Part shown: positions 1 through 64,000 of the stretch, piece by piece
Layout: each line of letters begins with the position of its first letter
Numbering within the stretch: position 1 is the first letter of the stretch
Made by a program: the position numbers and the translations under genes
From: Aequorivita capsosiphonis DSM 23843
GTDB lineage: Bacteria > Bacteroidota > Bacteroidia > Flavobacteriales > Flavobacteriaceae
Assembly (NCBI RefSeq): GCF_000429125.1
Contig: NZ_AUBG01000001.1
Span: 1 to 64,000, forward strand
DNA length: 64,000 bases
Direction: 5' to 3'
Notes under the pieces: model-generated
Databases searched by the model: none
What the model was told of the DNA's origin: nothing
What the model saw: the letters and a program-made list of their open reading frames with translations, nothing else

Positions 1-93
1 TGGGATTCCTTAGCCTAAAAACCGTGTTTTCATTTTGGCAAATAAGCCTGAGAATTATTAGCTAACTTTTGGTTCTTCTAACTGGCCCACAAC
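1..93. other. Left-truncated ORF-less cassette, duplicate of the 9149-9521 cassette
   Basis: Positions 1-95 are identical to 9429-9523 by direct reading, including the cassette end GGCCCACAAC and the first two bases of the next palindrome. After that the sequences diverge into different palindromes. No ORF is present. The rest of this cassette lies left of the window. It contains one arm (16-31) of the 16-bp inverted repeat seen complete in the two other ORF-less cassettes. Confidence 0.8.
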
Positions 94-212
94 GTCTCGA
101 ATAAACGCAGTAGCGGGATCCACGCACTGTCTTTTTGATTTATACCAGACTTTAAATATATAAAATTACTTTTGGTTTTTTCTCTTGGCCGCTATTGTGT
201 TTATGCATTGTT
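91..212. repeat. attC-like palindrome S1
   Basis: Runs from AAC (91-93) to GTT (210-212). The outer arms ATAAACGCAGTAGCGG (about 101-116) and the complement of CCGCTATTGTGTTTAT pair at 14 of 16 positions. Both exceptions are G-T wobbles on the plus strand. The middle is AT-rich and has no gene. It is the most divergent member of the site set. Confidence 0.75.
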
Positions 213-599
213 GTGGGAGGGTTTCCCCAAGCTTTGGCCATCCCGGACAGAAACCGGCCATCTGATCTTGCCGAAAACACGGTTTTTATTGTCAGTAAAT
301 AAACACCGGCTAAAATTGAGCGTACTGATTGGCTCAGCAGGCCTTTGCAGATACAAGACTGCCTTTCTCGGAATCGCAAAACGCCCAGCCTTGATCCAGT
401 AAATGTGCACCTGCCAAAAAAATATCCGTTCCGCTAAGAGTTTACGGTCCATTCTAGAGATAAAACTACCACAGTGGGTGTTTTGTGATTCCACAGCCTA
501 AAAACCGTGTTTTCATTTTTGCTGATATTCCTGAACCTTTTCCGAGTTGTTTTTGAGTATTGTTAACCCAACTTTTACCTCATTAAACTCTCCCACAAC
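210..599. other. ORF-less cassette (alpha)
   Basis: Bounded by GTTGTGGGAG (210-219) and CTCCCACAAC (590-599), a perfect 10-bp complementary pair. Short ORFs in it are mutually overlapping on both strands and recall no family. It contains a 16-bp inverted repeat, GAAAACACGGTTTTTA (273-288) and its complement (499-514), about 210 bp apart. It also has stretches similar to the cassette at 9149-9521, for example around 379-412. It could encode a structured RNA or a promoter, or be a defective cassette; the sequence does not decide. Confidence 0.7.
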
Positions 600-843
600 G
601 TAATTGTGTATGCTTAGTTGCGTGCAAAATAGTTAAAATTTTCGGTTGAAGCAATAAGCTATTAAAGCTATTTTAACCTTATAAATATTCGGGTTTGCGA
701 AACCTTTTCGGTTTTCAGAACCGATAAGGTTTTGCAAACCGGAATGGAAAAATAACATTTCAAAATGGCTTTAATAGCGACCCAGCAAAAAATCACAGAC
801 CTCGGAAAAAAGCCTTTAGCAGCAATTAAGTATACACGCTGTT
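597..843. repeat. attC-like palindrome S2 (family A, long)
   Basis: From AAC (597-599) to GTT (841-843), 247 bp. Outer arms GTGTATGCTTAGTTGC and GCAATTAAGTATACAC pair with two G-T wobbles on the plus strand. The interior holds further nested inverted segments around the TTTGCGAAACC / GGTTTTGCAAACC motifs. It is closely similar along its length to S4 (3126-3353). Confidence 0.85.
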
Positions 844-858
844 GTACGTAGGCTCTTC

Positions 859-1044
859 CTATTCAGTTGGTTGTTTTAAATAGTCCCAGTTTTCATATTT
901 TGACATTTTAAGCCTCTTTTGAGTTGGAATTTTAGATGCAGAAACCGATATTTTGAAGATTTTTATCTTCTTTTGAGCGAGTATTGGGGTTGCTGATTTC
1001 AGGATTTTGGAGCATTTGGGCTTGATTTGTAGATTAAAAACCAA
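859..1044 (-). CDS. Doubtful short ORF in the 841-1356 cassette
   Basis: A 61-codon reading frame opening with TTG. The last 15 residues (MSKYENWDYLKQPTE) look protein-like, but the upstream part is low-complexity and lysine-rich. No family is recognised. It is the only minus-strand frame of any length in the cassette bounded by GTTGTACGTA (841-850) and TACGTACAAC (1347-1356). The remaining roughly 300 bp is AT-rich with no gene. It may be the decayed 3' end of a former cassette gene, or the whole cassette may be noncoding. Confidence 0.25.
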   Translation of the reverse strand: MVFNLQIKPKCSKILKSATPILAQKKIKIFKISVSASKIPTQKRLKMSKYENWDYLKQPTE

Positions 1045-1353
1045 AAAGCTTGAGTTTAAATATTTTTTGGAAGAATCATTGGTGATCTAAATTTTCGATT
1101 AAATCAACGAAGTTGGGAAATCCGTTCCGAGTTTGTTTTGGTGCATTTCTGATTTTTCTTTTTTAGATGATTTTTCTCGTTTAAATTCAATCCAAAATTT
1201 TGTCGAAAGTTTTATTTTCGATCTACAAAACGTTTTTTGGTTTTCCTTTTTTTAAGATCTTTTTGCGTAATCAATTCAGCGTTGTTTTTTTGTTGATAGA
1301 ATTAAAAATCTTGAATGAACCTGCAATTTTGTTGGTCTGGTCAGCTTACGTAC

Positions 1354-1538
1354 AACGTCTCTGTATATGGCTCGTAGCGTGCAAATTAGCAATAACTTTT
1401 CGGTTGAGCACGAGCCGAATTTTTTAATTTTCTTATTACCTTTTTTATCAATAAGCCAAATTAAAAAATTTGGCGGACTTGTAAATATGCCTTAACTTCG
1501 ATTAAGCAACTAATTAGCTATGAGCTATATACGTTGTT
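1354..1538. repeat. attC-like palindrome S3 (family B)
   Basis: AAC (1354-1356) to GTT (1536-1538). Outer arms GTATATGGCTCGTAGC and GCTATGAGCTATATAC pair throughout, with two G-T wobbles on the plus strand. An inner stem pairs CCGAATTTTTTAATTT with AAATTAAAAAATTTGG. Nearly identical to S8 (7212-7397). Confidence 0.88.
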
Positions 1539-1553
1539 GGTGGTAGTTTTTAT

Positions 1554-3062
1554 TTATTGTTTTATATTTTCTAAAGTTACTCCTAACTTTTTCAAAACTC
1601 TTATTCCATTTATATTCTCTGGATTTAGTTTTATTGATTTTTTATAATTTTCTATCGCTTTTTTCTTTTCGCCTTGTTTTAAAAGAGCTTCAGCATAGCT
1701 ATCGAAAGCATTAAAGGAATTAGGGAATGCTTCAACGCTTATTTCAAATACAGCAATTGCAAAGTCATTTTTGTTTTTACTTAGATAATAATAACCTAAA
1801 TCGATTAATTGTCCCTCAGAAAAATTGTATTTATCTTGTTGGTTATTTTTTAATTCGAAGTATAATTTCTTAATATCACCAACACCTTTGGTGTCTATTA
1901 TTTGCTTTATTTTATTAGCTATGGAAGGTAGGACGATGCAACTGTCCAACGATTCTTTATCAGTTAACCAATGTGACCATTCACAAATTACTTGGCTAAA
2001 AACATTACTTCCAGCTCCACCGTTAGTTAACATTACAAAACCATCATTTGTGTCAGGGTTAATCATAAATAAAGCTTGCCAGCCTGTGTTAGCGCCTCCG
2101 TGTCCGTATATAGTCATATTGGTTGACATTAATTCCTTTTGATAGCCTAAGCCATAACTATCATTTGAAACAGGAACTGGTGTCATCATCAGTTCTAAGC
2201 TATGAGTTGATAAAATATTTTGAGTATATTTTTTGTTTTTATAGAGACTAGCTAGTGCAAATTTTGAAAAATCCTCAATAGTTGTATGTAAACCTGCAGC
2301 TGCTTTGGCTGTAAACAGTTCAAAGTCTATGACTTCACCAAAATTGTTATGCTCTAGTGATGACGCTTTTAATATGTTTTCATCTATGGTATAACTACTA
2401 TTGGTCATTCCTAGAGGATTTAATATTTCGGCTTGCATATAATCTTCAAATTTTTGCTTGGTAACTTCTTCAATGATTAGTTGCAGAATAGTAAACCCAC
2501 CTCCTGAATATTTCCATTTTGTTCCTGGCTCCATAATGATTTCCACACGTCCGGGACCATTATTTTTACCATCTAAAGATTCTTCAATAGTGGGTAAATT
2601 ATCTTTTGGAGACCAACCTGGATATCCGTGTAATGATAATCCAGCTGTATGACTTAAGAGTCTTCTAATCGTCACTTTATCTGAATCAAATTCAGATTTT
2701 GGCAAATGCCATCTAGTAAGATATTTTTCGGCTGGAGCATCAAGTTCAATTTTACCTTCTTGCACTAGTTTCATTACTCCCCAAGCAGCAACAGTTTTGG
2801 AAATAGACCCAATATTAAAACCTGTCTTAGTTGTTACCTTAGTTCCTTTAACAATATCTGAATAGCCATAACCTTTTAATAATATTATTTCCCCATTTTC
2901 TATAATTGCAATTCCTGCTCCAGGAACAGAAAAATCATTTAATAATTTAGGAATTTGATTGTCTAGTTTATTTACAAATTGGTCAATTTCTTTTGTTCCT
3001 TTTTGCGCACTGAGAGTAAAAGAAAGAAGAAGAATTAAAAGAGATATTAATCGTATAATCAT
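1554..3062 (-). CDS. Exported serine hydrolase (beta-lactamase/class C fold) with C-terminal TPR
   Basis: 502 residues. An N-terminal signal peptide (about 1-20, ending LSAQ) predicts export to the periplasm or cell surface. The beta-lactamase-related serine hydrolase domain spans about 25-350. It has SISK (86-89) supplying the nucleophilic Ser and Lys, a YSG motif (185-187) and HGG (321-323). The C-terminal part (about 400-490) carries TPR-like helices, including a repeat ending with KAIENYKKSIKLNPEN. Family members hydrolyse peptides, esters or D-amino-acid peptides, so the substrate is not predictable. It is the only full-size gene in its cassette (1536-3128) and the longest cargo in the array. 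A promoter within the cassette is likely, but no clear box was seen. Confidence 0.85.
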   Translation of the reverse strand: MIIRLISLLILLLSFTLSAQKGTKEIDQFVNKLDNQIPKLLNDFSVPGAGIAIIENGEIILLKGYGYSDIVKGTKVTTKTGFNIGSISKTVAAWGVMKLVQEGKIELDAPAEKYLTRWHLPKSEFDSDKVTIRRLLSHTAGLSLHGYPGWSPKDNLPTIEESLDGKNNGPGRVEIIMEPGTKWKYSGGGFTILQLIIEEVTKQKFEDYMQAEILNPLGMTNSSYTIDENILKASSLEHNNFGEVIDFELFTAKAAAGLHTTIEDFSKFALASLYKNKKYTQNILSTHSLELMMTPVPVSNDSYGLGYQKELMSTNMTIYGHGGANTGWQALFMINPDTNDGFVMLTNGGAGSNVFSQVICEWSHWLTDKESLDSCIVLPSIANKIKQIIDTKGVGDIKKLYFELKNNQQDKYNFSEGQLIDLGYYYLSKNKNDFAIAVFEISVEAFPNSFNAFDSYAEALLKQGEKKKAIENYKKSIKLNPENINGIRVLKKLGVTLENIKQ

Positions 3063-3125
3063 TTTAAGTTTTTTTATGAATATTGGGGTTTAATGTTAAA
3101 CGAATGGCTGTTTTGAATTACCACC

Positions 3126-3353
3126 AACGTAATTGTGTATGGTTAGTTGCGTTAAAAATAGCCATAATTTTCGGTTAAGGCAACAAGCTATTAAAGCGAT
3201 TTTAACCTTATAAGTGTTTGGGTTTGCAAAACCTTTTTGGTTTTGCGAACCGAAATGAAAAAATAATATCCCTAAATGGCTTTAATAGCGACCCAGCAAA
3301 AAAGCACAGATCCCGGGAAAAGCTTTAAGCAGCAATTAACTATACACGCTGTT
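3126..3353. repeat. attC-like palindrome S4 (family A, long)
   Basis: AAC (3126-3128) to GTT (3351-3353), 228 bp. Outer arms GTGTATGGTTAGTTGC and GCAATTAACTATACAC pair with two G-T wobbles on the plus strand. It shares long blocks with S2, for example ATGGCTTTAATAGCGACCCA. It separates the serine hydrolase and glyoxalase-fold cassettes. Confidence 0.88.
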
Positions 3354-3387
3354 GTGCGCAGGCTTTTCCATTGTCATTTTCTTTTTG

Positions 3388-3804
3388 TTAATTATTAGTA
3401 TTATAAAACACATTAAATTTGTGCCCATCTGGGTCAGAAAATACTAAAACGTAAAACCCGTTTTCCTCATACATTTCTTTTTTATCTTTTCGAGGATCAA
3501 AAACTATTTTTCCGCCAGCATTTTCAACTTCGTTAATCCATTCGTTCACTTCCGTTTTACTTTCTGCCGAAAGAGTAAACATAATTTCGTTTCCTTTATT
3601 CAAATCAGAAATTTCGCCTTCAAGACTTGATTTTAATTCCTCATTCTTAAAAAAATGGATAATGAAATCACCATCGCCAACTAAAAAACTTATTAATTCA
3701 CTTGTTGGTTTTCCATTGATTCTAAATCCTAAATTTTCGTAGAATTCTTGAGTTTTTTTGACATTGTTTACTCCTAAATTTGCCCAGATTTTTTTTGGTT
3801 TCAT
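3388..3804 (-). CDS. VOC/glyoxalase-fold protein
   Basis: 138 residues. A single vicinal-oxygen-chelate (glyoxalase/bleomycin-resistance) domain fills the protein. It opens with the strand IWANLGVNNVKKTQEFYENL and closes with VLVFSDPDGHKFNVFY, where the family keeps a metal-ligand Glu or a structural residue. No signal peptide, so cytosolic. This is the single gene of the cassette bounded at 3351-3360 and 3888-3897. Members include glyoxalases, dioxygenases and drug-binding resistance proteins; the sequence does not discriminate. VOC proteins are frequent integron cargo, which fits the setting. Confidence 0.8.
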   Translation of the reverse strand: MKPKKIWANLGVNNVKKTQEFYENLGFRINGKPTSELISFLVGDGDFIIHFFKNEELKSSLEGEISDLNKGNEIMFTLSAESKTEVNEWINEVENAGGKIVFDPRKDKKEMYEENGFYVLVFSDPDGHKFNVFYNTNN

Positions 3805-3894
3805 TTTATATTTTTCTTCTTGGTAATTTATGCCAAAAGTTTGATTTTATAATCGACCTTTGGATAGAAACGATCCTTTTTTCAGCTTGCGCAC

Positions 3895-4018
3895 AACGTG
3901 TTTGTATAAGATTAGTTGCGTGTTTTGAGCAACTAATTTAGCAAATAAAAACCAGATAGAAAGTCTGCGAGGACTTTCGTAAATAGGCTATTACCAGCAA
4001 TTAATTTTATACGGTGTT
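3895..4018. repeat. attC-like palindrome S5 (family C)
   Basis: AAC (3895-3897) to GTT (4016-4018), 124 bp. Arms GTATAAGATTAGTTGC and GCAATTAATTTTATAC pair with two G-T wobbles on the plus strand. The centre has a small hairpin, GAAAGTC / GACTTTC. Similar to S7. Confidence 0.88.
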
Positions 4019-4030
4019 AGCAACTGGGCT

Positions 4031-4570
4031 TTATACTCTTACAGTAAAGTAATATTCTGCTATTCTCAACCCAACAAATAAAATAAAAGCAATAAATAGT
4101 TTTAAAAATAATTTCAATTTCGGTTGTTCAATTTTTTTCGACTTTAATAGCATTTTAATACTTCTTCTGAGTTTTTCTTTATTTAACCATAATATTATTA
4201 AAATCAATATTTGATATAATAATGCTGCCCTCAATGCCCCAAGGTGGACACCAAAATAAATATCTTGAAATATGATGTTGACCAGTATAGTTGAAGTAAA
4301 TAAGCACCCAATGATTCGTGTTTTTTTTATTAGAATAAATAACCCCCCAATAATCTCAAAAATTCCTAGTGTTATCGCAAATAATTTTGAGTAACCATAA
4401 AACGCCCACATTAACTCCATTCCGGTCATTTCTGATACCGTTTTATCAATTTCTATTGCACTCTCGAATTGCAATAATTTAGTGCCTCCGTAAACAAACA
4501 TTGCAAAAACTACAAGCCAACTAATGGCATTTTCAAATATTTCAACCTTATCTTTTTTGCCAAAATTCAT
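4031..4570 (-). CDS. DoxX-like membrane protein
   Basis: 179 residues with about four hydrophobic segments (near 14-30, 55-80, 85-105, 110-130) and a fifth near the C-terminus (155-170). The GGTKLL and EIIGGLFIL patterns resemble the DoxX-like/DoxD family of inner-membrane proteins, whose function is poorly defined. It starts 2 bp after the stop of the upstream DUF998 gene and is the last gene of a three-gene cassette (4016-5872) with a Crp-like regulator first. Translational coupling with the DUF998 gene is likely. Confidence 0.7.
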   Translation of the reverse strand: MNFGKKDKVEIFENAISWLVVFAMFVYGGTKLLQFESAIEIDKTVSEMTGMELMWAFYGYSKLFAITLGIFEIIGGLFILIKKTRIIGCLFTSTILVNIIFQDIYFGVHLGALRAALLYQILILIILWLNKEKLRRSIKMLLKSKKIEQPKLKLFLKLFIAFILFVGLRIAEYYFTVRV

Positions 4571-4572
4571 TT

Positions 4573-5199
4573 TTAATTTAATTTATTAGGGATTGGATTT
4601 TCTTTCGGTAGTCTATAAAGCTTAACTGCTGTATAAGCTATCCAAGCAAAGACAAAGAAAAAATTAACCCGTTGACCCACAGATGGGATATTGGGAAAAA
4701 ACCAAGACCAAGTTCCCGAGGCAATAGTTAACCATACGAAAATCAGTAACGTAACATTGCTACTTTTCCAGTAATTATTGTCTTTCATCAATTTTGAATA
4801 AGTAAAAGTACCGATTAGAAAAGATAGATAACTTCCGTAGCTTCCAATCATATGAAAGATAGTCGTTATTGATGAACGATTATCTAAATCTGCAGGAAAA
4901 ACACCAGAAAACATAAGAAAGAAGCCAGTCAAAAAAATACCGATCAAAGGTAATTTGGATGATTTTTTTTCCGCCATTGATTTATACAGTCCAATAGAGT
5001 ACATAGAAATTAGAATACCTGGTATTATATAACCAAGGATATTCCAAGTCCACTTGTTCGGTGCGTCAAGAGAACCGAGTTCGCTCACTAGTTTATATAA
5101 AAAGCTATATTCTGGTCTTTGATTTGCCATTATGAAATAGGTAGCTCCAAATAAAATAGGTGAGATTAGACCTAGGATTGCATAGTTTCGATTCGTCAT
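4573..5199 (-). CDS. DUF998-type integral membrane protein
   Basis: 208 residues with six predicted transmembrane segments (near 7-27, 52-72, 82-100, 112-132, 147-167, 172-192). It opens with NYAILGLISPILFGATYFIM and carries the conserved stretch FPADLDNRSS. This pattern matches the DUF998 family of unknown function. It lies 68 bp downstream of the Crp-like gene and 2 bp upstream of the DoxX-like gene, so the three are probably one transcript. Confidence 0.72.
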   Translation of the reverse strand: MTNRNYAILGLISPILFGATYFIMANQRPEYSFLYKLVSELGSLDAPNKWTWNILGYIIPGILISMYSIGLYKSMAEKKSSKLPLIGIFLTGFFLMFSGVFPADLDNRSSITTIFHMIGSYGSYLSFLIGTFTYSKLMKDNNYWKSSNVTLLIFVWLTIASGTWSWFFPNIPSVGQRVNFFFVFAWIAYTAVKLYRLPKENPIPNKLN

Positions 5200-5267
5200 T
5201 TTTTTTTGTTGTTAAGTATTTGGCATACAAAAGTAATGACTTATCTCTCTATTGATTTTGACTTAAA

Positions 5268-5867
5268 TCAAAAAGTGCTTTTTCTTGCCCTAACTCTACT
5301 CAATGTTTCTTGAGTCATTCCTAAATGAGAGGCTAGCATTCCTAAAGGGACTCTTTGTAATTTGTTTTTTGAGGTTTTTTCAAAGAATTGATAACGTTCA
5401 CTAGCAGAATTAAACTGAAGTGAAATGATACGTTCCGATTGTTCCAAAAAATATTTAGAAATCAACATTCTTCCAAATCGTTCCATTTCAGGAAAATCTT
5501 GAAAGCAGTTTTCAAGGTCGGTTATAGAAATTTTAATAAGTTCTGTTTCTTCTAAAGTTTGAATATGGAAAAGATCTGAGATATTTTGAAGAAAGCTATA
5601 AATGGATGTTATCCATTCATTTTCTGCAGAAAAACTATCTGTAATTTCTTTATCTCCTTTTTTGTAGTAAAGTCTCGTAAGTCCTTTGTTTATAAAATAA
5701 GTATTCGAACAAGTTCTATGAGGTTTATGAAGAAAATGACCTTTAGGAAAGGTTTCTGTTTTACAAATTGAAATGAGTCGGCATTTTAGCTCGTTTGATA
5801 CTGGAATGAAATTCGTAATATGATTTATTAAATTTTCGATTTTGTCGATTGTTTTTTTGCCTTGTTG
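5268..5867 (-). CDS. Crp/Fnr-type regulator lacking an ATG start (5' end cut at the cassette boundary)
   Basis: A continuous minus-strand frame of 199 codons runs from the stop at 5268 back to a TAG inside the cassette R box (5868-5870). It has the architecture of a Bacteroidota Crp-like protein. The cyclic-nucleotide-type beta-roll comes first, with the segment FLHKPHRTCSNTYFINKGLT. A helix-turn-helix follows at the end, GMLASHLGMTQETLSRVR. The only in-frame ATG (5484-5486) is inside the dimerisation helix and would leave 72 residues. Near-full length without ATG suggests loss of the start when the cassette formed, or use of a rare ATT/ATC start. It is the first gene of the cassette and may control the two membrane genes behind it. 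Confidence 0.65.
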   Translation of the reverse strand, partial: QQGKKTIDKIENLINHITNFIPVSNELKCRLISICKTETFPKGHFLHKPHRTCSNTYFINKGLTRLYYKKGDKEITDSFSAENEWITSIYSFLQNISDLFHIQTLEETELIKISITDLENCFQDFPEMERFGRMLISKYFLEQSERIISLQFNSASERYQFFEKTSKNKLQRVPLGMLASHLGMTQETLSRVRARKSTF

Positions 5868-5869
5868 CT

Positions 5870-5994
5870 AACGTTTATGTGTATGAGCTGTGGCGTGAAT
5901 TAAGCACGGAACAATCCAAACAGGTACTTGCCCGAGGAAAATCCGCAGGATTTTCCAGATGAGCGAGGACAAGCCATAGCTTATACACGGTGTT
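5870..5994. repeat. attC-like palindrome S6 (family D)
   Basis: AAC (5870-5872) to GTT (5992-5994), 125 bp. Arms GTGTATGAGCTGTGGC and GCCATAGCTTATACAC pair with two G-T wobbles on the plus strand. A central hairpin pairs GAAAATCC with GGATTTTC. Similar to S11. Confidence 0.9.
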
Positions 5995-6488
5995 AGCACA
6001 CGGTTTTTTTCTTTCCGCTGTTGTTATTTTTTTCACGTCAGAGTAAAGTCCGACGCAATGTTTTTTAAAAGTCCAATTTAATAATTTCCGCTTAAATTCC
6101 GTTACGGTTTTCTGCATTCAGTTCCGTCGCAATATTTTTCCGCCAGATTTGGTTCGGTTGAGAAGCACGGACTTTTCGGTTTTGCACTTAAACAGCAAAA
6201 AAAAATCCGATTCAGTTCCGTTTTTTCCGTCAGAGTTGATTTCGGCGCAATGTTTTGACTCCCGAAACTTCGGGATTGCTTTTCAGCCGAAACTTTGTTC
6301 AGGCAAAGGTTTTTCCAGTTTTGTAAAGAACTTTCGGGTTGAAATTTCCATTGGCAAATCCGTTTGAGTGATAATTTCGGCGCAATGGTTTTTCAGTTTC
6401 GATTTGTTTTTCCAGTTTCAGCTCTTAAAAATCAAAAAATTTCGATGGATTTTCCGCTTTTTCTTGGTCTGTTCAACTGTGTGCTAAC
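5992..6488. other. ORF-less, repeat-containing cassette (zeta)
   Basis: Bounded by GTTAGCACAC (5992-6001) and GTGTGCTAAC (6479-6488). No convincing coding frame on either strand; the 72- and 80-codon frames are compositionally odd and overlap the flanking palindrome or each other. It contains degenerate internal repeats built on TCCG(T/A)C...GCAATG: near 6045-6062, near 6120-6135, 6224-6254 and 6364-6390 (TTTCGGCGCAATG twice exactly). It could be a structured RNA, a promoter cassette or a degenerated gene. Confidence 0.65.
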
Positions 6489-6610
6489 GGTCTAGTGTAT
6501 GATTTCGTTGCGTGTTTAAGCACTAAAGTTAGCAAACAAATCACAGATAGAAAATTCCAGCGGAATTTTCGTAAGTAGGCTCTAACTAGCAATGAATTAT
6601 ACACATTGTT
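6486..6610. repeat. attC-like palindrome S7 (family C)
   Basis: AAC (6486-6488) to GTT (6608-6610). Arms GTGTATGATTTCGTTGC and GCAATGAATTATACAC pair with one bulged base and two G-T wobbles on the plus strand. A central hairpin pairs GAAAATTCC with GGAATTTTC. Shares the CAGATAGAAA and GTAAGTAGGCT type blocks with S5. Confidence 0.88.
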
Positions 6611-6618
6611 GTAGCACG

Positions 6619-7182
6619 TTATTTTTTAATTTTATAAAGTTCAATCGCCTTTAAATATTTAATTCCGCCACCTTTAGTTTGGTCGTTTAAAAATCCATTC
6701 AATTCAGGATAATTTTCCGCAATCCAATTTACAAGTTCATCTCTGTTTTGAATAAATTCCTTAACGTTAAACGAGGCAGATGTCCTGTTGATATTCTTTA
6801 TTTTATTATTCTCAAATTGGATAATCTCGTCTGTAATAATAGGTTCGTGATGAAGAAAGAAAATTCGCTTGTCCGTTTTTGAAATTTTAGCTTTTACAAT
6901 TCCATTTTCTTTTTCGATTTTGAGTATTTCGTAAGTCGGTTGGAATACAGAATCCCACTTTACCCATTCAGCGTATTCATTTCCACTATATTTTTGTTCA
7001 AATCCGTCGTCAATGGTCGTAAATCTTTCGGTAATTAATTCAGTTGTTTTTGAAGGGTTTGAATTGTCAATCGCAATGTAGAATTTTTTAGCAATTTCTA
7101 ATTTGTCAGATTCCTTTTCAGGATTTTTACAGGAAATAATTCCGATTGCTAAAAAGAATAGAAAAACTACGATTTTGTTCAT
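6619..7182 (-). CDS. Putative lipoprotein, NTF2/SnoaL-like
   Basis: 187 residues. The N-terminus MNKIVVFLFFLAIGIISC is a lipoprotein signal with the lipid-modified Cys at 18. The mature part begins with a helix and the pattern AKKFYIAIDNSNPSKTTELI, then beta-rich segments. This resembles NTF2-like/SnoaL lipoproteins of Bacteroidota, in which a small cone-shaped fold binds unknown ligands. It is the only gene of the cassette bounded by 6608-6617 and 7205-7214. The NTF2 assignment is from pattern only. Confidence 0.6.
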   Translation of the reverse strand: MNKIVVFLFFLAIGIISCKNPEKESDKLEIAKKFYIAIDNSNPSKTTELITERFTTIDDGFEQKYSGNEYAEWVKWDSVFQPTYEILKIEKENGIVKAKISKTDKRIFFLHHEPIITDEIIQFENNKIKNINRTSASFNVKEFIQNRDELVNWIAENYPELNGFLNDQTKGGGIKYLKAIELYKIKK

Positions 7183-7211
7183 TCGTATGTTGGTTGGTTT
7201 TAATGTGCTAC

Positions 7212-7397
7212 AACGGATTTGTATATGGCTCGTAGCGTGTAAATTAGCGATTATTTTCGGTTAAGCACGAGCCGAATTTTTTAATTTTCTTATTACCTTT
7301 TCTTTTCAATAAGCCAAATTAAAAAATTTGGCGGACTTCGCAAATATGCCGAAACTTTGATTAAGCAACTAATTAGCTATGAGCTATATACGTTGTT
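7212..7397. repeat. attC-like palindrome S8 (family B)
   Basis: AAC (7212-7214) to GTT (7395-7397), 186 bp. Arms GTATATGGCTCGTAGC and GCTATGAGCTATATAC pair with two G-T wobbles on the plus strand. The inner CCGAATTTTTTAATTT / AAATTAAAAAATTTGG stem is the same as in S3. The two differ by few substitutions over the whole site. Confidence 0.9.
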
Positions 7398-7408
7398 GCC
7401 ACACGTAT

Positions 7409-7681
7409 TTATTCAGGCCAAACTGACCATAAAAATAGAGTAACAATAATTAATTCCGTTATGTTTAAGGCTATTTTATTTTTAATAATCAGCGATAAAA
7501 TAAAATCAACCAATATTCCAAATAAGCCTAAACCAATTCCTACTGTCATTGCAATCAATCCATAACCAAATGGGTCATTTACAGATTTAAAGTCAAAAAT
7601 GATTATTGTAAGACACAACAAAATTGATAGAATTGAAAAAATAAATAAAACTGAAATTTTCTTTCGTAAAAAATCTTTCAT
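7409..7681 (-). CDS. Small three-helix membrane protein
   Basis: 90 residues with three hydrophobic segments (about 10-29, 38-60, 68-87), ending LFLWSVWPE. No family recognised. It lies 21 bp downstream of the lipoprotein gene 7703-8074 in the same cassette (7395-8086), so the two are probably co-expressed. The R box begins just 12 bp after its stop, so the cassette is tightly packed. Confidence 0.6.
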   Translation of the reverse strand: MKDFLRKKISVLFIFSILSILLCLTIIIFDFKSVNDPFGYGLIAMTVGIGLGLFGILVDFILSLIIKNKIALNITELIIVTLFLWSVWPE

Positions 7682-7702
7682 AGATATTGTTAATCAGTCA
7701 AT

Positions 7703-8074
7703 TTAGTAAATCGGCGCATCAAATTTTACAATGATTGTATCATTTTCCACAATAAAATCAACCCAATGGTCAAGCGAACTTCCGTTTGTATAATATCCGC
7801 CACCACTTTTTCCATTTTGACCATTCTTTCTGTCAAAAGTTAGCGAGTATGAACCATCAGATTTATTCTTGCTCATTGATAAAAATTCTCTAACAGACTT
7901 ATTTGGTTCTATGCTATCAATATTTATGGTCTTAACTTTTTCACTCGTTGTAAATTCAATATTCGATATAGTTTCGCTTGAATTGTTTTCGATATGAACT
8001 TCTATTCCGTCTTTTTTATAGAAAAAACAAGAATTTAAAGTCAGAATTAAAATCAATGCAAGTAGTTTTTTCAT
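7703..8074 (-). CDS. Small putative lipoprotein
   Basis: 123 residues. The signal MKKLLALILILTLNSC places the lipidated Cys at 16. The mature domain (about 25-120) is beta-rich, with an IEVHIENNSSETISNIEF-type strand and the glycine-rich stretch GQNGKSGGGYYTNGSS. No family recognised. It is the first gene of a two-gene cassette; its ATG lies 3 bp inside the cassette-end pair GTGTGGCAAC (8077-8086). Little space is left for a promoter, so transcription may come from the adjacent palindrome or from upstream cassettes. Confidence 0.6.
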   Translation of the reverse strand: MKKLLALILILTLNSCFFYKKDGIEVHIENNSSETISNIEFTTSEKVKTINIDSIEPNKSVREFLSMSKNKSDGSYSLTFDRKNGQNGKSGGGYYTNGSSLDHWVDFIVENDTIIVKFDAPIY

Positions 8075-8083
8075 ATGTGTGGC

Positions 8084-8208
8084 AACGGTTTAGTATATGA
8101 AAAGTGCGTATTTGTGTCAGAGGATTTTCGGAACGAAAATCGGATGAAAGCAAGTACGCACTTTCAATTGGTTTAGCACTAAACTACGCATTTTTTATAT
8201 ACAGTGTT
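8084..8208. repeat. attC-like palindrome S9 (family E)
   Basis: AAC (8084-8086) to GTT (8206-8208), 125 bp. Arms GTATATGAAAAGTGCGTA and TACGCATTTTTTATATAC pair with two G-T wobbles on the plus strand. The centre contains the hairpin GATTTTCG / CGAAAATC. No close relative elsewhere in the window. Confidence 0.87.
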
Positions 8209-8222
8209 AGCACCAGTTTTTC

Positions 8223-8960
8223 TTATATTTCAAATAAAATCTTTGTTTTGTGTGGAATTTCCAACAATTTTTCTTTTTGAATGACTATAATATTCTCTTT
8301 AATATAATTTATAAGTTCGCTTTCAAGTCTTTTGTCCTTTAAATTCTGTAATATTTTTACTTTTTTAATAGAAAGGTCTTTATTAATAGTCAATTCGAAA
8401 ATAATTGGACGTATAGCTGTTACAGTACTTTCATTACTATATATAAATCTTCTAGAATTAAAATGTTCTTCTGGTTGAATCATTGCAGAAATATTAAACT
8501 CGTTTTGTGGAACTATTTTTTCATCCTTTAAAAAATCCAACAATTCCAATTCAGATTTTATTCTCTCATCATATCGTTCTTTAGCATTTGGATATTTAGT
8601 GGAATTAAATTTTTTGTCAATTTGTTTTGCTCCAGAACAATATCCAAAACTTAAATTCCCGTTAGTGTCTTTTTTTGCGAATATTAACCAAATCGAATTT
8701 TCCCAAACATTAAAACCACAACTACCATAAGACATTGTTTTTATCTTTGTAGTTGTTTTTCCTTTATAGATTTCAATTATTTCTATTTCAACGTTGTCAT
8801 AGATTGTATCAATCTCGTTTGGTGTGACTTTTAATATTTTAGCTGATGCTACAAAATCAGATTGGGCGATTCTTTGCGTAATATTTGGGTTATTACACAT
8901 ACAAGCAAATATTAGATTTGTTGAGAACAAGATTAATATTGTTGTAAGAATGTTTTTCAT
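8223..8960 (-). CDS. Secreted TIMP/NTR-like protein
   Basis: 245 residues. A signal sequence (about 1-19) is followed directly by CMCNNP, so the mature protein would begin with Cys-x-Cys. The segment RIAQSDFVASAKILKV and the later SYGSCGFNVWE and GYCSG cysteine motifs match the netrin/TIMP-like (NTR) domain found in secreted bacterial proteins. The C-terminal 80 residues resemble the TonB-C-like extension seen in some of these (ELTINKDLSIKKVKIL). Eukaryotic relatives inhibit metalloproteases, but the bacterial function is unknown. It is the single gene of cassette 8206-8974. Confidence 0.65.
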   Translation of the reverse strand: MKNILTTILILFSTNLIFACMCNNPNITQRIAQSDFVASAKILKVTPNEIDTIYDNVEIEIIEIYKGKTTTKIKTMSYGSCGFNVWENSIWLIFAKKDTNGNLSFGYCSGAKQIDKKFNSTKYPNAKERYDERIKSELELLDFLKDEKIVPQNEFNISAMIQPEEHFNSRRFIYSNESTVTAIRPIIFELTINKDLSIKKVKILQNLKDKRLESELINYIKENIIVIQKEKLLEIPHKTKILFEI

Positions 8961-8971
8961 AAATTGGTGCT

Positions 8972-9151
8972 AACGGTCTGGCTATGAGCAGTGCGCCAAA
9001 AACGAACTGATTTTCGGAATAAGCACGAAGCCAAAACTTTATTTTTTACTTAAATTCTCACTTTACGCCAAAATGAAGTTTTGGCGACTTCGTAAATATA
9101 CACCTGATTTTGGATTAAACACGAACCCAGCATTGCTTATAGCCTTTTGTT
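8972..9151. repeat. attC-like palindrome S10 (family F)
   Basis: AAC (8972-8974) to GTT (9149-9151), 180 bp. Arms GGCTATGAGCAGTGC and GCATTGCTTATAGCC pair with two G-T wobbles on the plus strand. An inner stem pairs GCCAAAACTT with AAGTTTTGGC. Confidence 0.85.
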
Positions 9152-9521
9152 GTGGGCCGGTTTCCCTTTTTCACAGGCTTTTGCTGATTAGAACTTGCCT
9201 TTGGAGCTTGCCGAAAACACGGTTTTTAATTTTCACAAATAAATACCTACCAAAAAAATCTTCATCCACTTGAGTCATCTACTATCCTAACCAAATAAGA
9301 AACTACGATCGTCGGAATCTCAAAATGCCCAGCTCTGATTTTGTAAATAAACATTTGCCAAAAAAATCTTCATCCAGAGAATCATTAAACCATCCTTCGT
9401 AAATAAACAATTACTTAAGATGGCATTTTGGGATTCCTTAGCCTAAAAACCGTGTTTTCATTTTGGCAAATAAGCCTGAGAATTATTAGCTAACTTTTGG
9501 TTCTTCTAACTGGCCCACAAC
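9149..9521. other. ORF-less cassette (kappa)
   Basis: Bounded by GTTGTGGGCC (9149-9158) and GGCCCACAAC (9512-9521). No convincing ORF. It holds the same 16-bp inverted repeat as cassette alpha (9213-9228 and 9444-9459) and an internal direct repeat, CCAAAAAAATCTTCATCCA, at about 9249-9267 and 9359-9377. Its right 93 bp are duplicated exactly at 1-93. The family therefore has at least three members in this window and is preserved without coding capacity. Confidence 0.75.
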
Positions 9522-9642
9522 GTTTATGTATATGAGCTGTGGCGTGTGTTGGCACGAACCTCTCCAAATAAAAACTGGCTTTGGGAAATCCGCAGGATTT
9601 TCCAAGTAGGCACAGACCAAGCCATAGCTTATATACTGTGTT
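9519..9642. repeat. attC-like palindrome S11 (family D)
   Basis: AAC (9519-9521) to GTT (9640-9642), 124 bp. Arms GTATATGAGCTGTGGC and GCCATAGCTTATATAC pair with two G-T wobbles on the plus strand. The central hairpin GGAAATCC / GGATTTTCC resembles that of S6. This is the recombinase-proximal palindrome, next to the first cassette gene. Confidence 0.9.
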
Positions 9643-9654
9643 GTACCCAGTTTT

Positions 9655-10125
9655 TTATTCACTCAATTTTTGTTTTCTTTCCGCAATCCGTTCTTCAAAT
9701 TTTGGATTCAATTCAATTCCGTTTATAAATTCAGGTTCAAAACTTCCAATCGTTATAAACTCAAAGTCTATAAAGAAGAAGTGTTTTAATCCGTTTTGTT
9801 TTAAGATCAGATCTCGGTTATTTTCCGCCAATCTTTGAATTTCTAAAGTGTCCGAAATAGGTTTGTCAAATTGGTAAATCCGCAATTGGTTTGTGTTCAA
9901 TTCGAGTATTTCTTTCAAACCGTTCAAGTCAGTTTGGACATCCATTTCCATCTGTCGAACATTTAAATTCTTGAGTTCAATTCCGCTTTGTGTTTTTAAG
10001 TCCGTTTGCCACCATTCGATTATTTCATTCGGAAGGAATTTATGGATGAAAATTGAATTCAGTTTTTTATCTAAAAGTCCCCAAATTTCTTCGTTAGAAT
10101 TTATTTCAAATGTTAGTTCGGTCAT
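9655..10125 (-). CDS. Hypothetical cytosolic protein, first cassette gene
   Basis: 156 residues, acidic, with no signal peptide or membrane segment. N-terminal half MTELTFEINSNEEIWGLLDK; a hydrophobic strand FFFIDFEFITIGSF near the C-terminus; then a charged helix. No family recognised. Its ATG is 20 bp from the cassette edge (TGGGTACAAC, 10136-10145) and it is the most recombinase-proximal, and so on the integron model the most recently inserted, cassette. It would be the first gene read by transcription coming through the recombinase gene. Confidence 0.6.
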   Translation of the reverse strand: MTELTFEINSNEEIWGLLDKKLNSIFIHKFLPNEIIEWWQTDLKTQSGIELKNLNVRQMEMDVQTDLNGLKEILELNTNQLRIYQFDKPISDTLEIQRLAENNRDLILKQNGLKHFFFIDFEFITIGSFEPEFINGIELNPKFEERIAERKQKLSE

Positions 10126-10135
10126 TTTTTCAAAT

Positions 10136-10196
10136 TGGGTACAACATGGGTATATACAAACATGGAGTGACGTATATATCGCACTTGTACACCATG
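10136..10196 (-). other. attI-like junction between recombinase and first cassette
   Basis: The last cassette box TGGGTACAAC (10136-10145) is followed by ATG and GGTATATAC, which resembles the short-spacer half (AAC-ANN-GTATATA) of the palindromes. No full palindrome follows. Only about 50 bp separate it from the recombinase stop codon. GTATATA-type sequences recur at 10150-10157 and 10172-10179. Inference: this is the primary attachment site, placed at the 3' end of the recombinase gene rather than upstream of it as in classical integrons. Confidence 0.55.
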
Positions 10197-11333
10197 CTAT
10201 TTCGGTTTGTTCTTTCCAAATTTAGTTGATTCATACAACGTATCCAAAGGACTTGTTAAAGTTTTGTTATTTATTCCTAATACACGCGTGTAAACCTCCG
10301 TAGTTTTTGTGCTGGCGTGGCCCATCGAACTTTGAATGTAACGTATGTTTACTCCGTGTTCCATAAGATGGGTGGCGTAACTATGGCGCAGCGTATGCGG
10401 TGTGCTCCACGGGTTGCTGTTGGTACCCTTTACAGCTTGGCGATACATACGTTGTATGCTCTGTGTAGTATATTGTCCACCCTCCTGCCCCTCAAATAAC
10501 CAATAGCTTGGTTTATATTCTCGATAGTAATTTCGCAATAAATCCAAAAGCAAAGGGCTAAGCGTACAATGTCTGTCTTTTTTGCCTTTACTATCCTTTA
10601 TAAAAAGATACCCATCATCGCTACGAACGTCAGCTATTCGCAAACGCACCACTTCCCCCACACGCAAGCCCGCTGCATAGAGCACATGGAGTATTGCTTT
10701 GTGCTTTATATTGCTTGGATAATTTAAAATGGCAGCTACTTCTTCTTTACTCAGCACATCTGGAAGGTCTTTACTTTTCTTAGGCCTAGTGACGTTATAA
10801 TATTCCCGCGGCATTCCTAAAGTATGCTCGTAATAGCACTTTATTGCATTTATCAATTGGTTTTGCTTTTGGTCGCTTATTTTATACTTGCTAATTAAAT
10901 GATATACGAAACCCTCTATCTGCTCCTTGGTTATTTCGCGATAGGCAACAGATTCAAAATATTGAAAAAATTGAGTCAGATTGCTTTGGTAATTGCGAAT
11001 GGTGGCTTGACTAAAACCTTTTAAAATCATTTTTTGATGGTTGCAATCCAACTCAGCCTGTATGCTTTCCGAAATTGCTATTTGTGGGATCACCAGAGGA
11101 CCTTGGGTGGCCTGTTTTATTAGCTTATCGCCAAACAGCAATTGAATTTTTTTAATATTCTCTGCAGTGTTTACAATACTCCAAAGCTTTTGGTGGTAAT
11201 GATAAAAGGAGCTGTCAAGCTTTTTAAAAGCCGCGCGTTCGCGCTCCATTTTATACGGAATAAAAAACTTTATTCTCCCCGCCTGGACCTGTGGGATATA
11301 CATTATAATATGAGTTTTACTTTTCCGTTCCAT
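10197..11333 (-). CDS. Tyrosine recombinase of the cassette array (integron-integrase-like)
   Basis: 378 residues. The N-terminal arm (1-85) has no recognised domain. A SAM-like core-binding domain lies at about 90-180 (TIRNYQSNLTQFFQYFESV). The catalytic domain is at 190-360, with Arg224 (AAGLRVGE), Lys251/252, His313 and Arg316 (HTLRHS), His339 and nucleophile Tyr348 (EVYTRV). All catalytic residues are present. The roughly 20-residue insertion typical of IntI between the Lys and His boxes is not apparent. It reads toward the array and ends 51 bp from the last AAC box. Inference: it inserts and excises the cassettes. Alternatively it belongs to the mobilisable element to its right. Confidence 0.85.
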   Translation of the reverse strand: MERKSKTHIIMYIPQVQAGRIKFFIPYKMERERAAFKKLDSSFYHYHQKLWSIVNTAENIKKIQLLFGDKLIKQATQGPLVIPQIAISESIQAELDCNHQKMILKGFSQATIRNYQSNLTQFFQYFESVAYREITKEQIEGFVYHLISKYKISDQKQNQLINAIKCYYEHTLGMPREYYNVTRPKKSKDLPDVLSKEEVAAILNYPSNIKHKAILHVLYAAGLRVGEVVRLRIADVRSDDGYLFIKDSKGKKDRHCTLSPLLLDLLRNYYREYKPSYWLFEGQEGGQYTTQSIQRMYRQAVKGTNSNPWSTPHTLRHSYATHLMEHGVNIRYIQSSMGHASTKTTEVYTRVLGINNKTLTSPLDTLYESTKFGKNKPK

Positions 11334-11462
11334 GACTCTTTTGTCAAATGCTTTATTTAAACTTAAAGAAATAAAATAACCTAAATACTATGGCAAACGA
11401 CTATAAACGTATATATCCGTTAAGAACGAATATGTATATTTGTCTGTACTATAGAAAGTTAT

Positions 11463-11816
11463 ATGGATAGGAAGTGTAAGATATGTGAAAAACCGATCAA
11501 AGGACGGGCAGATAAAATTTTCTGCTCCGTCCACTGTAAAAATGAATATCACAAAAAAATTCGCTATGCCTCCAAAATTGCCGCTATAGAAATAAACGGC
11601 TACTTAAAACGCAACTACGCAATCTTATTAGAGACCTTGGGAAAGAATAAAACGCAGCTAAAAATCTATAGAAACTTACTTGAGAAAAAAGACTTCCGCT
11701 TTAAATACCACACCCATTTTCACATAAATTCAAAAAATAAAACGTTCTATTATGTTTATGATCTCGCTTGGATGGAATTCTCTGATGATGAGATCTTAGT
11801 TGTACGCAAGATTTAG
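11463..11816 (+). CDS. Small zinc-ribbon protein of a mobile element
   Basis: 117 residues. The N-terminus holds a four-cysteine zinc-binding motif, CKIC (6-9) and CSVHC (21-25), followed by a helical stretch and a beta-rich C-terminus ending VRKI. Such short CxxC proteins accompany flavobacterial mobile elements and have no assigned function. It is the only plus-strand gene between the recombinase and the mobilisation genes. A TANNTTTG-type -7 box (TATATTTG, 11435-11442) lies just upstream, giving a very short leader. Confidence 0.6.
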   Translation: MDRKCKICEKPIKGRADKIFCSVHCKNEYHKKIRYASKIAAIEINGYLKRNYAILLETLGKNKTQLKIYRNLLEKKDFRFKYHTHFHINSKNKTFYYVYDLAWMEFSDDEILVVRKI

Positions 11817-11854
11817 TTCCCTTTTATTATTGATCCAATGTTATATATATTAAC

Positions 11855-13435
11855 CTATTTAAAAATAGATCTCACCTCCACATAAACCCGTTCAAAATTA
11901 TCCTCCAAATCTGCTTTAGAATACTCTTTCACTCCCTTGGGCAAACTTCTTTGAATCTTCTGCAACTGAAACTGGACCTTTTTATCCTTCCCATCCGCAT
12001 ACGTAATAAACTCTCCCTGCTTCAACCGGAAAAACACACCCGCTCGAATTTTAGGAATCTCCTTCTCCCCTGTTGTTATTCGTGTATCAAAATCGAGGTT
12101 ATGACCCCGACTTATACTTTTGGTTGGATCTTTAACAATCTCAAAAAAGCGTTCGTAATATTTAGCAGTGTCCGGGTCATTGACTTTTCCAAAGAATTGA
12201 TAGGAAAGGTTGCTCAAAATCGCTTTGCTAGCCTTGTCACCGTACATCATATCGTTCTGTATCTTGTCCTGCATCACATATATAGTTGATATATCATAAC
12301 TCCGCAAAGTGGCAGGAATACGGTGCATATTTAGCAATCGAATTGTTGGAGCTTCTTCCATCATCAAAAAGGAAGGAAGCGAATTTCGCACACTCATCTG
12401 TTTGGTAATAGTGTGGATTATTGTAGCAATTATTGGGGAATAGGCTGTTTCAAACTTTGGATTGTTCGCTACCGAAATCACCGCTGGATTATCCTGATTA
12501 TTTATATTAAGTGGCACTTCATCTGCGGAAAGTGCCATAAATATGCGTTGCGTGCTAATCCGCTTTAAGGCATTTGCCAAGGTGCTCTTTACCGCTGCCG
12601 TTTGTCTTTCGGAATCCTTTCCACTTATAAAGGCATCCGCCATTGCTCGGGAAGTGGTATTTGAACTTAAAAAAGCAACCAAACTTTCAGTGTCGAGATA
12701 CTGGTAGATAGCAATAAGATGTGGCAATGTACAATACTGTGGATATGAAGTTCGGAGTTTCCAGATAAGTCCACCGATCAGCCCCTCTGCCGCATCATTA
12801 AAGAATTTGGTACTTCCCGTAGTGCCAGCTTCTCGTTGTTCCAAAAGGTTTTCAATAAGAACCCTGGAAACTTCATTTACGCTTTCCTCATTTTCAAGGT
12901 ATCTCGGGGCGATGGGGTTCACCCGATGAATTATTTTATCGAAAGAGATGATATAAAAGGGAATATCAGAATCTTTAAAAAGTGGGTAGGCCATTTCCGT
13001 AATTTCAAAATCCTTGTAGTCGTGAATAACCCCACAGAACGAATGTTTTTTGAAATGTTTTAGAAACCCATACACGACACTTTCCGTTTTTCCACTACCT
13101 GCAGCTCCGATTATCGAAGCGCCCCTCCTAATATTTTGGATTTTGAATTCCCCTCGATTTAATTTAAAATGGACTTCATATTTGGAACCAGCTTTAGATG
13201 AATTATCATCTTTTTGAAAAAACACATAAAGTATCGTATTTATCAATAGTATCGGACATCCAAAATAAAGTAAGGAACTTGACAAACTAATGGAAAAGGA
13301 TATATAATAAAGCATCCAGGCAATGAAAAATAAGTTTATCCAAAAGGCATATTTCATCAAGCGAAACAGACCATAAAAAATTAAGCCGGCTGTTGTAATA
13401 ACAGAAATAATTATTATTGGATTATTAAAGTCCAT
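11855..13435 (-). CDS. mobC: MobC / TraG-VirD4-like coupling ATPase
   Basis: 526 residues. Hydrophobic segments in the first 75 residues anchor it in the inner membrane. A Walker A motif GAAGSGKT (110-117) and the later segment SFLMMEEAPTIRLLNMHR (Walker B type) mark a TraG/TraD/VirD4 coupling protein. It would bring the relaxase-DNA complex to a type IV secretion channel. It starts 10 bp after the relaxase stop and is the third gene of the BfmA-MobB-MobC set. It is shorter than full conjugation coupling proteins, as usual for mobilisable elements that borrow a transfer channel. Confidence 0.85.
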   Translation of the reverse strand: MDFNNPIIIISVITTAGLIFYGLFRLMKYAFWINLFFIAWMLYYISFSISLSSSLLYFGCPILLINTILYVFFQKDDNSSKAGSKYEVHFKLNRGEFKIQNIRRGASIIGAAGSGKTESVVYGFLKHFKKHSFCGVIHDYKDFEITEMAYPLFKDSDIPFYIISFDKIIHRVNPIAPRYLENEESVNEVSRVLIENLLEQREAGTTGSTKFFNDAAEGLIGGLIWKLRTSYPQYCTLPHLIAIYQYLDTESLVAFLSSNTTSRAMADAFISGKDSERQTAAVKSTLANALKRISTQRIFMALSADEVPLNINNQDNPAVISVANNPKFETAYSPIIATIIHTITKQMSVRNSLPSFLMMEEAPTIRLLNMHRIPATLRSYDISTIYVMQDKIQNDMMYGDKASKAILSNLSYQFFGKVNDPDTAKYYERFFEIVKDPTKSISRGHNLDFDTRITTGEKEIPKIRAGVFFRLKQGEFITYADGKDKKVQFQLQKIQRSLPKGVKEYSKADLEDNFERVYVEVRSIFK

Positions 13436-13445
13436 AGTTTATAAA

Positions 13446-14474
13446 TTAGATCCCAATCGAACTGGATTTAATTGCCACCTCCACTCCCCGCCTCAATCTA
13501 TTGAATACTTTCAATGCCAATTGTGCTGAGTTTGTTGGAATGCTTTGAATAGGCATTCCAGATTCCCGCATCAATTTAAAGGCAATGGCCTTTTCATTCG
13601 TTGGTAATTGTAGCAACGCAGAAAAATAGAAATTCGAATTTTTTATAAATTTCTTTCTGGCTCGGTAGGTTTCCACAAAATTGCGTTGGTAACCAAAAGT
13701 CCTGTCGAAAGTTTGTTCTGCTTTAGTAAAAAATTGGTCTCGGTCAAATCCTCTCTTTACTAACTTACCGTTCATCATTACCTCAGATGATTTGTATTTG
13801 CTACCAGGGGAAAGACTGAACGCGTTGGAAGCATCCTTCCTACTAACAATAATATGGATATGGGTCTGGTTGCCTTCCTTTTTCATTCCCCGAACAATAC
13901 GCTCACCATTTTGCTGATGGGGAGCATCCCGTTCCAGTTTCATTATTTCCTTTTCCAGGGTTTTGATACTTCCCTCCTTATCACCTAACTGAATTGTTCT
14001 TATTTCCTTTTTTAATTCCAGTATTTTTGTAGCAAAAGCTTGGTTCTCGCGAATTTTAATGTCCGATCCTTTAAAGGTTCGTTGATGTTCTATTTTCGCA
14101 TAGTATTTAATATCATCAATAGTGATGGGCCTACCGTTTATTTCACGATTGAAACAAGACACATAGTCTTTCATCACTTCCTGGGTGCATTTTTTTAGAT
14201 CCTCACTGTGATTTTGTAAACGTTTCAATTCATATTTAGAAGGGCTGACTGTAATAGAATAAAACTTAGGCTCAATCTTTTTAAGTTTGGCGGTGTTACC
14301 ATCAATTTCGTGCACCACTTCCTTAGCCGATATTCTATCGCCATATTGATTGAAAAAGAATTCTTCATTTTCGAGTTCCAGATCTTGGTTTTCCTTTTCC
14401 AGATAATTCACAAAATCGGAAACACTTTGGGTATAGTTACTCCCCAATTTTTGAGGTGTGATGGTGATATACAT
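13446..14474 (-). CDS. mobB: MobB relaxase (DUF5712 family)
   Basis: 342 residues. The N-terminus MYITITPQKLGSNYTQSVSDF is typical of the Bacteroidota MobB/DUF5712 relaxases. The pattern THIHIIVSR (204-212) provides the metal-binding histidines expected for nicking DNA at oriT. The middle part (145-185) is a charged helix. It lies between the BfmA-like gene (12-bp gap) and the coupling protein. Expected to cut and carry the transferred strand in the cytosol. Confidence 0.85.
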   Translation of the reverse strand: MYITITPQKLGSNYTQSVSDFVNYLEKENQDLELENEEFFFNQYGDRISAKEVVHEIDGNTAKLKKIEPKFYSITVSPSKYELKRLQNHSEDLKKCTQEVMKDYVSCFNREINGRPITIDDIKYYAKIEHQRTFKGSDIKIRENQAFATKILELKKEIRTIQLGDKEGSIKTLEKEIMKLERDAPHQQNGERIVRGMKKEGNQTHIHIIVSRKDASNAFSLSPGSKYKSSEVMMNGKLVKRGFDRDQFFTKAEQTFDRTFGYQRNFVETYRARKKFIKNSNFYFSALLQLPTNEKAIAFKLMRESGMPIQSIPTNSAQLALKVFNRLRRGVEVAIKSSSIGI

Positions 14475-14486
14475 TATTGTTGTTTT

Positions 14487-14873
14487 TTAATTTTCATCCT
14501 GACGTTCGCCATATTTCAGAGGTTTTTCCACCACCGTTTTCTTTTCTAAAATGAGCGGTTTTTCATTAGGTACTGACTCTTCAAAAAGGGAAAGTATCAT
14601 CGCTGCGGTTGGTTTAGTCTGCGTTTTTTCCATATCTCTCATAATCGCAATTACCGCATTTATTCTTTTTAGAATCCGCACTTCCGAAGCCATTAAATGC
14701 GGTCCAAGAGAGTCCATTGGAGAAATTCCGTGATCTCGAAAAAACTCCAACATTAGCAACAATGTCATTGACTGCGACTTTGAAATCGACTTGCAATAAC
14801 TCCGGAATTTTTTAGCCACAGATTTCTTTATACTCAAGCTCTCGAACTGTTCTTTTTCATATCCATTATCCAT
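14487..14873 (-). CDS. bfmA: BfmA/BtgA-type mobilisation accessory protein
   Basis: 128 residues when started at the ATG at 14871-14873 (MDNGYEKEQF). The frame continues 48 residues further upstream (to 15017), but that part is atypical and would overlap the oriT region. A ribbon-helix-helix-like N-terminus (LSIKKSVAKKFRSYCKSIS) is followed by the conserved RILKRINAVIAIMRDMEKTQTK-type helix. These proteins bind oriT and help the relaxase. First gene of the operon bfmA-mobB-mobC. Confidence 0.75.
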   Translation of the reverse strand: MDNGYEKEQFESLSIKKSVAKKFRSYCKSISKSQSMTLLLMLEFFRDHGISPMDSLGPHLMASEVRILKRINAVIAIMRDMEKTQTKPTAAMILSLFEESVPNEKPLILEKKTVVEKPLKYGERQDEN

Positions 14874-15014
14874 TTTTTCGTGAAATATTTGCTGGTTTTG
14901 TTGGTGCGAGATGCTTTTTCCGTGAAAAAATAGTGTAAACCCGACTTGTCTAAGATATCTCGAAAACTCAAAGCGCTTAAAACCAATGATTTGTAAAGTG
15001 AATTGGAGTTCTAA

Positions 15015-15068
15015 CATCGCGCAGCGTGTTACCCTCTTGCTTCTCCAATTTGTCCGCCCGCGGACAAA
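15015..15068. other. Candidate origin of transfer
   Basis: Directly upstream of the BfmA-like gene. It has an inverted repeat with 9-bp arms, TTTGTCCGC (15049-15057) and GCGGACAAA (15060-15068), 2-bp spacer. It is preceded by GCGCAGCGTGTTACCCTCTT (15019-15038), a GC-rich block unlike the surrounding AT-rich DNA. Position and structure fit an oriT with a relaxosome-binding inverted repeat. The nick site cannot be assigned. Confidence 0.5.
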
Positions 15069-15220
15069 ATTTTAGAACCATTTATAGAAAATTAAGAGTC
15101 TCATTTGAAATTTAGAATTGATCATTAATTTTTGTGAAATTCAATTTGAACAACTTAAATTTTAGTCAAGGAATTATCAATTCATTTGCGGATTGTTCAA
15201 TGAAATATTTTCAAATGGAA

Positions 15221-15249
15221 AAAGACCCTTGAGGTTTTTAAGGGTCTTT
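15221..15249 (-). terminator. Terminator after the DUF6876 gene
   Basis: AAAGACCCTT (15221-15230) and AAGGGTCTTT (15240-15249) form a 10-bp stem with a 9-nt loop. On the minus strand it follows the stop at 15279 and is flanked by T-rich sequence (TTTTCCATTTG). Confidence 0.7.
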
Positions 15250-15278
15250 CTGGTCATAACAATTACAAACTAAAATTG

Positions 15279-15659
15279 TTAATATTCGCTAGGCAACAAC
15301 AATGTATTGTCTATAAAATACAAGCGAAGTTCATCCAAAGGAAAATCGGTTACTCTGTATTTATGTGTTTCGAATATAGTACCATTTCCATCTCCATAGG
15401 TAATGGTCGCCTGACATCCCAATTTTTGCTGTTCCTCTTCCGTTAACCTCTTAAAGTCAATGGTTATAAAATAGCTTTTTTCCATTAGGCTTTTTGCAAT
15501 TATTGAAGTGTCCGTGACCAGCCAAAAACATTCAGCGGCTTCCACCAAATATTTTATTCCGTTGGTAAATCGGGTGCGTGTCAATGGGATTTGATAGAAC
15601 ATATCTGTTCCGCTAAAATGTTGCAATCCCTGTTTTATTTCGTTAACTTGTGCTTTCAT
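15279..15659 (-). CDS. DUF6876 family protein
   Basis: 126 residues, cytosolic. The protein opens with a helix containing QGLQHFSGTDMFYQIPL, followed by FTNGIKYLVEAAECFWLVTD. This matches the DUF6876 family, common in mobile elements of Bacteroidota next to single-strand-binding protein genes. Function unknown. It lies about 90 bp downstream of ssb, separated by two hairpins. Confidence 0.75.
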   Translation of the reverse strand: MKAQVNEIKQGLQHFSGTDMFYQIPLTRTRFTNGIKYLVEAAECFWLVTDTSIIAKSLMEKSYFITIDFKRLTEEEQQKLGCQATITYGDGNGTIFETHKYRVTDFPLDELRLYFIDNTLLLPSEY

Positions 15660-15703
15660 TTTACATTTATTTAAAGTGTTATCCCGATAACTATCGGGAG
15701 AAT

Positions 15704-15737
15704 AAGAGGGCGCTACTTTCGACTGAAACGCCCTCTT
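15704..15737 (-). terminator. Terminator after ssb
   Basis: AAGAGGGCG (15704-15712) and CGCCCTCTT (15729-15737) make a 9-bp stem. A second hairpin, CCCGATA / TATCGGG (15683-15698), follows it on the minus strand. Confidence 0.6.
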
Positions 15738-15751
15738 AAATTTTACCGCTA

Positions 15752-16105
15752 TTATTCAGCGTTTCCGTTGTTCTTGGTTCCAAGTAACAGGATTTCATCG
15801 GCTACCACTTCGGTAACATATCGTTTCTCTCCTGCTTCGGTTTCATAGGAACGGGAGGTCAATTTGCCTTCTATGGCAACTTCCTTTCCTTTGCCCACGT
15901 ATTTCTCTACGATTTCGGCAATCTTGCCCCAAGCTACAATATTGTGCCATTGGGTGTTCTGCACTTTTTCGCCGTCTGAATTTTTATAAAATTCATTGGT
16001 TGCAAGTGAAAAGTTTGCGACTTTCTTGCCGCTCTCTAGGGTCTTGGTTTCGGGGGCATTGCCCACATTCCCGATTAACTGTACTTTGTTTTTTAGTGTA
16101 CTCAT
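15752..16105 (-). CDS. ssb: Single-stranded DNA-binding protein, mobile-element type
   Basis: 117 residues forming one OB-fold: NKVQLIGNVGNAPETKTL, then FSLATNEFYKN and NTQWHNIVAWGKIAEIVEKYV, then RSYETEAGEKRYVTEVVADE. The acidic, disordered tail with the DDDLPF-like tip of housekeeping SSB is missing, and the protein ends soon after the OB-fold (GTKNNGNAE). This is usual for plasmid and conjugative-element copies. Expected to coat single strands made during transfer. A perfect 22-bp palindrome lies upstream (16123-16144). Confidence 0.9.
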   Translation of the reverse strand: MSTLKNKVQLIGNVGNAPETKTLESGKKVANFSLATNEFYKNSDGEKVQNTQWHNIVAWGKIAEIVEKYVGKGKEVAIEGKLTSRSYETEAGEKRYVTEVVADEILLLGTKNNGNAE

Positions 16106-16122
16106 GATTTAAAAATTTAAGG

Positions 16123-16144
16123 ACCTGCCTGCCGGCAGGCAGGT
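16123..16144. repeat. Perfect 22-bp GC-rich palindrome upstream of ssb
   Basis: Each arm is ACCTGCCTGCC; the centre lies between 16133 and 16134. It sits between the small ORF 16144-16317 and the ssb start at 16105. It could be a terminator, a regulator site or one of the GC-rich interspersed palindromes common in flavobacterial genomes. Confidence 0.7.
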
Positions 16145-16317
16145 TAATTAAAATACCATCTGAACCTTTCAGATAGTTTGCGTTTATTATTTTTTTGAAG
16201 TGATTTACTTATTATATCTAGAGCGTTTTCCTGTTTTTGTTTTTTTAACTTTGTTTCCACTTCCCTTTTATTGATTTCGTAAGATTTCATAATTATCGTT
16301 TTAGATTTACTTCCCAT
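16144..16317 (-). CDS. Possible small lysine-rich protein upstream of ssb
   Basis: 57 residues from the ATG at 16315-16317 (MGSKSKTIIMKSYEINKREV), or 48 from the second ATG at 16288-16290. The middle reads EVETKLKKQKQENALDIISK and the C-terminus ERFRWYFN. The same frame is open in the second copy of the surrounding repeat (29476-29700) with a different C-terminus, which supports translation or at least shared descent. No family recognised. Confidence 0.4.
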   Translation of the reverse strand: MGSKSKTIIMKSYEINKREVETKLKKQKQENALDIISKSLQKNNKRKLSERFRWYFN

Positions 16318-16553
16318 AGAGCCGTCGCTGTTACCTTTTTTTGTTGCTGATACATTTTCAATATTTGGAATTAATAAGGACTTATAAAAGGGAGGTACGA
16401 CCGGTTATGCAGTCCGTTTAACTTCCAAATGTTGGTATTTTGCTGTCAAAAAAGGGTAGGGACAGTGGCGGTTCGGGAGGTTTCTAAAAGACGTATGTGA
16501 AATACTAAATCAATGGAAGTGGAAACAAACGCAAAAATGTGAATTCCGAACAG
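16221..16553. repeat. Long direct repeat, copy 1
   Basis: Aligns without gaps to 29523-29855 (constant offset 13302) with scattered substitutions. Starts GAGCGTTTTC. It covers the 3' half of the small ORF, the block around CTTATAAAAGGGAGG (16381-16395) and TGAAATACTAAATCAA, and runs straight into the tandem repeats. The two copies bracket the haem island. Confidence 0.85.
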
Positions 16554-17160
16554 GCGAACTCCGTTCACAATTTCGGATAGGAATGGAGTGCGCTTCCCAG
16601 CAGCGCGGGAAGGGCAAGCGGAATGGAAAGTAGAAATTGGGGACGGTGTCCAAGATTTTTGTAGAGAAGCTCTTTTCCCGAAATGAAGCTTTTCGCGGAA
16701 TGCAGGGGAAAGTGCTGAACGGAATTTAATATCTGTATTTGATAGTTAGCAGAATTTAAAGCGGACTTAACTTCAAAGATGAAGATTGGGAATGAAGTGT
16801 TCCTGCCGTATTTCAGGCAGGATTAGCTTAATGGAAATTGGAATCTTTGGAGTTGTGTCCAAGACCTCTGTAGAGAAGCTCTTTTCCCGAAAAGTAGCTT
16901 TTCGGGAAATGTAGGGGAAAGTGCTGAACGGGTTATAAATACAGCATTTGATTCTTTGCATGATTTAAAGCGGACTTAACTTCAAAGATGGAGATGGAAT
17001 GGAGTTTGACCGCTTCCCGACTTTTCAGGGAAAGAGCGGGCAAGTGGAATGAAATTGGAAACTTTGGAGTTGTGTCCCAGACCTTTGTAGAGAAGCTCTT
17101 TTCCCGAAATGGAGTCTTCACGGAATGTAGGGAAATGTGCTGAACGGAATAAATAAATTG
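16554..17160. repeat. Tandem repeat array, about three units of 207-209 bp
   Basis: Units begin near GCGGACTT at 16554 (GCGAACTC variant), 16761 and 16970. Each contains GGAATGGAAA, a GTGTCCAAGA-type stretch, GAAGCTCTTTTCCCGAAA and GGGGAAAGTGCTGAACGG. Unit 2 has a hairpin with arms TTCCCGAAAAG and CTTTTCGGGAA (16885-16909). No conserved ORF runs through; apparent frames simply track the repeat. Confidence 0.8.
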
Positions 17161-17837
17161 TACCTTATTCTGAGCATAATTAAAAGTAGATTCAAACTTA
17201 AAAATACGATTAAAAGTGTTAAAATACCAAATTAGAATTCATACATTATTTAGTTAACTTATTAAAATAGCCTTAGCACAATCACGAACTTATCTAAGCG
17301 ATTAAAACCCGCAATGAAAAAGCCAAAGTAATTACAAAATTTTTCTTTCCGTTTTATCTGTAGCCTCTAACAATAGACCAAAACTCTAGAAAATTTCGTT
17401 CTCACTCAAAAGAAAACATTGTTTATCCTTTAGCATTAAGACAGATGAGGCTAACATTTCTTTAGTATGTTCACTTTCTTAATAATAATTTAAAATATCT
17501 TATATCCCCCTCTTCATAGTCCGCATATTTTGATGACTGTAACAGTAGAAATTCCATTGCAAACTATATAATTTGAAATTGTTTATGGGGTCAATTTGTC
17601 ACTAGCATTCCATATTACAAAAATTCAACAACTCGTCTCAAATCCAGCTTTAACAACTCCTAAACAACTAATCCAATTGAGTAATAAATATTTCCTCTAC
17701 AAAAATCGTAATTGACGTATTATTCTTAATCTGGTTAATAATGAACGTCTTCTCCTATTATCCATTTTTAGAAAAGTTGTAAAATCATTCCATTTCAATC
17801 AAACAAATATTTAATTCTTATTGATTAATTCATTAAT
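17161..17837. other. AT-rich intergenic region without a recognised feature
   Basis: About 680 bp between the tandem repeats and the AraC regulator. No ORF of note, RNA gene or strong hairpin seen. It probably contains decayed island-edge DNA. Confidence 0.5.
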
Positions 17838-17872
17838 ATTGTTTTTATTTAGACTGAATATAAATAGATTTG
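17838..17872 (+). promoter_or_regulatory. Promoter with Fur-like box for the AraC regulator
   Basis: A -7 box TAGATTTG (17865-17872, consensus TANNTTTG) is preceded 23 bp upstream by ATTG (17838-17841). Between them lies the imperfect palindrome ATTTAGACTGAATATAAAT (17847-17865), which resembles Fur boxes (ATTTAGAnT...). The 12-mer TTTATTTAGAYT recurs before the TonB receptor. Suggests iron repression of the regulator. Confidence 0.45.
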
Positions 17873-17928
17873 CGCGCTCAACTTGTATATAAGTTGAAAT
17901 CGATTTAACAACCAATCATTAAAAAAAA

Positions 17929-18888
17929 ATGGAAACCCTAAAGATATGTGGTAGAATACAGGAAATAAATACAGAGTCCATTCAAACCTGTTTAATTTCT
18001 GCCTACCAAAAAGGACAGGTTTTTGAAGAGATTAATTACTGTATGGAATGTGGTCAACTTATTTTATTTCAGTCCAAGATTCTCAAAGCTTCCGGTATTT
18101 TGATTCGAGAAGTAAAATCGATACAATCATCAGATATAACGGAAGGGTTAGAAATTTCAGGAGAGTCTATTATAATGAGATTTATAATTAAGGCAGATAA
18201 AGAAAGACCTACGCACAATATAATCTATGGATCAAATTCAAATACGTGTTTTGTTAAAACATATAGAGAAACCGATAGTATTTTTATGATTATTCTATCT
18301 AGAGAATTTTATTTTAATCTCATCCCTCATAGCTACGAATCTCATAAGGAATTTGCTTCTCACGTTATCAATGAAACTACTTCCAAACTTTTTGTTTCAG
18401 ATCTTCCTATTGACCCTTTAATTGGTGGAATTATAAACGAAATCAAAAAATGTAAAAGAGAAGGTTTATTTAAACGAATATTTATAGAAAATAAAGTTCA
18501 AGAGCTTTTATTGATACAGTTGGAACTCTATCTTCATCAACAAAAATATAAAGATACAGTGGGATTTAATGAAGATGAAATTACAAAAGTATGTCAAGCA
18601 AAGCTTATACTTGACTCTAGTTTTACGGATGCGCCTACTATTTGTGCACTTTCTAAAAAGGTGTTTCTCAATGAAACTAAGCTAAGAAAAGACTTTAAAA
18701 GCTATTATAGTGTTACCATAAAAAATTATATTATAAGCTTAAAAATGAATTATGCCTTACGACTGCTATGCGAGAAAAAACACAACATAACAGAAATTGC
18801 CGAAATGTGCGGTTATAATGGTCTGGTTCAATTTTCTGTTGCCTTTAAAAAGTTTTATGGATGCTCGCCAAAAAAATATCAAATATAA
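17929..18888 (+). CDS. AraC-family regulator, PchR-like
   Basis: 319 residues. The N-terminal two thirds are a beta-rich effector domain. The C-terminal 100 residues hold the paired helix-turn-helix of AraC proteins: the first near LSKKVFLNETKLRKDFKSYY, the second in NITEIAEMCGYNGLVQFSVA, closing with FKKFYGCSPKKYQ. PchR-like members sense siderophores or haem and activate the neighbouring uptake receptor. It precedes the TonB receptor operon in the same direction with a 532-bp gap, which suits activation of that operon. The start follows an A-rich leader (AAAAAAAATG), usual in this phylum. Confidence 0.85.
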   Translation: METLKICGRIQEINTESIQTCLISAYQKGQVFEEINYCMECGQLILFQSKILKASGILIREVKSIQSSDITEGLEISGESIIMRFIIKADKERPTHNIIYGSNSNTCFVKTYRETDSIFMIILSREFYFNLIPHSYESHKEFASHVINETTSKLFVSDLPIDPLIGGIINEIKKCKREGLFKRIFIENKVQELLLIQLELYLHQQKYKDTVGFNEDEITKVCQAKLILDSSFTDAPTICALSKKVFLNETKLRKDFKSYYSVTIKNYIISLKMNYALRLLCEKKHNITEIAEMCGYNGLVQFSVAFKKFYGCSPKKYQI

Positions 18889-19291
18889 CTGTCGCAATAT
18901 TGATGTTATAGTATAGAATGCCTGAAGAAGGTTGTTCATAATTAGATTCCAAAATTATTTTTTTACAATTATACAATTACAACCTTATAGCGTGGGCGAA
19001 ATACACTAAATAAAATAGTATTCCAAAAAAATATTGGTTCTATACAAAGCAATTTCTTACTAAATCAAACAATCCTCCCGCCCTCGTCCACTTTAAATAA
19101 CATAAATATAATTGCATCTTGGTTGCAATTTCTCAAATCCATTCATCCTCATGATGGGGTTCAATGTTAAAACAATATACTTTATAGCACATGTGTTTAT
19201 CACATATTTTAACTCCAGATATGTAAAAAAAGATATCAAAAAGCTTAAATAAAATTAGGCCCTTCATCTCCTCTACAAGAAAAACACTCTT
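18889..19291. other. Intergenic region upstream of the haem operon
   Basis: About 400 bp, AT-rich, no ORF. Probably contains the AraC-regulator binding sites, but no clear direct repeats could be assigned. Confidence 0.4.
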
Positions 19292-19327
19292 TACATTTGT
19301 TCTTTATTTAGATTAATTAAAAATAAT
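19292..19327 (+). promoter_or_regulatory. Candidate promoter and Fur-like box of the haem operon
   Basis: A -7 type box TACATTTG (19292-19299) is followed at 19304-19327 by an imperfect palindrome starting TTATTTAGATTAATT, similar to the box before the AraC gene. It would lie over the transcription start, giving a leader of about 115 nt before the TonB receptor ATG. No convincing -33 box was found. Confidence 0.4.
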
Positions 19328-19420
19328 TATACCATTATTATGGCTATGATGGCTTTTCTCTGATAATTGAAATAGAAATTTAATAGGTGGTTAGCAGTAT
19401 TTTTTGAATTAACTCACAGT

Positions 19421-21553
19421 ATGACTAGAAAGTATATTATTTATTTCACAACATTAATAGTAACTACGTCCCTCTTTGCACAAAGGGAAGTGCTTAAAGA
19501 TTCCTCAAAAGTTGAAAAACTTGACCAAGTTGTTGTTACCGGACAGCACAATCCACAATCTGTTGGGAAATCTGTTTTTGAAGTAAAGGTTATTTCTCGT
19601 AATGATATTGAGAGACAGGCAGGAAATAATCTTGCAGATGTTCTAAGCAACACCTTGAACCTTAATGTTACTCCAAACACTTCCACCGGAAAAAGCGGAG
19701 TTAGCCTTTTTGGTTTGGATAGTCAGTATTTTAAAGTTTTGGTTGATAACGTGCCAATTATAAATGAAGAAGGCATGGGCAATAACACCGACCTAACCCT
19801 TATAAATCTGGACGACGTTGAACGCATAGAAATAGTTGAAGGAGCAATGGGAGTGCAATATGGCGCGAATGCTGTTTCCGGAATCATCAATGTCATCACC
19901 AAAAAGTCCTCTAAAAAAGATTGGGAAATCAGCACTTATATTCAAGAAGAAACTGTGGGCGATGAATATGAATTATTCAATAAGGGCAGGCATATTCAAT
20001 CAATAAAGCTAGGACATAATTTCACAGAGAATCTTTACGCCAATGCAGTTTTTTCAAGAAACGATTTCGCTGGTTTTTGGAATGATCGTTTTGGCGAAAA
20101 ATATGATCGCAATGATGGTCTTCGTGGATATGAATGGCTTCCAAAGTTGCAACAGAATACCAAGATGTTACTTTCCTACCAAAAAAATGATTTCGCAATA
20201 TTTTATCGTTTCGATTATTTAAACGAAACTATTGAGCATTACAATGAACTGGTTGATGTAAATGAAAATCCAGCCACCGGCACTACCCGACCGATTGCAC
20301 AGGACGAGATTTTCACTAACAATCGTTTTTACCATCACTTAAATGCAACCGGCTCTCTTTTGAAAAAAGTGAACTATAATATTTCCGTAAGCTACCAAGA
20401 ACAGACAAAGGATCTGGAGCGCTATACTTATATAATAAGGGAAAATAAGAAAGAGAATGTAGAAGAAGGTGAATATCAACAGCGCAGTGCTTTCTTTTCG
20501 CGTGGTACTTTTAGTAATCTAATCAATTCTAAAAGCGTGAGCCTCCAAACGGGTTTTGAACTCACCAACGAACGCGGAAGCGGCTCTGCGGTAGCAGTTG
20601 TAATAACTCCCGGCGAAGAAAAAATAACCCAAAATCTGGAAAATTACGACTTTTTTGCTTCTTCAGAAATAACATTATCAGATCGTTTTTCATTCTGCCC
20701 CGGTGCAAGAGTTTCTTTCAGCAATCTTTTCGATACGCAGTTTATTGGTTCGTTGAGTGCGAAACAAATTTTGAACAATGGGTGGGAACTCCGCGCCATT
20801 TTGGGCTCGGCTAACCGAACTCCAAACTACGACGAACTTTACACCTATTTTGTTGATGTAAACCACAATGTTCAGGGAAATCCGGAATTACTTCCCGAGA
20901 AAGGGCTTTCTGCTTTTCTTCATATAAAAAAACACAGCAGTTTTAACGATGGCAAGATTCGCATAAAAAATAAATTGAGTTTTAATTATTTGGGACTTGA
21001 CGACCGCATAGAGTTGATTGTTGTTCAACAAAATCCGCTACAATTTCAATACAGTAATATTGATAGCTATCGCGCTATTGGAGCATTTACCGAGAAGGAA
21101 ATTTTCTTCGGAAACTTTAATGTACAATTGGGCGCCTCTTTACAGGGAATTTCAAAAGTTCTGGAAACGAGAAATAATAACGAAGACTATCTTTTCAATC
21201 TTCAGCTAAATGCAAATTTTGGGTACACCCTTCCTAAATGGAACACTACTTTTTCAGCCTTCATTAAATACATAAGCGAACAACAACAATTTGTTGAAAA
21301 AACAAATGACGCCGGCGAACAAGTATTTGAAACCGGAAAAACCGATGGCTACAATTGGATGGATGTTACTATCAGTAAATCATTTTTCAATGGAAGCTTT
21401 GTTGCTACCGTTGGCTCCCGAAATATTTTTGACGTAACCTCCGTAAACACTACTGCCTTTGATGGTGGCACACACAACGGCCCCGGCGCGCAAATTCCCT
21501 TGGGGTATGGTCGATCCTATTTCTTAAAACTTATGTACAATCTAAAATTATAA
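19421..21553 (+). CDS. TonB-dependent outer-membrane haem/iron receptor
   Basis: 710 residues. Signal peptide about 1-20 (TSLFAQ). The TonB box/plug region begins KLDQVVVTGQHNPQSVG, and the plug domain (about 50-150) contains YFKVLVDNVPIINEEGMG and GVQYGANAVSGIINVITKK. The rest is a 22-strand type barrel ending in an aromatic/hydrophobic strand, YFLKLMYNLKL. No carboxypeptidase-like N-terminal extension, unlike SusC. The next gene begins 2 bp after its stop and encodes a HmuY-type haem binder, so haem or haemoprotein is the likely cargo (HmuR-HmuY logic). Confidence 0.9.
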   Translation: MTRKYIIYFTTLIVTTSLFAQREVLKDSSKVEKLDQVVVTGQHNPQSVGKSVFEVKVISRNDIERQAGNNLADVLSNTLNLNVTPNTSTGKSGVSLFGLDSQYFKVLVDNVPIINEEGMGNNTDLTLINLDDVERIEIVEGAMGVQYGANAVSGIINVITKKSSKKDWEISTYIQEETVGDEYELFNKGRHIQSIKLGHNFTENLYANAVFSRNDFAGFWNDRFGEKYDRNDGLRGYEWLPKLQQNTKMLLSYQKNDFAIFYRFDYLNETIEHYNELVDVNENPATGTTRPIAQDEIFTNNRFYHHLNATGSLLKKVNYNISVSYQEQTKDLERYTYIIRENKKENVEEGEYQQRSAFFSRGTFSNLINSKSVSLQTGFELTNERGSGSAVAVVITPGEEKITQNLENYDFFASSEITLSDRFSFCPGARVSFSNLFDTQFIGSLSAKQILNNGWELRAILGSANRTPNYDELYTYFVDVNHNVQGNPELLPEKGLSAFLHIKKHSSFNDGKIRIKNKLSFNYLGLDDRIELIVVQQNPLQFQYSNIDSYRAIGAFTEKEIFFGNFNVQLGASLQGISKVLETRNNNEDYLFNLQLNANFGYTLPKWNTTFSAFIKYISEQQQFVEKTNDAGEQVFETGKTDGYNWMDVTISKSFFNGSFVATVGSRNIFDVTSVNTTAFDGGTHNGPGAQIPLGYGRSYFLKLMYNLKL

Positions 21554-21555
21554 TT

Positions 21556-22959
21556 ATGAAACCTTTTAAAAATATTATTTGCATTTTCTTGACGCTGGTA
21601 GGGCTTTCTTCTTGTGGTTCAGATGACAATAATCTTACCTCAGATCCCTTTGTGGTTGCTTTTGAAACCCTTTCCGGAAACTTGGGCGAAATACAGGCGA
21701 ACGAAAACATAAATTTGATTTATTCCCAAACCGCAAAAAATAACGGTGCCTTCACCATTTCAATAAATGTAGAAAACGCAGTGTATGGTATAGATTTTAC
21801 TACAGAACCAGCCGCTATAGATGGCAAGATTACACTTCAAATAAATGAAGGAAGTAGCAACAATGCCTTCCTCTTCAATAAATTGAATCCAAATCTTGAT
21901 GAAACTACGCAGATAACTTTCACAGTTACGAATATTGATTATCCAAACGCTGAAATTCGCGGCAATACTTCGCACGTACTTAATAGTGAAGCCGCTTTGG
22001 GCGGAAGCATTCAACCTGAAGTTGGCGGTCCGAACGAGCAGTTTCAAGTATATGTGGATTTAAGCGGGAAAACTTTCACAAAAGTCCAACGCGATGCCTG
22101 GGATCTTGCTTTCTTTTCACAAGATGAATTCCGAGTTGGAATAAATGGGGCTATCTATATGGCTGCAGCTGAATTACAAGAAACAAATATTGACAATATT
22201 ACGCAGGCCGATGTTGAAGATTTAATGCCACAAGTGGCAGTAGGTACTTTTGATCCCGCAAATGAAATCTATATTGACTACCCAGATGGAGATATAAATC
22301 GAACTGCAATTGAAGAAATAAATTTAGACGATGACCAAAACAAAGTCTATTTAGTGAATTTAGGTTACGAAGTAGGCACCGAATCTCCAACTAATGGAAG
22401 TGTTGCTGTAGCTGGCGATGCTCGCGGTTGGAGAAAATTAAAAATTCTGCGTACTGGCGACGCTTACATACTTCAGTATGCAAACCTAAACGACACCAGC
22501 CACCAAGAAATTACCATCAACAAATCTGCTGGTTTCAATGCAACATTTTTCAGTTTTAATACAAATTCTGTAGTAAATGTAGAGCCTGAGGCGGGCCGCT
22601 GGGACATTAATTTCACTGTTTTTACAAATATTATTGATGGCGCTGGATCTTATGGCTATTCAGACGGAGTATTGCACAATCGTAAAGGTGGCGTTACTGC
22701 TTACAGCGTGACCAAAGATCAATATACTTATGAAAATTTTAATACATCAAATGTAATTGCCAACAACTTTAAGATGGATCAGCTAGTAATAGGTGCTAGT
22801 TGGAGAGATGTTATGAATGAAGAAAAGGTGCTGGTGAATAACATTTTCTACATCATTAAAGATTCTAACGGCAATGTTTACAAACTCAAATTTACCGCCC
22901 TTCTTAACGACAATGGCCAACGCGGTTACCCCGAATTTAAATACGAACTATTAAAATAA
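21556..22959 (+). CDS. hmuY: HmuY-family haem-binding lipoprotein
   Basis: 467 residues, long for the family (about 200-250). The signal MKPFKNIICIFLTLVGLSSC gives lipidation at Cys20. Residues about 30-140 form an immunoglobulin/Calx-beta-like domain (QANENINLIYSQTAKNNG). The HmuY domain follows, with the paired signatures DAWDLAFFSQDEFRVGINGA and GRWDINFTVFTNIIDG. HmuY proteins capture haem at the cell surface and hand it to the TonB receptor. The extra N-terminal domain may act as a spacer from the membrane. Second gene of the operon. Confidence 0.85.
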   Translation: MKPFKNIICIFLTLVGLSSCGSDDNNLTSDPFVVAFETLSGNLGEIQANENINLIYSQTAKNNGAFTISINVENAVYGIDFTTEPAAIDGKITLQINEGSSNNAFLFNKLNPNLDETTQITFTVTNIDYPNAEIRGNTSHVLNSEAALGGSIQPEVGGPNEQFQVYVDLSGKTFTKVQRDAWDLAFFSQDEFRVGINGAIYMAAAELQETNIDNITQADVEDLMPQVAVGTFDPANEIYIDYPDGDINRTAIEEINLDDDQNKVYLVNLGYEVGTESPTNGSVAVAGDARGWRKLKILRTGDAYILQYANLNDTSHQEITINKSAGFNATFFSFNTNSVVNVEPEAGRWDINFTVFTNIIDGAGSYGYSDGVLHNRKGGVTAYSVTKDQYTYENFNTSNVIANNFKMDQLVIGASWRDVMNEEKVLVNNIFYIIKDSNGNVYKLKFTALLNDNGQRGYPEFKYELLK

Positions 22960-22995
22960 TCCAATTAAACAAAAATCCAATAACACCAATTTCAA

Positions 22996-24237
22996 ATGAA
23001 AAAATCATTACAAATTGCAGCCTTCGCCCTCATCACACTGGCGGCAACTGCGCAACAGACCAACGTAACCCTATCAATGGGTGCCTACTATACTGATGAG
23101 GTATATTATAAACTCTCTTCCGAGGAAACAAATACGTATCCAGCAGCAAGTTGGGACATCGCCTTTTTACGTGAAAACGCCCAAAGTATTGGTATTCGTG
23201 TAAATGATGGTATTGGCATACAAGTTTTTGAAGCAGCGGATAATGCAGCCGATTTCAATAATATAGATATTGCCAATGAAGCTTCTTGGACCTCGCTTTA
23301 TAACGACGATACAAATTGGGACAATGGTGCTTTTGTGCAAGGTTCCGCCAGTTATGGTTGGGGCGAGTATAATCCTATTTCGCATCACGTGGAAGGAACC
23401 ATTGTTTTTGTTTTAAAATATGCCAATGGTACCTACAGAAAATTCATAAATGAAGATTATTTTGGGGGATATACTTTTAAATATGCCACATGGAATGGAA
23501 CATCTTGGGTCGGTGAGACTACTACAACGGTTGCTAACACTAGCAATCCAAACAACCGCTACAATTACTACTCGCTTCAAAACAATGCCGAGGTAATTGC
23601 AGAACCAGCCGTAGGTTCTTGGGATTTCGTATTTAGAAAATACAACACCTTTTTAGATCCTCCGGGAGAAAATTACATTGTAACCGGAACTTTGCAAAGC
23701 CCAAATATAACTGTTGCTAAAAACGAAGAGCCTACCGGAAATGGCAATCCAAACGGGCAAAATTATTCCGAGGAAATAAACACCGTTGGCTACGATTGGA
23801 AAACTTTTAACGGCACAGGATACGAAGTGAATACAGATATGGCTTACTATATAAAGTATGATGAAAACGAGGTGTATCGTCTAGTTTTCGAAACTTTTGA
23901 AGGCGCTTCAACTGGAAACCTAAGCTTCAATTTTGAAGATGTTTCAGATCTTTTGGGTCTTGAAGATATTTCTGAAGGCGTTGCTTTCGGTATGTACCCT
24001 AACCCTTCCACCGATAAAGTGGTGAACGTGGTTTACGATTTGAAAAACTCGGTTTCACAGGAAAATACTATTTCAGTTTACAACGTGCAAGGCAAATTGG
24101 TGCATACTTCCAAAGTTGGTTCACACAACGGTTTTTTCAACAAAACCCTTGACCTTTCTGCTTTGCAGAGCGGAATGTACATAGTTCAGTTTAAAGCTGG
24201 CAACAACAGTATTTCAAAAAAACTTCTCCTAAATTAA
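22996..24237 (+). CDS. HmuY-like secreted protein with T9SS sorting domain
   Basis: 413 residues. Signal peptide about 1-19 (TLAATAQ). HmuY-like motifs occur twice, in YPAASWDIAFLREN and VGSWDFVFRKYN. The C-terminal 85 residues (about 330-413) are a type A type-IX-secretion sorting domain: GMYPNPSTDKVVNV, ISVYNVQGKLVH, LQSGMYIVQF and a lysine-rich end. Predicted to pass the outer membrane and be anchored or released. With the lipoprotein it gives a two-component surface haem capture set. It lies 36 bp after the HmuY gene. Confidence 0.8.
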   Translation: MKKSLQIAAFALITLAATAQQTNVTLSMGAYYTDEVYYKLSSEETNTYPAASWDIAFLRENAQSIGIRVNDGIGIQVFEAADNAADFNNIDIANEASWTSLYNDDTNWDNGAFVQGSASYGWGEYNPISHHVEGTIVFVLKYANGTYRKFINEDYFGGYTFKYATWNGTSWVGETTTTVANTSNPNNRYNYYSLQNNAEVIAEPAVGSWDFVFRKYNTFLDPPGENYIVTGTLQSPNITVAKNEEPTGNGNPNGQNYSEEINTVGYDWKTFNGTGYEVNTDMAYYIKYDENEVYRLVFETFEGASTGNLSFNFEDVSDLLGLEDISEGVAFGMYPNPSTDKVVNVVYDLKNSVSQENTISVYNVQGKLVHTSKVGSHNGFFNKTLDLSALQSGMYIVQFKAGNNSISKKLLLN

Positions 24238-24243
24238 TTTAAA

Positions 24244-25152
24244 ATGAAAAAACAAATATCGCTACTGGTTGCCGTAATTGTTTCAGCAATCACAATGCAG
24301 GCACAGGATAAAAAAGAATTGGATAAAAAGGCAATTAAAGACATGTGTGGCTGCTATGAAGTTACTTTCAACTTCGCCGAAACTTTTAATTACAGCAAAG
24401 ATTCTCTGTATAAACCATCTCACAATGAAATTTCCTCCGGTTTGGAATGGGCAGAAATAATAACCGACGAAGATAATAAAATTGTGATTCAGCATTTATT
24501 GCAAGTGGGTAACCCAGCCGAGCCGATGGTGGTAAAACACTGGCGCCAAGATTGGCTTTTTGAGAATACAGATTTTTATACTTACAATGCCGACAATATC
24601 TGGAAATATGTAAAAAAACCACTAACAGAAGTAAAAGGGCAATGGACCCAAAAGGTTTTTCAAGTTGATGACAGTCCGCGTTATGAAGGTTCTGGTACTT
24701 GGGTACACGTTGACGGCAAACATTTTTGGGAAAACACTACTGAGGCCCCCTTGCCAAGACGCGAATACACTACCAGAAGTGATTATAACTTAACCCTACG
24801 CGGCAATCGTGTTGAAATAACCGATTTTGGTTGGGTTCACGACCAGGACAATGAAAAGATAATTCGCGAAGCTGGCAAGGAAGATTTAATTCTGGCCAAG
24901 GAGAAAGGCTTCAATACCTATGTAAAAGTAGATGACAGCCGCTGTGCAGTCGCCGCAAAATGGTGGAAAGACAATGGTGAAAAATGGACACTTGTACGCA
25001 ACAAATGGGATCAAGTTTATGCCCAAAACAAAGACCTTTCCCTTGAAGAAAAAGTAGACAACAAACCTTTGTATAAATTTTTATTTGAAGAAGAAAGCTA
25101 TAACGATAAAGCCGCAATTGATGGTGTTATTGATTCTTTTGTAAAAAAATAA
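24244..25152 (+). CDS. DUF6607 family exported protein
   Basis: 302 residues. Signal peptide about 1-20 (ITMQAQ). The mature start contains KDMCGCYEVTFNFAETFNYS, the DUF6607 signature, with further conserved Trp-rich segments (KHWRQDWLFEN). It is beta-rich, probably a lipocalin-like barrel in the periplasm. The family is found beside haem and iron receptors in Bacteroidota, which is the only hint of function. It follows the T9SS protein by 6 bp, clearly in the operon. Confidence 0.75.
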   Translation: MKKQISLLVAVIVSAITMQAQDKKELDKKAIKDMCGCYEVTFNFAETFNYSKDSLYKPSHNEISSGLEWAEIITDEDNKIVIQHLLQVGNPAEPMVVKHWRQDWLFENTDFYTYNADNIWKYVKKPLTEVKGQWTQKVFQVDDSPRYEGSGTWVHVDGKHFWENTTEAPLPRREYTTRSDYNLTLRGNRVEITDFGWVHDQDNEKIIREAGKEDLILAKEKGFNTYVKVDDSRCAVAAKWWKDNGEKWTLVRNKWDQVYAQNKDLSLEEKVDNKPLYKFLFEEESYNDKAAIDGVIDSFVKK

Positions 25153-25162
25153 ATAGTTCTAT

Positions 25163-25199
25163 TCCCCCTATCCTCCCTTTGGGGAGGTTGGGAGGGAAT
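25163..25199 (+). terminator. Hairpin inside the haem operon
   Basis: CCTCCC-TTTG-GGGAGG (25172-25187) with outer TTCCCCC / GGGAGGGAA pairing, followed by TATTTTTTT. A likely rho-independent terminator or attenuator between the DUF6607 and ankyrin genes. It would lower expression of the distal genes. Confidence 0.65.
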
Positions 25200-25224
25200 A
25201 TTTTTTTGATTAAATAAAAAAACC

Positions 25225-26715
25225 ATGAAACTAATAATCAAATCCTTTCTGTTTCTCATAGCTTTCACTTCGGTGGCACAGCAAAAAAATGTGCTTTTAG
25301 ACCGAGCATTTTGGACGGAAAACCCAAATTTGGAATTCGTAAAGCAGAAAATTTCTGAAGACCACGATGCTACCGCTTTAAATGAAAATGGTTTTGATGC
25401 CACTGTTTATGCGCTAATTACCAATGCAGATAACAATATTATAAATTATTTACTGTCGCTGGAAGGCAACCCGGTTGATAAACGCACCCACGACAGCCGC
25501 ATCTATTCACACTGGGCCGCATATGCCGGAAAAACGCAAATAGTTAAAAGGCTTTTGGCAATGGGTTCATCAATTTCAGCTTTGGACAGTCATTCAGCTA
25601 CCCCACTTGTTTTTGCAGCATGTTCGGGATTGACTGATACCAAAATCTATGATTTATTTATTGCAAATGGCGTAAACCTTTCCGAAGAGAAAGATGAAGA
25701 TGGCGCAAATACATTACTTCTTGCAGCTCCATATTTCATAGATTTACAGGAAACGGATTATTTCACCAGTAAAGGAATTTCACTGAACAGTGCCGATAAT
25801 GAAGGCAACGGTATTTTTAATTACGCCGCCAAAAGAGGAAATATAGATTTCTTAAAAGCGATTGTAAAAAAAGGAATTGATTATAAAACCTTAAATAAAA
25901 AGGGCGGAAATGCTTTCCTATTTACAGCACAAGGCGCACGAGGTTTTGAAAATAACTTCAAAATTTATGAGTATTTAAAAAGTATTGGGTTAAATCCTAA
26001 TGTGGTTACAAAAGATGGTTACACGCCCTTACACCGCTTGGGGTATACAAATAAAGATCAAACAATTTTTGAATTTTTTCTAAATGCCGGAGCAAATGTA
26101 AACCAACAAGATTCGGAAGGAAACACCCCATTTTTAAACGCTGCTTCTCGTAATAATTTGGAAATGGTAAAATTGCTTTCGAAAAACGTTAGCGATTATA
26201 AACTGGCAAACAAAAAAGAGCAAAGTGCACTAATGCTTGCGGTGGCAGGAAATAGCCCAGAAGTGGTTGACTTTTTATTGCAAAAAGGAAACGACGCTTT
26301 GGCAAAAGACGCCATCGGTAATACAGTCGCATACTATTTGGCAGAATCGTTCAACGCAAAGAAAGTGGGAGAATTTGAAAGCAAATTGAAAATGCTTGAG
26401 GCCAAGGGATTGAAACTTAACATCCCTCAAGCCAATGGCAACACCCTTTTCCACTTCGCGGCTAAAGAAAACAATCTAGAACTGATGAAACGTCTTTCAA
26501 TTTTCCACATTCCTGTAAACGCTGTAAACAGTGAAGGCTTGACCGCATTGCACCAAGCCGCAATGAAAGCCGAAAACGACCAACTGATTAAATATTTGAT
26601 TTCCCTTGGCGCCGATAAAAATGCAAACACCAGTTTTGAGGAAACGGCTTTTGACCTTGCGAGTGAAAATGAGCAATTGCAGAAACAAAATATAGAACTG
26701 AATTTTTTAAAATAA
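25225..26715 (+). CDS. Exported ankyrin-repeat protein
   Basis: 496 residues. Signal peptide about 1-19 (TSVAQQ). From about 55 to 480 there are roughly ten ankyrin repeats with patterns such as GYTPLHRLGYTNKDQ, GNTPFLNAASRNNLEMVKLL and GLTALHQAAMKAENDQLIKYL. Ankyrin stacks bind proteins; a periplasmic one next to a haem receptor may scaffold or protect uptake components. It starts after the hairpin at 25163-25199 and ends 1 bp before the DUF2271 gene. Confidence 0.85.
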   Translation: MKLIIKSFLFLIAFTSVAQQKNVLLDRAFWTENPNLEFVKQKISEDHDATALNENGFDATVYALITNADNNIINYLLSLEGNPVDKRTHDSRIYSHWAAYAGKTQIVKRLLAMGSSISALDSHSATPLVFAACSGLTDTKIYDLFIANGVNLSEEKDEDGANTLLLAAPYFIDLQETDYFTSKGISLNSADNEGNGIFNYAAKRGNIDFLKAIVKKGIDYKTLNKKGGNAFLFTAQGARGFENNFKIYEYLKSIGLNPNVVTKDGYTPLHRLGYTNKDQTIFEFFLNAGANVNQQDSEGNTPFLNAASRNNLEMVKLLSKNVSDYKLANKKEQSALMLAVAGNSPEVVDFLLQKGNDALAKDAIGNTVAYYLAESFNAKKVGEFESKLKMLEAKGLKLNIPQANGNTLFHFAAKENNLELMKRLSIFHIPVNAVNSEGLTALHQAAMKAENDQLIKYLISLGADKNANTSFEETAFDLASENEQLQKQNIELNFLK

Positions 26716-26716
26716 G

Positions 26717-27202
26717 ATGAAGAATATTTTTAAAATACTACCCGCTTTATTTATAGTTGGATCCTTAATCGCAGGATTCACTGCCACTCAAACCAAACCA
26801 GTGAAATGCCTTATCCAAATGACTAACTATACAGGGGAAGGCGCTTACGTAATAGTTTCCTTAATGAACCCAAAAGGTGAGTACGAAGAAACCCTACAAG
26901 TCTTGGGAAAGGACCCGGAATGGTATAGCGAAATAAGCGAGTGGTGGAAATTCTACGGAAAACACCGCCCAAATATCGATGCCATTTCTGGCGAAACAAT
27001 CAGCGGCGGCGAACGCAATGTTAGCGTCCTACAGATTCCCACAAATAATATTGACAAAGGCTACAGCCTACGTTTTGAAACTTCAGTTGAAGACGTAAAA
27101 TATTATAAAGATGACCTACAGTTACCGCTGACAACTGAAAATCTAAAAAGCAAAAAAGAAGGCAAAGGCTTTATCCGTTACGTCCGTATGCTCACGCAAT
27201 AA
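26717..27202 (+). CDS. DUF2271 family exported protein
   Basis: 161 residues with an N-terminal signal or anchor (about 5-24). The domain reads IQMTNYTGEGAYVIVSLMNPKGEYEE-like strands and RPNIDAISGETISGGERN, characteristic of DUF2271. These are periplasmic proteins usually beside PepSY membrane reductases in haem and iron loci. It precedes such a gene here (80-bp gap). Likely a periplasmic partner of the reductase. Confidence 0.8.
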   Translation: MKNIFKILPALFIVGSLIAGFTATQTKPVKCLIQMTNYTGEGAYVIVSLMNPKGEYEETLQVLGKDPEWYSEISEWWKFYGKHRPNIDAISGETISGGERNVSVLQIPTNNIDKGYSLRFETSVEDVKYYKDDLQLPLTTENLKSKKEGKGFIRYVRMLTQ

Positions 27203-27282
27203 TCTAGAGATTTTAAGAATTGAGATTTGGTTTTAGTATCGGTTTCGAATCTCACATCTAAAATTTTACATCTTAAAATTCT

Positions 27283-29472
27283 ATGACCATTTCCATCTGG
27301 AGGTACAGTCATTTAGTACTTGCCCTCGCCTCTTCTCTATTTCTACTCGTCGCTTCTGTTACAGGTGTTATTTTGGCAGTCGAGCCTATTTCACACCAAG
27401 CAAAAGGCTTTACGGTAGCAAATCTGAAAGATGTTTCTTTGGCGACGGCGATTGAGGGATTAAAAGATAATTACGACGAAGTATTTTCAATAGAAGTGGA
27501 ATCTTCTGGTTTCGTAAAAGCATCGGTGCTTACGGCAGATTTGGAAACCCTCGATATCTACATCAATCCAGAAACTGGGGAAAAACTTGGCGAAGTTCTT
27601 AAAAGACCGGAAATTTACAGCTTTGCCACAAACCTGCACCGCTCGTTATTTCTTAAAAGTATAGGCCGCTTTTTCGTTGGCTTTGTTTCATTTTTGCTGT
27701 TTCTTATTGCTCTTACTGGAATGTTTTTATTGGCGAAAAGACAGGGCGGCATCAAAAAGCTCTTTTCAAAAGTGCAAAAGGAATATTTTGAAATGCGCTA
27801 TCACGTAATTTTCAGCAGAATATTTTTTATCCCTATTATAATACTTGCGTTAACCGGAATTTATCTTTCCGCAGAACGATTTAATTTATTGCCAGATACC
27901 GCTATTGAATTTAAGAAGAAAGAAATTTCAGAAGAAACAACATATTTTAGAAATCTATCAGAAATTCCCTTTTTCAAGGAAACAAGACTTTCCGAAATAA
28001 GAGAAGTAGAATTTCCCTTTTCTGAAGATCCAGAAGATTATGTTCACATTGCCTTAAACGACAAAGAAATTAAAATAAACCAGCAAACGGGTGAGATCAT
28101 GAGCAGTGTTTCATATCCATATATTATACTGGCTTCGCGTTTAAGTTTGGTGCTCCACACAGGCGAGGGCAGTGTATTGTGGTCAATCGTGTTGTTAATT
28201 TCCAGCGCTTCCATCGCATTCTTTATGTATTCGGGATTTGTGATGACATTAAAAAGACGCAAAAAAGTAAGTACAACCTCAGCAATGCCTGATAAAGATG
28301 TAAGTGAATTTGTAATTTTAGTAGGCTCCGAAACTGGCACAAGTTTCGATTTTGCAACCCGACTTTACAATGCACTCACCCTTGTCGGAAAGAATGTTTT
28401 TTTAACCGAACTGAACAATTATTCCACCTACGCCAAAGCAAAACACATTATTATCCTCACCGCAACTTATGGGGAAGGCGAACCGCCCACAAACGCGCGA
28501 AAATTCGAAAATCTTTTTAAGGCTGTAATTCAGCCCAACAAAATCAATTATTCTGTAGTAGGTTTTGGGTCTTTGGAATATCCAGATTATTGCCAGTTCG
28601 CAATCGATATTGATTTGCTATTAAAAACCAAAAATGATTTTCAAGCTGTTTTGCCTATTTATAAAATAGACAATGCAGATTTTACCGACTTTAAAAAATG
28701 GGCGAAAAAATGGAGTGAAAAAACAGAAGTTTCACTACAAATTGAACCTACAAAACGAAAGAAAAAACTAAGGCAAATCTCTTTTGAAGTTATTCAAAGA
28801 ACCGAATTGAATATTGATAACACTTTTTTACTTCGTCTAAAACCAAAACGAAAAGTAAAATTTACTTCTGGCGATTTGTTGTCAGTTTTTCCAAACGAAA
28901 CTGAAATTGCACGTCAATATTCCATCGCGCGAATGGGTGACGAAATTTTATTAAGCATTAAAAAACACGAATTTGGCCGCGGTTCTTCCTATCTTTTTGA
29001 ATTAAATAAAGGTGCCATTTTTAAGGCGGCTATTGAAACAAATTCACATTTCCACTTTCCGAAGAAAGCCTATTCAGCATTTTTGATTGCAAATGGAACA
29101 GGGATAGCCCCATTTTTAGGAATGATGGACGAAAACAAAAATGCGTCTATAAAACTTCTTTGGGGCGGGGGTTCAAAGGACTCATCAAGTATATACGATA
29201 GTATTTTGGAAATTGAAAATTTGAAAAACTACGGTATAGTTATTCAAAAGTGCTTTTCCCAAGAAGTTAACAAACAATATGTGCAGGATTTGGTATTGCT
29301 ACAAAAGAATGCAATTTTAAAAATCATCGACGCAGACGGCATCATTATGATTTGCGGCTCCCTCGCTATGCAACATGGCGTTCTTGAAGTTTTAGAAGAA
29401 ATTTTTATAAGTTGCGAAATAACTTTAGATATTTTAATCAACAATGGGCAGCTGAAAATGGATTGTTATTAG
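27283..29472 (+). CDS. PepSY membrane protein fused to flavodoxin and FAD/NADPH reductase
   Basis: 729 residues. The N-terminal half (about 1-330) is a PepSY-TM protein with four membrane helices (near 10-30, 125-150, 180-200, 300-320). It is followed by a flavodoxin domain (about 345-480; VGSETGTSFDFATRLYNAL, ATYGEGEPPTNARKF) and a ferredoxin-reductase-like FAD/NAD module (about 495-729; ARQYSIARMG, ANGTGIAPFLGMM, ICGSLAMQHGV). The order resembles sulfite-reductase flavoprotein CysJ joined to a membrane anchor. Probable role: passing NADPH electrons across the inner membrane to reduce ferric iron or release iron from haem. Last gene of the island. Confidence 0.85.
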   Translation: MTISIWRYSHLVLALASSLFLLVASVTGVILAVEPISHQAKGFTVANLKDVSLATAIEGLKDNYDEVFSIEVESSGFVKASVLTADLETLDIYINPETGEKLGEVLKRPEIYSFATNLHRSLFLKSIGRFFVGFVSFLLFLIALTGMFLLAKRQGGIKKLFSKVQKEYFEMRYHVIFSRIFFIPIIILALTGIYLSAERFNLLPDTAIEFKKKEISEETTYFRNLSEIPFFKETRLSEIREVEFPFSEDPEDYVHIALNDKEIKINQQTGEIMSSVSYPYIILASRLSLVLHTGEGSVLWSIVLLISSASIAFFMYSGFVMTLKRRKKVSTTSAMPDKDVSEFVILVGSETGTSFDFATRLYNALTLVGKNVFLTELNNYSTYAKAKHIIILTATYGEGEPPTNARKFENLFKAVIQPNKINYSVVGFGSLEYPDYCQFAIDIDLLLKTKNDFQAVLPIYKIDNADFTDFKKWAKKWSEKTEVSLQIEPTKRKKKLRQISFEVIQRTELNIDNTFLLRLKPKRKVKFTSGDLLSVFPNETEIARQYSIARMGDEILLSIKKHEFGRGSSYLFELNKGAIFKAAIETNSHFHFPKKAYSAFLIANGTGIAPFLGMMDENKNASIKLLWGGGSKDSSSIYDSILEIENLKNYGIVIQKCFSQEVNKQYVQDLVLLQKNAILKIIDADGIIMICGSLAMQHGVLEVLEEIFISCEITLDILINNGQLKMDCY

Positions 29473-29475
29473 CAT

Positions 29476-29700
29476 TTAACTTTTCAATTTAATAGATGAA
29501 ATTTTGGATTCGAAAAATGAAAGAGCGTTTTCTTGCTTTTGTTTTTTTAACTTTGTTTCCACTTCCCTTTTATTGATTTCGTAAGATTTCATAATTTTCG
29601 TTTTAGATTTACTTCCCATAGGGCCGGCGCTGTTACCTTTTTTTGTTGCTGATACATTTTCAATATCTGAAATTAATAAGGACTTATAAAAGGGAGGCAC
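29476..29700 (-). CDS. Possible small protein in repeat copy 2
   Basis: Frame of 74 codons from GTG (29698-29700), or 52 residues from the internal ATG of MGSKSKTK. It shares EINKREVETKLKKQKQENAL with the small ORF at 16144-16317 but has a different tail (SFFESKISSIKLKS). It begins its divergence where the repeat ends, so it may be a duplicated remnant. Confidence 0.3.
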   Translation of the reverse strand: MPPFYKSLLISDIENVSATKKGNSAGPMGSKSKTKIMKSYEINKREVETKLKKQKQENALSFFESKISSIKLKS

Positions 29701-29855
29701 GACCGGTTATGCAGTCCGTTTAACTTCCAAATGTTGGTATTTTGTTGTCAAAAAAAGGTAAGGCCGGTGGCGGCTCGGGAGGTTTCTAGAGGACGTATGT
29801 GAAATACTAAATCAAGGGAAGTGGAAACAAACGCAAAAATGTGAATTCAAGACGG
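29523..29855. repeat. Long direct repeat, copy 2
   Basis: Second copy of 16221-16553, same orientation, no gaps, few substitutions. It begins 51 bp after the PepSY-flavodoxin stop codon and leads directly into a longer tandem array. Confidence 0.85.
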
Positions 29856-31080
29856 GCGGACTTCGTTCACAATTTCGGATTGTAATGCAGCGTTCCGTTC
29901 CAGCGGAGCGGATCGCGTTAGTGGAATGGAAAGTAGAAATTGGGGATGGTGTCCAAGACCTTGTAGTAAAGCTCTTTTCCCAAAATGAAGCTTTTCGCGT
30001 AATGTAGGGGAAAGTGCTGAACGGGATATAAAAACTGCTTTTGGTATTTAGCAGAATTTAAAGCGGACTTCGTTCACAATTTCGGAATGTAATGAAGCGT
30101 CCCGTTACAGTCACGAGGTTTCGGAGCGGATGGAATTAGTGCAATGGAATGCAGAAATTGGGGATGGGGTCCAAGACCTTCATAGAGAAGTTCTTTTCTC
30201 GAAATGTAGCTTTTCGCGAAATACAGGGGAAAGTGCTGAATGGGTTATGAGAACTGTTTTTAATTCTTGGCAGAATTTAAAGCGGACTTCGTTCACAATT
30301 TCGGATTGTAATGAAGCGTCCCGTTCTAGTCTCGAGGTTTCGGGGCGGATCGGGTTAGTGGAATGGAAAGTAGAAATTGGGGATGGTGTCCAAGATTTTT
30401 TAGTGAAGCTCTTTTTCCGGAATGTAGTTTTTCGCGGAATGCAGGGGAAAGTGCTGAATGGGTTATGAGAACTGTTTTTAATTCTTAGCAGAATTTAAAG
30501 CGGACTTCGTTCACAATTTCGGATTGTAATGAAGCGTCCCGTTCTAGTCTCAAGGTTTCGGGGCGGATCGGGTTAGTGGAATGGAAAGTAGAAATTGGGG
30601 ATGGTGTCCAAGATTTTTTTAGTGAAGCTCTTTTTCCGGAATGTAGCTTTTCGCGGAATGCAGGGGAAAGTGCTGAACGGGATTTAACATCTGTATTTAA
30701 TAGCTAGCAGTATTTAAAGCGGACTTAACTTCAAAGATGGAGATGGAATGCCTGTGCGGAGCGGAGTCGAAGTGGAGTTTGCACGCTTCGCGATTTTTTC
30801 TCGGAAATGAGCGGGCAAGTAGAATGGAAATTGGAAGCTTTGGAGTTGTGTCCAAGATCATTTTAGTGAAGCTCTTTTCCCGGGATGAAGCTTTTTGCGG
30901 AATGAAGAGGAATGGGCTGAGCGACTTATGAAAACTGAACATTAATGTGAGATAGGATTAAAGTAGACGTGACATCAAAGTCGAAGATTGGAATGACATT
31001 CGGCATTTCCCAGCCTTCTCCATAAGTAGTCAAGTGGAATGGATACCAAAATCTTTGGGGTTGTATCCAAAACTTTTATG
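29856..31080. repeat. Tandem repeat array, five to six units of 207-219 bp (last one degenerate)
   Basis: Units begin at GCGGACTT 29856, 30063, 30282, 30500 and 30719, with a degenerate one near 30962. Units 3 and 4 are nearly identical. Each keeps GGAATGGAAAGTAGAAATTG, GGTGTCCAAGA and GGGGAAAGTGCTGAA. Related to the array at 16554-17160. Frames such as 30130-30468 follow the repeat period and are not credible genes. Confidence 0.82.
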
Positions 31081-31477
31081 ATCCAATGTTGATTCTTCCT
31101 TAATATTAGGAATAAGCTAAATAGTTTTGTTATCAATAGATTGTTTAAATTTCAGTCCCAAATAAAGATTATTCATTCTATTGCTTTTTATTGAATAGAT
31201 TTACTGTAAATTAATTAAAGTCCACTGCAACCTCTTCTTACCCAAAAACTTCCTTTCTCCGCCTAGAGATCATCAAATCTCATTAAAACCTGCTAACAAT
31301 GTTTGGCGGGTTTTTTCATTCTTAGCAATATCAAATAAGAGGTGCGGCATTCGGCGCGTATTTTCATTAGATAAAGATAAAATGGTCATTTTAGAACTGA
31401 ATGAAAAATATGGAGAACGAAATATAAAATTGAAAGTCTGAAATAAATATATCAGTACCCCAAACTGAACCTGATAT
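31081..31477. other. Intergenic region with terminator-like hairpin
   Basis: AT-rich DNA without an ORF. AAACCTGC...GCGGGTTTTTT at about 31286-31316 looks like a weak terminator on the plus strand. Nothing else recognised. Confidence 0.4.
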
Positions 31478-31834
31478 TAAAAATTTAGCATTAATACTCA
31501 TTCTAGTAGTTGGTGCTGCTGGCTTCCAAGAACTTATGCCCTACTGAAACTGCCAAAATAGTTCTGGAAAGTTTTTACCATAAAGATAATCAGAAAATGA
31601 AAGAATACACTACTATTGAGAGTTATGAATCATTTATGGCCATTCAAGATATAATGACAGCCAACACTTGGAAAATCTAATTATAAGGTTTCACAGTAAA
31701 AAGTGGATGGGGAAATAGCCTGGGTGAAATTTACTTCTTCTTATGAGGCGTCGCCAGAGACTTTTAAAATTATACAGGAGAATGGGCGATGGAAAGTTGC
31801 GGAGAAAGATTTAGGTGAGAAATCACCATTCTAA
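31478..31834 (+). pseudogene. Broken gene for a small exported NTF2/DUF4878-like protein
   Basis: Three reading-frame pieces join into one protein-like sequence. KNLALILILVVGAAGFQELM is a signal-like start. It shifts frame to TETAKIVLESFYHKDNQKMK and ends in a stop after DIMTANTWKI. The third frame continues VDGEIAWVKFTSSYEASPE and closes with NGRWKVAEKDLGEKSPF. The last motif is typical of small NTF2-like lipoproteins. At least two frameshifts or deletions make it a pseudogene. Confidence 0.65.
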
Positions 31835-32216
31835 AATTAATTACTTTATCTCTTAAAGTGATTTTCCTAACATCCAGGTACATCCAAATTCAATTTGTAA
31901 ATCAATTGATCTTAAAAGTATTGCGATCGAGGAATTTGAAGAAGAAATCAGCTTCAAACAAAGACCTATGGATTCTAAGAAGAATAATGCTAATCAGGAA
32001 AAAGAATATCGCAAGTATAACAGAGAAGGAAAAATAGATGAGAAGAATGTCTAGGGTTCCGATACTTAATTCATAGGCCAAACACTAAACCCTTTTAATT
32101 GAATGAAGTATTTGAAGAGAACAACTTTCTTATGGGTTTCGCAACCAATGATATTTTTGAATAAAGCTAGTTTTTTCCAATTGACTATCCTACCAAATTT
32201 TGATACTGAGCGGAAT
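31835..32216. other. Decayed intergenic DNA
   Basis: No intact gene. A protein-like remnant on the plus strand ends near 32053 (QEKEYRKYNREGKIDEKN). A second fragment with a similar end, NREEEYREDKRKGKVD, is seen near 33400-33459. Both lack starts. Confidence 0.35.
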
Positions 32217-32657
32217 TTATAAATGCCTTAAAAAAAATAACATGACAAAACCGAAAATGATATGTGCAATTACCAATTGACCAAAAAACAACGACCTGTT
32301 AGTAATGGGAGGCTTTGAGAATATCGCGAATGCAAGAGTGTAAACAAGAATAGCCAATAACCCTCCAAGAAATCCATAAATGAGACCATTCAAATAGGAT
32401 AGTTCAAGATTAAAAGAAATTTGGATTATTTTAAATAATACTACAAACATTATACCGACAAAAAAATGAATCAGCCAACCATAAATATGGTGTCTTTTTA
32501 CGAATGACTGATTACTGGAATCTTTATAGATTAGAAAGTTTAAAATTTGAGGCTCTTTAAAATTGCTGCTTAAAATGAACGACATCGCGTAACTAAAACA
32601 GGTCATAGAAATTGTCGCGAAAATTCCTGCAATCAAAATCTCGGAAACAAATGCCAT
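32217..32657 (-). CDS. Four-helix membrane protein
   Basis: 146 residues with hydrophobic segments near 5-30, 62-82, 88-115 and 122-143. A basic loop FVKRHHIYGWLIHFFVG carries two histidines. No family recognised. It stands alone in a decayed region between the tandem repeats and the IS element, with no co-directional neighbour. Confidence 0.55.
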   Translation of the reverse strand: MAFVSEILIAGIFATISMTCFSYAMSFILSSNFKEPQILNFLIYKDSSNQSFVKRHHIYGWLIHFFVGIMFVVLFKIIQISFNLELSYLNGLIYGFLGGLLAILVYTLAFAIFSKPPITNRSLFFGQLVIAHIIFGFVMLFFLRHL

Positions 32658-33521
32658 ATAATACTATTAAAAATTTTCCTAATAAGTAAAGCTAAACAAA
32701 AAAATAATCCCAATCTCTTCTCGAGCTAATTCCATTAATAACTGAAGCGATAAAATCAAAAATGGGCGCAACTATCTAATTCACAGAGTACATTTTTAAG
32801 AATAAAAGCTTTTGAGAATACAGTTGAATTAGATATTTTTCAAGTGCTTTAAATTTTTAAAAGAGAAAATATGAGGCTGATTCAATTAATTATTAGATTT
32901 ATTGAGTTAAGCAAATAGCATAAACAATACTATTTTTACTCAGAATTTGACTCTGAAGGATTATGATGTTCGGAGTCAAAATGATCTTAATATGTCTGTT
33001 AAAAAGGGGTTACTCGCAATTTTCGATTATCCATCATTTGAAGTTCTTATCCTTATTATTGGAATAGCATTATTCTTCACTATTTTATCTCTTATGATTT
33101 TCCCTTCAGTTTGACGGCTGCTAAGAATTGAAATGGTCTTTTAATTTAATTAAAAATATCCATAAATTTATAAGGCATTCATCTTGTTTGAGGAAAACAG
33201 AAAATTTGTTTTAGATTTTTTATTTTGAGATAGTCAATTGCGAACTTATGATTAAGTTTTATTATATAGACATTCATGATGAGCGCATTTTTAAAAATTA
33301 TTATTTCAAATTTCATGTTTTCAACCCTTTTCAAAAAACGTAATCATTTTAGATAAAGAAGAAAAACCCGTCCTGAACCATGAGACAGTAATCCTGAACG
33401 AAAAGGGCAACAGGGAAGAGGAATATAGGGAAGACAAACGGAAAGGGAAAGTAGACTAATATGACTTTAGTGAGCTGAGATATTGAAGACGGAAATAAAC
33501 CTGCATCTCTAATCTAAATCA
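32658..33521. other. AT-rich intergenic DNA with remnants
   Basis: About 860 bp with one tiny ORF (32992-33114) and a remnant near 33345-33462. No promoter or RNA gene identified. It ends at the IS target duplication CTAAATCA (33514-33521). Confidence 0.4.
32992..33114 (+). CDS. Possible 40-residue membrane peptide or gene remnant
   Basis: MSVKKGLLAIFDYPSFEVLI followed by a hydrophobic stretch (about 17-37) and a stop. One predicted membrane helix. It could be a genuine small protein or the N-terminus of a lost larger one. No family recognised. Confidence 0.3.
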   Translation: MSVKKGLLAIFDYPSFEVLILIIGIALFFTILSLMIFPSV

Positions 33522-33572
33522 GACACTATCCCGCTAAGTGTGTAAGTTTAAAATAACAGGGGTTGGACTTTT

Positions 33573-34769
33573 TTAAAGTCTGACCCTTTTTTCATAGATC
33601 GTCAGGAACTGATTTAGGATAATGCCCCAGTTCCTTATTGGCATTGTCCACTTCTTGGTTGCCTCGCGTACCGACAAATATACGGATTTCATCACGGCAT
33701 CATCCGTTGGGAAGGAAAGCTTATTTTTAGTGTACTTTCTTATCTTCCCGTTTAGGTTCTCGATAAGGTTTGTGGTATAGATAATCTTCCTTATCTCCAG
33801 CGGGAACTCATAGAACACCGTAAGTTCTTCCCAGTTATCCCGCCAACTCTTGATTGCATAGGAATATTTATCGTTCCATTTTTGGGCAAAATCATCTAAG
33901 GCCACCTTTGCCGCCTCTTGATTGGGGGCATTATAAATATGCTTCATGTCCGCGGTAAAGGCTTTCTTGTCCTTCCATACAACGTACCTGCAAGCATTAC
34001 GGATCTGGTGGACCACACAGATCTGGGTCTTGGACTCTGGGAACACGTTCTTGATGGTGTCAGTAAAACCGTTTAGGTTATCGGTTGCCGTGATAAGTAT
34101 ATCCTCGGTTCCACGTGCTCTGATATCGGTCAGGACACTCATCCAGAAAGCGGCCGACTCATTTTTGCCGAGCCATAGTCCCAGTACTTCCTTTTTACCA
34201 TCGCGGCGCAGGCCAACAGCAATATAGACAGTCTTGTTGATGACCTTGGAGTTCTCGCGAACCTTGAACACAATGCCATCCATCCAGACAATCAAATAGA
34301 CCGGTTCCAATGGACGATTCTGCCAAGCGATGATGTCGCCGGATACTTTCTCGGTGATCCTTGATATGGTCGAGGTAGATACATCAAAGTCATAGACCTC
34401 ACGTATCTGCTCTTCGATATCGCTATTGCTCATTCCTTTGGCGTAGAGCGATACGATGACGTTTTCAATCCCATCGACCATGTTGCCACGCTTGGGCACG
34501 ATCATTGGATTGAACGAGGCTTCCCTGTCCCTGGGAACAGCAATATCGGACTCACCAAAGGAAGTTTTTATTTTCTTCTTGGCGTGTCCGTTGCGTACAT
34601 TGGCTCCGGTGGACTTCTGGTGCTTCTCATAATCAAGGTGGCTGTCGAGCTCACCCTCGAGCATCTTTTCGATCCCACGTTTCTGGATCTGCTTCAAAAA
34701 GCCAGTGAGCTCTTCGTGGGTTTTGAACTGCTTCAGAAAATCATCTGAAATTAAATCATCTTTCTTCAT
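33573..34769 (-). CDS. IS256/Mutator-type transposase
   Basis: 398 residues, full length for the family. The DDE catalytic core is visible as [24 protein letters not shown] and [13 protein letters not shown], giving the two Asp and the Glu. The conserved [13 protein letters not shown] segment precedes the Glu. It cuts and pastes the element, producing 8-9-bp target duplications, as seen here. No frameshift or internal stop, so probably active. Confidence 0.93.
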
Positions 34770-34792
34770 AATGTGTAAAAATTTAAAGTTAA

Positions 34793-34828
34793 TAAATAAA
34801 TAGCGGGGGCCGGCCCCCGCTATTTATT
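34793..34828. repeat. Perfect 36-bp palindrome inside the IS, upstream of the transposase
   Basis: Each arm is AAATAAATAGCGGGGGCC with no spacer. It lies between the right terminal repeat and the transposase ATG. Such a strong stem in incoming transcripts would terminate or block translation, which many IS elements use against read-through activation. Confidence 0.85.
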
Positions 34829-34953
34829 TAACTTACACACTTTATGAGATAGTCCCCTAAATCAACAGCTAGTTTCAACCTTTTAATGAATTTAGTATTT
34901 TTCAGTTGATAGCTGCAAATGAAATTTGCTTTCAGATCCTAGTTTAATGAAAA

Positions 34954-34977
34954 AAACCGAGATAAAAACCTCGGTTT
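34954..34977 (-). terminator. Terminator after the PRC-barrel gene
   Basis: AAACCGAG (34954-34961) and CTCGGTTT (34970-34977), 8-bp stem with A/T-rich flanks. Placed 24 bp beyond the minus-strand stop at 35001. Confidence 0.65.
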
Positions 34978-35000
34978 CTTAACTAACCAATAATTAAAAT

Positions 35001-35510
35001 CTAGGAATTGCGGGGAATAAATTCACCTCTTTCATAAAGTGTATCGTCTTCTGGATATTTAATACCCTCTCTATTATAGCTTTCAAGAACTTGGGTTTCG
35101 TACTCTCTATTTATAGCAGTATTCTTTTTAACTCTTTTAGTTTCGGCAAATGTTTTATGATCTATACTTTTTGTGTAGACCTTTTTGTCATCTTCATTTA
35201 GGATTGCTAAACCAATGGGGATTATGAGATGATTTTCACCGTCTTCATTTAAAAATTCGTGTACTCCATCGTTTCTCGATGCACTACTATAAGGTTGATG
35301 ATTTGCGTCTATTATTGAAGTATCTAACTCCACGTCCAGATATACAACACGTTCTGTTTTTTTATTAACCAGAAGATTATCCACCTTTCCGATTACTCTT
35401 AAATCTTTGTCCTTTACTTCCCAGCCGCGAACATCAGCGTATCCATCATCAACAGTATAATCGGATAATTCGTGTAGGTAATATAAATTTTTATTGTGAT
35501 TGTCCATCAT
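35001..35510 (-). CDS. PRC-barrel domain protein
   Basis: 169 residues. The PRC-barrel pattern is seen in VRGWEVKDKDLRVIGKVDNL and ERVVYLDVELD near the N-terminus, with a second strand set in HLIIPIGLAILNEDDKKVYT. The C-terminus (about 130-169) is polar and probably disordered. PRC-barrel proteins bind RNA or act as small regulatory scaffolds; stand-alone ones cluster with stress genes. Its start overlaps the end of the preceding membrane-anchored gene by 20 bp, so the two are coupled. Confidence 0.75.
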   Translation of the reverse strand: MMDNHNKNLYYLHELSDYTVDDGYADVRGWEVKDKDLRVIGKVDNLLVNKKTERVVYLDVELDTSIIDANHQPYSSASRNDGVHEFLNEDGENHLIIPIGLAILNEDDKKVYTKSIDHKTFAETKRVKKNTAINREYETQVLESYNREGIKYPEDDTLYERGEFIPRNS

Positions 35511-36114
35511 TATTTTGTATTGAGGTTAATAAATTACCAGCTTTATTAAAAAAGGCTTTTAAAGCACTCTTTTGATCTAAAGTTGGCGTGTCTACATTAA
35601 TATTTGAAACTGCTGTTTCAACTTCGGTGTACTGAGAAGTTAATTGGGGAAATTTTTCTGTTTGTATTGTTTTTAGGGCTTTTGTAATTTTATGAGCCGC
35701 ATCCTTAATCTTATTAGCATGCATTAAAGATTCTGGATCTTTTTTAATTTCATTAGCTAATGAATTAGCAGCGGACATATCTGCATCTATATCTATTTGT
35801 AATTCATTAGCCGTTGCACTAGTTGCGGCAATCAACCTTTTGAGCGCCTCGCTGGAATATTCGTGATCTACATCCATATCTGGATTAGAAACATAAATGT
35901 TATAATCGTTAATTTCACTTACATTTTTAAGATCATTGGAATTATCCATTTCATCCTGATTCATCGGTTGTTCTGTTTTAGTTGTAGTAACATCATCAAC
36001 ATCATCTGTTGAATCGTCTGCAAATACAAGGAAATAGACAATTGCGCCAATTAGGAGCAAGCCTAAAATCCAAGGCCAGATTGGTTCTTTCTTTTTAATT
36101 TTAATTTCAGCCAT
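35491..36114 (-). CDS. Membrane-anchored hypothetical protein upstream of PRC-barrel gene
   Basis: 207 residues. A basic start (MAEIKIKKKEP) and one membrane helix (about 13-31) are followed by an acidic linker and a helical C-terminal domain (90-200) rich in Ala, Asp and Lys. No family recognised. Orientation would be N-in, with the helical domain in the periplasm. It overlaps the PRC-barrel gene, suggesting a joint role in an envelope stress function. Confidence 0.6.
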   Translation of the reverse strand: MAEIKIKKKEPIWPWILGLLLIGAIVYFLVFADDSTDDVDDVTTTKTEQPMNQDEMDNSNDLKNVSEINDYNIYVSNPDMDVDHEYSSEALKRLIAATSATANELQIDIDADMSAANSLANEIKKDPESLMHANKIKDAAHKITKALKTIQTEKFPQLTSQYTEVETAVSNINVDTPTLDQKSALKAFFNKAGNLLTSIQNNDGQSQ

Positions 36115-36359
36115 AGCGAGTTTTTTATGTTGTTAAAATAGTTTGAGTCTCTAAATTACTAAAGGAATCTTTATAAGTCAAGTAGTTATGTTGATTTAAG
36201 GTAAATGAGGTACAGAAAAATTTTATACGATTAACAACAACAAATAGTTAGGATCATCTTGAAAATTTAGAATATAAATCAATGGATATAATAATAAAAA
36301 TTGAAGTAAGAAATATTGAAAATGAATCAAAGAATGCGATAAAACGAGCTTTAGTTAAA

Positions 36360-36392
36360 TTACAAAATCCCGCAAATGGCGGGATTTTGTAA
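36360..36392. terminator. Bidirectional terminator
   Basis: TTACAAAATCCCGC (36360-36373) and GCGGGATTTTGTAA (36379-36392), a perfect 14-bp stem with a 5-nt loop. It serves the CsbD-like gene on the minus strand. Confidence 0.75.
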
Positions 36393-36411
36393 TTATATTT
36401 TAGGGAAAGTT

Positions 36412-36612
36412 TTAATCAAATTTCATATCGTCAAAAAACTTGTTGACATTTTCTTTTGTCTCTCCTGTTTTTTTCTGGATACGTCCTTTTAACTCGTCTT
36501 CTTTACCTTCTTGGTAATCTAGATCGTCGTCAGTAAGATCGCCCCATTGTTGCTTGATTTTTCCTTTGGCAATATTCCAATTACCTTTTATTTTGTCTGA
36601 AAATGCGCTCAT
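36412..36612 (-). CDS. CsbD-family stress protein
   Basis: 66 residues from the ATG at 36610-36612 ([12 protein letters not shown]). A longer frame to 36726 adds residues not seen in the family. The CsbD pattern is clear: [20 protein letters not shown], then [20 protein letters not shown]. Small, hydrophilic, helical and cytosolic; members are induced in general stress but have no known activity. It stands as a single gene ending at the 14-bp-stem terminator. Confidence 0.88.
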
Positions 36613-36793
36613 AGCTTTAATTTTTAAGGTTAAACATTGTTTTGTGTTTATAAAATTAAAAAACTCAAATCTTAAAAAATTATAAATGCTGGTTAAGTTA
36701 TTGTTAATAGAATTGTTGGGTAGCAATAAGCTATTCTAATAGCTTCATTGATAATAGCAAATCTTATAAGTATATAAACTTGATTTTCTGGAA

Positions 36794-39781
36794 TCAATCA
36801 ATTATATTTTTACTGCCATTTTCTATCCCCGCTTGTCGTGGATCCTGCAATAGATTTTGGAATTTAATATATTCTACAACAATAGATAAATAATCAAGAT
36901 CGTCTACGACTTTTCCAGTGATTAAATAAACTCCATTTGTTCGTGTAGAATATTTTTTGGCTATTTCAGGAAAATGAACAGTATCAAAAATAGTTCCTTC
37001 AAAATCTATAAAAGTTCCGAAACTCATAATATCGCCCTTACTTGTTCCAGTTCCTTTCATTGTAATTAATTTCCCGAAAATTGATATTCGTTTTCCAATA
37101 TTATTAGGAATATCTCTTGCTAAACAATTAGAAACGTTATCTTTTTGGATTAGGTTAAAATATCCTTTTAATGGAAAACCAATCAATTCCAGTTCGTCGT
37201 AAGCATCAATTAAATGATTGGTAAATATTTCTGGCAGGGTAAAATTTACTTGTTTTGGTCTAAATAATAGAAGAACCGAATCATCTATTTTATTCTTGGA
37301 AGATTTAAGATGCGCTTCCCACATAATCTGATGTTTGTCTTTACCAGTAAATCGGAAACTATCAATCCTAATTAAGATTATTAATTGCTCAATACCTATT
37401 GGAACACGATCTATAAAATCGTCGAAATTTTCAAAATCGCCGTATAATTCTCTCGATTTCAAAATTCTTTCTATTACTCTATCTTCTAAATCACGAACTA
37501 AAACAAAACCTAAATAAACTGTTTTATTGCGAATTATCGTTTCGGAAAAACTATTATTGATGCAAGGCTTTTCCACAATACCACCTTGTAATATAATTTC
37601 TTGTACGTATGTCTCGATAGAATAAAATCCGCCGCCATTATTAAGAACTGCCACCATAAATTCTAAAGGGAAATATCGTTTTAAGTATAGGCTCTGATAA
37701 CTTTCTACAGCATATGAAGCCGAATGACCCTTTGCGAATGCATAACCTGCAAAAGCGCTTACTTGCTCCCAAACTTCTAAAGTCAGCTCTTTTGTATATC
37801 CTTTTTGGATGCAGTTATTTTTAAACTTATTCTCAATGTTAATAAATTCCTCTTTGGATCTTGATTTACCACTCATTCCTCTTCGTAAAACATCTGCTTC
37901 GCCCAAATCTAGTCCTGCAAAATAATGTGCTACTTTTAAAACATCTTCTTGATAGACCATCACTCCATAGGTTTCGTGAAGAATTTTCAATAAAACAGGA
38001 TGGCCATTTTTTCGTTTCTCCGGAAACTTATGTCTTATTATGTATTCATTCTTCATTCCGCCATTTGTAACTCCTGGTCTAATTATGGAACTTGCCGCAA
38101 CCAATCCTAAATAATCCTGCGTTCTAAGCTTCGTCATTAAAACACGCATTGCTGGCGATTCAACATAAAACACACCCATGCAATCACCTACCTTTAGCAT
38201 ATCGTTGATATTAGGGTCGTTTTTAAATATATAAACCTTGTTGATGTCTTCGACTTCAGCTTCTGGCTGATTGTATTTTATAATTTCCAAACATTCCTTT
38301 ATTTTGGAAAGTCCTCGCTGGGCAAGTATGTCAAATTTGAAAATGCCAACATCTTCTGCAATATTCATATCAATTTGAATGGTCTGAAAACCTTTTGGCG
38401 GCATAAATGTGGCAGCAAAGTAATTAATAGGTTTATTCGTAATTAAGATTCCTCCAGAATGTACACTTAAATAATTAGGAAAACCGCTGATTAATTTTCC
38501 ATATTTTGCAATCAATTGAAAATACTCATCAGTTTTTACGTCTACTTTTCCTCCCTTTAAAAATGAATCTATTTCGTGTTTTGGAATTCCGAAAACTTTA
38601 CCCAATTCTCGAACTACCGCTCGGAATTTAAAAGTTACATAGGTTCCCATTAAAGCAGTATTTGGGAATTTTTCGAAAATATAGCGTGTAATATCATCTC
38701 TATCACGCCAAGAAAAATCTAGATCAAAATCAGGCGGTGAGGATCTGTAAATATTTATAAATCTTTCAAAATACAAATCGAGCTCAATAGGATCTACATT
38801 TGTGATTTCAATGATATAAGCAACTACACTATTAGCTCCACTACCGCGACCTATGTAGGGATAATTTTTTGATTTTGCGTATTGTAATAAATCCCAGTTA
38901 ATCAAAAAATAGGAAACAAAATCCATTTCTTTAATTGCTTTAAGTTCTTTTTCTATTCTGTCAAAAACAATTTTTTCAGGATTGGGATATCGTTTTTCCA
39001 CATTGTCCAAAACCAATTTCCTTAGAAAATCAAAATCTTCTCCTTTATCCTTTAAGTAACATTGTTGGTTTTGATTATCTCTTTCTGAATTGAATTTAAA
39101 ATTGACATTAGTTTCAGAAAGTAACTTTTCAGTATTTTGAATGGCTAATGGAAATTCCTGAAAGTGATCGAGAATTTCAGTTTTTGAAAACATCTTGTCC
39201 GTTCTTAAACCTTGTTCTTCATCAGGTAATTTGCTTAAAAGAGTGTTTAAACCTATTGCGCGAAGAAGTCTATGTGCATTATAATCACTTTGACCGCGAA
39301 ATGTAACTGTTTGTTGAATAATTAAATTTTCGTAATTTCTATATTTCGAAAATTTCAACTTTCTCAAACCAACTACTGAAACGCCAATAAATTCATTTTG
39401 CTCGAAAGTAGTTTTTTCAAGCTCCATGATTTTTTCAAATGGATAAATTATTGCACAATCTTGAATGATAGGAAATATATCTGGAAAATCTTTTTTTTGA
39501 TGGAGATGCTTGGTTAAAAATTCGTTTAATTTTTGATAGCCTAAATTAGTTTTTGCTATTACTATATATTGTTGTTTAATACCATTTCTAAAATCTACAC
39601 CTACAGAAATATTTATCTCGAATTTTGGAGCATTTTTTAGAATTTTTAAACAAGCGGTCGTGGAATTAATATCAGTTAGAGCAAATGATTTGATGTCATT
39701 CTTCTGTGCTAATTCCAAAAGTTCAATTTCAGAAATAGTACCATATCGTAAGGAGTAGTAACTGTGACAGTTAATATACAT
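36794..39781 (-). CDS. dnaE2: Error-prone DNA polymerase III alpha subunit (DnaE2/ImuC type)
   Basis: 995 residues. An N-terminal PHP domain (MYINCHSYYSLRYGTISEIE, FALTDINSTT) is followed by the polymerase palm with PPDFDLDFSWRDRDD (catalytic Asp residues) and fingers (GRGSGANSVVAYI). The C-terminus has the helix-hairpin-helix and OB region. It is shorter than replicative DnaE and lacks its tau-binding tail, as in translesion DnaE2. The DinB gene stop lies 1 bp upstream of its ATG, so the two polymerases are translationally coupled. Acts in mutagenic bypass of DNA damage. Confidence 0.88.
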   Translation of the reverse strand: MYINCHSYYSLRYGTISEIELLELAQKNDIKSFALTDINSTTACLKILKNAPKFEINISVGVDFRNGIKQQYIVIAKTNLGYQKLNEFLTKHLHQKKDFPDIFPIIQDCAIIYPFEKIMELEKTTFEQNEFIGVSVVGLRKLKFSKYRNYENLIIQQTVTFRGQSDYNAHRLLRAIGLNTLLSKLPDEEQGLRTDKMFSKTEILDHFQEFPLAIQNTEKLLSETNVNFKFNSERDNQNQQCYLKDKGEDFDFLRKLVLDNVEKRYPNPEKIVFDRIEKELKAIKEMDFVSYFLINWDLLQYAKSKNYPYIGRGSGANSVVAYIIEITNVDPIELDLYFERFINIYRSSPPDFDLDFSWRDRDDITRYIFEKFPNTALMGTYVTFKFRAVVRELGKVFGIPKHEIDSFLKGGKVDVKTDEYFQLIAKYGKLISGFPNYLSVHSGGILITNKPINYFAATFMPPKGFQTIQIDMNIAEDVGIFKFDILAQRGLSKIKECLEIIKYNQPEAEVEDINKVYIFKNDPNINDMLKVGDCMGVFYVESPAMRVLMTKLRTQDYLGLVAASSIIRPGVTNGGMKNEYIIRHKFPEKRKNGHPVLLKILHETYGVMVYQEDVLKVAHYFAGLDLGEADVLRRGMSGKSRSKEEFINIENKFKNNCIQKGYTKELTLEVWEQVSAFAGYAFAKGHSASYAVESYQSLYLKRYFPLEFMVAVLNNGGGFYSIETYVQEIILQGGIVEKPCINNSFSETIIRNKTVYLGFVLVRDLEDRVIERILKSRELYGDFENFDDFIDRVPIGIEQLIILIRIDSFRFTGKDKHQIMWEAHLKSSKNKIDDSVLLLFRPKQVNFTLPEIFTNHLIDAYDELELIGFPLKGYFNLIQKDNVSNCLARDIPNNIGKRISIFGKLITMKGTGTSKGDIMSFGTFIDFEGTIFDTVHFPEIAKKYSTRTNGVYLITGKVVDDLDYLSIVVEYIKFQNLLQDPRQAGIENGSKNIID

Positions 39782-40996
39782 TTATTGTTTTCTATGTGCC
39801 AATAGCAAAGGTGGTTCGCCATTAAATGGATTATGATTGCTGCGTATGGATTTTACTTCAAGAGTTGAAGCCCTCATAACTGCTCCACTGCCAAAACGGT
39901 TTCGTATTTTATCTAAGGAAGCGTATAGGTTTAGATTTTTTAAATCATCATTAAAAAGATTAATTTGATAATGGCCTCCAGTAAGATGCGAGAAATTAAC
40001 CCCGATAAGTCTTACCAATATTCGTCTTTCATATATCTTACTGAAGAGATTGTGAATAAGCGGAATTAAGATATGATCTGCACTAGTAAATGGAATTTTT
40101 AGCTGCTTGCTATATGTACTAAAATCTGAATAACGAACTTTTACAGAAACGCAACTCGTGAGTTTATTACCCAAACGCAGTTGATAAGCCAAGGTTTCCC
40201 CCATTGCTGTTAGGCTTGCTTCCAATTTTTTAATATCGATAGTATCCTTATCAAAAGTTCTTTCTGTTGAAATAGATTTACGTTCGCTATATTGAATTAC
40301 TGGAGTTGTGTCAATTCCATTTGCTCTATTCCAGATTAAATTTCCATTTTTACCCAATACAGAAATTAGCATTTCAACAGGCATTTTTTGGAGTGTTCGA
40401 ATTTCGTGAATTCCTAAATTTCTCAATTGTTGGCCAGTGACTTTACCTACCATTGGAATCTTCCGTACAGAAAGAGGAGCGAGGAATTCTTTTTCGTAAC
40501 CAAGATCAATTTTAATTTGGTTATTAGGTTTGGCCTCACCAGTAGCGACTTTAGAAACGATTTTATTCTTTGAAAGCCCAAAAGAGATAGGCAAACCAGT
40601 TTCTTTTATAATGGAATGTCGGAGCTCCTTTGAAAATTTATAATTTCCGAAGAAACGATCCATTCCAGTTAAGTCTGCATAAAATTCATCAACACTAGTT
40701 TTTTCGAAAACGGGAACTTGAGATTTTATAATATCTGTAACCAAGTCTGAATATTTCATATAAGTTCCAGAATTGCCTCTTATTACAATGGCTTCCGGAC
40801 ACATTGTTCGCGCCATTTTCATCGACATACCCGAATGAATTCCAAAACCCCTGGTTTCATAACTACAGGCCGCAACAACTCCTCTATCACCAATACCACC
40901 AACTAAAACTGGTCGTTTTTGAAGCCGAGCATCTAGAAGTCTTTCTACTGATACAAAAAATGTATCTAAATCCATATGTAAAATTGACTTCTCCAT
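39782..40996 (-). CDS. dinB: Y-family DNA polymerase (DinB/ImuB-like) with full catalytic residues
   Basis: 404 residues. Active-site carboxylates are present: MDLDTFFVSVERL (Asp9) and SVDEFYADL (Asp103, Glu104). The thumb and little-finger domains follow (ISTERTFDKDTIDIKKLEAS). In ImuB proteins the carboxylates are lost; here they are kept, so this is a working Pol IV-type enzyme paired with DnaE2. It is the first gene of a two-gene operon, with an inverted repeat operator 46 bp upstream. The C-terminal segment (about 370-404) is unusual for DinB and may contact DnaE2. Confidence 0.88.
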   Translation of the reverse strand: MEKSILHMDLDTFFVSVERLLDARLQKRPVLVGGIGDRGVVAACSYETRGFGIHSGMSMKMARTMCPEAIVIRGNSGTYMKYSDLVTDIIKSQVPVFEKTSVDEFYADLTGMDRFFGNYKFSKELRHSIIKETGLPISFGLSKNKIVSKVATGEAKPNNQIKIDLGYEKEFLAPLSVRKIPMVGKVTGQQLRNLGIHEIRTLQKMPVEMLISVLGKNGNLIWNRANGIDTTPVIQYSERKSISTERTFDKDTIDIKKLEASLTAMGETLAYQLRLGNKLTSCVSVKVRYSDFSTYSKQLKIPFTSADHILIPLIHNLFSKIYERRILVRLIGVNFSHLTGGHYQINLFNDDLKNLNLYASLDKIRNRFGSGAVMRASTLEVKSIRSNHNPFNGEPPLLLAHRKQ

Positions 40997-41041
40997 TAAT
41001 ATCTAATTTCTATTATTGAATTATTGAATTATACAAAACTA

Positions 41042-41073
41042 TGGAATATTTCCATTTCCTTGGAAATATTCCA
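41042..41073. promoter_or_regulatory. Palindromic operator between dinB and the DUF1328 gene
   Basis: TGGAATATTTCC (41042-41053) and GGAAATATTCCA (41062-41073) are exact complements, spaced by 8 bp that contain a further TTTCC. Located in the divergent promoter region. The best guess is a LexA/S24-type damage repressor site for the polymerase operon. Confidence 0.6.
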
Positions 41074-41209
41074 ACATAAAAGATATTAACAGGTCTTCAC
41101 GGATACTTACAACCTTCCCAAAAAATCTGTTAAAGAAATTTAAAAGCAGTTTTTACTTTATATAAAATATTATAGCTTAGCTAAATACTAACCTCAAAAA
41201 AGAAATATT

Positions 41210-41377
41210 ATGTTACGATGGGTAATCATTTTTCTAGTAATTGCAATAGTGGCTGCCATATTTGGATTCGGTGGAATCTCTGAAGGAGCAGCAGATATTG
41301 CTAAAATTATCTTCTATATTTTTATTGTATTGGTTGTACTTGGCTTCTTAGGCTTGCTGACCATTTTTAAAAAATAA
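41210..41377 (+). CDS. DUF1328 small membrane protein
   Basis: 55 residues, [20 protein letters not shown] then [20 protein letters not shown]. Two membrane helices with the conserved GISxGAAxIAK linker of the DUF1328 (YtjA) family, often stress-induced. It is divergent from dinB and shares the intergenic operator region. A terminator follows 43 bp downstream. Confidence 0.85.
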
Positions 41378-41419
41378 AAACTTTATTATACTGAAAAAAG
41401 AAAAATTCCTCAATTGAAA

Positions 41420-41452
41420 AACCCAAATTTTATAAAAGTTTGGGTTTTTTTT
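41420..41452 (+). terminator. Terminator after the DUF1328 gene
   Basis: AACCCAAA (41420-41427) and TTTGGGTT (41439-41446) followed by a run of T. A typical rho-independent terminator. Confidence 0.8.
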
Positions 41453-41488
41453 TATGAAAAATTGATAATTAATGTTTTGAATTAAACC

Positions 41489-42106
41489 TTAAATAGCTTT
41501 TGCAACTAATTCAACATCATAAGGAAATTCAAAATTTTTCAATGCATCACCTCTCAACCAAGACATTCTATCAGAGTTTTTCAAAATTATGGGCATACGC
41601 TTTTTGTTATTGTGGATTTCTTGCATCAATTCGTTTGCATCTGTAGTGGCGATAGTGTATGAATTAATTAGGTCCCCAGTTTTTGGATCTTTCCACTCAC
41701 TATAAAATCCGGCAAATCCAAAAATGTTTTGATCATTTGGTTCTATTAAATATTTATGCTTTTCCTTTCCTTTTGGATCCAACCATTTCCATTCATAATA
41801 CCCATCGGCAATTATTAAACATCTATTATCAACAGAATTTCTGAATGCTGGTTTTTCCGATGCTGTTTCGATTCTGGAATTCAATGTCATTTTTTTAATG
41901 GCATCATCTTTTGCCCAAAATGGAATTAGTCCCCAATTAAATAACTGAATCTCCCCAGGATTTTCATTTGTTATTACAGGTGTTTTGGAGAAACTGAATC
42001 CATTTATTTCTTCTCGGGATTCATAATTTTCAGGATCTATAAACGCTACGTCAAATTCTGATTCTATTTCCTTCTTTGAGGAGTTTAATTTTGTTCTGTA
42101 ACACAT
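41489..42106 (-). CDS. SRAP/HMCES-type peptidase (SOS response-associated)
   Basis: 205 residues. Starts MCYRTK, so Cys2 becomes the N-terminal nucleophile that cross-links to abasic sites. Other family residues are in LNSRIETASEKPAFR (Asn and Glu), DGYYEWKW and the His of EIHNNKKRMPIIL. The family (YedK/HMCES) protects abasic sites in single-stranded DNA, which fits the neighbouring translesion polymerases. Cytosolic single gene, with a hairpin on the far side. Confidence 0.9.
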   Translation of the reverse strand: MCYRTKLNSSKKEIESEFDVAFIDPENYESREEINGFSFSKTPVITNENPGEIQLFNWGLIPFWAKDDAIKKMTLNSRIETASEKPAFRNSVDNRCLIIADGYYEWKWLDPKGKEKHKYLIEPNDQNIFGFAGFYSEWKDPKTGDLINSYTIATTDANELMQEIHNNKKRMPIILKNSDRMSWLRGDALKNFEFPYDVELVAKAI

Positions 42107-42271
42107 AAATTATTTTTTAGCTATAATTAAAATGTAATTTCAAACTTCGATATAATTGATACATTGTTTTATTTATAACAGAACTTTCAATATTTAAATC
42201 TATAGAATCTCAAATAATTAAAATTAATAAAGTTTCATTATTATTTCAAAAACAAATACCATAAATTAAGA

Positions 42272-42291
42272 AATCCCTCTATGGAGGGATT
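42272..42291. terminator. Short terminator hairpin
   Basis: AATCCCTC (42272-42279) and GAGGGATT (42284-42291), 4-nt loop. On the minus strand it follows the small gene 42320-42490. Confidence 0.6.
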
Positions 42292-42319
42292 CTAACAGTA
42301 GTCTAAAAAAATTAAATTT

Positions 42320-42490
42320 TTATTTATTATTCCATCCTTTTCGATAGGCTTTTGCTTTATCATCAGTATTTTTCAATCTACTACTTGAAGATTCTAAATA
42401 GTCTAATAATGAACTGCCATTATTGTATTTATTTCCGCTCGCTCTATCAGATTGACCTTTGTTGTGTGCAGCACTTTTTCCGTTTCCCAT
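42320..42490 (-). CDS. Small hydrophilic protein (56 residues)
   Basis: Starts MGNGKSAAHNKGQSDRASGN and ends KAKAYRKGWNNK. Rich in Asn, Ser, Lys and Gly, so probably disordered. No family recognised, but the composition resembles the small charged proteins at 62828-63392. It is followed on its strand by a clean terminator and preceded by a 320-bp gap, which supports a real gene. Confidence 0.6.
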   Translation of the reverse strand: MGNGKSAAHNKGQSDRASGNKYNNGSSLLDYLESSSSRLKNTDDKAKAYRKGWNNK

Positions 42491-42813
42491 AAAAATGTTT
42501 TTAGAGTTTAACCATAAATTTAATGATAGTAACTTATTATTCCTATTCTTTTATTAGAAATTCACTCTATTTTTTATTAATATATCCGTAAATTTTTTAT
42601 CAAATATTAGAGAAAAAATAGAACAAATTTAAGTTTCCTGTCATTGCCTAATTCCCCTAATTTTGAAAATTTAAGTATTAATATTCAGTAGTAAGATAGG
42701 GATCTATAATTTTTAAATTGGGATATTTATTAATTATTAAATAGTAATTTGTTGAAGAATTTAAAGGAGTTAGCACTTTTTACCAGCGATTAAAACTCAT
42801 AATTAATATAAAA
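42491..42813. other. Divergent intergenic region
   Basis: About 320 bp of AT-rich DNA between the small minus-strand gene and the DUF3891 gene. Likely two promoters; no clear boxes found. Confidence 0.4.
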
Positions 42814-43554
42814 ATGATAGTTAATAAATCTATTTCCGGTTTACATATTATTTTTCATCAATCTCATGGATTACTTGCTGGAAAGATAGCCAATGAAATT
42901 TCGCCTGATTTAAGGCCTCCTTATTGGTTTGAAACACTTATCGCTATTTGCGAACATGATGATAGGCAGTTAAACATTAAAGAGAAAGACTATTTATCTG
43001 ATATTGGCGTACCCTTAGATTTCACGGAAGAACAATCGTCGGTTAACGATGTTATTAAAAGAATGAACCGAATTTTAGATTCTGCATTTCACAAATCCTT
43101 ATGGACAAAACTTCTAATTTCTTATCATCTGGAATTTATATATTCCCATTTAAAAGATAGCAGCAAACAAATTAAAAGTTTCTTTAATAAGGAAGAAAAA
43201 ACACGAAATCAACTTTTAAAACATTATAATCTTAGTGATAAGAAAGGTAGGGAATTCTATGAATTTTTACGTTTCTGTGATCGATTATCTCTGATTCTTT
43301 GCAAGGATGAGGTACCAGACGGCTCAAGAATGCTCGAAATAAACACTTCAATTAACGGAGAAACATATTTCATTAAAAAAACTGAAAATGATGAAATGAT
43401 AATATCTCCCTGGATTTTCACTCAACCTCAGTTTGAATTGTCTGTGGAAGAACGGATTCTAAAAGATACCCAGTTTGATTCATCAAAACAATTTGAAAAA
43501 GCTTTATTGGAAGTTTCACCCGAATTAAAAAAGTGGATTATTAAATCAAAATAA
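42814..43554 (+). CDS. DUF3891 family protein
   Basis: 246 residues, cytosolic. The start LHIIFHQSHGLLAGKIANEI and the segment FETLIAICEHDD, with LLISYHLEFIYSHL later, give the His/Asp-rich helical pattern of DUF3891. It is reminiscent of HD-type metal-binding folds, though activity is unknown. A single gene in the stress region. The A-rich leader (ATATAAAAATG) decides the start. Confidence 0.8.
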   Translation: MIVNKSISGLHIIFHQSHGLLAGKIANEISPDLRPPYWFETLIAICEHDDRQLNIKEKDYLSDIGVPLDFTEEQSSVNDVIKRMNRILDSAFHKSLWTKLLISYHLEFIYSHLKDSSKQIKSFFNKEEKTRNQLLKHYNLSDKKGREFYEFLRFCDRLSLILCKDEVPDGSRMLEINTSINGETYFIKKTENDEMIISPWIFTQPQFELSVEERILKDTQFDSSKQFEKALLEVSPELKKWIIKSK

Positions 43555-43903
43555 TAATAAGTTAGCATTTCTCATCATACCCTATGAAAAACAAGGTTGA
43601 CTCTTATCATTGAATTAAAATTATGTTTTAACGAATATTGTGTCAAACTACAATTCACAATTTTAAATACTTATAATCGCTCATTTCTCCTAGGTTAAGT
43701 TTCCTATTAAGTCTAAAAAATTTAGGAAACTGAGAATAGAAATTTAAAAATAACTTTTACTGATTCTCAAATAGTTTCAACCCCGATTCAATTTAGGATA
43801 AAGTTATTGTGTTATCAATTAATTGGATAATGATAAAAAGGAAAATCTACTATTATTATATTTGAGAATATATCACTAGGTATTAATATTTAATAAAATA
43901 ATT
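43555..43903. other. Intergenic region, nothing recognised
   Basis: About 350 bp, AT-rich, no ORF or strong hairpin. Must contain the promoter of the PA2169-like gene. Confidence 0.4.
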
Positions 43904-44359
43904 ATGGATTCATCAAATAGTATTTCAAAAAAAGTAAATGGCCTAATTGAAAAAAACAATGACGCCTACAAAGGTTTTAAAAAAGCATCAGAGAATGCAG
44001 AAAGTGTGCATCTGCGTGACTTCTTTATGGATGAGGCCACACAACGCAAAGAGTTTGCAACGGAATTATCGAAAGAATTAAACTCTTATGATCCCGATTT
44101 TGAAGTTGATACTGATGGTAGCTCGAAAGGTACAATACATAGAGCTTGGATGGATATTAAAGCTGCTTTATCTATGGACGATGATGAAGCAATATTAGAA
44201 GAATGTATAAGAGGTGAGGAAGCAAGTCTTGAAGAATATCAAGAGTTTCAGAACGAGTATTCTACGGTGCATTCAGGTATAAACAATTCGATTAAGAAAC
44301 AACAGTTACATGTACAAAAAACATTGGATCGTGTAAAAGGATTGGAAGATTTGCATTAA
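43904..44359 (+). CDS. PA2169-like four-helix bundle protein (DUF2383)
   Basis: 151 residues. Ferritin-like helical arrangement: NGLIEKNNDAYKGFKKASEN, RDFFMDEATQRKEFATELSK, DDDEAILEECIRGEEASLEE and a final helix ending HVQKTLDRVKGL. The spacing of Glu and His fits the DUF2383/PA2169 family. Members are stress-linked, possibly iron- or redox-related. Cytosolic, single gene. Confidence 0.82.
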   Translation: MDSSNSISKKVNGLIEKNNDAYKGFKKASENAESVHLRDFFMDEATQRKEFATELSKELNSYDPDFEVDTDGSSKGTIHRAWMDIKAALSMDDDEAILEECIRGEEASLEEYQEFQNEYSTVHSGINNSIKKQQLHVQKTLDRVKGLEDLH

Positions 44360-44467
44360 GCGTAAAAGACTGTAACCTTCTTAAATTTACGGAGAATTTT
44401 AATCAAAGAAAAAGTAGAAAAATCTAGTTACGGGTTTTTAAATAATAATCATTAAAAACATCATAAA

Positions 44468-44866
44468 ATGAAAATACAAGCATATTTATCATATCGAGGC
44501 AACTGTCTAGAAGCATTCAATTTCTACAAAAATATTTTTGGTGGCGAATTTAAAAACAAAGAAACTTGGGAGGGCAAAGAGGTTGATATACCTGGCAATT
44601 ACAGAGATAAAATTCAGCATATGGAGCTTAAAGGAAACGGATTCCATTTTATGGGATATGATGCAGCACCAGACACTCCTTTAACGAATGGAAACAACGT
44701 TTGCTTGAGTGTGGACTTAGACGATAGAAAAAAAGCGGATGAAATTTTTAATTCATTATCTCAAGGAGGACGAATACATACACCGATGCAGGAATCGAGT
44801 TGGGGCGATTATTTTGGAAGATGTACGGACCAGTTTGATGTAATGTGGATGATCAATGCGAAATAA
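44468..44866 (+). CDS. PhnB-like VOC family protein
   Basis: 132 residues. Reads YLSYRGNCLEAFNFYKNIFG, then NGFHFMGYDAAPDTP and SSWGDYFGRCTDQFDVMWMI, the standard PhnB/YjdN-like signature of the vicinal-oxygen-chelate fold. Not an obvious phosphonate enzyme; function of this subgroup is unknown. Followed 18 bp later by a 35-residue ORF. Confidence 0.85.
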   Translation: MKIQAYLSYRGNCLEAFNFYKNIFGGEFKNKETWEGKEVDIPGNYRDKIQHMELKGNGFHFMGYDAAPDTPLTNGNNVCLSVDLDDRKKADEIFNSLSQGGRIHTPMQESSWGDYFGRCTDQFDVMWMINAK

Positions 44867-44883
44867 TTAATTAAAAAAATGTT

Positions 44884-44991
44884 ATGAAAAAATTTTTCAG
44901 GATTCTTACTTTAGCGCAAATAGCCTATATGGGTTATGAATGGTATAAGGATTACCAAAATGATAAAAATTCCGCAAAGCAAAAGAAGTAA
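44884..44991 (+). CDS. Small membrane-associated peptide (35 residues)
   Basis: MKKFFRILTLAQIAYMGYEW followed by a charged tail ending AKQKK. One amphipathic or short hydrophobic N-terminal helix. Probably co-transcribed with the PhnB-like gene and followed by a strong terminator. No family recognised. Confidence 0.5.
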   Translation: MKKFFRILTLAQIAYMGYEWYKDYQNDKNSAKQKK

Positions 44992-45014
44992 GAATCGATT
45001 TGCAATAATTAAAA

Positions 45015-45050
45015 TACCTCATTAAAATCTCTAAAGATTTTAATGAGGTA
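45015..45050. terminator. Strong bidirectional terminator
   Basis: TACCTCATTAAAATC (45015-45029) and its exact complement (45036-45050), a 15-bp stem with a 6-nt loop, T-rich on both sides. It closes the PhnB unit and the opposing cryptochrome operon. Confidence 0.85.
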
Positions 45051-45102
45051 TAATTTTTTAAAAATCCCCTAGGGCTTAGAAAATTAACCTGCAGAATTAT
45101 GT

Positions 45103-45651
45103 TTAACTCTCGTTATCCTTTAGATCATCCTCTCGATCAACTAAATAATGCTCTTCCCCCAATCCGACAATATTAATTATATTTGTTACCGTATTATATA
45201 ATAGCAATATTACCGTAACCATAAAGCCACTGAGAACTGAAGAGAAAAATAATGTTGCCCAATATATATAGGCAAACCACTGCGTTGGCAAATTATCAGA
45301 TTCCGTAATTGGAATATTAAAAAACTGGAAAAGGACTAATGCTCCCACAAAGAGGATGGTGTCAATTTTTGCTATCGTCAAAACTTGTCGATAATGCACT
45401 TTCTTTATTTGTGATTCTGTTCCAGAACTTATTCCAAGTAATGTTAGCAATAAAGCTAAAATTGTGGCCGATGCTAAAACGATGGTATTGCAAAGCATGT
45501 TCATTCCCGTTAATGAAGTTGAAATAAGGGACTTTGCCTCATAACCCGATATATCACCTAAAAGGAAAGCACCCAAACCAGTAAAAATAGTTGCAGCAAG
45601 TCCGCCCAATAATGAATTTTTATTCTGTTTTAAAAAATTATTTTTCCCCAT
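45103..45651 (-). CDS. Four-helix membrane protein next to cryptochrome gene
   Basis: 182 residues with four hydrophobic segments (about 15-32, 50-72, 92-112, 125-155). The acidic C-terminus reads YLVDREDDLKDNE. No family recognised. Its ATG overlaps the cryptochrome stop codon, so translation is coupled and a shared light- or DNA-damage-related role is likely. Confidence 0.6.
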   Translation of the reverse strand: MGKNNFLKQNKNSLLGGLAATIFTGLGAFLLGDISGYEAKSLISTSLTGMNMLCNTIVLASATILALLLTLLGISSGTESQIKKVHYRQVLTIAKIDTILFVGALVLFQFFNIPITESDNLPTQWFAYIYWATLFFSSVLSGFMVTVILLLYNTVTNIINIVGLGEEHYLVDREDDLKDNES

Positions 45652-47078
45652 TACTTCTCCATTGATTTTAAAATCTTATTTATTGACCAATTCCATTTTT
45701 GTAATATTTCAAATGGTTTCGGATAACCCTTAATTTCCGGTTTTTCTTTTGACTCAAACCAAGGAATATAAATATAGTTATCTGAGATAGGTTTAAGTTC
45801 GGGTATCCATTTTTGAATAAATTCCTTCTCTTTATATTTAAAGCCTTGGTAAATGGGATTGGTGTACCAAATTTCGTATGCTTGCATATGCCAATTCATC
45901 CAGTTTGAACTTACATCATAATCAATCAATTTGCTCTCAAAATAGGCAGCGCCCCAAGTCCAATCTATTTTCAGGTCGTGAATTAAAAAACTTGCACAAT
46001 TTACACGTCCACGATTACTCATATAACCTGTTTTGTTTAACTGACGCATGTTCGCGTCAACGAAAGGAATACCAGTAATACCATTACACCATTTTTTGAA
46101 AAAATCTGGGTTGTTTTCAAACTGCAATTTTTTATTACGAAAACCCTTAGTTTGAAAAATTGCATTTCCCAGCTTCATTCCCTTAAAGGTAAAATAATCA
46201 CGCCATACCATTTCAAATATTAGCCACCAGGTACTTTGATTTTTTTTGACCCTTTTTTCATATTCTTGAATAATTTTATAAATAGTTCTAGCACTAATAC
46301 ATCCCAACGACAAATAAGGCGAGAATTTTGAACTATAATCCAAACCCATGGAATTATTTCTGGTCCAACGATATTTGGTAAGTAACTCAGATTCGAAAGT
46401 ATAATAATCTAATCTTTTTAAGGCCTCGTCTTCCCCTCCCTTAACAAATGGATCAACTAATTGCGTCTCTTGATATGAGAAGCCCAATTCCTCGAAAGCA
46501 GGAAATAAATTGGATTCAAAACCATTGGCAGCATTAAACTTTTTTGGAATCGGTAATGGTTCCCTTACTTCTGTTTGTTTAGCAGTAGGGATTCTATATG
46601 TTTTGCTTGTCAATGGTATTTCTTTAATTGTAAAGGGAATATCATCTTTATGATATAGGGTTTTGCCCCAATAGAATTTAAATTCCACTTTAACCCCCAC
46701 TTTGTTTTGCAAAGAATCTATAAGTTGTAATTCCTCCCAAGCATATTCCTGTTCAGCAAATATTTGAGTGATGTTATATTTTTCAATATAACATATCAGG
46801 ATATCTTCTGGAAGGCCAACTTCAATTCTGAGAAAGGCATTCTTAGCATTCAGATTCTGCTGAAGGTTGTTGACAGCTTGCTTTAAGAAGATTACTCTAT
46901 TAATATCTGCTTTGGGAAAGCCTAAAGAAATATTTTGATAAAGTTGGATATCAACACAATATAAAAATATGAGCGGTAAACCGGATGCTACTGCTTTAAA
47001 AAGTGCTTCATTATCATGAAGTCTTAAATCATTTTTAAACCAAACTAAAGCATGTTCAGAAACTAGCTTATCACTCAT
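45651..47078 (-). CDS. DASH-family cryptochrome/photolyase
   Basis: 475 residues. The N-terminal photolyase Rossmann domain begins ALVWFKNDLRLHDNEALFKA. The FAD-binding C-terminal domain has TRNNSMGLDYSSKFSPYLSL, WRDYFTFKG, MSNRGRVNCASFLIHDL, and DYDVSSNWMNWHMQAYEIW with the conserved NWMNW-type flavin contacts. Length and motifs fit Cry-DASH, which repairs pyrimidine dimers in single-stranded DNA using blue light. First gene of a two-gene unit with the membrane protein, 20 bp after the catalase stop. Confidence 0.92.
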   Translation of the reverse strand: MSDKLVSEHALVWFKNDLRLHDNEALFKAVASGLPLIFLYCVDIQLYQNISLGFPKADINRVIFLKQAVNNLQQNLNAKNAFLRIEVGLPEDILICYIEKYNITQIFAEQEYAWEELQLIDSLQNKVGVKVEFKFYWGKTLYHKDDIPFTIKEIPLTSKTYRIPTAKQTEVREPLPIPKKFNAANGFESNLFPAFEELGFSYQETQLVDPFVKGGEDEALKRLDYYTFESELLTKYRWTRNNSMGLDYSSKFSPYLSLGCISARTIYKIIQEYEKRVKKNQSTWWLIFEMVWRDYFTFKGMKLGNAIFQTKGFRNKKLQFENNPDFFKKWCNGITGIPFVDANMRQLNKTGYMSNRGRVNCASFLIHDLKIDWTWGAAYFESKLIDYDVSSNWMNWHMQAYEIWYTNPIYQGFKYKEKEFIQKWIPELKPISDNYIYIPWFESKEKPEIKGYPKPFEILQKWNWSINKILKSMEK

Positions 47079-47097
47079 ATTTTTTTTGCGTCATTAT

Positions 47098-49239
47098 TTA
47101 AACAGGAATTTTTTCGATTTTATCAACCCGATCCCAATTTCTATGGTTTGCTATAGCCCTTCTAAAATCTTGAGCCTTTCCATTTATAAATATAGCTTTA
47201 TCTTCTTTAAACTGCTTCGCGTATGTTTGCATTAATAAATCTTCTCCTTCATTATTTACAGAAATTGCTTTACAATGTTTTAGAGCCTCATTGATAAACT
47301 TGATATATTTAGCCTCAGACTTTAGAGAATCAATAGATTTTTTTCCTCCAGGAATGTATATGGCATCATATAATACGCTTTCAGTTGTCATTATAGCTGC
47401 GGCAACCTTATGCTCCATATTCTGATCGCAGGTTATTGTACCACCGTGTGGTGCGATAATTTTTAAAACCGCTCCATCTTTTTCCAATGCATCTTTCACC
47501 ACTTTATAATCGTTCATTGAAAAACCATCTGCCGCCAAAATCGCTATCTGGCGAGTTTCCACGGTACCAAATTTTGTATTCGCTTGACTTAATGCTGGAG
47601 ATCTGTCAAGATAATTTTTCTTTGGAGAAGGTTCAAAACGACCATCTTTAGCATCTGCTCCTATTGCCTGATTAATTGGTTTTGTTACTTCTTTTGGAAC
47701 CTTTAATCCCAATCCCTTCGCCACTTTTTTAGATAACGGTTCATCTATTTGCGATACTAAATAAAGCATACGTTCTTGAATATGCTGATGGTTACATTTA
47801 CCTAGTTCAAACGTATAGGCATCGGCAACATGATTCTGCTCAACTTTGGAAAGGCTTCTATAAAATAGCGCAGGTTGGGAGTAATAATCGGTAAAACTCT
47901 TACTTCGGGTTCTTACTTTTTTGGCATCAATACGTTCTTCATAATGATCAAAAGCACCATCAGCTTTTTTCGTCATATGGGGGCAGCCCCCACCCAAAGT
48001 ATTTGGAAAGTAGGCTGTTTGTCCTTTAGGAATGTTGGTCTGCATATGCCCATCCCTTTCATTATTATGAACTTCCACGACAGGTCTGTTTATGGGAATT
48101 TGATGGAAGTTAGGGCTTCCCAATCTTGAAAGTTGCGTATCTCGGTAAGAAAACAAACGACCTTGCAGAAGTGGATCATTAGTAAAATCGATACCAGGAA
48201 TGATATGTCCGGGCAAAAATGCAACTTGTTCTGTTTCGGCAAAAAAGTTCTCGGGATTTTTATTAAGTGTCATTTTACCGAGAATTTTTACCTCCACCAT
48301 TTCCTCTGGCACTAGTTTGGTAGGGTCGAGAAGATCAAATTCAAACTTGTGTTCGTCTTTTTCAGGGATAATCTGTACTCCAAGTTCCCATTCCGGAAAA
48401 TGCCCAGCATCAATGGCGTCCCACAGATCACGACGGTGAAAATCTGAATCTGCGCCGCTAATTTTTACGGCTTCATCCCAAGTTACCGAATGTGCACCTA
48501 ATTTAGGCTTCCAATGGAATTTTACAAAATGCGCCTCCCCTTTTTTATTGATCATTCTGAAGGTATGTATTCCAAAACCTTCCATCATTCTAAGACTTCG
48601 TGGAATAGCGCGATCGCTCATTAGCCATATTTGATTGTGGAGCGTTTCGGGTGTAAGGGAAACAAAATCATAAAAGGTATCGTGAGCAGATGCTGCCTGC
48701 GGAATTTCTTTATTAGGTTCAGGTTTTACAGCGTGTACCAAATCGGGAAATTTCATGGCATCCTGTATAAAAAAAATAGGCATATTATTACCTACCAAAT
48801 CCCACGTTCCCTCCTCGGTATAGAACTTAACTGCAAAGCCACGAACATCCCGAGCTAGATCCGTAGAGCCTTTACTACCGGCGACTGTTGAAAACCTTAC
48901 AAAAACGGGAGTTTTGCGATTCGTATCGTTAAAGATTCCGGCCTTCGTAAATTCTGGTATTGGTTTGTAAAGTTCAAAAATACCATGGGCGCCACTACCT
49001 CTAGCGTGTACAATTCTTTCAGGAATACGCTCGTGGTCAAAATTGGTTATCTTTTCCCTTAAAAGAAAGTCCTCAAGCAAAGTGGATCCTCTTTCTCCGG
49101 ACTTTAAACTATTATTGGTGTCATTTACAAGTAAACCTTGATTTGTTGTTAAAGGTTTACCTTGCCCATCACGGACGCTTTTTTCAAGCTGATCTACTTT
49201 TTTTGATTCTTTTTCTGAAGTCGTCTTTTTCTTAGGCAT
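47098..49239 (-). CDS. katE: Large-subunit catalase HPII (KatE) with C-terminal DJ-1/GATase-like domain
   Basis: 713 residues. Catalytic His78 (RIVHARGSGAHG), Asn151 and the haem-ligand Tyr365 (RLFSYRDTQLSRLG) are all present. The C-terminal 150 residues (about 560-713) form the extra DJ-1/PfpI-like domain (ILAADGFSMNDYKVV, DAIYIPGGKKS) that marks large-subunit clade II catalases. Decomposes hydrogen peroxide in the cytosol in stationary phase or stress. Monocistronic or leading the cryptochrome operon. Confidence 0.95.
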   Translation of the reverse strand: MPKKKTTSEKESKKVDQLEKSVRDGQGKPLTTNQGLLVNDTNNSLKSGERGSTLLEDFLLREKITNFDHERIPERIVHARGSGAHGIFELYKPIPEFTKAGIFNDTNRKTPVFVRFSTVAGSKGSTDLARDVRGFAVKFYTEEGTWDLVGNNMPIFFIQDAMKFPDLVHAVKPEPNKEIPQAASAHDTFYDFVSLTPETLHNQIWLMSDRAIPRSLRMMEGFGIHTFRMINKKGEAHFVKFHWKPKLGAHSVTWDEAVKISGADSDFHRRDLWDAIDAGHFPEWELGVQIIPEKDEHKFEFDLLDPTKLVPEEMVEVKILGKMTLNKNPENFFAETEQVAFLPGHIIPGIDFTNDPLLQGRLFSYRDTQLSRLGSPNFHQIPINRPVVEVHNNERDGHMQTNIPKGQTAYFPNTLGGGCPHMTKKADGAFDHYEERIDAKKVRTRSKSFTDYYSQPALFYRSLSKVEQNHVADAYTFELGKCNHQHIQERMLYLVSQIDEPLSKKVAKGLGLKVPKEVTKPINQAIGADAKDGRFEPSPKKNYLDRSPALSQANTKFGTVETRQIAILAADGFSMNDYKVVKDALEKDGAVLKIIAPHGGTITCDQNMEHKVAAAIMTTESVLYDAIYIPGGKKSIDSLKSEAKYIKFINEALKHCKAISVNNEGEDLLMQTYAKQFKEDKAIFINGKAQDFRRAIANHRNWDRVDKIEKIPV

Positions 49240-49414
49240 AATATTTATTTGATTTTAAAATGATTTCTAAAAATTTACACTAAGTAAATACTTATTTGAA
49301 CCAAAAAGTAGTATTATCCAAATTTTTTATAATTCAAAACAATCGATAAAAAATATAAGAACTAAAAATCCTTAATTTCGAATGTAGATAAATTGTCTCA
49401 TAAAATTCTGGAAA

Positions 49415-50494
49415 ATGTTTAAAGCATATAATTACGACTCCCTTTTTAGGGAACTCTCCGATCATCCAAGAATATTTCCTAAAGAAGCCTTTCAACTGCT
49501 TAAAAATCTTGGATTATTTACCCTACCCCATTCTCATTCTGGTCTGTTTCAAACTGAAGGTTTTCAAAATATATTTGATTTATTATTTGAAGTTGGCAAA
49601 AGCGATCTTTCAGTAGGGAGAATATTTGAAGGACATTTAAATGCCTTGCTCTTGATTGACACTTTTGGCACATCGAATCAAAAGGAAAAATTTCACGGTG
49701 AAGCCGCTGATGGCAAATTGTTTGGAATTTGGAACACGGAAAGATCCTTTGAAAAACTCAATCTAAAAAAGTCAGATTCAATTTTGCATTTAAAAGGCGC
49801 AAAAATATTTTGTTCTGGTGCCTTAAACATTGATAGACCCATCGTTACCGCCACCACTGCAACCGGCTTGCAAATGATTATTTTGGAGCTGGAAAGAAAC
49901 AGCGGTTTAGAAGAAGATTGGTCATTATGGAATCCAACGGGAATGCGTGCTTCGGTAAGTTGCCGTATCGACTTTACGGGATTGAAGGTCTGTGAAGGAA
50001 ATTTTCTGGGAATTGCAAACGATTATTACAAAGAACCGCATTTTTCGTGGGGCGGCGTTCGGTTTTCCGCAGTTCAATTAGGCGGGGCGAAAGCCATTGT
50101 GGATATTACAGTTGCCCATTTACAAAAGTTGAAACGCACGCAAGATCCTTACCAAAAAATGCGACTCGGAAAACTTAGCATTTTAATGGAAACTGCCAAT
50201 TTGTGCTTGCAACGCGCCAACGCAATAGATAATAGTAAAGAACATTCAAAAAATTATAAAATTAACTTCGCCAATATGATGCGTACGTTAACAGTGGATA
50301 TTTGTGAGGAAACAATAAGGCTGGCCGAAAAATCTATCGGGATTCAGGGGATGATGCAGTCACATCCATTAGAGAAAAAAGTTCGGGATCTACGTGTATA
50401 TTTAAAGCAGGCGGGACCTGATTATGCGCTTGCGAATATTGGAGATTACACCGCCAAAACAAAAGCGAAATCATGTTTGAAAGAAAACGTTTAA
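49415..50494 (+). CDS. Acyl-CoA dehydrogenase-like protein
   Basis: 359 residues. The N-terminal helical domain, central beta domain (GIWNTERSFEKLNLKK, LKGAKIFCSGALNIDRP) and C-terminal helical bundle (AVQLGGAKAIVDITVAHLQKL, EKSIGIQGMMQSHPLEK) follow the acyl-CoA dehydrogenase fold. The usual catalytic Glu position is not evident, so activity on acyl-CoA is uncertain. Its last 22 bp overlap the PIG-L/methyltransferase gene. Relatives in this cluster type probably act on a bound acyl or sugar intermediate. Confidence 0.75.
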   Translation: MFKAYNYDSLFRELSDHPRIFPKEAFQLLKNLGLFTLPHSHSGLFQTEGFQNIFDLLFEVGKSDLSVGRIFEGHLNALLLIDTFGTSNQKEKFHGEAADGKLFGIWNTERSFEKLNLKKSDSILHLKGAKIFCSGALNIDRPIVTATTATGLQMIILELERNSGLEEDWSLWNPTGMRASVSCRIDFTGLKVCEGNFLGIANDYYKEPHFSWGGVRFSAVQLGGAKAIVDITVAHLQKLKRTQDPYQKMRLGKLSILMETANLCLQRANAIDNSKEHSKNYKINFANMMRTLTVDICEETIRLAEKSIGIQGMMQSHPLEKKVRDLRVYLKQAGPDYALANIGDYTAKTKAKSCLKENV

Positions 50495-51816
50495 GCTCCA
50501 AACAACTTTTAAAGGCGCCCTTACTTTCCATAAATCAATTGGGGAAGCAAATTGGCAACGCCTTTATTATCGCGCCGCATCCAGATGACGAAGCGTTGGG
50601 ATGTGGAGGAATAATTTCCTATCTAACTTCACAGAATATCCCAATTTGGGTGGGTTTTATGACCAGCGGCGGTGCGTCGCATCCCAATTCAGAAAAATAT
50701 CCTGCTGCAAAGTTGTCGCAATTACGCGAAAAGGAGGCATTGCGAGCCTGTAAAATTCTGGGCGTTCCCAATAGTAATGTTGCTTTTTTTCGTGGCCCAG
50801 ATTCCTTTCTACATAAAATAGATGAAAATAAAAAGAACCAAATGGTTTCAGATTTGGTTGAAATACTCCTAAAAAATAATATTGATTCCCTCTTTCTTCC
50901 ATGGCGAAGAGATGTGCACACCGATCATTTGGCGGTTTATAAAATTGGAAAAAAAGCATTAGAAGGTGCAGATAGGGAGATTCAGATTATTGAATATCCT
51001 ATCTGGTTATGGAATAATTCAGAGCGGGAAGATTGGCCATTTGAGGATGAAGTGGAAACCTTTCGTTTGGATATAAGAAATGTTTTAAGTAAAAAAAAGG
51101 AAGCCATATTTGCCCATAAGTCACAAACTACAAATCTTATTGCAGACGATGCAGCAGGTTTTGTGCTTACGGATGAATTACTCACTCCTTTTCTTCAACC
51201 CTATGAAATTTATTTTTTCCCTTCACAGCATCATAGGTCCTCTCTAAAAAAAAGTTATTTTGATGCGCTCTATGCCAGCAATTCAGATCCATGGAATTTT
51301 AAAAAAAGTGATTATGAAAAAGAGAAATATGAAAAAACAGACTCCTTTTTAGAAAATAGAAACTACAAGAACGGATTGGAATTAGGCTGTTCCATAGGTG
51401 TGCAAACCCGATATTTCGCAAGACGCTGTAAAAACCTATTGGCAGTAGATATTAGTGCGGAGGCAATTAATTCAGCAAAAGGAAATAATAAAGATCTTAC
51501 CAATGTCCACTTTCAGCAATTGGATGTTTTAAAGGAATTTCCAAAGGATTTATTCGATTTTATAAGTATGTGCGAAATGGGATATTATTTCAACAAAAAA
51601 AATCTGAAATCTTTGTTTGTAAATATTTCAGAAAATTTGATGGAAAAAGGAATTTTTTTGATGGTTCATTGGACTTCCTATGTTAGGGAATATCCGTTAT
51701 CCGGCAGACAGGTTCACGAACAGTTTGCAGTGTTTAATACTAATATGAAACACTTTAAATGTATTTCAACCTATACACACGAATCCTACGAACTGCAACT
51801 TTGGGAAAAAGTTTAA
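50473..51816 (+). CDS. Fused PIG-L deacetylase and SAM-dependent methyltransferase
   Basis: 447 residues. Domain 1 (about 25-250) is a PIG-L/LmbE zinc deacetylase with APHPDDEALGCGG (HPDDE at 36-40) and RRDVHTDHLAVYK as metal ligands. Domain 2 (about 280-445) is a class I methyltransferase with GLELGCSIGVQTRYFARRC (SAM-binding glycine motif) and FDFISMCEMGYYF. Suggests N-deacetylation of an N-acetylated sugar or small molecule and then methylation. Its start overlaps the acyl-CoA dehydrogenase end, so the two are coupled. Confidence 0.9.
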   Translation: MFERKRLSSKQLLKAPLLSINQLGKQIGNAFIIAPHPDDEALGCGGIISYLTSQNIPIWVGFMTSGGASHPNSEKYPAAKLSQLREKEALRACKILGVPNSNVAFFRGPDSFLHKIDENKKNQMVSDLVEILLKNNIDSLFLPWRRDVHTDHLAVYKIGKKALEGADREIQIIEYPIWLWNNSEREDWPFEDEVETFRLDIRNVLSKKKEAIFAHKSQTTNLIADDAAGFVLTDELLTPFLQPYEIYFFPSQHHRSSLKKSYFDALYASNSDPWNFKKSDYEKEKYEKTDSFLENRNYKNGLELGCSIGVQTRYFARRCKNLLAVDISAEAINSAKGNNKDLTNVHFQQLDVLKEFPKDLFDFISMCEMGYYFNKKNLKSLFVNISENLMEKGIFLMVHWTSYVREYPLSGRQVHEQFAVFNTNMKHFKCISTYTHESYELQLWEKV

Positions 51817-51821
51817 AAAAG

Positions 51822-52991
51822 TCAATGCTTTTCCTTATTCTCAAAATACTCGTTCAATTCTCGGCACGCCTCCACTACCCCAATATTTGGAAAATGGGTC
51901 TTCCAAGTTTCACAATTATTGAGATATTTCTCCATTTTAATAATCATCGAATCGGGAATGCTGGATTCATGAAACATTTTAAGTAATTGTGATTTATCAA
52001 TAAAAGCTGTTTCGCATAAATTTTTCAATAAAACTTCTGAGGGGTTGTTAAAATAATCCTTAATTTGATTATAGATCTTGTATCGTGACTTGAGTTTATC
52101 CAGCCCTTCTACATTGTAGGCCACCCCTTCAAAATCTGTCCAAACCCGAAGCTCGGCGCCAAAACCTTCTGTACATCGCGAGTCTATTCTAGTTGAAGTC
52201 TTAACCTTGGAATTTATGCAATGTCGAATTTTAAATCCTGAGCTCACAACTCTATTGTAGAGATCAACATCTTCCAAAAAATGAAGGGGATTAATTCCCC
52301 CAACTGCTTTGTAGACTTGGTTCCTAATAGCCAAATTTGGTCCCCAATTGTAACTATGTCTGGGCCATGGATCAAACTCATTGGGAAGGATCTCACTTTC
52401 AAAACGAGCCTTCAAAAGCAAATATTCATCTTTTGCGGCAAGATATTTTTGTGTTTGGGGAGCCAGATTTTGTAGATTTACATTAATTAGTCCACAGATT
52501 AGTGATATATCTTGATTAATATAATGTGAAAGATTAAAGAGCCATTTTTTATCGGGAATCGTATCAGCATCCGTACTAATTATCAAACCATTTCTATTGA
52601 GCCTACTGGAAGCAATATTCATCAAAACCCTTCTCGCCGCACCAACAGTATTGGCAACTTCCGAGTTTAATTCCAGAATATGTAAATTAATATCTGAATT
52701 CTCTTTGGAAAATTTGGTGCAAATTTCGAAGGTATTATCATTACAATTATGGCATAAAATCAATACTTCGTAAAATTCCTTGTCTATTAAAACTGAATTG
52801 TGATCTTCTTGTATTTTTAGTGAGGTCAAAGTTTCTAAAATGGTCTCACTTTCATTTTTTGCGGGAATTATAACACCCATTGTTAAATGTTTACCGGGTA
52901 CTGATAAATTTTTAGCGATCTCATTGGAGAGTTGATCTATGTAATCAATCTTATTTTTTTCCTGAATACGATTTGTGCTAGATAGATCCAT
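51822..52991 (-). CDS. Family 2 glycosyltransferase
   Basis: 389 residues. A GT-A fold with GVIIPAKNESETILETLTSL, VLILCHNCNDNTFEI, ISTDADTIPDKKWL (DAD metal motif) and FLEDVDLYNRVVSSG (ED acceptor motif). It lies tail to tail with the PIG-L/methyltransferase gene, 5 bp apart. The C-terminal 100 residues are helical and not typical. Probably adds a sugar to the product of the deacetylase pair. Confidence 0.88.
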   Translation of the reverse strand: MDLSSTNRIQEKNKIDYIDQLSNEIAKNLSVPGKHLTMGVIIPAKNESETILETLTSLKIQEDHNSVLIDKEFYEVLILCHNCNDNTFEICTKFSKENSDINLHILELNSEVANTVGAARRVLMNIASSRLNRNGLIISTDADTIPDKKWLFNLSHYINQDISLICGLINVNLQNLAPQTQKYLAAKDEYLLLKARFESEILPNEFDPWPRHSYNWGPNLAIRNQVYKAVGGINPLHFLEDVDLYNRVVSSGFKIRHCINSKVKTSTRIDSRCTEGFGAELRVWTDFEGVAYNVEGLDKLKSRYKIYNQIKDYFNNPSEVLLKNLCETAFIDKSQLLKMFHESSIPDSMIIKMEKYLNNCETWKTHFPNIGVVEACRELNEYFENKEKH

Positions 52992-53359
52992 AAATGGAGA
53001 TTGTAATTTTAAAAATATCTTGACGATTAATTTTCATAAGCACTATATAAATAATGACACTAGAAATGATGATCAAAAATTATAAATATTTGTATTTTTT
53101 GAACTAATATTAAATCGTATTAAGTTAACCTCCAACTGAATAGGTTATTATTTTTGTATTGGATAACTGTTATATTAATTTTTAAAAAAGGAGGTATGTA
53201 TGAAAAGGTAAATAAAATAGGGCAAAATCTTAAATGCTTATTGTCCATTGATTTTAAAAAAAAGCTTTTTAAAGCAAAATTATTTAAAAATCTAAAATGA
53301 ATTAGCCATAAAAACCATCCGCAAAAACGGATGGTTTTTTGTAGCCCCTTTAATTTATT
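52992..53359. other. Intergenic region with terminator
   Basis: AT-rich. GGAGGTATGTATG near 53190 is a rare Shine-Dalgarno-like string, but the ATG opens only a 3-codon frame. No gene otherwise. Confidence 0.5.
53311..53338. terminator. Terminator
   Basis: AAAACCATCCG (53311-53321) and CGGATGGTTTT (53328-53338), 11-bp stem, 6-nt loop, T-tail on the plus strand and A-run on the other. It follows the stop of the minus-strand gene at 53360. Confidence 0.8.
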
Positions 53360-55045
53360 CTATAACATATAAACGCTTAAAATACTTACACCTCCTGAAA
53401 ACAAAATAGTAATCAATAACCACCACGCAGCCAGTGCTGCTGTTTTACGGGTATGTTCGGCTTGAATTACAGCTTTGCGCTTTGTCATTTCCCAAGTAGT
53501 GTGTGCTTTATTTTCAATCAGCGTAATTTTATCTTTCATTTCCTTCACCGCATCTTCATACGTTTGGGTTACACTGTCCACACGATCTTCTGAAACCAAA
53601 TTGTTCGTGACCAAATATTCCTTGATGGAATTAGCATCTATTGTCGTCATCCAATCTTTAACATCCTCCCAAGATTCTGAAGGATCGCTGAATACTTTTA
53701 CAAAACCGTCCTTCAACTTTGTGGTATCAAATTCAAGATTGGGATCCATATTTAAAAAATATTTTACCTTTTTTAGAACGATTGTTTCAAGATTTTTTAA
53801 ATTTTCGGCAGATATGGTTTCTTTTGTTTTGTCTATAGCATTGAATACAGTTGTGGCGTAGCTATCCACCTGTTCTTTGTCGAGGTTTGTATTATCGCTC
53901 AATACTTGTACAATAGTATCGTAGTTCATTCCAAAATTTTCAGAAAGCGCATGGCCAATTGTTTCATCACTGTCTATGATTTTTTGAAGTTCACTTGTTA
54001 TATTTTCAGTATTTAATTTTTCGGGTAACAGGCCAGAGAGATATTTTTTGAATCTGTCAATACCTTTTTCAACTTCTTCCCTTGAATAATTGGAATGCTT
54101 TGCAATTACGTTTTCCGCCCCACCTATTACAGAATCTTCTTTTTGATATTCCTCCTTAAATTCCTTAACCATTTTTTGGAGGGCATTTAGGTTGTCGTTA
54201 GTATTGCCATCCTTAGCATTCTCAGTAATCAGTCTAGTTAGGATTTGTTGTATGGCCATCCATTTTGCCGGATTGTTTTTTGTGTTGCCCGCCTCAACCG
54301 TTTTTACAATATCCATTTTTAGGGTATCATAATCTGGTAATTTCGCATCCACTTTATCTACAAACTTATCCAGCACCGCTCCAATCTTTTTCATATTAAA
54401 ACTAGGAGCAAATTCCTTTCGGAGTTTGGTAATGCTGTTGGAAAGTACGTCTTCCATTTTTTGGCTTTCGGATGTTTTGAATATCCCTGTTATAGATTGG
54501 GTAGTACTTTTTAGGGCAGAAACGACCGTAGAGAATAGACCCCCAATAACAGTTTGTGCAAATTTAATTTCCAAATAAAATAGAATGAGAAAAAAGAAAG
54601 CCCAAATTACCAATGCCAAGGTTATATTTATACCCACGGTAGATATAGTTGCCAAATGCAATGCCAACCAAGTAGCCACAAGTAAAGCGAGACTGGTTGT
54701 AATGGTACACCAAATACCAAATGCTGTTGAAATGGTTTCACCGGTTCCAGCGTCGGGTTTAGCGTTCTGCTCAAATTGATATTTTTTCCTTCTTTCCTCA
54801 TCAGATTCCTCATAGCTGTGGTTGGAGGCTTTAACAAATTTCTTCCGAAGATCTCCCATTGCGCTTATACCAAGGGAAACGGAAAGAATTACGAAAATAA
54901 GCTGAAAAATAAGTGCAAGTACCACTCCAGATATTATTATCATCGCGTATTTGGGAAATACATAAATTCCTTCTACAGGTTCTAATGTTTGTGAGCTAGC
55001 AATATTTGAAAAGAGGGTGACAAATAATAGTATAATCGTTTTCAT
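53360..55045 (-). CDS. Large membrane-anchored helical protein of unknown function
   Basis: 561 residues. Signal peptide (about 1-19), then three membrane helices (near 32-60, 108-130, 138-160), a long soluble segment (about 170-525) and a last membrane helix (540-560). The soluble part contains three loosely repeated units marked by NYSREEVEKGIDRFKKYLSG, NLDKEQVDSYATTVFNAIDK and LVSEDRVDSVTQTYEDAVKE, each a short loop with a paired helix. No family recognised. Bordered by a Q/N-rich small gene and terminators, so probably monocistronic. Confidence 0.6.
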   Translation of the reverse strand: MKTIILLFVTLFSNIASSQTLEPVEGIYVFPKYAMIIISGVVLALIFQLIFVILSVSLGISAMGDLRKKFVKASNHSYEESDEERRKKYQFEQNAKPDAGTGETISTAFGIWCTITTSLALLVATWLALHLATISTVGINITLALVIWAFFFLILFYLEIKFAQTVIGGLFSTVVSALKSTTQSITGIFKTSESQKMEDVLSNSITKLRKEFAPSFNMKKIGAVLDKFVDKVDAKLPDYDTLKMDIVKTVEAGNTKNNPAKWMAIQQILTRLITENAKDGNTNDNLNALQKMVKEFKEEYQKEDSVIGGAENVIAKHSNYSREEVEKGIDRFKKYLSGLLPEKLNTENITSELQKIIDSDETIGHALSENFGMNYDTIVQVLSDNTNLDKEQVDSYATTVFNAIDKTKETISAENLKNLETIVLKKVKYFLNMDPNLEFDTTKLKDGFVKVFSDPSESWEDVKDWMTTIDANSIKEYLVTNNLVSEDRVDSVTQTYEDAVKEMKDKITLIENKAHTTWEMTKRKAVIQAEHTRKTAALAAWWLLITILFSGGVSILSVYML

Positions 55046-55129
55046 ACTTTTAGTTTAAATGGTTAATTTTTAAATGAAAGCCCCCATGATTAAATGGAGG
55101 CTCTAAAGAATGGTTTGAATAGTAGACTA

Positions 55130-55399
55130 CTATTCTTCTTCCCAAATTTGATCCTTTTTTGTTGGGTCTTGGTTTCTTTGGTTTTCACCAGGGTTGTTAC
55201 CCCAATTTCGATCCCGTGTCGGGTCTTGGGCATTTTGTTGCTGTTGCTGTTGCGATTTTTCCCATTCACGATTTTGCTGTTGTTGCTTACTGGAATCTTG
55301 AGAATCCTTACCATATTGACTACTTTGTTGCTGATTGCGTTCATTGCTTTCAGGACGGTTTTGATTCTGATTTGGATTTCTTTGATTTGAATTTTCCAT
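55130..55399 (-). CDS. Gln/Asn-rich small protein
   Basis: 89 residues, over half Gln, Asn, Asp and Glu, with a run of six Gln and NPNQNQNRPESNERNQ near the start. It ends DPTKKDQIWEEE. Predicted disordered. Frames on the opposite strand over the same DNA encode hydrophobic nonsense, so this frame is preferred. It sits in the stress region where several small hydrophilic proteins occur. Confidence 0.5.
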   Translation of the reverse strand: MENSNQRNPNQNQNRPESNERNQQQSSQYGKDSQDSSKQQQQNREWEKSQQQQQQNAQDPTRDRNWGNNPGENQRNQDPTKKDQIWEEE

Positions 55400-55709
55400 A
55401 ACATTAATTTTTTAATTAAACATTTTTCTTTTCATAAAGCTATAAAACATTTTTAAAATAATTATTGAGCTTATGGTTATTTTTGAGAGGTTTTATGAAT
55501 ACTTTAACGCTATAAATGGATTGTGTTAGGGGTTTGATCGATAATGTTAATTTTCTATTTATGAGGCCCTTACAGCTGAGTTCAATTGAGTTAAACAAAA
55601 TTTCAATTGAACAAAATTCCACATTTATAGTGTTAAAAGAAAAGACAATTTTACTAACCAGAAAAGTTAATTGTTGATAGTTTTGAAAATAACATTTAAC
55701 AAAACTCTT
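55400..55709. other. Intergenic region, nothing recognised
   Basis: About 310 bp between the Q/N-rich gene and the glycosyltransferase operon, AT-rich. TTGAGTTCAATTGAG-like short repeats occur near 55570-55610. The promoter of the downstream operon should lie here. Confidence 0.4.
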
Positions 55710-56846
55710 ATGTTCTTCCAAAATAATAATCCCTCAATTTCAAAACCTGAACCGCAACACCGCAAAAAAACGGTAGTAGCTCAAAATATTGCAATGTATG
55801 ATTTGGTCGTGTTTTCTCATTTGCGATGGAACTTTGTTTACCAGCGGCCCCAACATATAATAAGTAGGATGTCTAAAGAATATCGCACGCTTTTTATTGA
55901 AGAACCTATACCTTATATAGAAGATGAAAAATATGAATATGATCTAGAGCATGTGCTTCCAACTGTAGATGTTCTCCGTCCAAAGGTTTCTTCCATTTCG
56001 GAAATTGCCACCATACTTATAAAACTGAATCTTACCAATGTGAAAATAGCTTGGTTCTACTCAGCGGCTTTTTCTGGGCTATTGTCAACACTAAAGGCAA
56101 ATACCATTATTTATGATTGTATGGATGAACTTTCATTATTTAAAGGTGCTGATTCCAACCTTGTTATGCAAGAAGGCGAATTGATGCGAAAAGCGGATAT
56201 TATTTTTACGGGAGGAAAGTCCTTGTATGAATCAAAATCCGCCAGTTCAGACAAGGTATATTGTTTTCCAAGTTCCGTAGATATATCACATTTTCAAAAG
56301 GCACAGAATGGTTTGGAAATCCCCCAAGATATTGCCAATATAAAAGGACCCATTGTAGGTTATATTGGGGTAATTGACGAGCGAATAAATCTTGAAATCT
56401 TGGAAGGCATTGCCAAGATGCAGCCCGGGTTTTCCTTTGTAATGGTTGGACCGGTTGTAAAGATTGATGAAAACGATTTGCCGCGCACAGCGAATATTCA
56501 CTACCTGGGAATGAAATCCTACGATTCACTTCCGCAGTATTTAAAGGCTATTGATATTACGATGATGCCTTTTGCGCTAAATGATTCCACAAAATATATA
56601 AGTCCAACTAAAACTTTGGAGTATATGGCAGCAGGAAAACCCATCATTTCTACTCCTATTAAAGATGTAGTGCGCGACTATTCAGATTCTGTTTATATAG
56701 TTTCCACAGTACGGGAGTTTTCGGAAGCTTTAGAGAAAATCAATTTAAGCCCGGTGAATAATTATATCTCGCAATATCAAGATATCCTTTTAAAAACGTC
56801 TTGGAACCATACCTCGGAGCAAATGTTGCATTTAATACAAAATTAA
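55710..56846 (+). CDS. Family 1/GT4-like glycosyltransferase
   Basis: 378 residues from ATG 55710 (MFFQNNNPSI). A longer start at 55671 and a shorter one at 55794 (MYDLVVFSHLRWNFVYQRP) are possible. GT-B fold: HLRWNFVYQRPQHIISR near the start, GPIVGYIGVIDERINLEIL mid-protein and KTLEYMAAGKPIISTPIKDV, the donor-binding EX7E-type motif. First gene of a cluster with UDP-galactopyranose mutase and a GH1-like protein, so galactofuranose transfer is possible. Confidence 0.85.
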   Translation: MFFQNNNPSISKPEPQHRKKTVVAQNIAMYDLVVFSHLRWNFVYQRPQHIISRMSKEYRTLFIEEPIPYIEDEKYEYDLEHVLPTVDVLRPKVSSISEIATILIKLNLTNVKIAWFYSAAFSGLLSTLKANTIIYDCMDELSLFKGADSNLVMQEGELMRKADIIFTGGKSLYESKSASSDKVYCFPSSVDISHFQKAQNGLEIPQDIANIKGPIVGYIGVIDERINLEILEGIAKMQPGFSFVMVGPVVKIDENDLPRTANIHYLGMKSYDSLPQYLKAIDITMMPFALNDSTKYISPTKTLEYMAAGKPIISTPIKDVVRDYSDSVYIVSTVREFSEALEKINLSPVNNYISQYQDILLKTSWNHTSEQMLHLIQN

Positions 56847-56847
56847 G

Positions 56848-57978
56848 ATGGACGCAGACATATTGATAATAGGTGCGGGCATTTCAGGTTCAGTGCTTGC
56901 AGAACGTTACGCCAATTTGGACAAAAAAGTGTTGATCCTGGAAAAACGGAATCACATAGGGGGAAATTGTTATGACTTTATAGATGAAAACGGAATTTTA
57001 ATTTCAAAATATGGCGCACATCTTTTTCATACTAATGATGAAGAGGTTTGGGATTATGTAAATCGATTTGCTATTTGGTATCCTTGGGAGCACAAGGTTA
57101 TTGCAAAAGTAGATGGCCAATTGGTTCCTATACCCATAAATATTGCTACAGTAAATAAACTATTCAATCTTTCTATTTCAAATGAAGAGGAAATGAAGCA
57201 GTGGCTGGAGGATAATAGAATAAATTATGAAAATCCGAAAAATGGCGAAGAAGCCGTCTTAAACAAAGTTGGAAAAATTCTGTATGAAAAAATGTTTAAG
57301 CATTACACAAAAAAGCAGTGGAACAAATACCCTGAAGAATTGGCAGCTTCAGTTTTAAACAGAATTCCCGTTCGCCATGATTTTGATGATAGATATTTTT
57401 CAGATAAATATCAGGCGCTACCCGTGGGCGGATACACTAAGCTTTTTGAAAATTTATTGAAACATCCCAATATCACGGTGCATTTAAACACAGATTATTT
57501 TGATGTAAAGGATAGCCTCGGGAATTTTGAAAAGATATTTTACTCAGGCCCTATTGATCGTTTTTTCGATTTTAAATACAGTGCCTCGGAAAAGTTGGAA
57601 TATCGTTCCATCAACTTTGTTCCAGAAACCATTGATAAGGAATTTTACCAGGAAAATTCAGTGGTAAATTATCCAGGCCAAGAAGTGGATTTTACGCGAA
57701 TAGTGGAATATAAACATTTTGGAAATCAAAAAAGCAAAAAAACAACCATTGTGAAAGAATACACCACAGATGAAGGTGAACCTTATTATCCCGTACTTAA
57801 CGATAGAAACTTAAAAATATACGAACGCTATAAGCAAGAATCGGTCAACCATCCAAATATTCACTTTGTGGGAAGATTGGCAAACTATAAGTATTTCAAT
57901 ATGGATGAGGCATTCAAAAATGCGCTTGCCGTTTTTAAATCCGTAGCAACCTATCAATCTGAACTTGCTAAAATATGA
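56848..57978 (+). CDS. glf: UDP-galactopyranose mutase
   Basis: 376 residues. FAD-binding start ILIIGAGISGSVLAERYANL (GAGISG 9-14) followed by EKRNHIGGNCYDF. The Trp- and Arg-containing substrate loop is seen around KHYTKKQWNKYPEE, and the C-terminus has HFVGRLANYKYFNMDEAFKN. The flavin catalyses ring contraction of UDP-galactopyranose to UDP-galactofuranose. It begins 1 bp after the glycosyltransferase stop and overlaps the next gene by 4 bp. Confidence 0.95.
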   Translation: MDADILIIGAGISGSVLAERYANLDKKVLILEKRNHIGGNCYDFIDENGILISKYGAHLFHTNDEEVWDYVNRFAIWYPWEHKVIAKVDGQLVPIPINIATVNKLFNLSISNEEEMKQWLEDNRINYENPKNGEEAVLNKVGKILYEKMFKHYTKKQWNKYPEELAASVLNRIPVRHDFDDRYFSDKYQALPVGGYTKLFENLLKHPNITVHLNTDYFDVKDSLGNFEKIFYSGPIDRFFDFKYSASEKLEYRSINFVPETIDKEFYQENSVVNYPGQEVDFTRIVEYKHFGNQKSKKTTIVKEYTTDEGEPYYPVLNDRNLKIYERYKQESVNHPNIHFVGRLANYKYFNMDEAFKNALAVFKSVATYQSELAKI

Positions 57979-59114
57979 ATATTTCAACACTTTCTCTAAA
58001 CAGTTTTATGATAGCCGGCTATGAATGTGCAGACCATATTAATAGATCTGGAGAGCGCATCAATCTTCAAAGCATTACCCAGCACGATGTAAGGGTGCGG
58101 GAAGATTATCTCGACCTTCAGGGATTGGGAATTAAAACAGTTAGGGAAGGTATTTGCTGGAGTTTTGTGGAAACCAAGCCCTTCGTATTTGACTTTTCCC
58201 GATTGGATTCATTTTTTAAAGCTTCGGAGGAATTGGGTATACAAATTATTTGGGACCTCTGCCACTTTGGATATCCTGATGACCTCACTCCTACCCATCC
58301 CCAATTTGTGAAGCGGTTTTGTGCATTATGTGAAGCATTTTTAAATTACCACAAAAACCATTGCAATAAACCCCCGTGGATTGTTCCCATCAATGAAATA
58401 AGTTTTCTCTCCTGGCACTCAGGCGATGTTCGCGGCACGGTTCCATTTGCCGTTAATAGTGGGGCAGATATAAAATACCATTTATGTAAGGCTGCCATTC
58501 AGGGCATTAAGATTATAAAAGAGATTGCCCCAAACAGCATTGTGCTTTTAGTAGAACCTTTAATAAAAATCCATAAGGAATATAGGTCTCTTAGTATTGA
58601 GGAAGTAGAAAAGAAAAACGACGGGCAATTTGAGGCCATGGAAATTATTCTGGGAATGCGCCATCCGGAACTTTCAGGAAATGCAGAATTAGTAGATATG
58701 TTGGGCTTTAACTATTACTATAACAATCAATGGAACGAAATGAATGAGACCATAGATTGGCTCCGTGATGCGCAAAGAATGACGCCATTAAACGTTTTGC
58801 TTCAAGAAGTCTTTTACAAATACCGCAAACCCATAATCTTAACAGAAACCGGCCATTTTGGTCCACATCGAGATCTGTGGATGCGACAGATTACAGAGCA
58901 GTGTTTGTTAACTTTAAAAGCTGGCGTAGATTTAAAAGGGGTATGTATTTATCCAGTAATTGATAGACCAGATTGGGATGATCTGTCTTCTTACTGTAAT
59001 TGTGGAATTTGGGATTTGGATAATGAATTCAATAGAATAGTTTTTAACTCTTATTATTCCCAGGTAAGGGAAAGTGGTAAAATATTTCAAAATGAATTAT
59101 TCACAATCGATTAA
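57975..59114 (+). CDS. GH1-like glycoside hydrolase
   Basis: 379 residues. A TIM barrel with both GH1-type catalytic glutamates in recognisable positions: PINEIS (Glu141, acid/base) and ILTETG (Glu291, nucleophile), and the substrate motif CIYPVIDRPDWDD. Shorter than typical beta-glucosidases (about 450). No signal peptide, so cytosolic. Third gene of the operon (ATG overlaps glf). It may trim or edit a glycan intermediate rather than digest food sugars. Confidence 0.8.
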   Translation: MNISTLSLNSFMIAGYECADHINRSGERINLQSITQHDVRVREDYLDLQGLGIKTVREGICWSFVETKPFVFDFSRLDSFFKASEELGIQIIWDLCHFGYPDDLTPTHPQFVKRFCALCEAFLNYHKNHCNKPPWIVPINEISFLSWHSGDVRGTVPFAVNSGADIKYHLCKAAIQGIKIIKEIAPNSIVLLVEPLIKIHKEYRSLSIEEVEKKNDGQFEAMEIILGMRHPELSGNAELVDMLGFNYYYNNQWNEMNETIDWLRDAQRMTPLNVLLQEVFYKYRKPIILTETGHFGPHRDLWMRQITEQCLLTLKAGVDLKGVCIYPVIDRPDWDDLSSYCNCGIWDLDNEFNRIVFNSYYSQVRESGKIFQNELFTID

Positions 59115-59234
59115 TGCAATTATAACTTAAATTCTTAATCCTATCCGTACAATAATGTTAATATTATTTAAATCCCTTTGCACGAATTTTTAAGAATCCA
59201 TAGCTTTAAATCTTAAAATTTAAAAATTAAAATT

Positions 59235-59717
59235 ATGAAAAATTTAGAAGAACTATTTGAACATCAATTAAAAGATCTTTACAGTGCTGAAGACCAACTT
59301 ACAAAAGCATTGCCGAAAATGGTGGAAAATGCTACCGATGCAAAATTGAAAAAGGCATTTGAAGATCATTTAAAAGAAACCAAAAACCATAAAACCCGTT
59401 TAGAGGAAATTTGTAAGGAGTTAGATATTAATCCGAAAGGCGAAACCTGTAAAGCTATGAAAGGACTAATAAAGGAAGCCGAAAGTTTTATGGAAGAAGT
59501 TAAGGATAAGGAAGTTTTGGATGCCGGAATGATTGCAGAAGCACAACGTGTAGAACATTATGAAATTTCGGGTTATGGAACTGCCGTTCGTTATGCCAAA
59601 GAGTTAGGACACGACGATATAGCCAAAAAACTTAAAAAAACATTAGATGAGGAATATGGTGCAGATGACAAATTAAATGATATTGCCGAAAAACGCCTGA
59701 ATAGAAAAGCTAAGTAA
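59235..59717 (+). CDS. DUF892 ferritin-like protein (YciE/YciF family)
   Basis: 160 residues. Four-helix bundle beginning LEELFEHQLKDLYSAEDQLT and containing AFEDHLKETKNHKTRLEEI and AQRVEHYEISGYGTAVRYAK, all DUF892 signatures with Glu/His for a di-metal centre. Members are osmotic- and peroxide-stress proteins. Single gene ended by a clear terminator. Confidence 0.92.
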   Translation: MKNLEELFEHQLKDLYSAEDQLTKALPKMVENATDAKLKKAFEDHLKETKNHKTRLEEICKELDINPKGETCKAMKGLIKEAESFMEEVKDKEVLDAGMIAEAQRVEHYEISGYGTAVRYAKELGHDDIAKKLKKTLDEEYGADDKLNDIAEKRLNRKAK

Positions 59718-59733
59718 GCATTTTGATATGAAT

Positions 59734-59760
59734 AAAAAGCCCGCGTATAACGGGCTTTTT
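59734..59760 (+). terminator. Terminator after DUF892 gene
   Basis: AAAAAGCCCG (59734-59743) and CGGGCTTTTT (59751-59760), 10-bp stem then TT. Rho-independent. Confidence 0.88.
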
Positions 59761-59776
59761 TTATAAATAGATAATA

Positions 59777-60301
59777 ATGGAAAAATGGTTTATAACTACG
59801 CCAAAAGCCGCACTCGCAATTGTACTGAGCTGTGTTGGGATCTACGTTGCCGTAATTTTATTTACCCGCATTTTTGGAAAACGGAGTTTTAGCAAAATGT
59901 CAAGTTTTGACTTTGCCATGACGGTTGCCGTAGGTTCTATTATTGCCACCACAATTTTATCGAGCTCCGTTTCGATTTTGGAGGGAATCATTGGTCTATT
60001 TACTGTCTATCTGCTTCAATTAACAGCTGCTTATTTTAGAAAGTACAAATTTTTTCAAAACTTAATTGATAATGAACCTTTATTATTAATGGATGGCAAA
60101 ACTATTCTATTTGATAATTTAAAAAAAGCTCGTGTTACGGAAGGAGATTTACGATCAAAATTACGCGAGGCTAATGTTCTCAACCTATCGCAAGTAAGGG
60201 CTGTTGTTTTCGAAACCACAGGAGATATGGTTGTACTTCACACAACGGACAACAATATGGATTTAGAAGAGTGGCTTTTAAGTGATGTTAAATTGAATTA
60301 A
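59777..60301 (+). CDS. DUF421 (YetF-like) membrane protein
   Basis: 174 residues. Three membrane helices (about 12-32, 50-70, 75-92) are followed by a cytosolic domain with LLLMDGKTILFDNLKKARVT and LREANVLNLSQVRAVVFETT, the YetF/DUF421 signature. Length fits the shorter family branch. It begins 17 bp after the terminator of the DUF892 gene and is probably read separately. Function unknown, stress-linked. Confidence 0.85.
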   Translation: MEKWFITTPKAALAIVLSCVGIYVAVILFTRIFGKRSFSKMSSFDFAMTVAVGSIIATTILSSSVSILEGIIGLFTVYLLQLTAAYFRKYKFFQNLIDNEPLLLMDGKTILFDNLKKARVTEGDLRSKLREANVLNLSQVRAVVFETTGDMVVLHTTDNNMDLEEWLLSDVKLN

Positions 60302-60627
60302 AATGGTGTAATGGATTAGGATAAAGGGTTAAAAAGACTTGGATTTCCTTCTTATAAATATGCCCTAACGACTTTTCTGATTTTCCTTTAACTCAATTTC
60401 ATTTCTCAACTAGGAGTTTTTGTGGAAAATTGAAGAGGTTATAAAAAATGAAATGTCGATACTCAATCCATTTGGTCAATGCGCCCACATTAGTTCCGTT
60501 TTGCTCTATCCATCCGAAAAATAACACTATCGAACATTGTTGTTAAATGACTCTTAATTATAATTTAAACTTTTATTAAGCCATTTAATCATTTAAATAA
60601 ATGCTCTAATTTTAAAATAAAAAAAAG
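60302..60627. other. Intergenic region, nothing recognised
   Basis: About 325 bp, AT-rich with no ORF or stable hairpin. Promoter of the GntA-like operon expected here. Confidence 0.4.
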
Positions 60628-61305
60628 ATGAAAGCACACATACAATCCAATAATCTAGATTATTTAAATGACCTCGAAGACCAATATAGAAATTTCATTG
60701 TAGCCGAAAATCATCCATGTATTATGGCCAACACTGTCTTTTCTATGAATCAATTCCGACTTAAAACATATTTTAAATTGGGAAGCAAAAATACTGCTAT
60801 TGCTATGTTAGAGGATATTCAAAATTATATTGATGATTACGATTTTGACTCGAAAAGTTTTGAATCTCTCATAGCAGTTTTTCCTGAGATAGAAATTGAG
60901 ACAGAAGTGGAATTTGAAAATCTGCTTTGGCGGCAACTTCAATTTATCAATGAAAAAGATGAGCGTGATTGGGATCCCCAAGTAAGTGATGATCCAAATG
61001 ATCCTAATTTTAGTTTTAGCATTCAGGGACATGCCTTTTATATTGTAGGAATGCATCCTAAAAGTTCTAGAATCGCCAGAAGAGCACCCTACCCAACTAT
61101 AGTATTCAATTTACATTCCCAATTTGAGGAATTACGTGAAATGGGAGCATATCATAAAGTTCGTGATAAAATTAGGGCAAGGGATAAGGCATTACAAGGC
61201 AGCATAAATCCCGTCCTAAAAGATTTTGGTGAATCTAGTGAGGCTCGACAATACAGTGGAAGAAATGTTGGTGAAAAGTGGAAATGTCCATTTCATACAT
61301 CTTAA
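60628..61305 (+). CDS. YqcI/YcgG family protein, GntA-like haem-dependent N-hydroxylase
   Basis: 225 residues. The middle reads GHAFYIVGMHPKSSRIARRA, and the end YSGRNVGEKWKCPFH, which is the family hallmark Cys-Pro-Phe-His. Characterised relatives (GntA in guanitoxin biosynthesis) N-hydroxylate a guanidino group using haem. Next to it lie a DUF1989 protein and an SDR, suggesting a small amine or guanidine metabolic unit. No signal peptide. Confidence 0.75.
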   Translation: MKAHIQSNNLDYLNDLEDQYRNFIVAENHPCIMANTVFSMNQFRLKTYFKLGSKNTAIAMLEDIQNYIDDYDFDSKSFESLIAVFPEIEIETEVEFENLLWRQLQFINEKDERDWDPQVSDDPNDPNFSFSIQGHAFYIVGMHPKSSRIARRAPYPTIVFNLHSQFEELREMGAYHKVRDKIRARDKALQGSINPVLKDFGESSEARQYSGRNVGEKWKCPFHTS

Positions 61306-61328
61306 TTAGATATTAAAAACTGAAGTTA

Positions 61329-61907
61329 ATGACTTATAAAATTCAACCTCAAACTGGTACAGCTTTCAAAATTAAAAAAGGCCAACAATTAAAAGTAATT
61401 GATCCGCTTGGAGAGCAAGTTAGCGACATGGTTCTTTTTAATGCCGAAGATACAAGAGAAAAAATTTCTTCGGGAAAAACATTAGATTTTGAAGAGACCA
61501 TCATAATAACAAAGGGACACTTTCTTTGGAGCAATCGGAGTAATAAAATGATGAAAATTTTAGAAGATACCAATGGCCGGAATGATTTTTTATTGGCGCC
61601 TTGTAGCCCAGAAACATTTCAAATAATGTACAATAATCCAGATTACCATCCAAGTTGCTTTGAGAATCTATATACCAATCTGAGGCAGTTTGAAATTACA
61701 CCTGATGAAGTACCTACCGCCTTTAATATCTTTATGAATGTGCAATTTGCTGAAGATGGAAGACTAACAGTTCTACCTCCATTAAGTAAAAGTGGCGATT
61801 ATATTGTTTTTGAAGCTGAAATGGATTTGATAGTAGCATTAACCGCCTGTTCGGCGGAAGATAGCAACGGTGGAACTTTTAAACCCATAAATTATGAAAT
61901 TATATAG
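61329..61907 (+). CDS. DUF1989 / urea-carboxylase-associated family protein
   Basis: 192 residues. Family pattern: FKIKKGQQLKVIDPLGEQVS at the start, then LLAPCSPETFQIMYNNPDYH and NIFMNVQFAEDGRLTVLPPL, ending LTACSAEDSNGGTFKPI. The conserved Cys and His residues fit metal binding. Members sit beside urea carboxylase and guanidine-degradation genes. It follows the GntA-like gene by 23 bp, the same operon. Confidence 0.85.
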   Translation: MTYKIQPQTGTAFKIKKGQQLKVIDPLGEQVSDMVLFNAEDTREKISSGKTLDFEETIIITKGHFLWSNRSNKMMKILEDTNGRNDFLLAPCSPETFQIMYNNPDYHPSCFENLYTNLRQFEITPDEVPTAFNIFMNVQFAEDGRLTVLPPLSKSGDYIVFEAEMDLIVALTACSAEDSNGGTFKPINYEII

Positions 61908-61979
61908 ACATACCATCTCCCTAAGTTTTCTTAAAAGATAAAATTGCGTAAAACAAATATTTACCTTTAAATAAAAATA

Positions 61980-62801
61980 ATGAAAAAGAAAAAGATTTTA
62001 ATTACTGGAGCTGGTTCTGGCTTAGGAAAGGGAACCGCAATCGGTTTAGCAAAGGAAGGCCATTCTGTTATTGCTGGGATGCATACTTGGGAGCAAATGT
62101 CTCGATTCATTGAAGATAAAAAAGATAAGGATTATGAAAAGAATATAAATCTTATAAAACTAGATATATTAGACTATATGGATTGCGAGAAGGCTTGGGA
62201 TTTAGATATTGATATCTTAGTTAATAATGCAGGTATAGGACAAACAGGACCAATAGCCGAAATTCCCGTTGGCTTGCTAAGAGAAGTGATGGAGACGAAT
62301 GTATTCTCAACTTTAGAATTTTCACAACCATTTATTAGAAAGATGGTTGAAAAGGGTCAAGGAAAGGTAATATTCTTGTCTTCGGTTGCGGGATTAGCCA
62401 CACATCCTTTTTTAGCTCCATATAATGCTTCAAAACACGCCTTGGAGGTTATTGCTCAATGCTTACGCGACGAACTTCAACCACACGGAGTTACTGTAGC
62501 AACAATTAATCCTGGGCCGTTCAAAACAGGGTTTAACGATAGAATGTACGATACGTATAAACAATGGTTTGATGAAGATTTACATTTTACATCCCAAAAG
62601 CCAATCGAGAAAGCCGCGACTAAAATGGAAGAAAACCAATTTGATCCTCAGAAAATGATTGATAAAATGGTTGAGGTAATTCCCAAAGATAAACATGCAT
62701 TCCGTACAATCTTTCCTGACGATTTAGTTGAAAAATGTAAAGAGTATCAAGAACGTCAGTACGATATTAAGACGGATACAATAGATAAATCTAAAAAATA
62801 A
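61980..62801 (+). CDS. Short-chain dehydrogenase/reductase
   Basis: 273 residues. Cofactor motif ILITGAGSGLGKGTAIGLAK (TGxxxGxG), NNAG at the NAG position (ILVNNAGIG), and catalytic Ser, Tyr and Lys in SSVAGLATHPFLAPYNASK (Y-x-x-x-K). Oxidoreductase using NAD(P)H on an unknown alcohol or ketone. It follows the DUF1989 gene by 72 bp and precedes three small charged proteins. A clear complete SDR. Confidence 0.93.
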   Translation: MKKKKILITGAGSGLGKGTAIGLAKEGHSVIAGMHTWEQMSRFIEDKKDKDYEKNINLIKLDILDYMDCEKAWDLDIDILVNNAGIGQTGPIAEIPVGLLREVMETNVFSTLEFSQPFIRKMVEKGQGKVIFLSSVAGLATHPFLAPYNASKHALEVIAQCLRDELQPHGVTVATINPGPFKTGFNDRMYDTYKQWFDEDLHFTSQKPIEKAATKMEENQFDPQKMIDKMVEVIPKDKHAFRTIFPDDLVEKCKEYQERQYDIKTDTIDKSKK

Positions 62802-62827
62802 TTATTAATAACTTAAAAATTAAAAAG

Positions 62828-62968
62828 ATGAGTTCAAACAAAAAAGATTACAACAAAATTCCTGATTCCAGTAATAAAACTGCGAGAGGAAGTAAAAGTG
62901 TTCACAGTAAAAAAGACGATTCTACAGAAGATGGTTTTAAGCCTAATTTTGGGAAAGAAGAGGAATAA
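62828..62968 (+). CDS. Small charged protein 1 (46 residues)
   Basis: MSSNKKDYNKIPDSSNKTAR then GSKSVHSKKDDSTEDG and the end FGKEEE. Mostly Lys, Ser, Asp and Glu, no Trp or Cys, and predicted disordered. It lies 26 bp after the SDR. Resembles the next two ORFs in composition and length. Possibly a desiccation- or osmotic-protection peptide. Confidence 0.55.
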   Translation: MSSNKKDYNKIPDSSNKTARGSKSVHSKKDDSTEDGFKPNFGKEEE

Positions 62969-63015
62969 CTAATTGTGAGTTATTAGTTATGAGTATTAAT
63001 TAAAAAAACAACATT

Positions 63016-63153
63016 ATGGACGATAAAGAAGATGGATTTGATAAAAAAAGAGACCACAACCAATATGGTGAGGTAGAAAAGGATGAAAATGAGCAAACCA
63101 AGAAAAGAGATTTGCCGAAATCTCCAAACAAGGGAACTCAGGATAAATCATAA
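63016..63153 (+). CDS. Small charged protein 2 (45 residues)
   Basis: MDDKEDGFDKKRDHNQYGEV, then EKDENEQTKKRDLPKS and the end KGTQDKS. Same highly charged, disordered character as its neighbours. No family recognised. It lies 47 bp downstream of protein 1. Confidence 0.55.
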   Translation: MDDKEDGFDKKRDHNQYGEVEKDENEQTKKRDLPKSPNKGTQDKS

Positions 63154-63254
63154 ATTTATTTCACAATTGCAATTGGGATACTCTTTTAAGCGATTGTGTT
63201 ATCCTTGATCGTTAAGTATTTATAGCTTTATCTAAACTTTAAAACATAAATGCT

Positions 63255-63392
63255 ATGAGTAGTCCACAAAAAAAAGATTTGAAAGATTCTGGGGACAAAA
63301 AGAAAAACGGACCCCAATCCACAGTTAAAAAAGCTGTAGATAAAAAATCCGGGGCTGACAAAGGAAAAAGCGATACTGCTCGCAAAAAGTAA
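63255..63392 (+). CDS. Small charged protein 3 (45 residues)
   Basis: MSSPQKKDLKDSGDKKKNGP, then QSTVKKAVDKKSGADKGKSD and the end TARKK. Lysine-rich (about one third). Followed by a strong terminator. Opposite-strand frames over the same DNA lack protein character. Confidence 0.55.
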   Translation: MSSPQKKDLKDSGDKKKNGPQSTVKKAVDKKSGADKGKSDTARKK

Positions 63393-63410
63393 TTTGAAAA
63401 ACAGCTATAA

Positions 63411-63441
63411 AAACTTCCCATAACCAAAATATGGGAAGTTT
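63411..63441 (+). terminator. Terminator before ku
   Basis: AAACTTCCCAT (63411-63421) and ATGGGAAGTTT (63431-63441), 11-bp stem, then a run of T. Confidence 0.88.
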
Positions 63442-63522
63442 TTTTTGCGCTCTAATTTGGTTAAAATTCCTATAAATTGATATGAGCTAAATCATTATTT
63501 AATAATTTTAAAGAAAAACACT

Positions 63523-64000
63523 ATGAGATCAATTTGGAATGGTAGTATAAGTTTTGGTTTAGTTTCAATACCTATAAAAATGTATTCTGGATCTGAAGAT
63601 AGAAGACTAGATCTGGATATGTTGGATAGTCACGACCATGAAAGAATTAGGTATAAAAGAGTAAATGAAAAAACGGGTAAGGAAGTAGAATGGAAAGACA
63701 TAGTAAAGGGTTTTAAGCAGGACGAGGACTATGTTATTTTAGAGAAAGAGGATTTTGCATTGGCAAATATGAAGAAAAGTAAAACCATAGATATTGAGGA
63801 ATTTATTGAAGAAGATGAAGTAGCAGATGTATTATTTAAAAAACCATATTTCTTAGAACCACAGAAAGAAGGGAAAAAATCTTATAACCTACTACGCGAC
63901 GCGCTGAAAAAAACCGGGAAACTTGGTGTGGCAACTTTTGTGATGAGAGAAAAAGAAAATTTAAGTCTTATTGGCGTTTATAAAAATACTTTAGTTCTCA
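63523..64000 (+). CDS. ku: Ku protein (non-homologous end joining), truncated by the window end
   Basis: 159 residues visible from ATG 63523. The start MRSIWNGSISFGLVSIPIKM is the signature N-terminus of bacterial Ku, followed by RYKRVNEKTGKEVEWKDIVK, then FKQDEDYVILEKEDF and LLRDALKKTGKLGVATFVMR. Binds double-strand breaks as a homodimer ring and recruits LigD. It continues past the window; a ligD gene may follow. Own promoter region after the terminator. Confidence 0.95.
   Translation, partial: MRSIWNGSISFGLVSIPIKMYSGSEDRRLDLDMLDSHDHERIRYKRVNEKTGKEVEWKDIVKGFKQDEDYVILEKEDFALANMKKSKTIDIEEFIEEDEVADVLFKKPYFLEPQKEGKKSYNLLRDALKKTGKLGVATFVMREKENLSLIGVYKNTLVL

What the first reader, a model, noticed from the sequence alone, without database searches (positions are those of the whole stretch)
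1..11333. Integron-like cassette array in a Flavobacteriaceae genome
Eleven imperfect palindromes, short single-strand-oriented genes and unit-specific complementary ends together give the organisation of an integron. The recombinase is not obviously an IntI, the sites are long (120-250 bp) and the phylum is not known for typical integrons. Sequence evidence is direct for the sites; the mobility mechanism is inferred from integron logic.
Basis: partly seen in the sequence, partly recalled or inferred. Interest (0 to 1): 0.93.

Follow-up and report, generated by a model that had tools for sequence, protein, structure and literature searches.

The report
Bacteroidia integron without an IntI
A Flavobacteriaceae genome carries at least 25 cassette-like units, in what is likely one row, beside a recombinase that is not the known integron enzyme but likely does the same job; the same arrangement recurs across the class Bacteroidia and borders the drug-resistance gene tet(X3), so it is probably an overlooked route by which genes, resistance included, spread.

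Summary
The window holds 11 inverted-repeat sites and 11 units; contig C17 adds 14 units. Unit ends are complementary (GTT+7 bases; 23 of 25 fully, two with 6 of 7), then comes an invariant A/C position (a G·T pair on the bottom strand) and one more complementary base; in units chosen without that position it held in 61 of 61. A recombinase and a predicted attI lie at one end. Relatives with the same grammar occur across Bacteroidia: profile hits in 134 of 295 genomes (10 of 20 hits checked have arrays), canonical IntI in 1 of 295. The recombinase lacks the IntI insertion. Natural junctions support mobility: two same-genome platform pairs are identical through attI and split at its GTT; a 550-bp site-plus-unit block is duplicated with edges at AAC; the tet(X3) start (124 bp identical) follows an attI-like site on a plasmid but an attC-like site in a Flavobacteriaceae genome, sharing no base before GTT. 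It most likely works like an integron but fails the IntI membership test. Recombination itself is untested. Verdict: new variant of a known kind, high interest.

The parts
10197..11333 (-). Tyrosine recombinase gene, 378 aa; N-terminal domain about residues 1-90, core-binding and catalytic domains about 98-352
   Evidence: Phage_integrase 128.9 bits and Phage_int_SAM_4 44.1 bits; R224, K249, H313, R316, H339, Y348 invariant in 20 aligned sequences (catalytic roles recalled); integrase_gron 183.8 bits, below its 265 cut-off
10143..10199 (-). Predicted attI: from the recombinase stop codon to the GTT of the first cassette
   Evidence: Same spot and similar sequence downstream of relatives, by eye; end motif in 59 of 72 loci vs 31 of 720 random upstream windows
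9519..9642 (-). attC-like site 1
8972..9151 (-). attC-like site 2; identical copy at the C17 end
8084..8208 (-). attC-like site 3
7212..7397 (-). attC-like site 4
6486..6610 (-). attC-like site 5
5870..5994 (-). attC-like site 6
3895..4018 (-). attC-like site 7
3126..3353 (-). attC-like site 8
1354..1538 (-). attC-like site 9
597..843 (-). attC-like site 10
91..212 (-). attC-like site 11
9640..10145 (-). Unit 1, ORF 9655-10125 (156 aa, no family match)
   Evidence: unit ends; ORF; families
9149..9521 (-). Unit 2, 373 bp, no ATG-start ORF of 60 aa or more; identical copy at the C17-C1 junction
8206..8974 (-). Unit 3, ORF 8223-8960 (245 aa)
7395..8086 (-). Unit 4, ORFs 7409-7681 and 7703-8074
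6608..7214 (-). Unit 5, ORF 6619-7182 (187 aa)
5992..6488 (-). Unit 6, no ATG-start ORF of 60 aa or more inside the unit; 75% similar stretch of 261 bases in Aequorivita lipolytica L073
4016..5872 (-). Unit 7, ORFs 4031-4570, 4573-5199 (DUF998) and a short ORF 5268-5486
3351..3897 (-). Unit 8, ORF 3388-3804, glyoxalase-superfamily protein
1536..3128 (-). Unit 9, ORF 1554-3062, Pfam Beta-lactamase-family (PF00144) protein with C-terminal TPR; far below the NCBIfam cut-offs of the 25 families shown
841..1356 (-). Unit 10, no ATG-start ORF of 60 aa or more inside the unit
210..599 (-). Unit 11, no ATG-start ORF of 60 aa or more inside the unit; 68% similar to unit 2 over 278 bases

Best explanation
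This is an integron-like platform: a tyrosine recombinase gene without the IntI-specific insertion, a predicted attI just after its stop codon, and a tandem row of units separated by inverted-repeat sites, whose units the recombinase is predicted to excise and insert as mobile cassettes. Shown directly: a unit begins with GTT plus 7 unit-specific bases and ends with their complement, so that a circularised unit would rebuild a complete site; the sites are asymmetric, and in most of them the strand opposite the cassette genes (the bottom strand) folds more stably. Inferred: the recombinase binds the folded bottom strand, whose R arm of 12 bp and L arm of about 16 bp, parted by an unpaired spacer of about 5-6 and 3-4 bases, mimic a normal core site; strand exchange happens at the GTT/AAC; new cassettes enter at attI next to the recombinase. 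It works like an integron but is not an IntI integron: the recombinase is a separate lineage without the IntI insertion and with an extra N-terminal domain of unproven role.
For: Units: 11 in the window and 14 on C17, picked by the end rule, form unbroken chains (one overlapping spurious pair on C17 dropped). Position 11 left out of the picking: A/C in 61 of 61 units of 17 arrays, the own one included, position 12 complementary 61 of 61. Strand: bottom strand more stable in 21 of 24 own sites and 44 of 54 sites elsewhere (2 ties, p 4e-7); bottom L-arm wobbles G5'-T3' 74 against 3 the other way. G after the bottom-strand AAC: 24 of 24 own, 54 of 54 elsewhere, as in most known attC sites (PMC2727003, passages). 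Association: among 80 named loci, chains of 2 or more units lie downstream on the gene's strand in 27 (27 of the 47 with at least 1400 bp downstream), and in 0 of 80 upstream on either strand or downstream on the other strand, although 674 kb upstream against 280 kb downstream were scanned. In 20 further class loci 10 have chains downstream, 0 upstream, where only 0.8-1.2 kb was held. Junctions: L100/L101 and L123/L125 identical through attI, then different from GTT or GTTG on; tet(X3) start identical 124 bp after, 0 before GTT; a 550-bp site-plus-unit block duplicated exactly, edges at AAC (0 further bases shared on one side, 2 on the other). Two platforms in this genome with recombinases 32% identical have sites 90.4% identical. 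Group II introns sit in the R'' end of two successive sites of G125, antisense to the cassettes, as described for group IIC-attC introns (PMC7923331, passages).
Against: No recombination was observed. 20 of 47 loci with enough downstream DNA show no chain by the strict rule. Of 20 class loci 10 show no chain: in 3 a single unit starts within about 110 bases of the stop, 7 I count as without array (one of these, L210, has a formally passing pair but no attI-like sequence; another, L223, an attI-like sequence but no unit). The top strand folds at least as well in 3 of 24 own and 10 of 54 other sites. The attI motif misses 13 of 72 loci and also occurs in 6 of 72 upstream windows; the attI is predicted from conservation only. 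The C17-C1 join is inferred. The unit before tet(X3) in G041 has only 5 of 7 arm bases, though positions 11 and 12 fit. The R-box consensus of known attC (GTTRRRY) fits 3 of 61 units.
Confidence: 0.87

Rival explanations
1. A canonical IntI integron that has merely drifted, with an IntI that lost its insertion.
For: integrase_gron is the second-best NCBIfam match, 4.8e-54; sites fold on the bottom strand and keep the G after AAC. A survey of tyrosine recombinases says that the insertion is not fully conserved in its integron-like subgroup (PMC8138268, passage).
Against: IntI of the same phylum form one branch (100/99) with the 41 rows labelled array-bearing on the other side; the insertion is absent in 41 of 41 of these, so it is no recent loss; GTTRRRY 3 of 61; 71 or more residues before the core-binding domain in 40 of 41, against at most 26 in 17 of 20 IntI (start codons not checked).
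Confidence: 0.07
2. Dispersed palindromic repeats (REP or MITE type) or terminators between genes, with no cassette function; the recombinase is a neighbour by chance.
For: Many intergenic palindromes in bacteria are of that kind (general knowledge).
Against: Unit-specific complementary ends and position 11 have no role there; chains occur downstream of homologous recombinases and never upstream in the loci scanned; exact junctions at GTT.
Confidence: 0.02
3. A chromosome-dimer or plasmid resolution Xer system with a dif-like site, or a phage/island integrase.
Against: Scores are below the XerC, XerD and XerA cut-offs; the genome has further recombinases at 24-29% identity (L003, L004); the neighbour is a multi-site array, not one dif. 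Three class hits of genome G250 have no array, so the wider profile family is mixed.
Confidence: 0.03

Closest known systems
Integron with IntI integrase, attI and attC
   Same: Tandem cassettes mostly in one orientation, attI beside the integrase gene, sites whose outer arms belong to different cassettes, bottom strand folding with an unpaired spacer, G after bottom-strand AAC, boundary at GTT
   Different: Recombinase lacks the IntI-specific insertion and has an extra N-terminal domain; R arm is 12 bp with an invariant G.T at position 11; GTTRRRY not kept; cassettes lie 3' of the recombinase gene (unlike class 1 integrons, recalled)
Xer recombinases, archaeal XerA (PDB 5hxy, 4a8e)
   Same: Catalytic and core-binding domains; best sequence and structure matches; NCBI's XerA_Arch model is itself titled site-specific tyrosine recombinase/integron integrase
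   Different: Lies beside an array of sites; extra N-terminal domain; below the family cut-off
xerD-tet(X3)-res-ISVsa3 resistance module of Acinetobacter plasmids
   Same: Its xerD is a shorter relative (47.3-47.8% identity over residues 122-366) followed by an attI-like site and tet(X3)
   Different: In the passages seen it is described only as a xerD gene next to tet(X3), its spread linked to ISCR2 (PMC7494873, PMC7530245); the recombinase gene lacks its first third and no cassette 3' end was found
Group IIC-attC introns
   Same: Insertion at R'' of the sites, opposite to the cassettes (PMC7923331, passages)
   Different: Rfam family here is group-II-D1D4-3; intron class not determined

Membership tests
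Integron (IntI-based) | IntI-specific additional domain (insertion near patch III) | tested here: not met
   42-45 residues between window residues 270 and 312 in 41 of 41 rows labelled array-bearing (window included; one, L094, has a single unit) vs 84 in 20 of 20 IntI of the phylum (one of 21 dropped for length); gap against 2a3v
Integron (IntI-based) | Integron integrase profile TIGR02249 above curated cut-off | tested here: not met
   183.8 bits vs 265; none over cut-off in the own genome
Integron (IntI-based) | Tyrosine-recombinase catalytic residues | tested here: met
   Invariant in 20 aligned sequences; residue roles recalled
Integron (IntI-based) | attI next to the integrase gene | tested here: met
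   Conserved site after the stop codon, 59 of 72 loci by motif; presence only, function untested
Integron (IntI-based) | attC sites with complementary R''/R' arms and a foldable, strand-biased hairpin | tested here: met
   3 of 24 own and 10 of 54 other sites do not favour the bottom strand
Integron (IntI-based) | R box consensus GTTRRRY | tested here: not met
   3 of 61 units
[quoted passage not shown]
   24 of 24 and 54 of 54; reference PMC2727003 (passages)
Integron (IntI-based) | Mostly single-gene cassettes in one orientation | tested here: met
   15 of 25 units have a sense ATG ORF of 60 aa or more as the longest, 1 antisense, 9 neither
Integron (IntI-based) | Excision and insertion by the recombinase | not testable with these tools
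   Only natural junctions
Xer dimer resolution | XerC/XerD/XerA equivalog cut-offs | tested here: not met
   160.6 vs 335.15, 174 vs 329.6, 196.8 vs 220 bits
HARP / UvsW / XPB-DRD structure-specific DNA-binding domain (N-terminal 90 residues) | Significant profile or fold match | tested here: inconclusive

The most novel reading that the evidence does not exclude
Bacteroidia carry their own, second kind of integron: a Xer-type recombinase that took to recombining folded single-stranded sites independently of IntI, reading the hairpin through an N-terminal structure-specific DNA-binding domain (HARP/UvsW/XPB-like) and the built-in G·T pairs instead of the IntI insertion and extrahelical bases, and it was this system that first set tet(X) loose as a cassette.
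Probability: 0.35. Interest if true: 0.97.

Novelty: new variant of a known kind. Interest (0 to 1): 0.93.

Why it matters
The IntI insertion is called necessary or essential for integron recombination, and IntegronFinder uses it to recognise IntI (PMC9668308, PMC8138268, passages). A cassette system without it, with profile hits in 134 of 295 Bacteroidia genomes sampled (10 of 20 hits checked have arrays), would mean that a large pool of mobile genes has been missed, and gives a natural comparison for how a tyrosine recombinase recognises folded DNA. It also offers a testable origin for the xerD-tet(X3) module: one study found no alignment between the tet(X) environments of its Flavobacteriaceae and those of Acinetobacter (PMC7494873, passage), whereas here the same tet(X3) start sits behind an attC-like site in a Flavobacteriaceae genome.

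Tried and rejected
Loose-arm chains (5 of 7, no position-11 rule) on flanks of four canonical IntI genes gave long chance chains on both strands and say nothing; only the strict rule was kept, which gives no chain of 2 or more in 16 strand scans there. Search for tet(X3) in 249 family genomes: 10 matched, 9 of them short weak matches; only G041 is a true match, 106 bases at a contig start. L169 (G041:C238) carries no recombinase; that genome's recombinase is cut at the end of contig C230. tet(X2) and tet(X6) plasmid regions were only listed, not analysed for sites. The tree (85 of 86 rows, one short row dropped) labelled L002 'neg'; searches then showed that this second recombinase of the same genome does have units behind it, so the label was wrong; L094 was labelled array-bearing on a single unit. 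The tree cannot say whether the family and IntI share a single-strand-using ancestor: long Xer branches meet IntI. The motif-gap count failed for 20 of 21 IntI, so one search replaces it. No significant match for the N-terminal domain. Paper searches for such a system in print: (titles and starts of abstracts of the papers listed; passages of nine papers); none of what I saw describes it, but most subscription papers and preprints are not held.
Full report
WHAT IS THERE. The window is the first 64 kb of contig C1 of a 4.04-Mb, 26-contig genome. Reading the minus strand from right to left: recombinase gene (11333-10197), a short conserved stretch to the first GTT (10199-10143), then 11 units and 11 inverted-repeat sites to the contig end. 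The first 95 bases of C1 equal the reversed first 95 of C17 (checked), and C17 carries 14 more units of the same rule, giving 25 complete units and 24 sites between them. One overlapping spurious pair on C17 was removed before the count. The order across the join is inferred.

THE UNIT CODE. In cassette sense a unit starts GTT + 7 unit-specific bases and ends with their complement + AAC (7 of 7 in 23 of 25 own units, 6 of 7 in two). Position 11 is A at the start and C at the end, so it is an A·C mismatch on the gene strand and a G·T pair on the other; position 12 is complementary. To avoid circularity, units were re-picked on the 7 bases alone: 61 units in 17 arrays, the own one included; position 11 was A/C in 61 of 61 and position 12 complementary in 61 of 61. 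The window rule finds 11 pairs against 0.6 on average in 40 shuffles. Such ends make sense if they meet in a circle and form the outer arms of one site, which is the integron logic.

THE SITES. Own sites are 122-247 bp. With DNA parameters the plus strand (bottom strand for the minus-strand cassettes) is the more stable hairpin in 21 of 24, with 5-6 unpaired bases between AAC and the stem and 3-4 before GTT in 17 of 24 folds. In 54 sites of 27 other loci the bottom strand wins in 44, with 2 ties; its outer stem holds 74 G5'-T3' wobbles against 3 T-G, so the bias is built in by G·T pairs. The base after the bottom-strand AAC is G in 24 of 24 and 54 of 54, as reported for most attC sites (PMC2727003, passages). 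GTTRRRY fits only 3 of 61.

DISTRIBUTION. One scan with an 18-sequence alignment gave 162 relatives, the best 80 kept: among them Aequorivita, Gelidibacter, Psychroflexus, Galbibacter, Algibacter, Algoriphagus, Cyclobacterium, Dyadobacter, and MAGs of Saprospiraceae, Chitinophagaceae, Bacteroidales and Chlorobiota (the last without a chain in the DNA held). Chains of 2 or more units lie downstream on the gene's strand in 27 of 80 (27 of the 47 with at least 1400 bp downstream). Upstream on either strand and downstream on the other strand: 0 of 80 each, over 674 kb upstream and 280 kb downstream. A motif for the attI end occurs within 160 bp after the stop in 59 of 72 loci long enough to test, upstream in 6 of 72, in random upstream windows 31 of 720. 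In 295 class genomes the profile at E 1e-70 hits 134, IntI above cut-off 1; in 395 phylum genomes IntI is above cut-off in 105. I took 20 of the class hits, most on long contigs (15 genomes, not chosen by array): 10 have chains, 3 more a single unit that begins within about 110 bases of the stop codon, 7 I count as without array; no upstream chain, but only 0.8-1.2 kb upstream was held. So the profile family is wider than the array system.

MOBILITY FROM NATURAL JUNCTIONS. (a) MAG M30B35 has two platforms identical from 60 bases before the stop through attI for 190 bases, ending exactly at GTT, then unrelated; Galbibacter orientalis likewise for 113 bases, ending GTTG. (b) A 550-bp block, site 8972-9151 plus unit 9149-9521, occurs again at the C17-C1 junction without a difference; it starts at AAC with no further shared base and ends 2 bases after AAC, between different neighbours. 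(c) The same genome's C5 contig has a second recombinase (32% identical) with four units that pass the rule, and one of its sites is 90.4% identical to the window site 9519-9642. (d) On Acinetobacter and soil plasmids a shorter relative (47.3-47.8% identity, residues 122-366) is followed by an attI-like site and then tet(X3) starting GTTATGTGCC. In Flavobacteriaceae genome G041 the same start, 124 of 124 bases to the contig end, is preceded by a 124-base attC-like site and another unit; not one base before GTT is shared. That unit has 5 of 7 arm bases but keeps positions 11 and 12, and the bottom strand of the site folds slightly better, -16.1 against -15.3. The 3' end of the tet(X3) cassette was not found in either place, and the G041 contig holds no recombinase. 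(e) In G125 two consecutive sites carry identical-looking group II introns at R'' in antisense (by eye; Rfam), the habit described for group IIC-attC introns (PMC7923331, passages).

KNOWN OR NEW. Reviews list integrons in Bacteroidota (PMC8618304, PMC9668308, passages); IntegronFinder 2.0 reports a complete one in Salinibacter ruber, after only In0 finds in Bacteroidetes in the earlier study (PMC9024848, passages). A recombinase survey calls the IntI insertion essential though not fully conserved in its integron-like subgroup (PMC8138268, passage), so recombinases without it may already stand in such lists, but no cassette arrays with them are described in what I saw. None of ten paper searches showed an IntI-free system (listed under Tried and rejected). 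Filed as: works like an integron, not a member of the IntI integrons; new variant of a known kind.

LIMITS. No experiment; attI and the crossover point are inferred; assembly joins unverified; homology of the N-terminal domain unproven; strain-level comparison of cassette order not done.

Noticed in passing
L153 3600-3840; L154 6700-6940; L169: tet(X3) lies directly behind an attI-like site and a shortened recombinase of this family on plasmids, and behind an attC-like site in Flavobacteriaceae genome G041, with identical starts from GTT on.
   Followed up: partly
L046 about 6830-8690 and from 9668 on; L155 15677-17419: Group II introns in the R'' arms of successive sites, antisense to cassettes; a further group II intron in the region downstream of a related recombinase on a Chryseobacterium plasmid.
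   Followed up: partly
G000:C5 (L011), recombinase 6463-7248, units about 6366-521, minus strand: A second platform in the same genome with a recombinase only 32% identical, its units running towards the contig end.
   Followed up: partly
window 210-599 and 9149-9521; L079, L085, L048: A family of units without an obvious gene, with similar stretches in other genomes (two of them Aequorivita) and duplicated exactly here; function unknown.
   Followed up: partly
window 11855-16105: Next to the platform: a type IV coupling protein, a DUF5712 protein (relaxase-like by recall) and an SSB gene, so the platform may sit on a mobilisable element.
   Followed up: partly
window 5268-5873: The reading frame over this stretch has one in-frame stop; the downstream part weakly resembles an FtrB-type regulator (E 0.0065).
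   Followed up: no
window 33573-34769: Mutator-family transposase gene (PF00872).
   Followed up: no
L032 (G033) N-terminus: The 437-aa recombinase seems by eye to have two copies of the N-terminal motif.
   Followed up: no
contig ends of L041, L082, L095, L111, L118, L131, L135: These contigs break within 1 kb after the recombinase, as expected if repeated sites break assemblies; arrays may therefore be undercounted.
   Followed up: no
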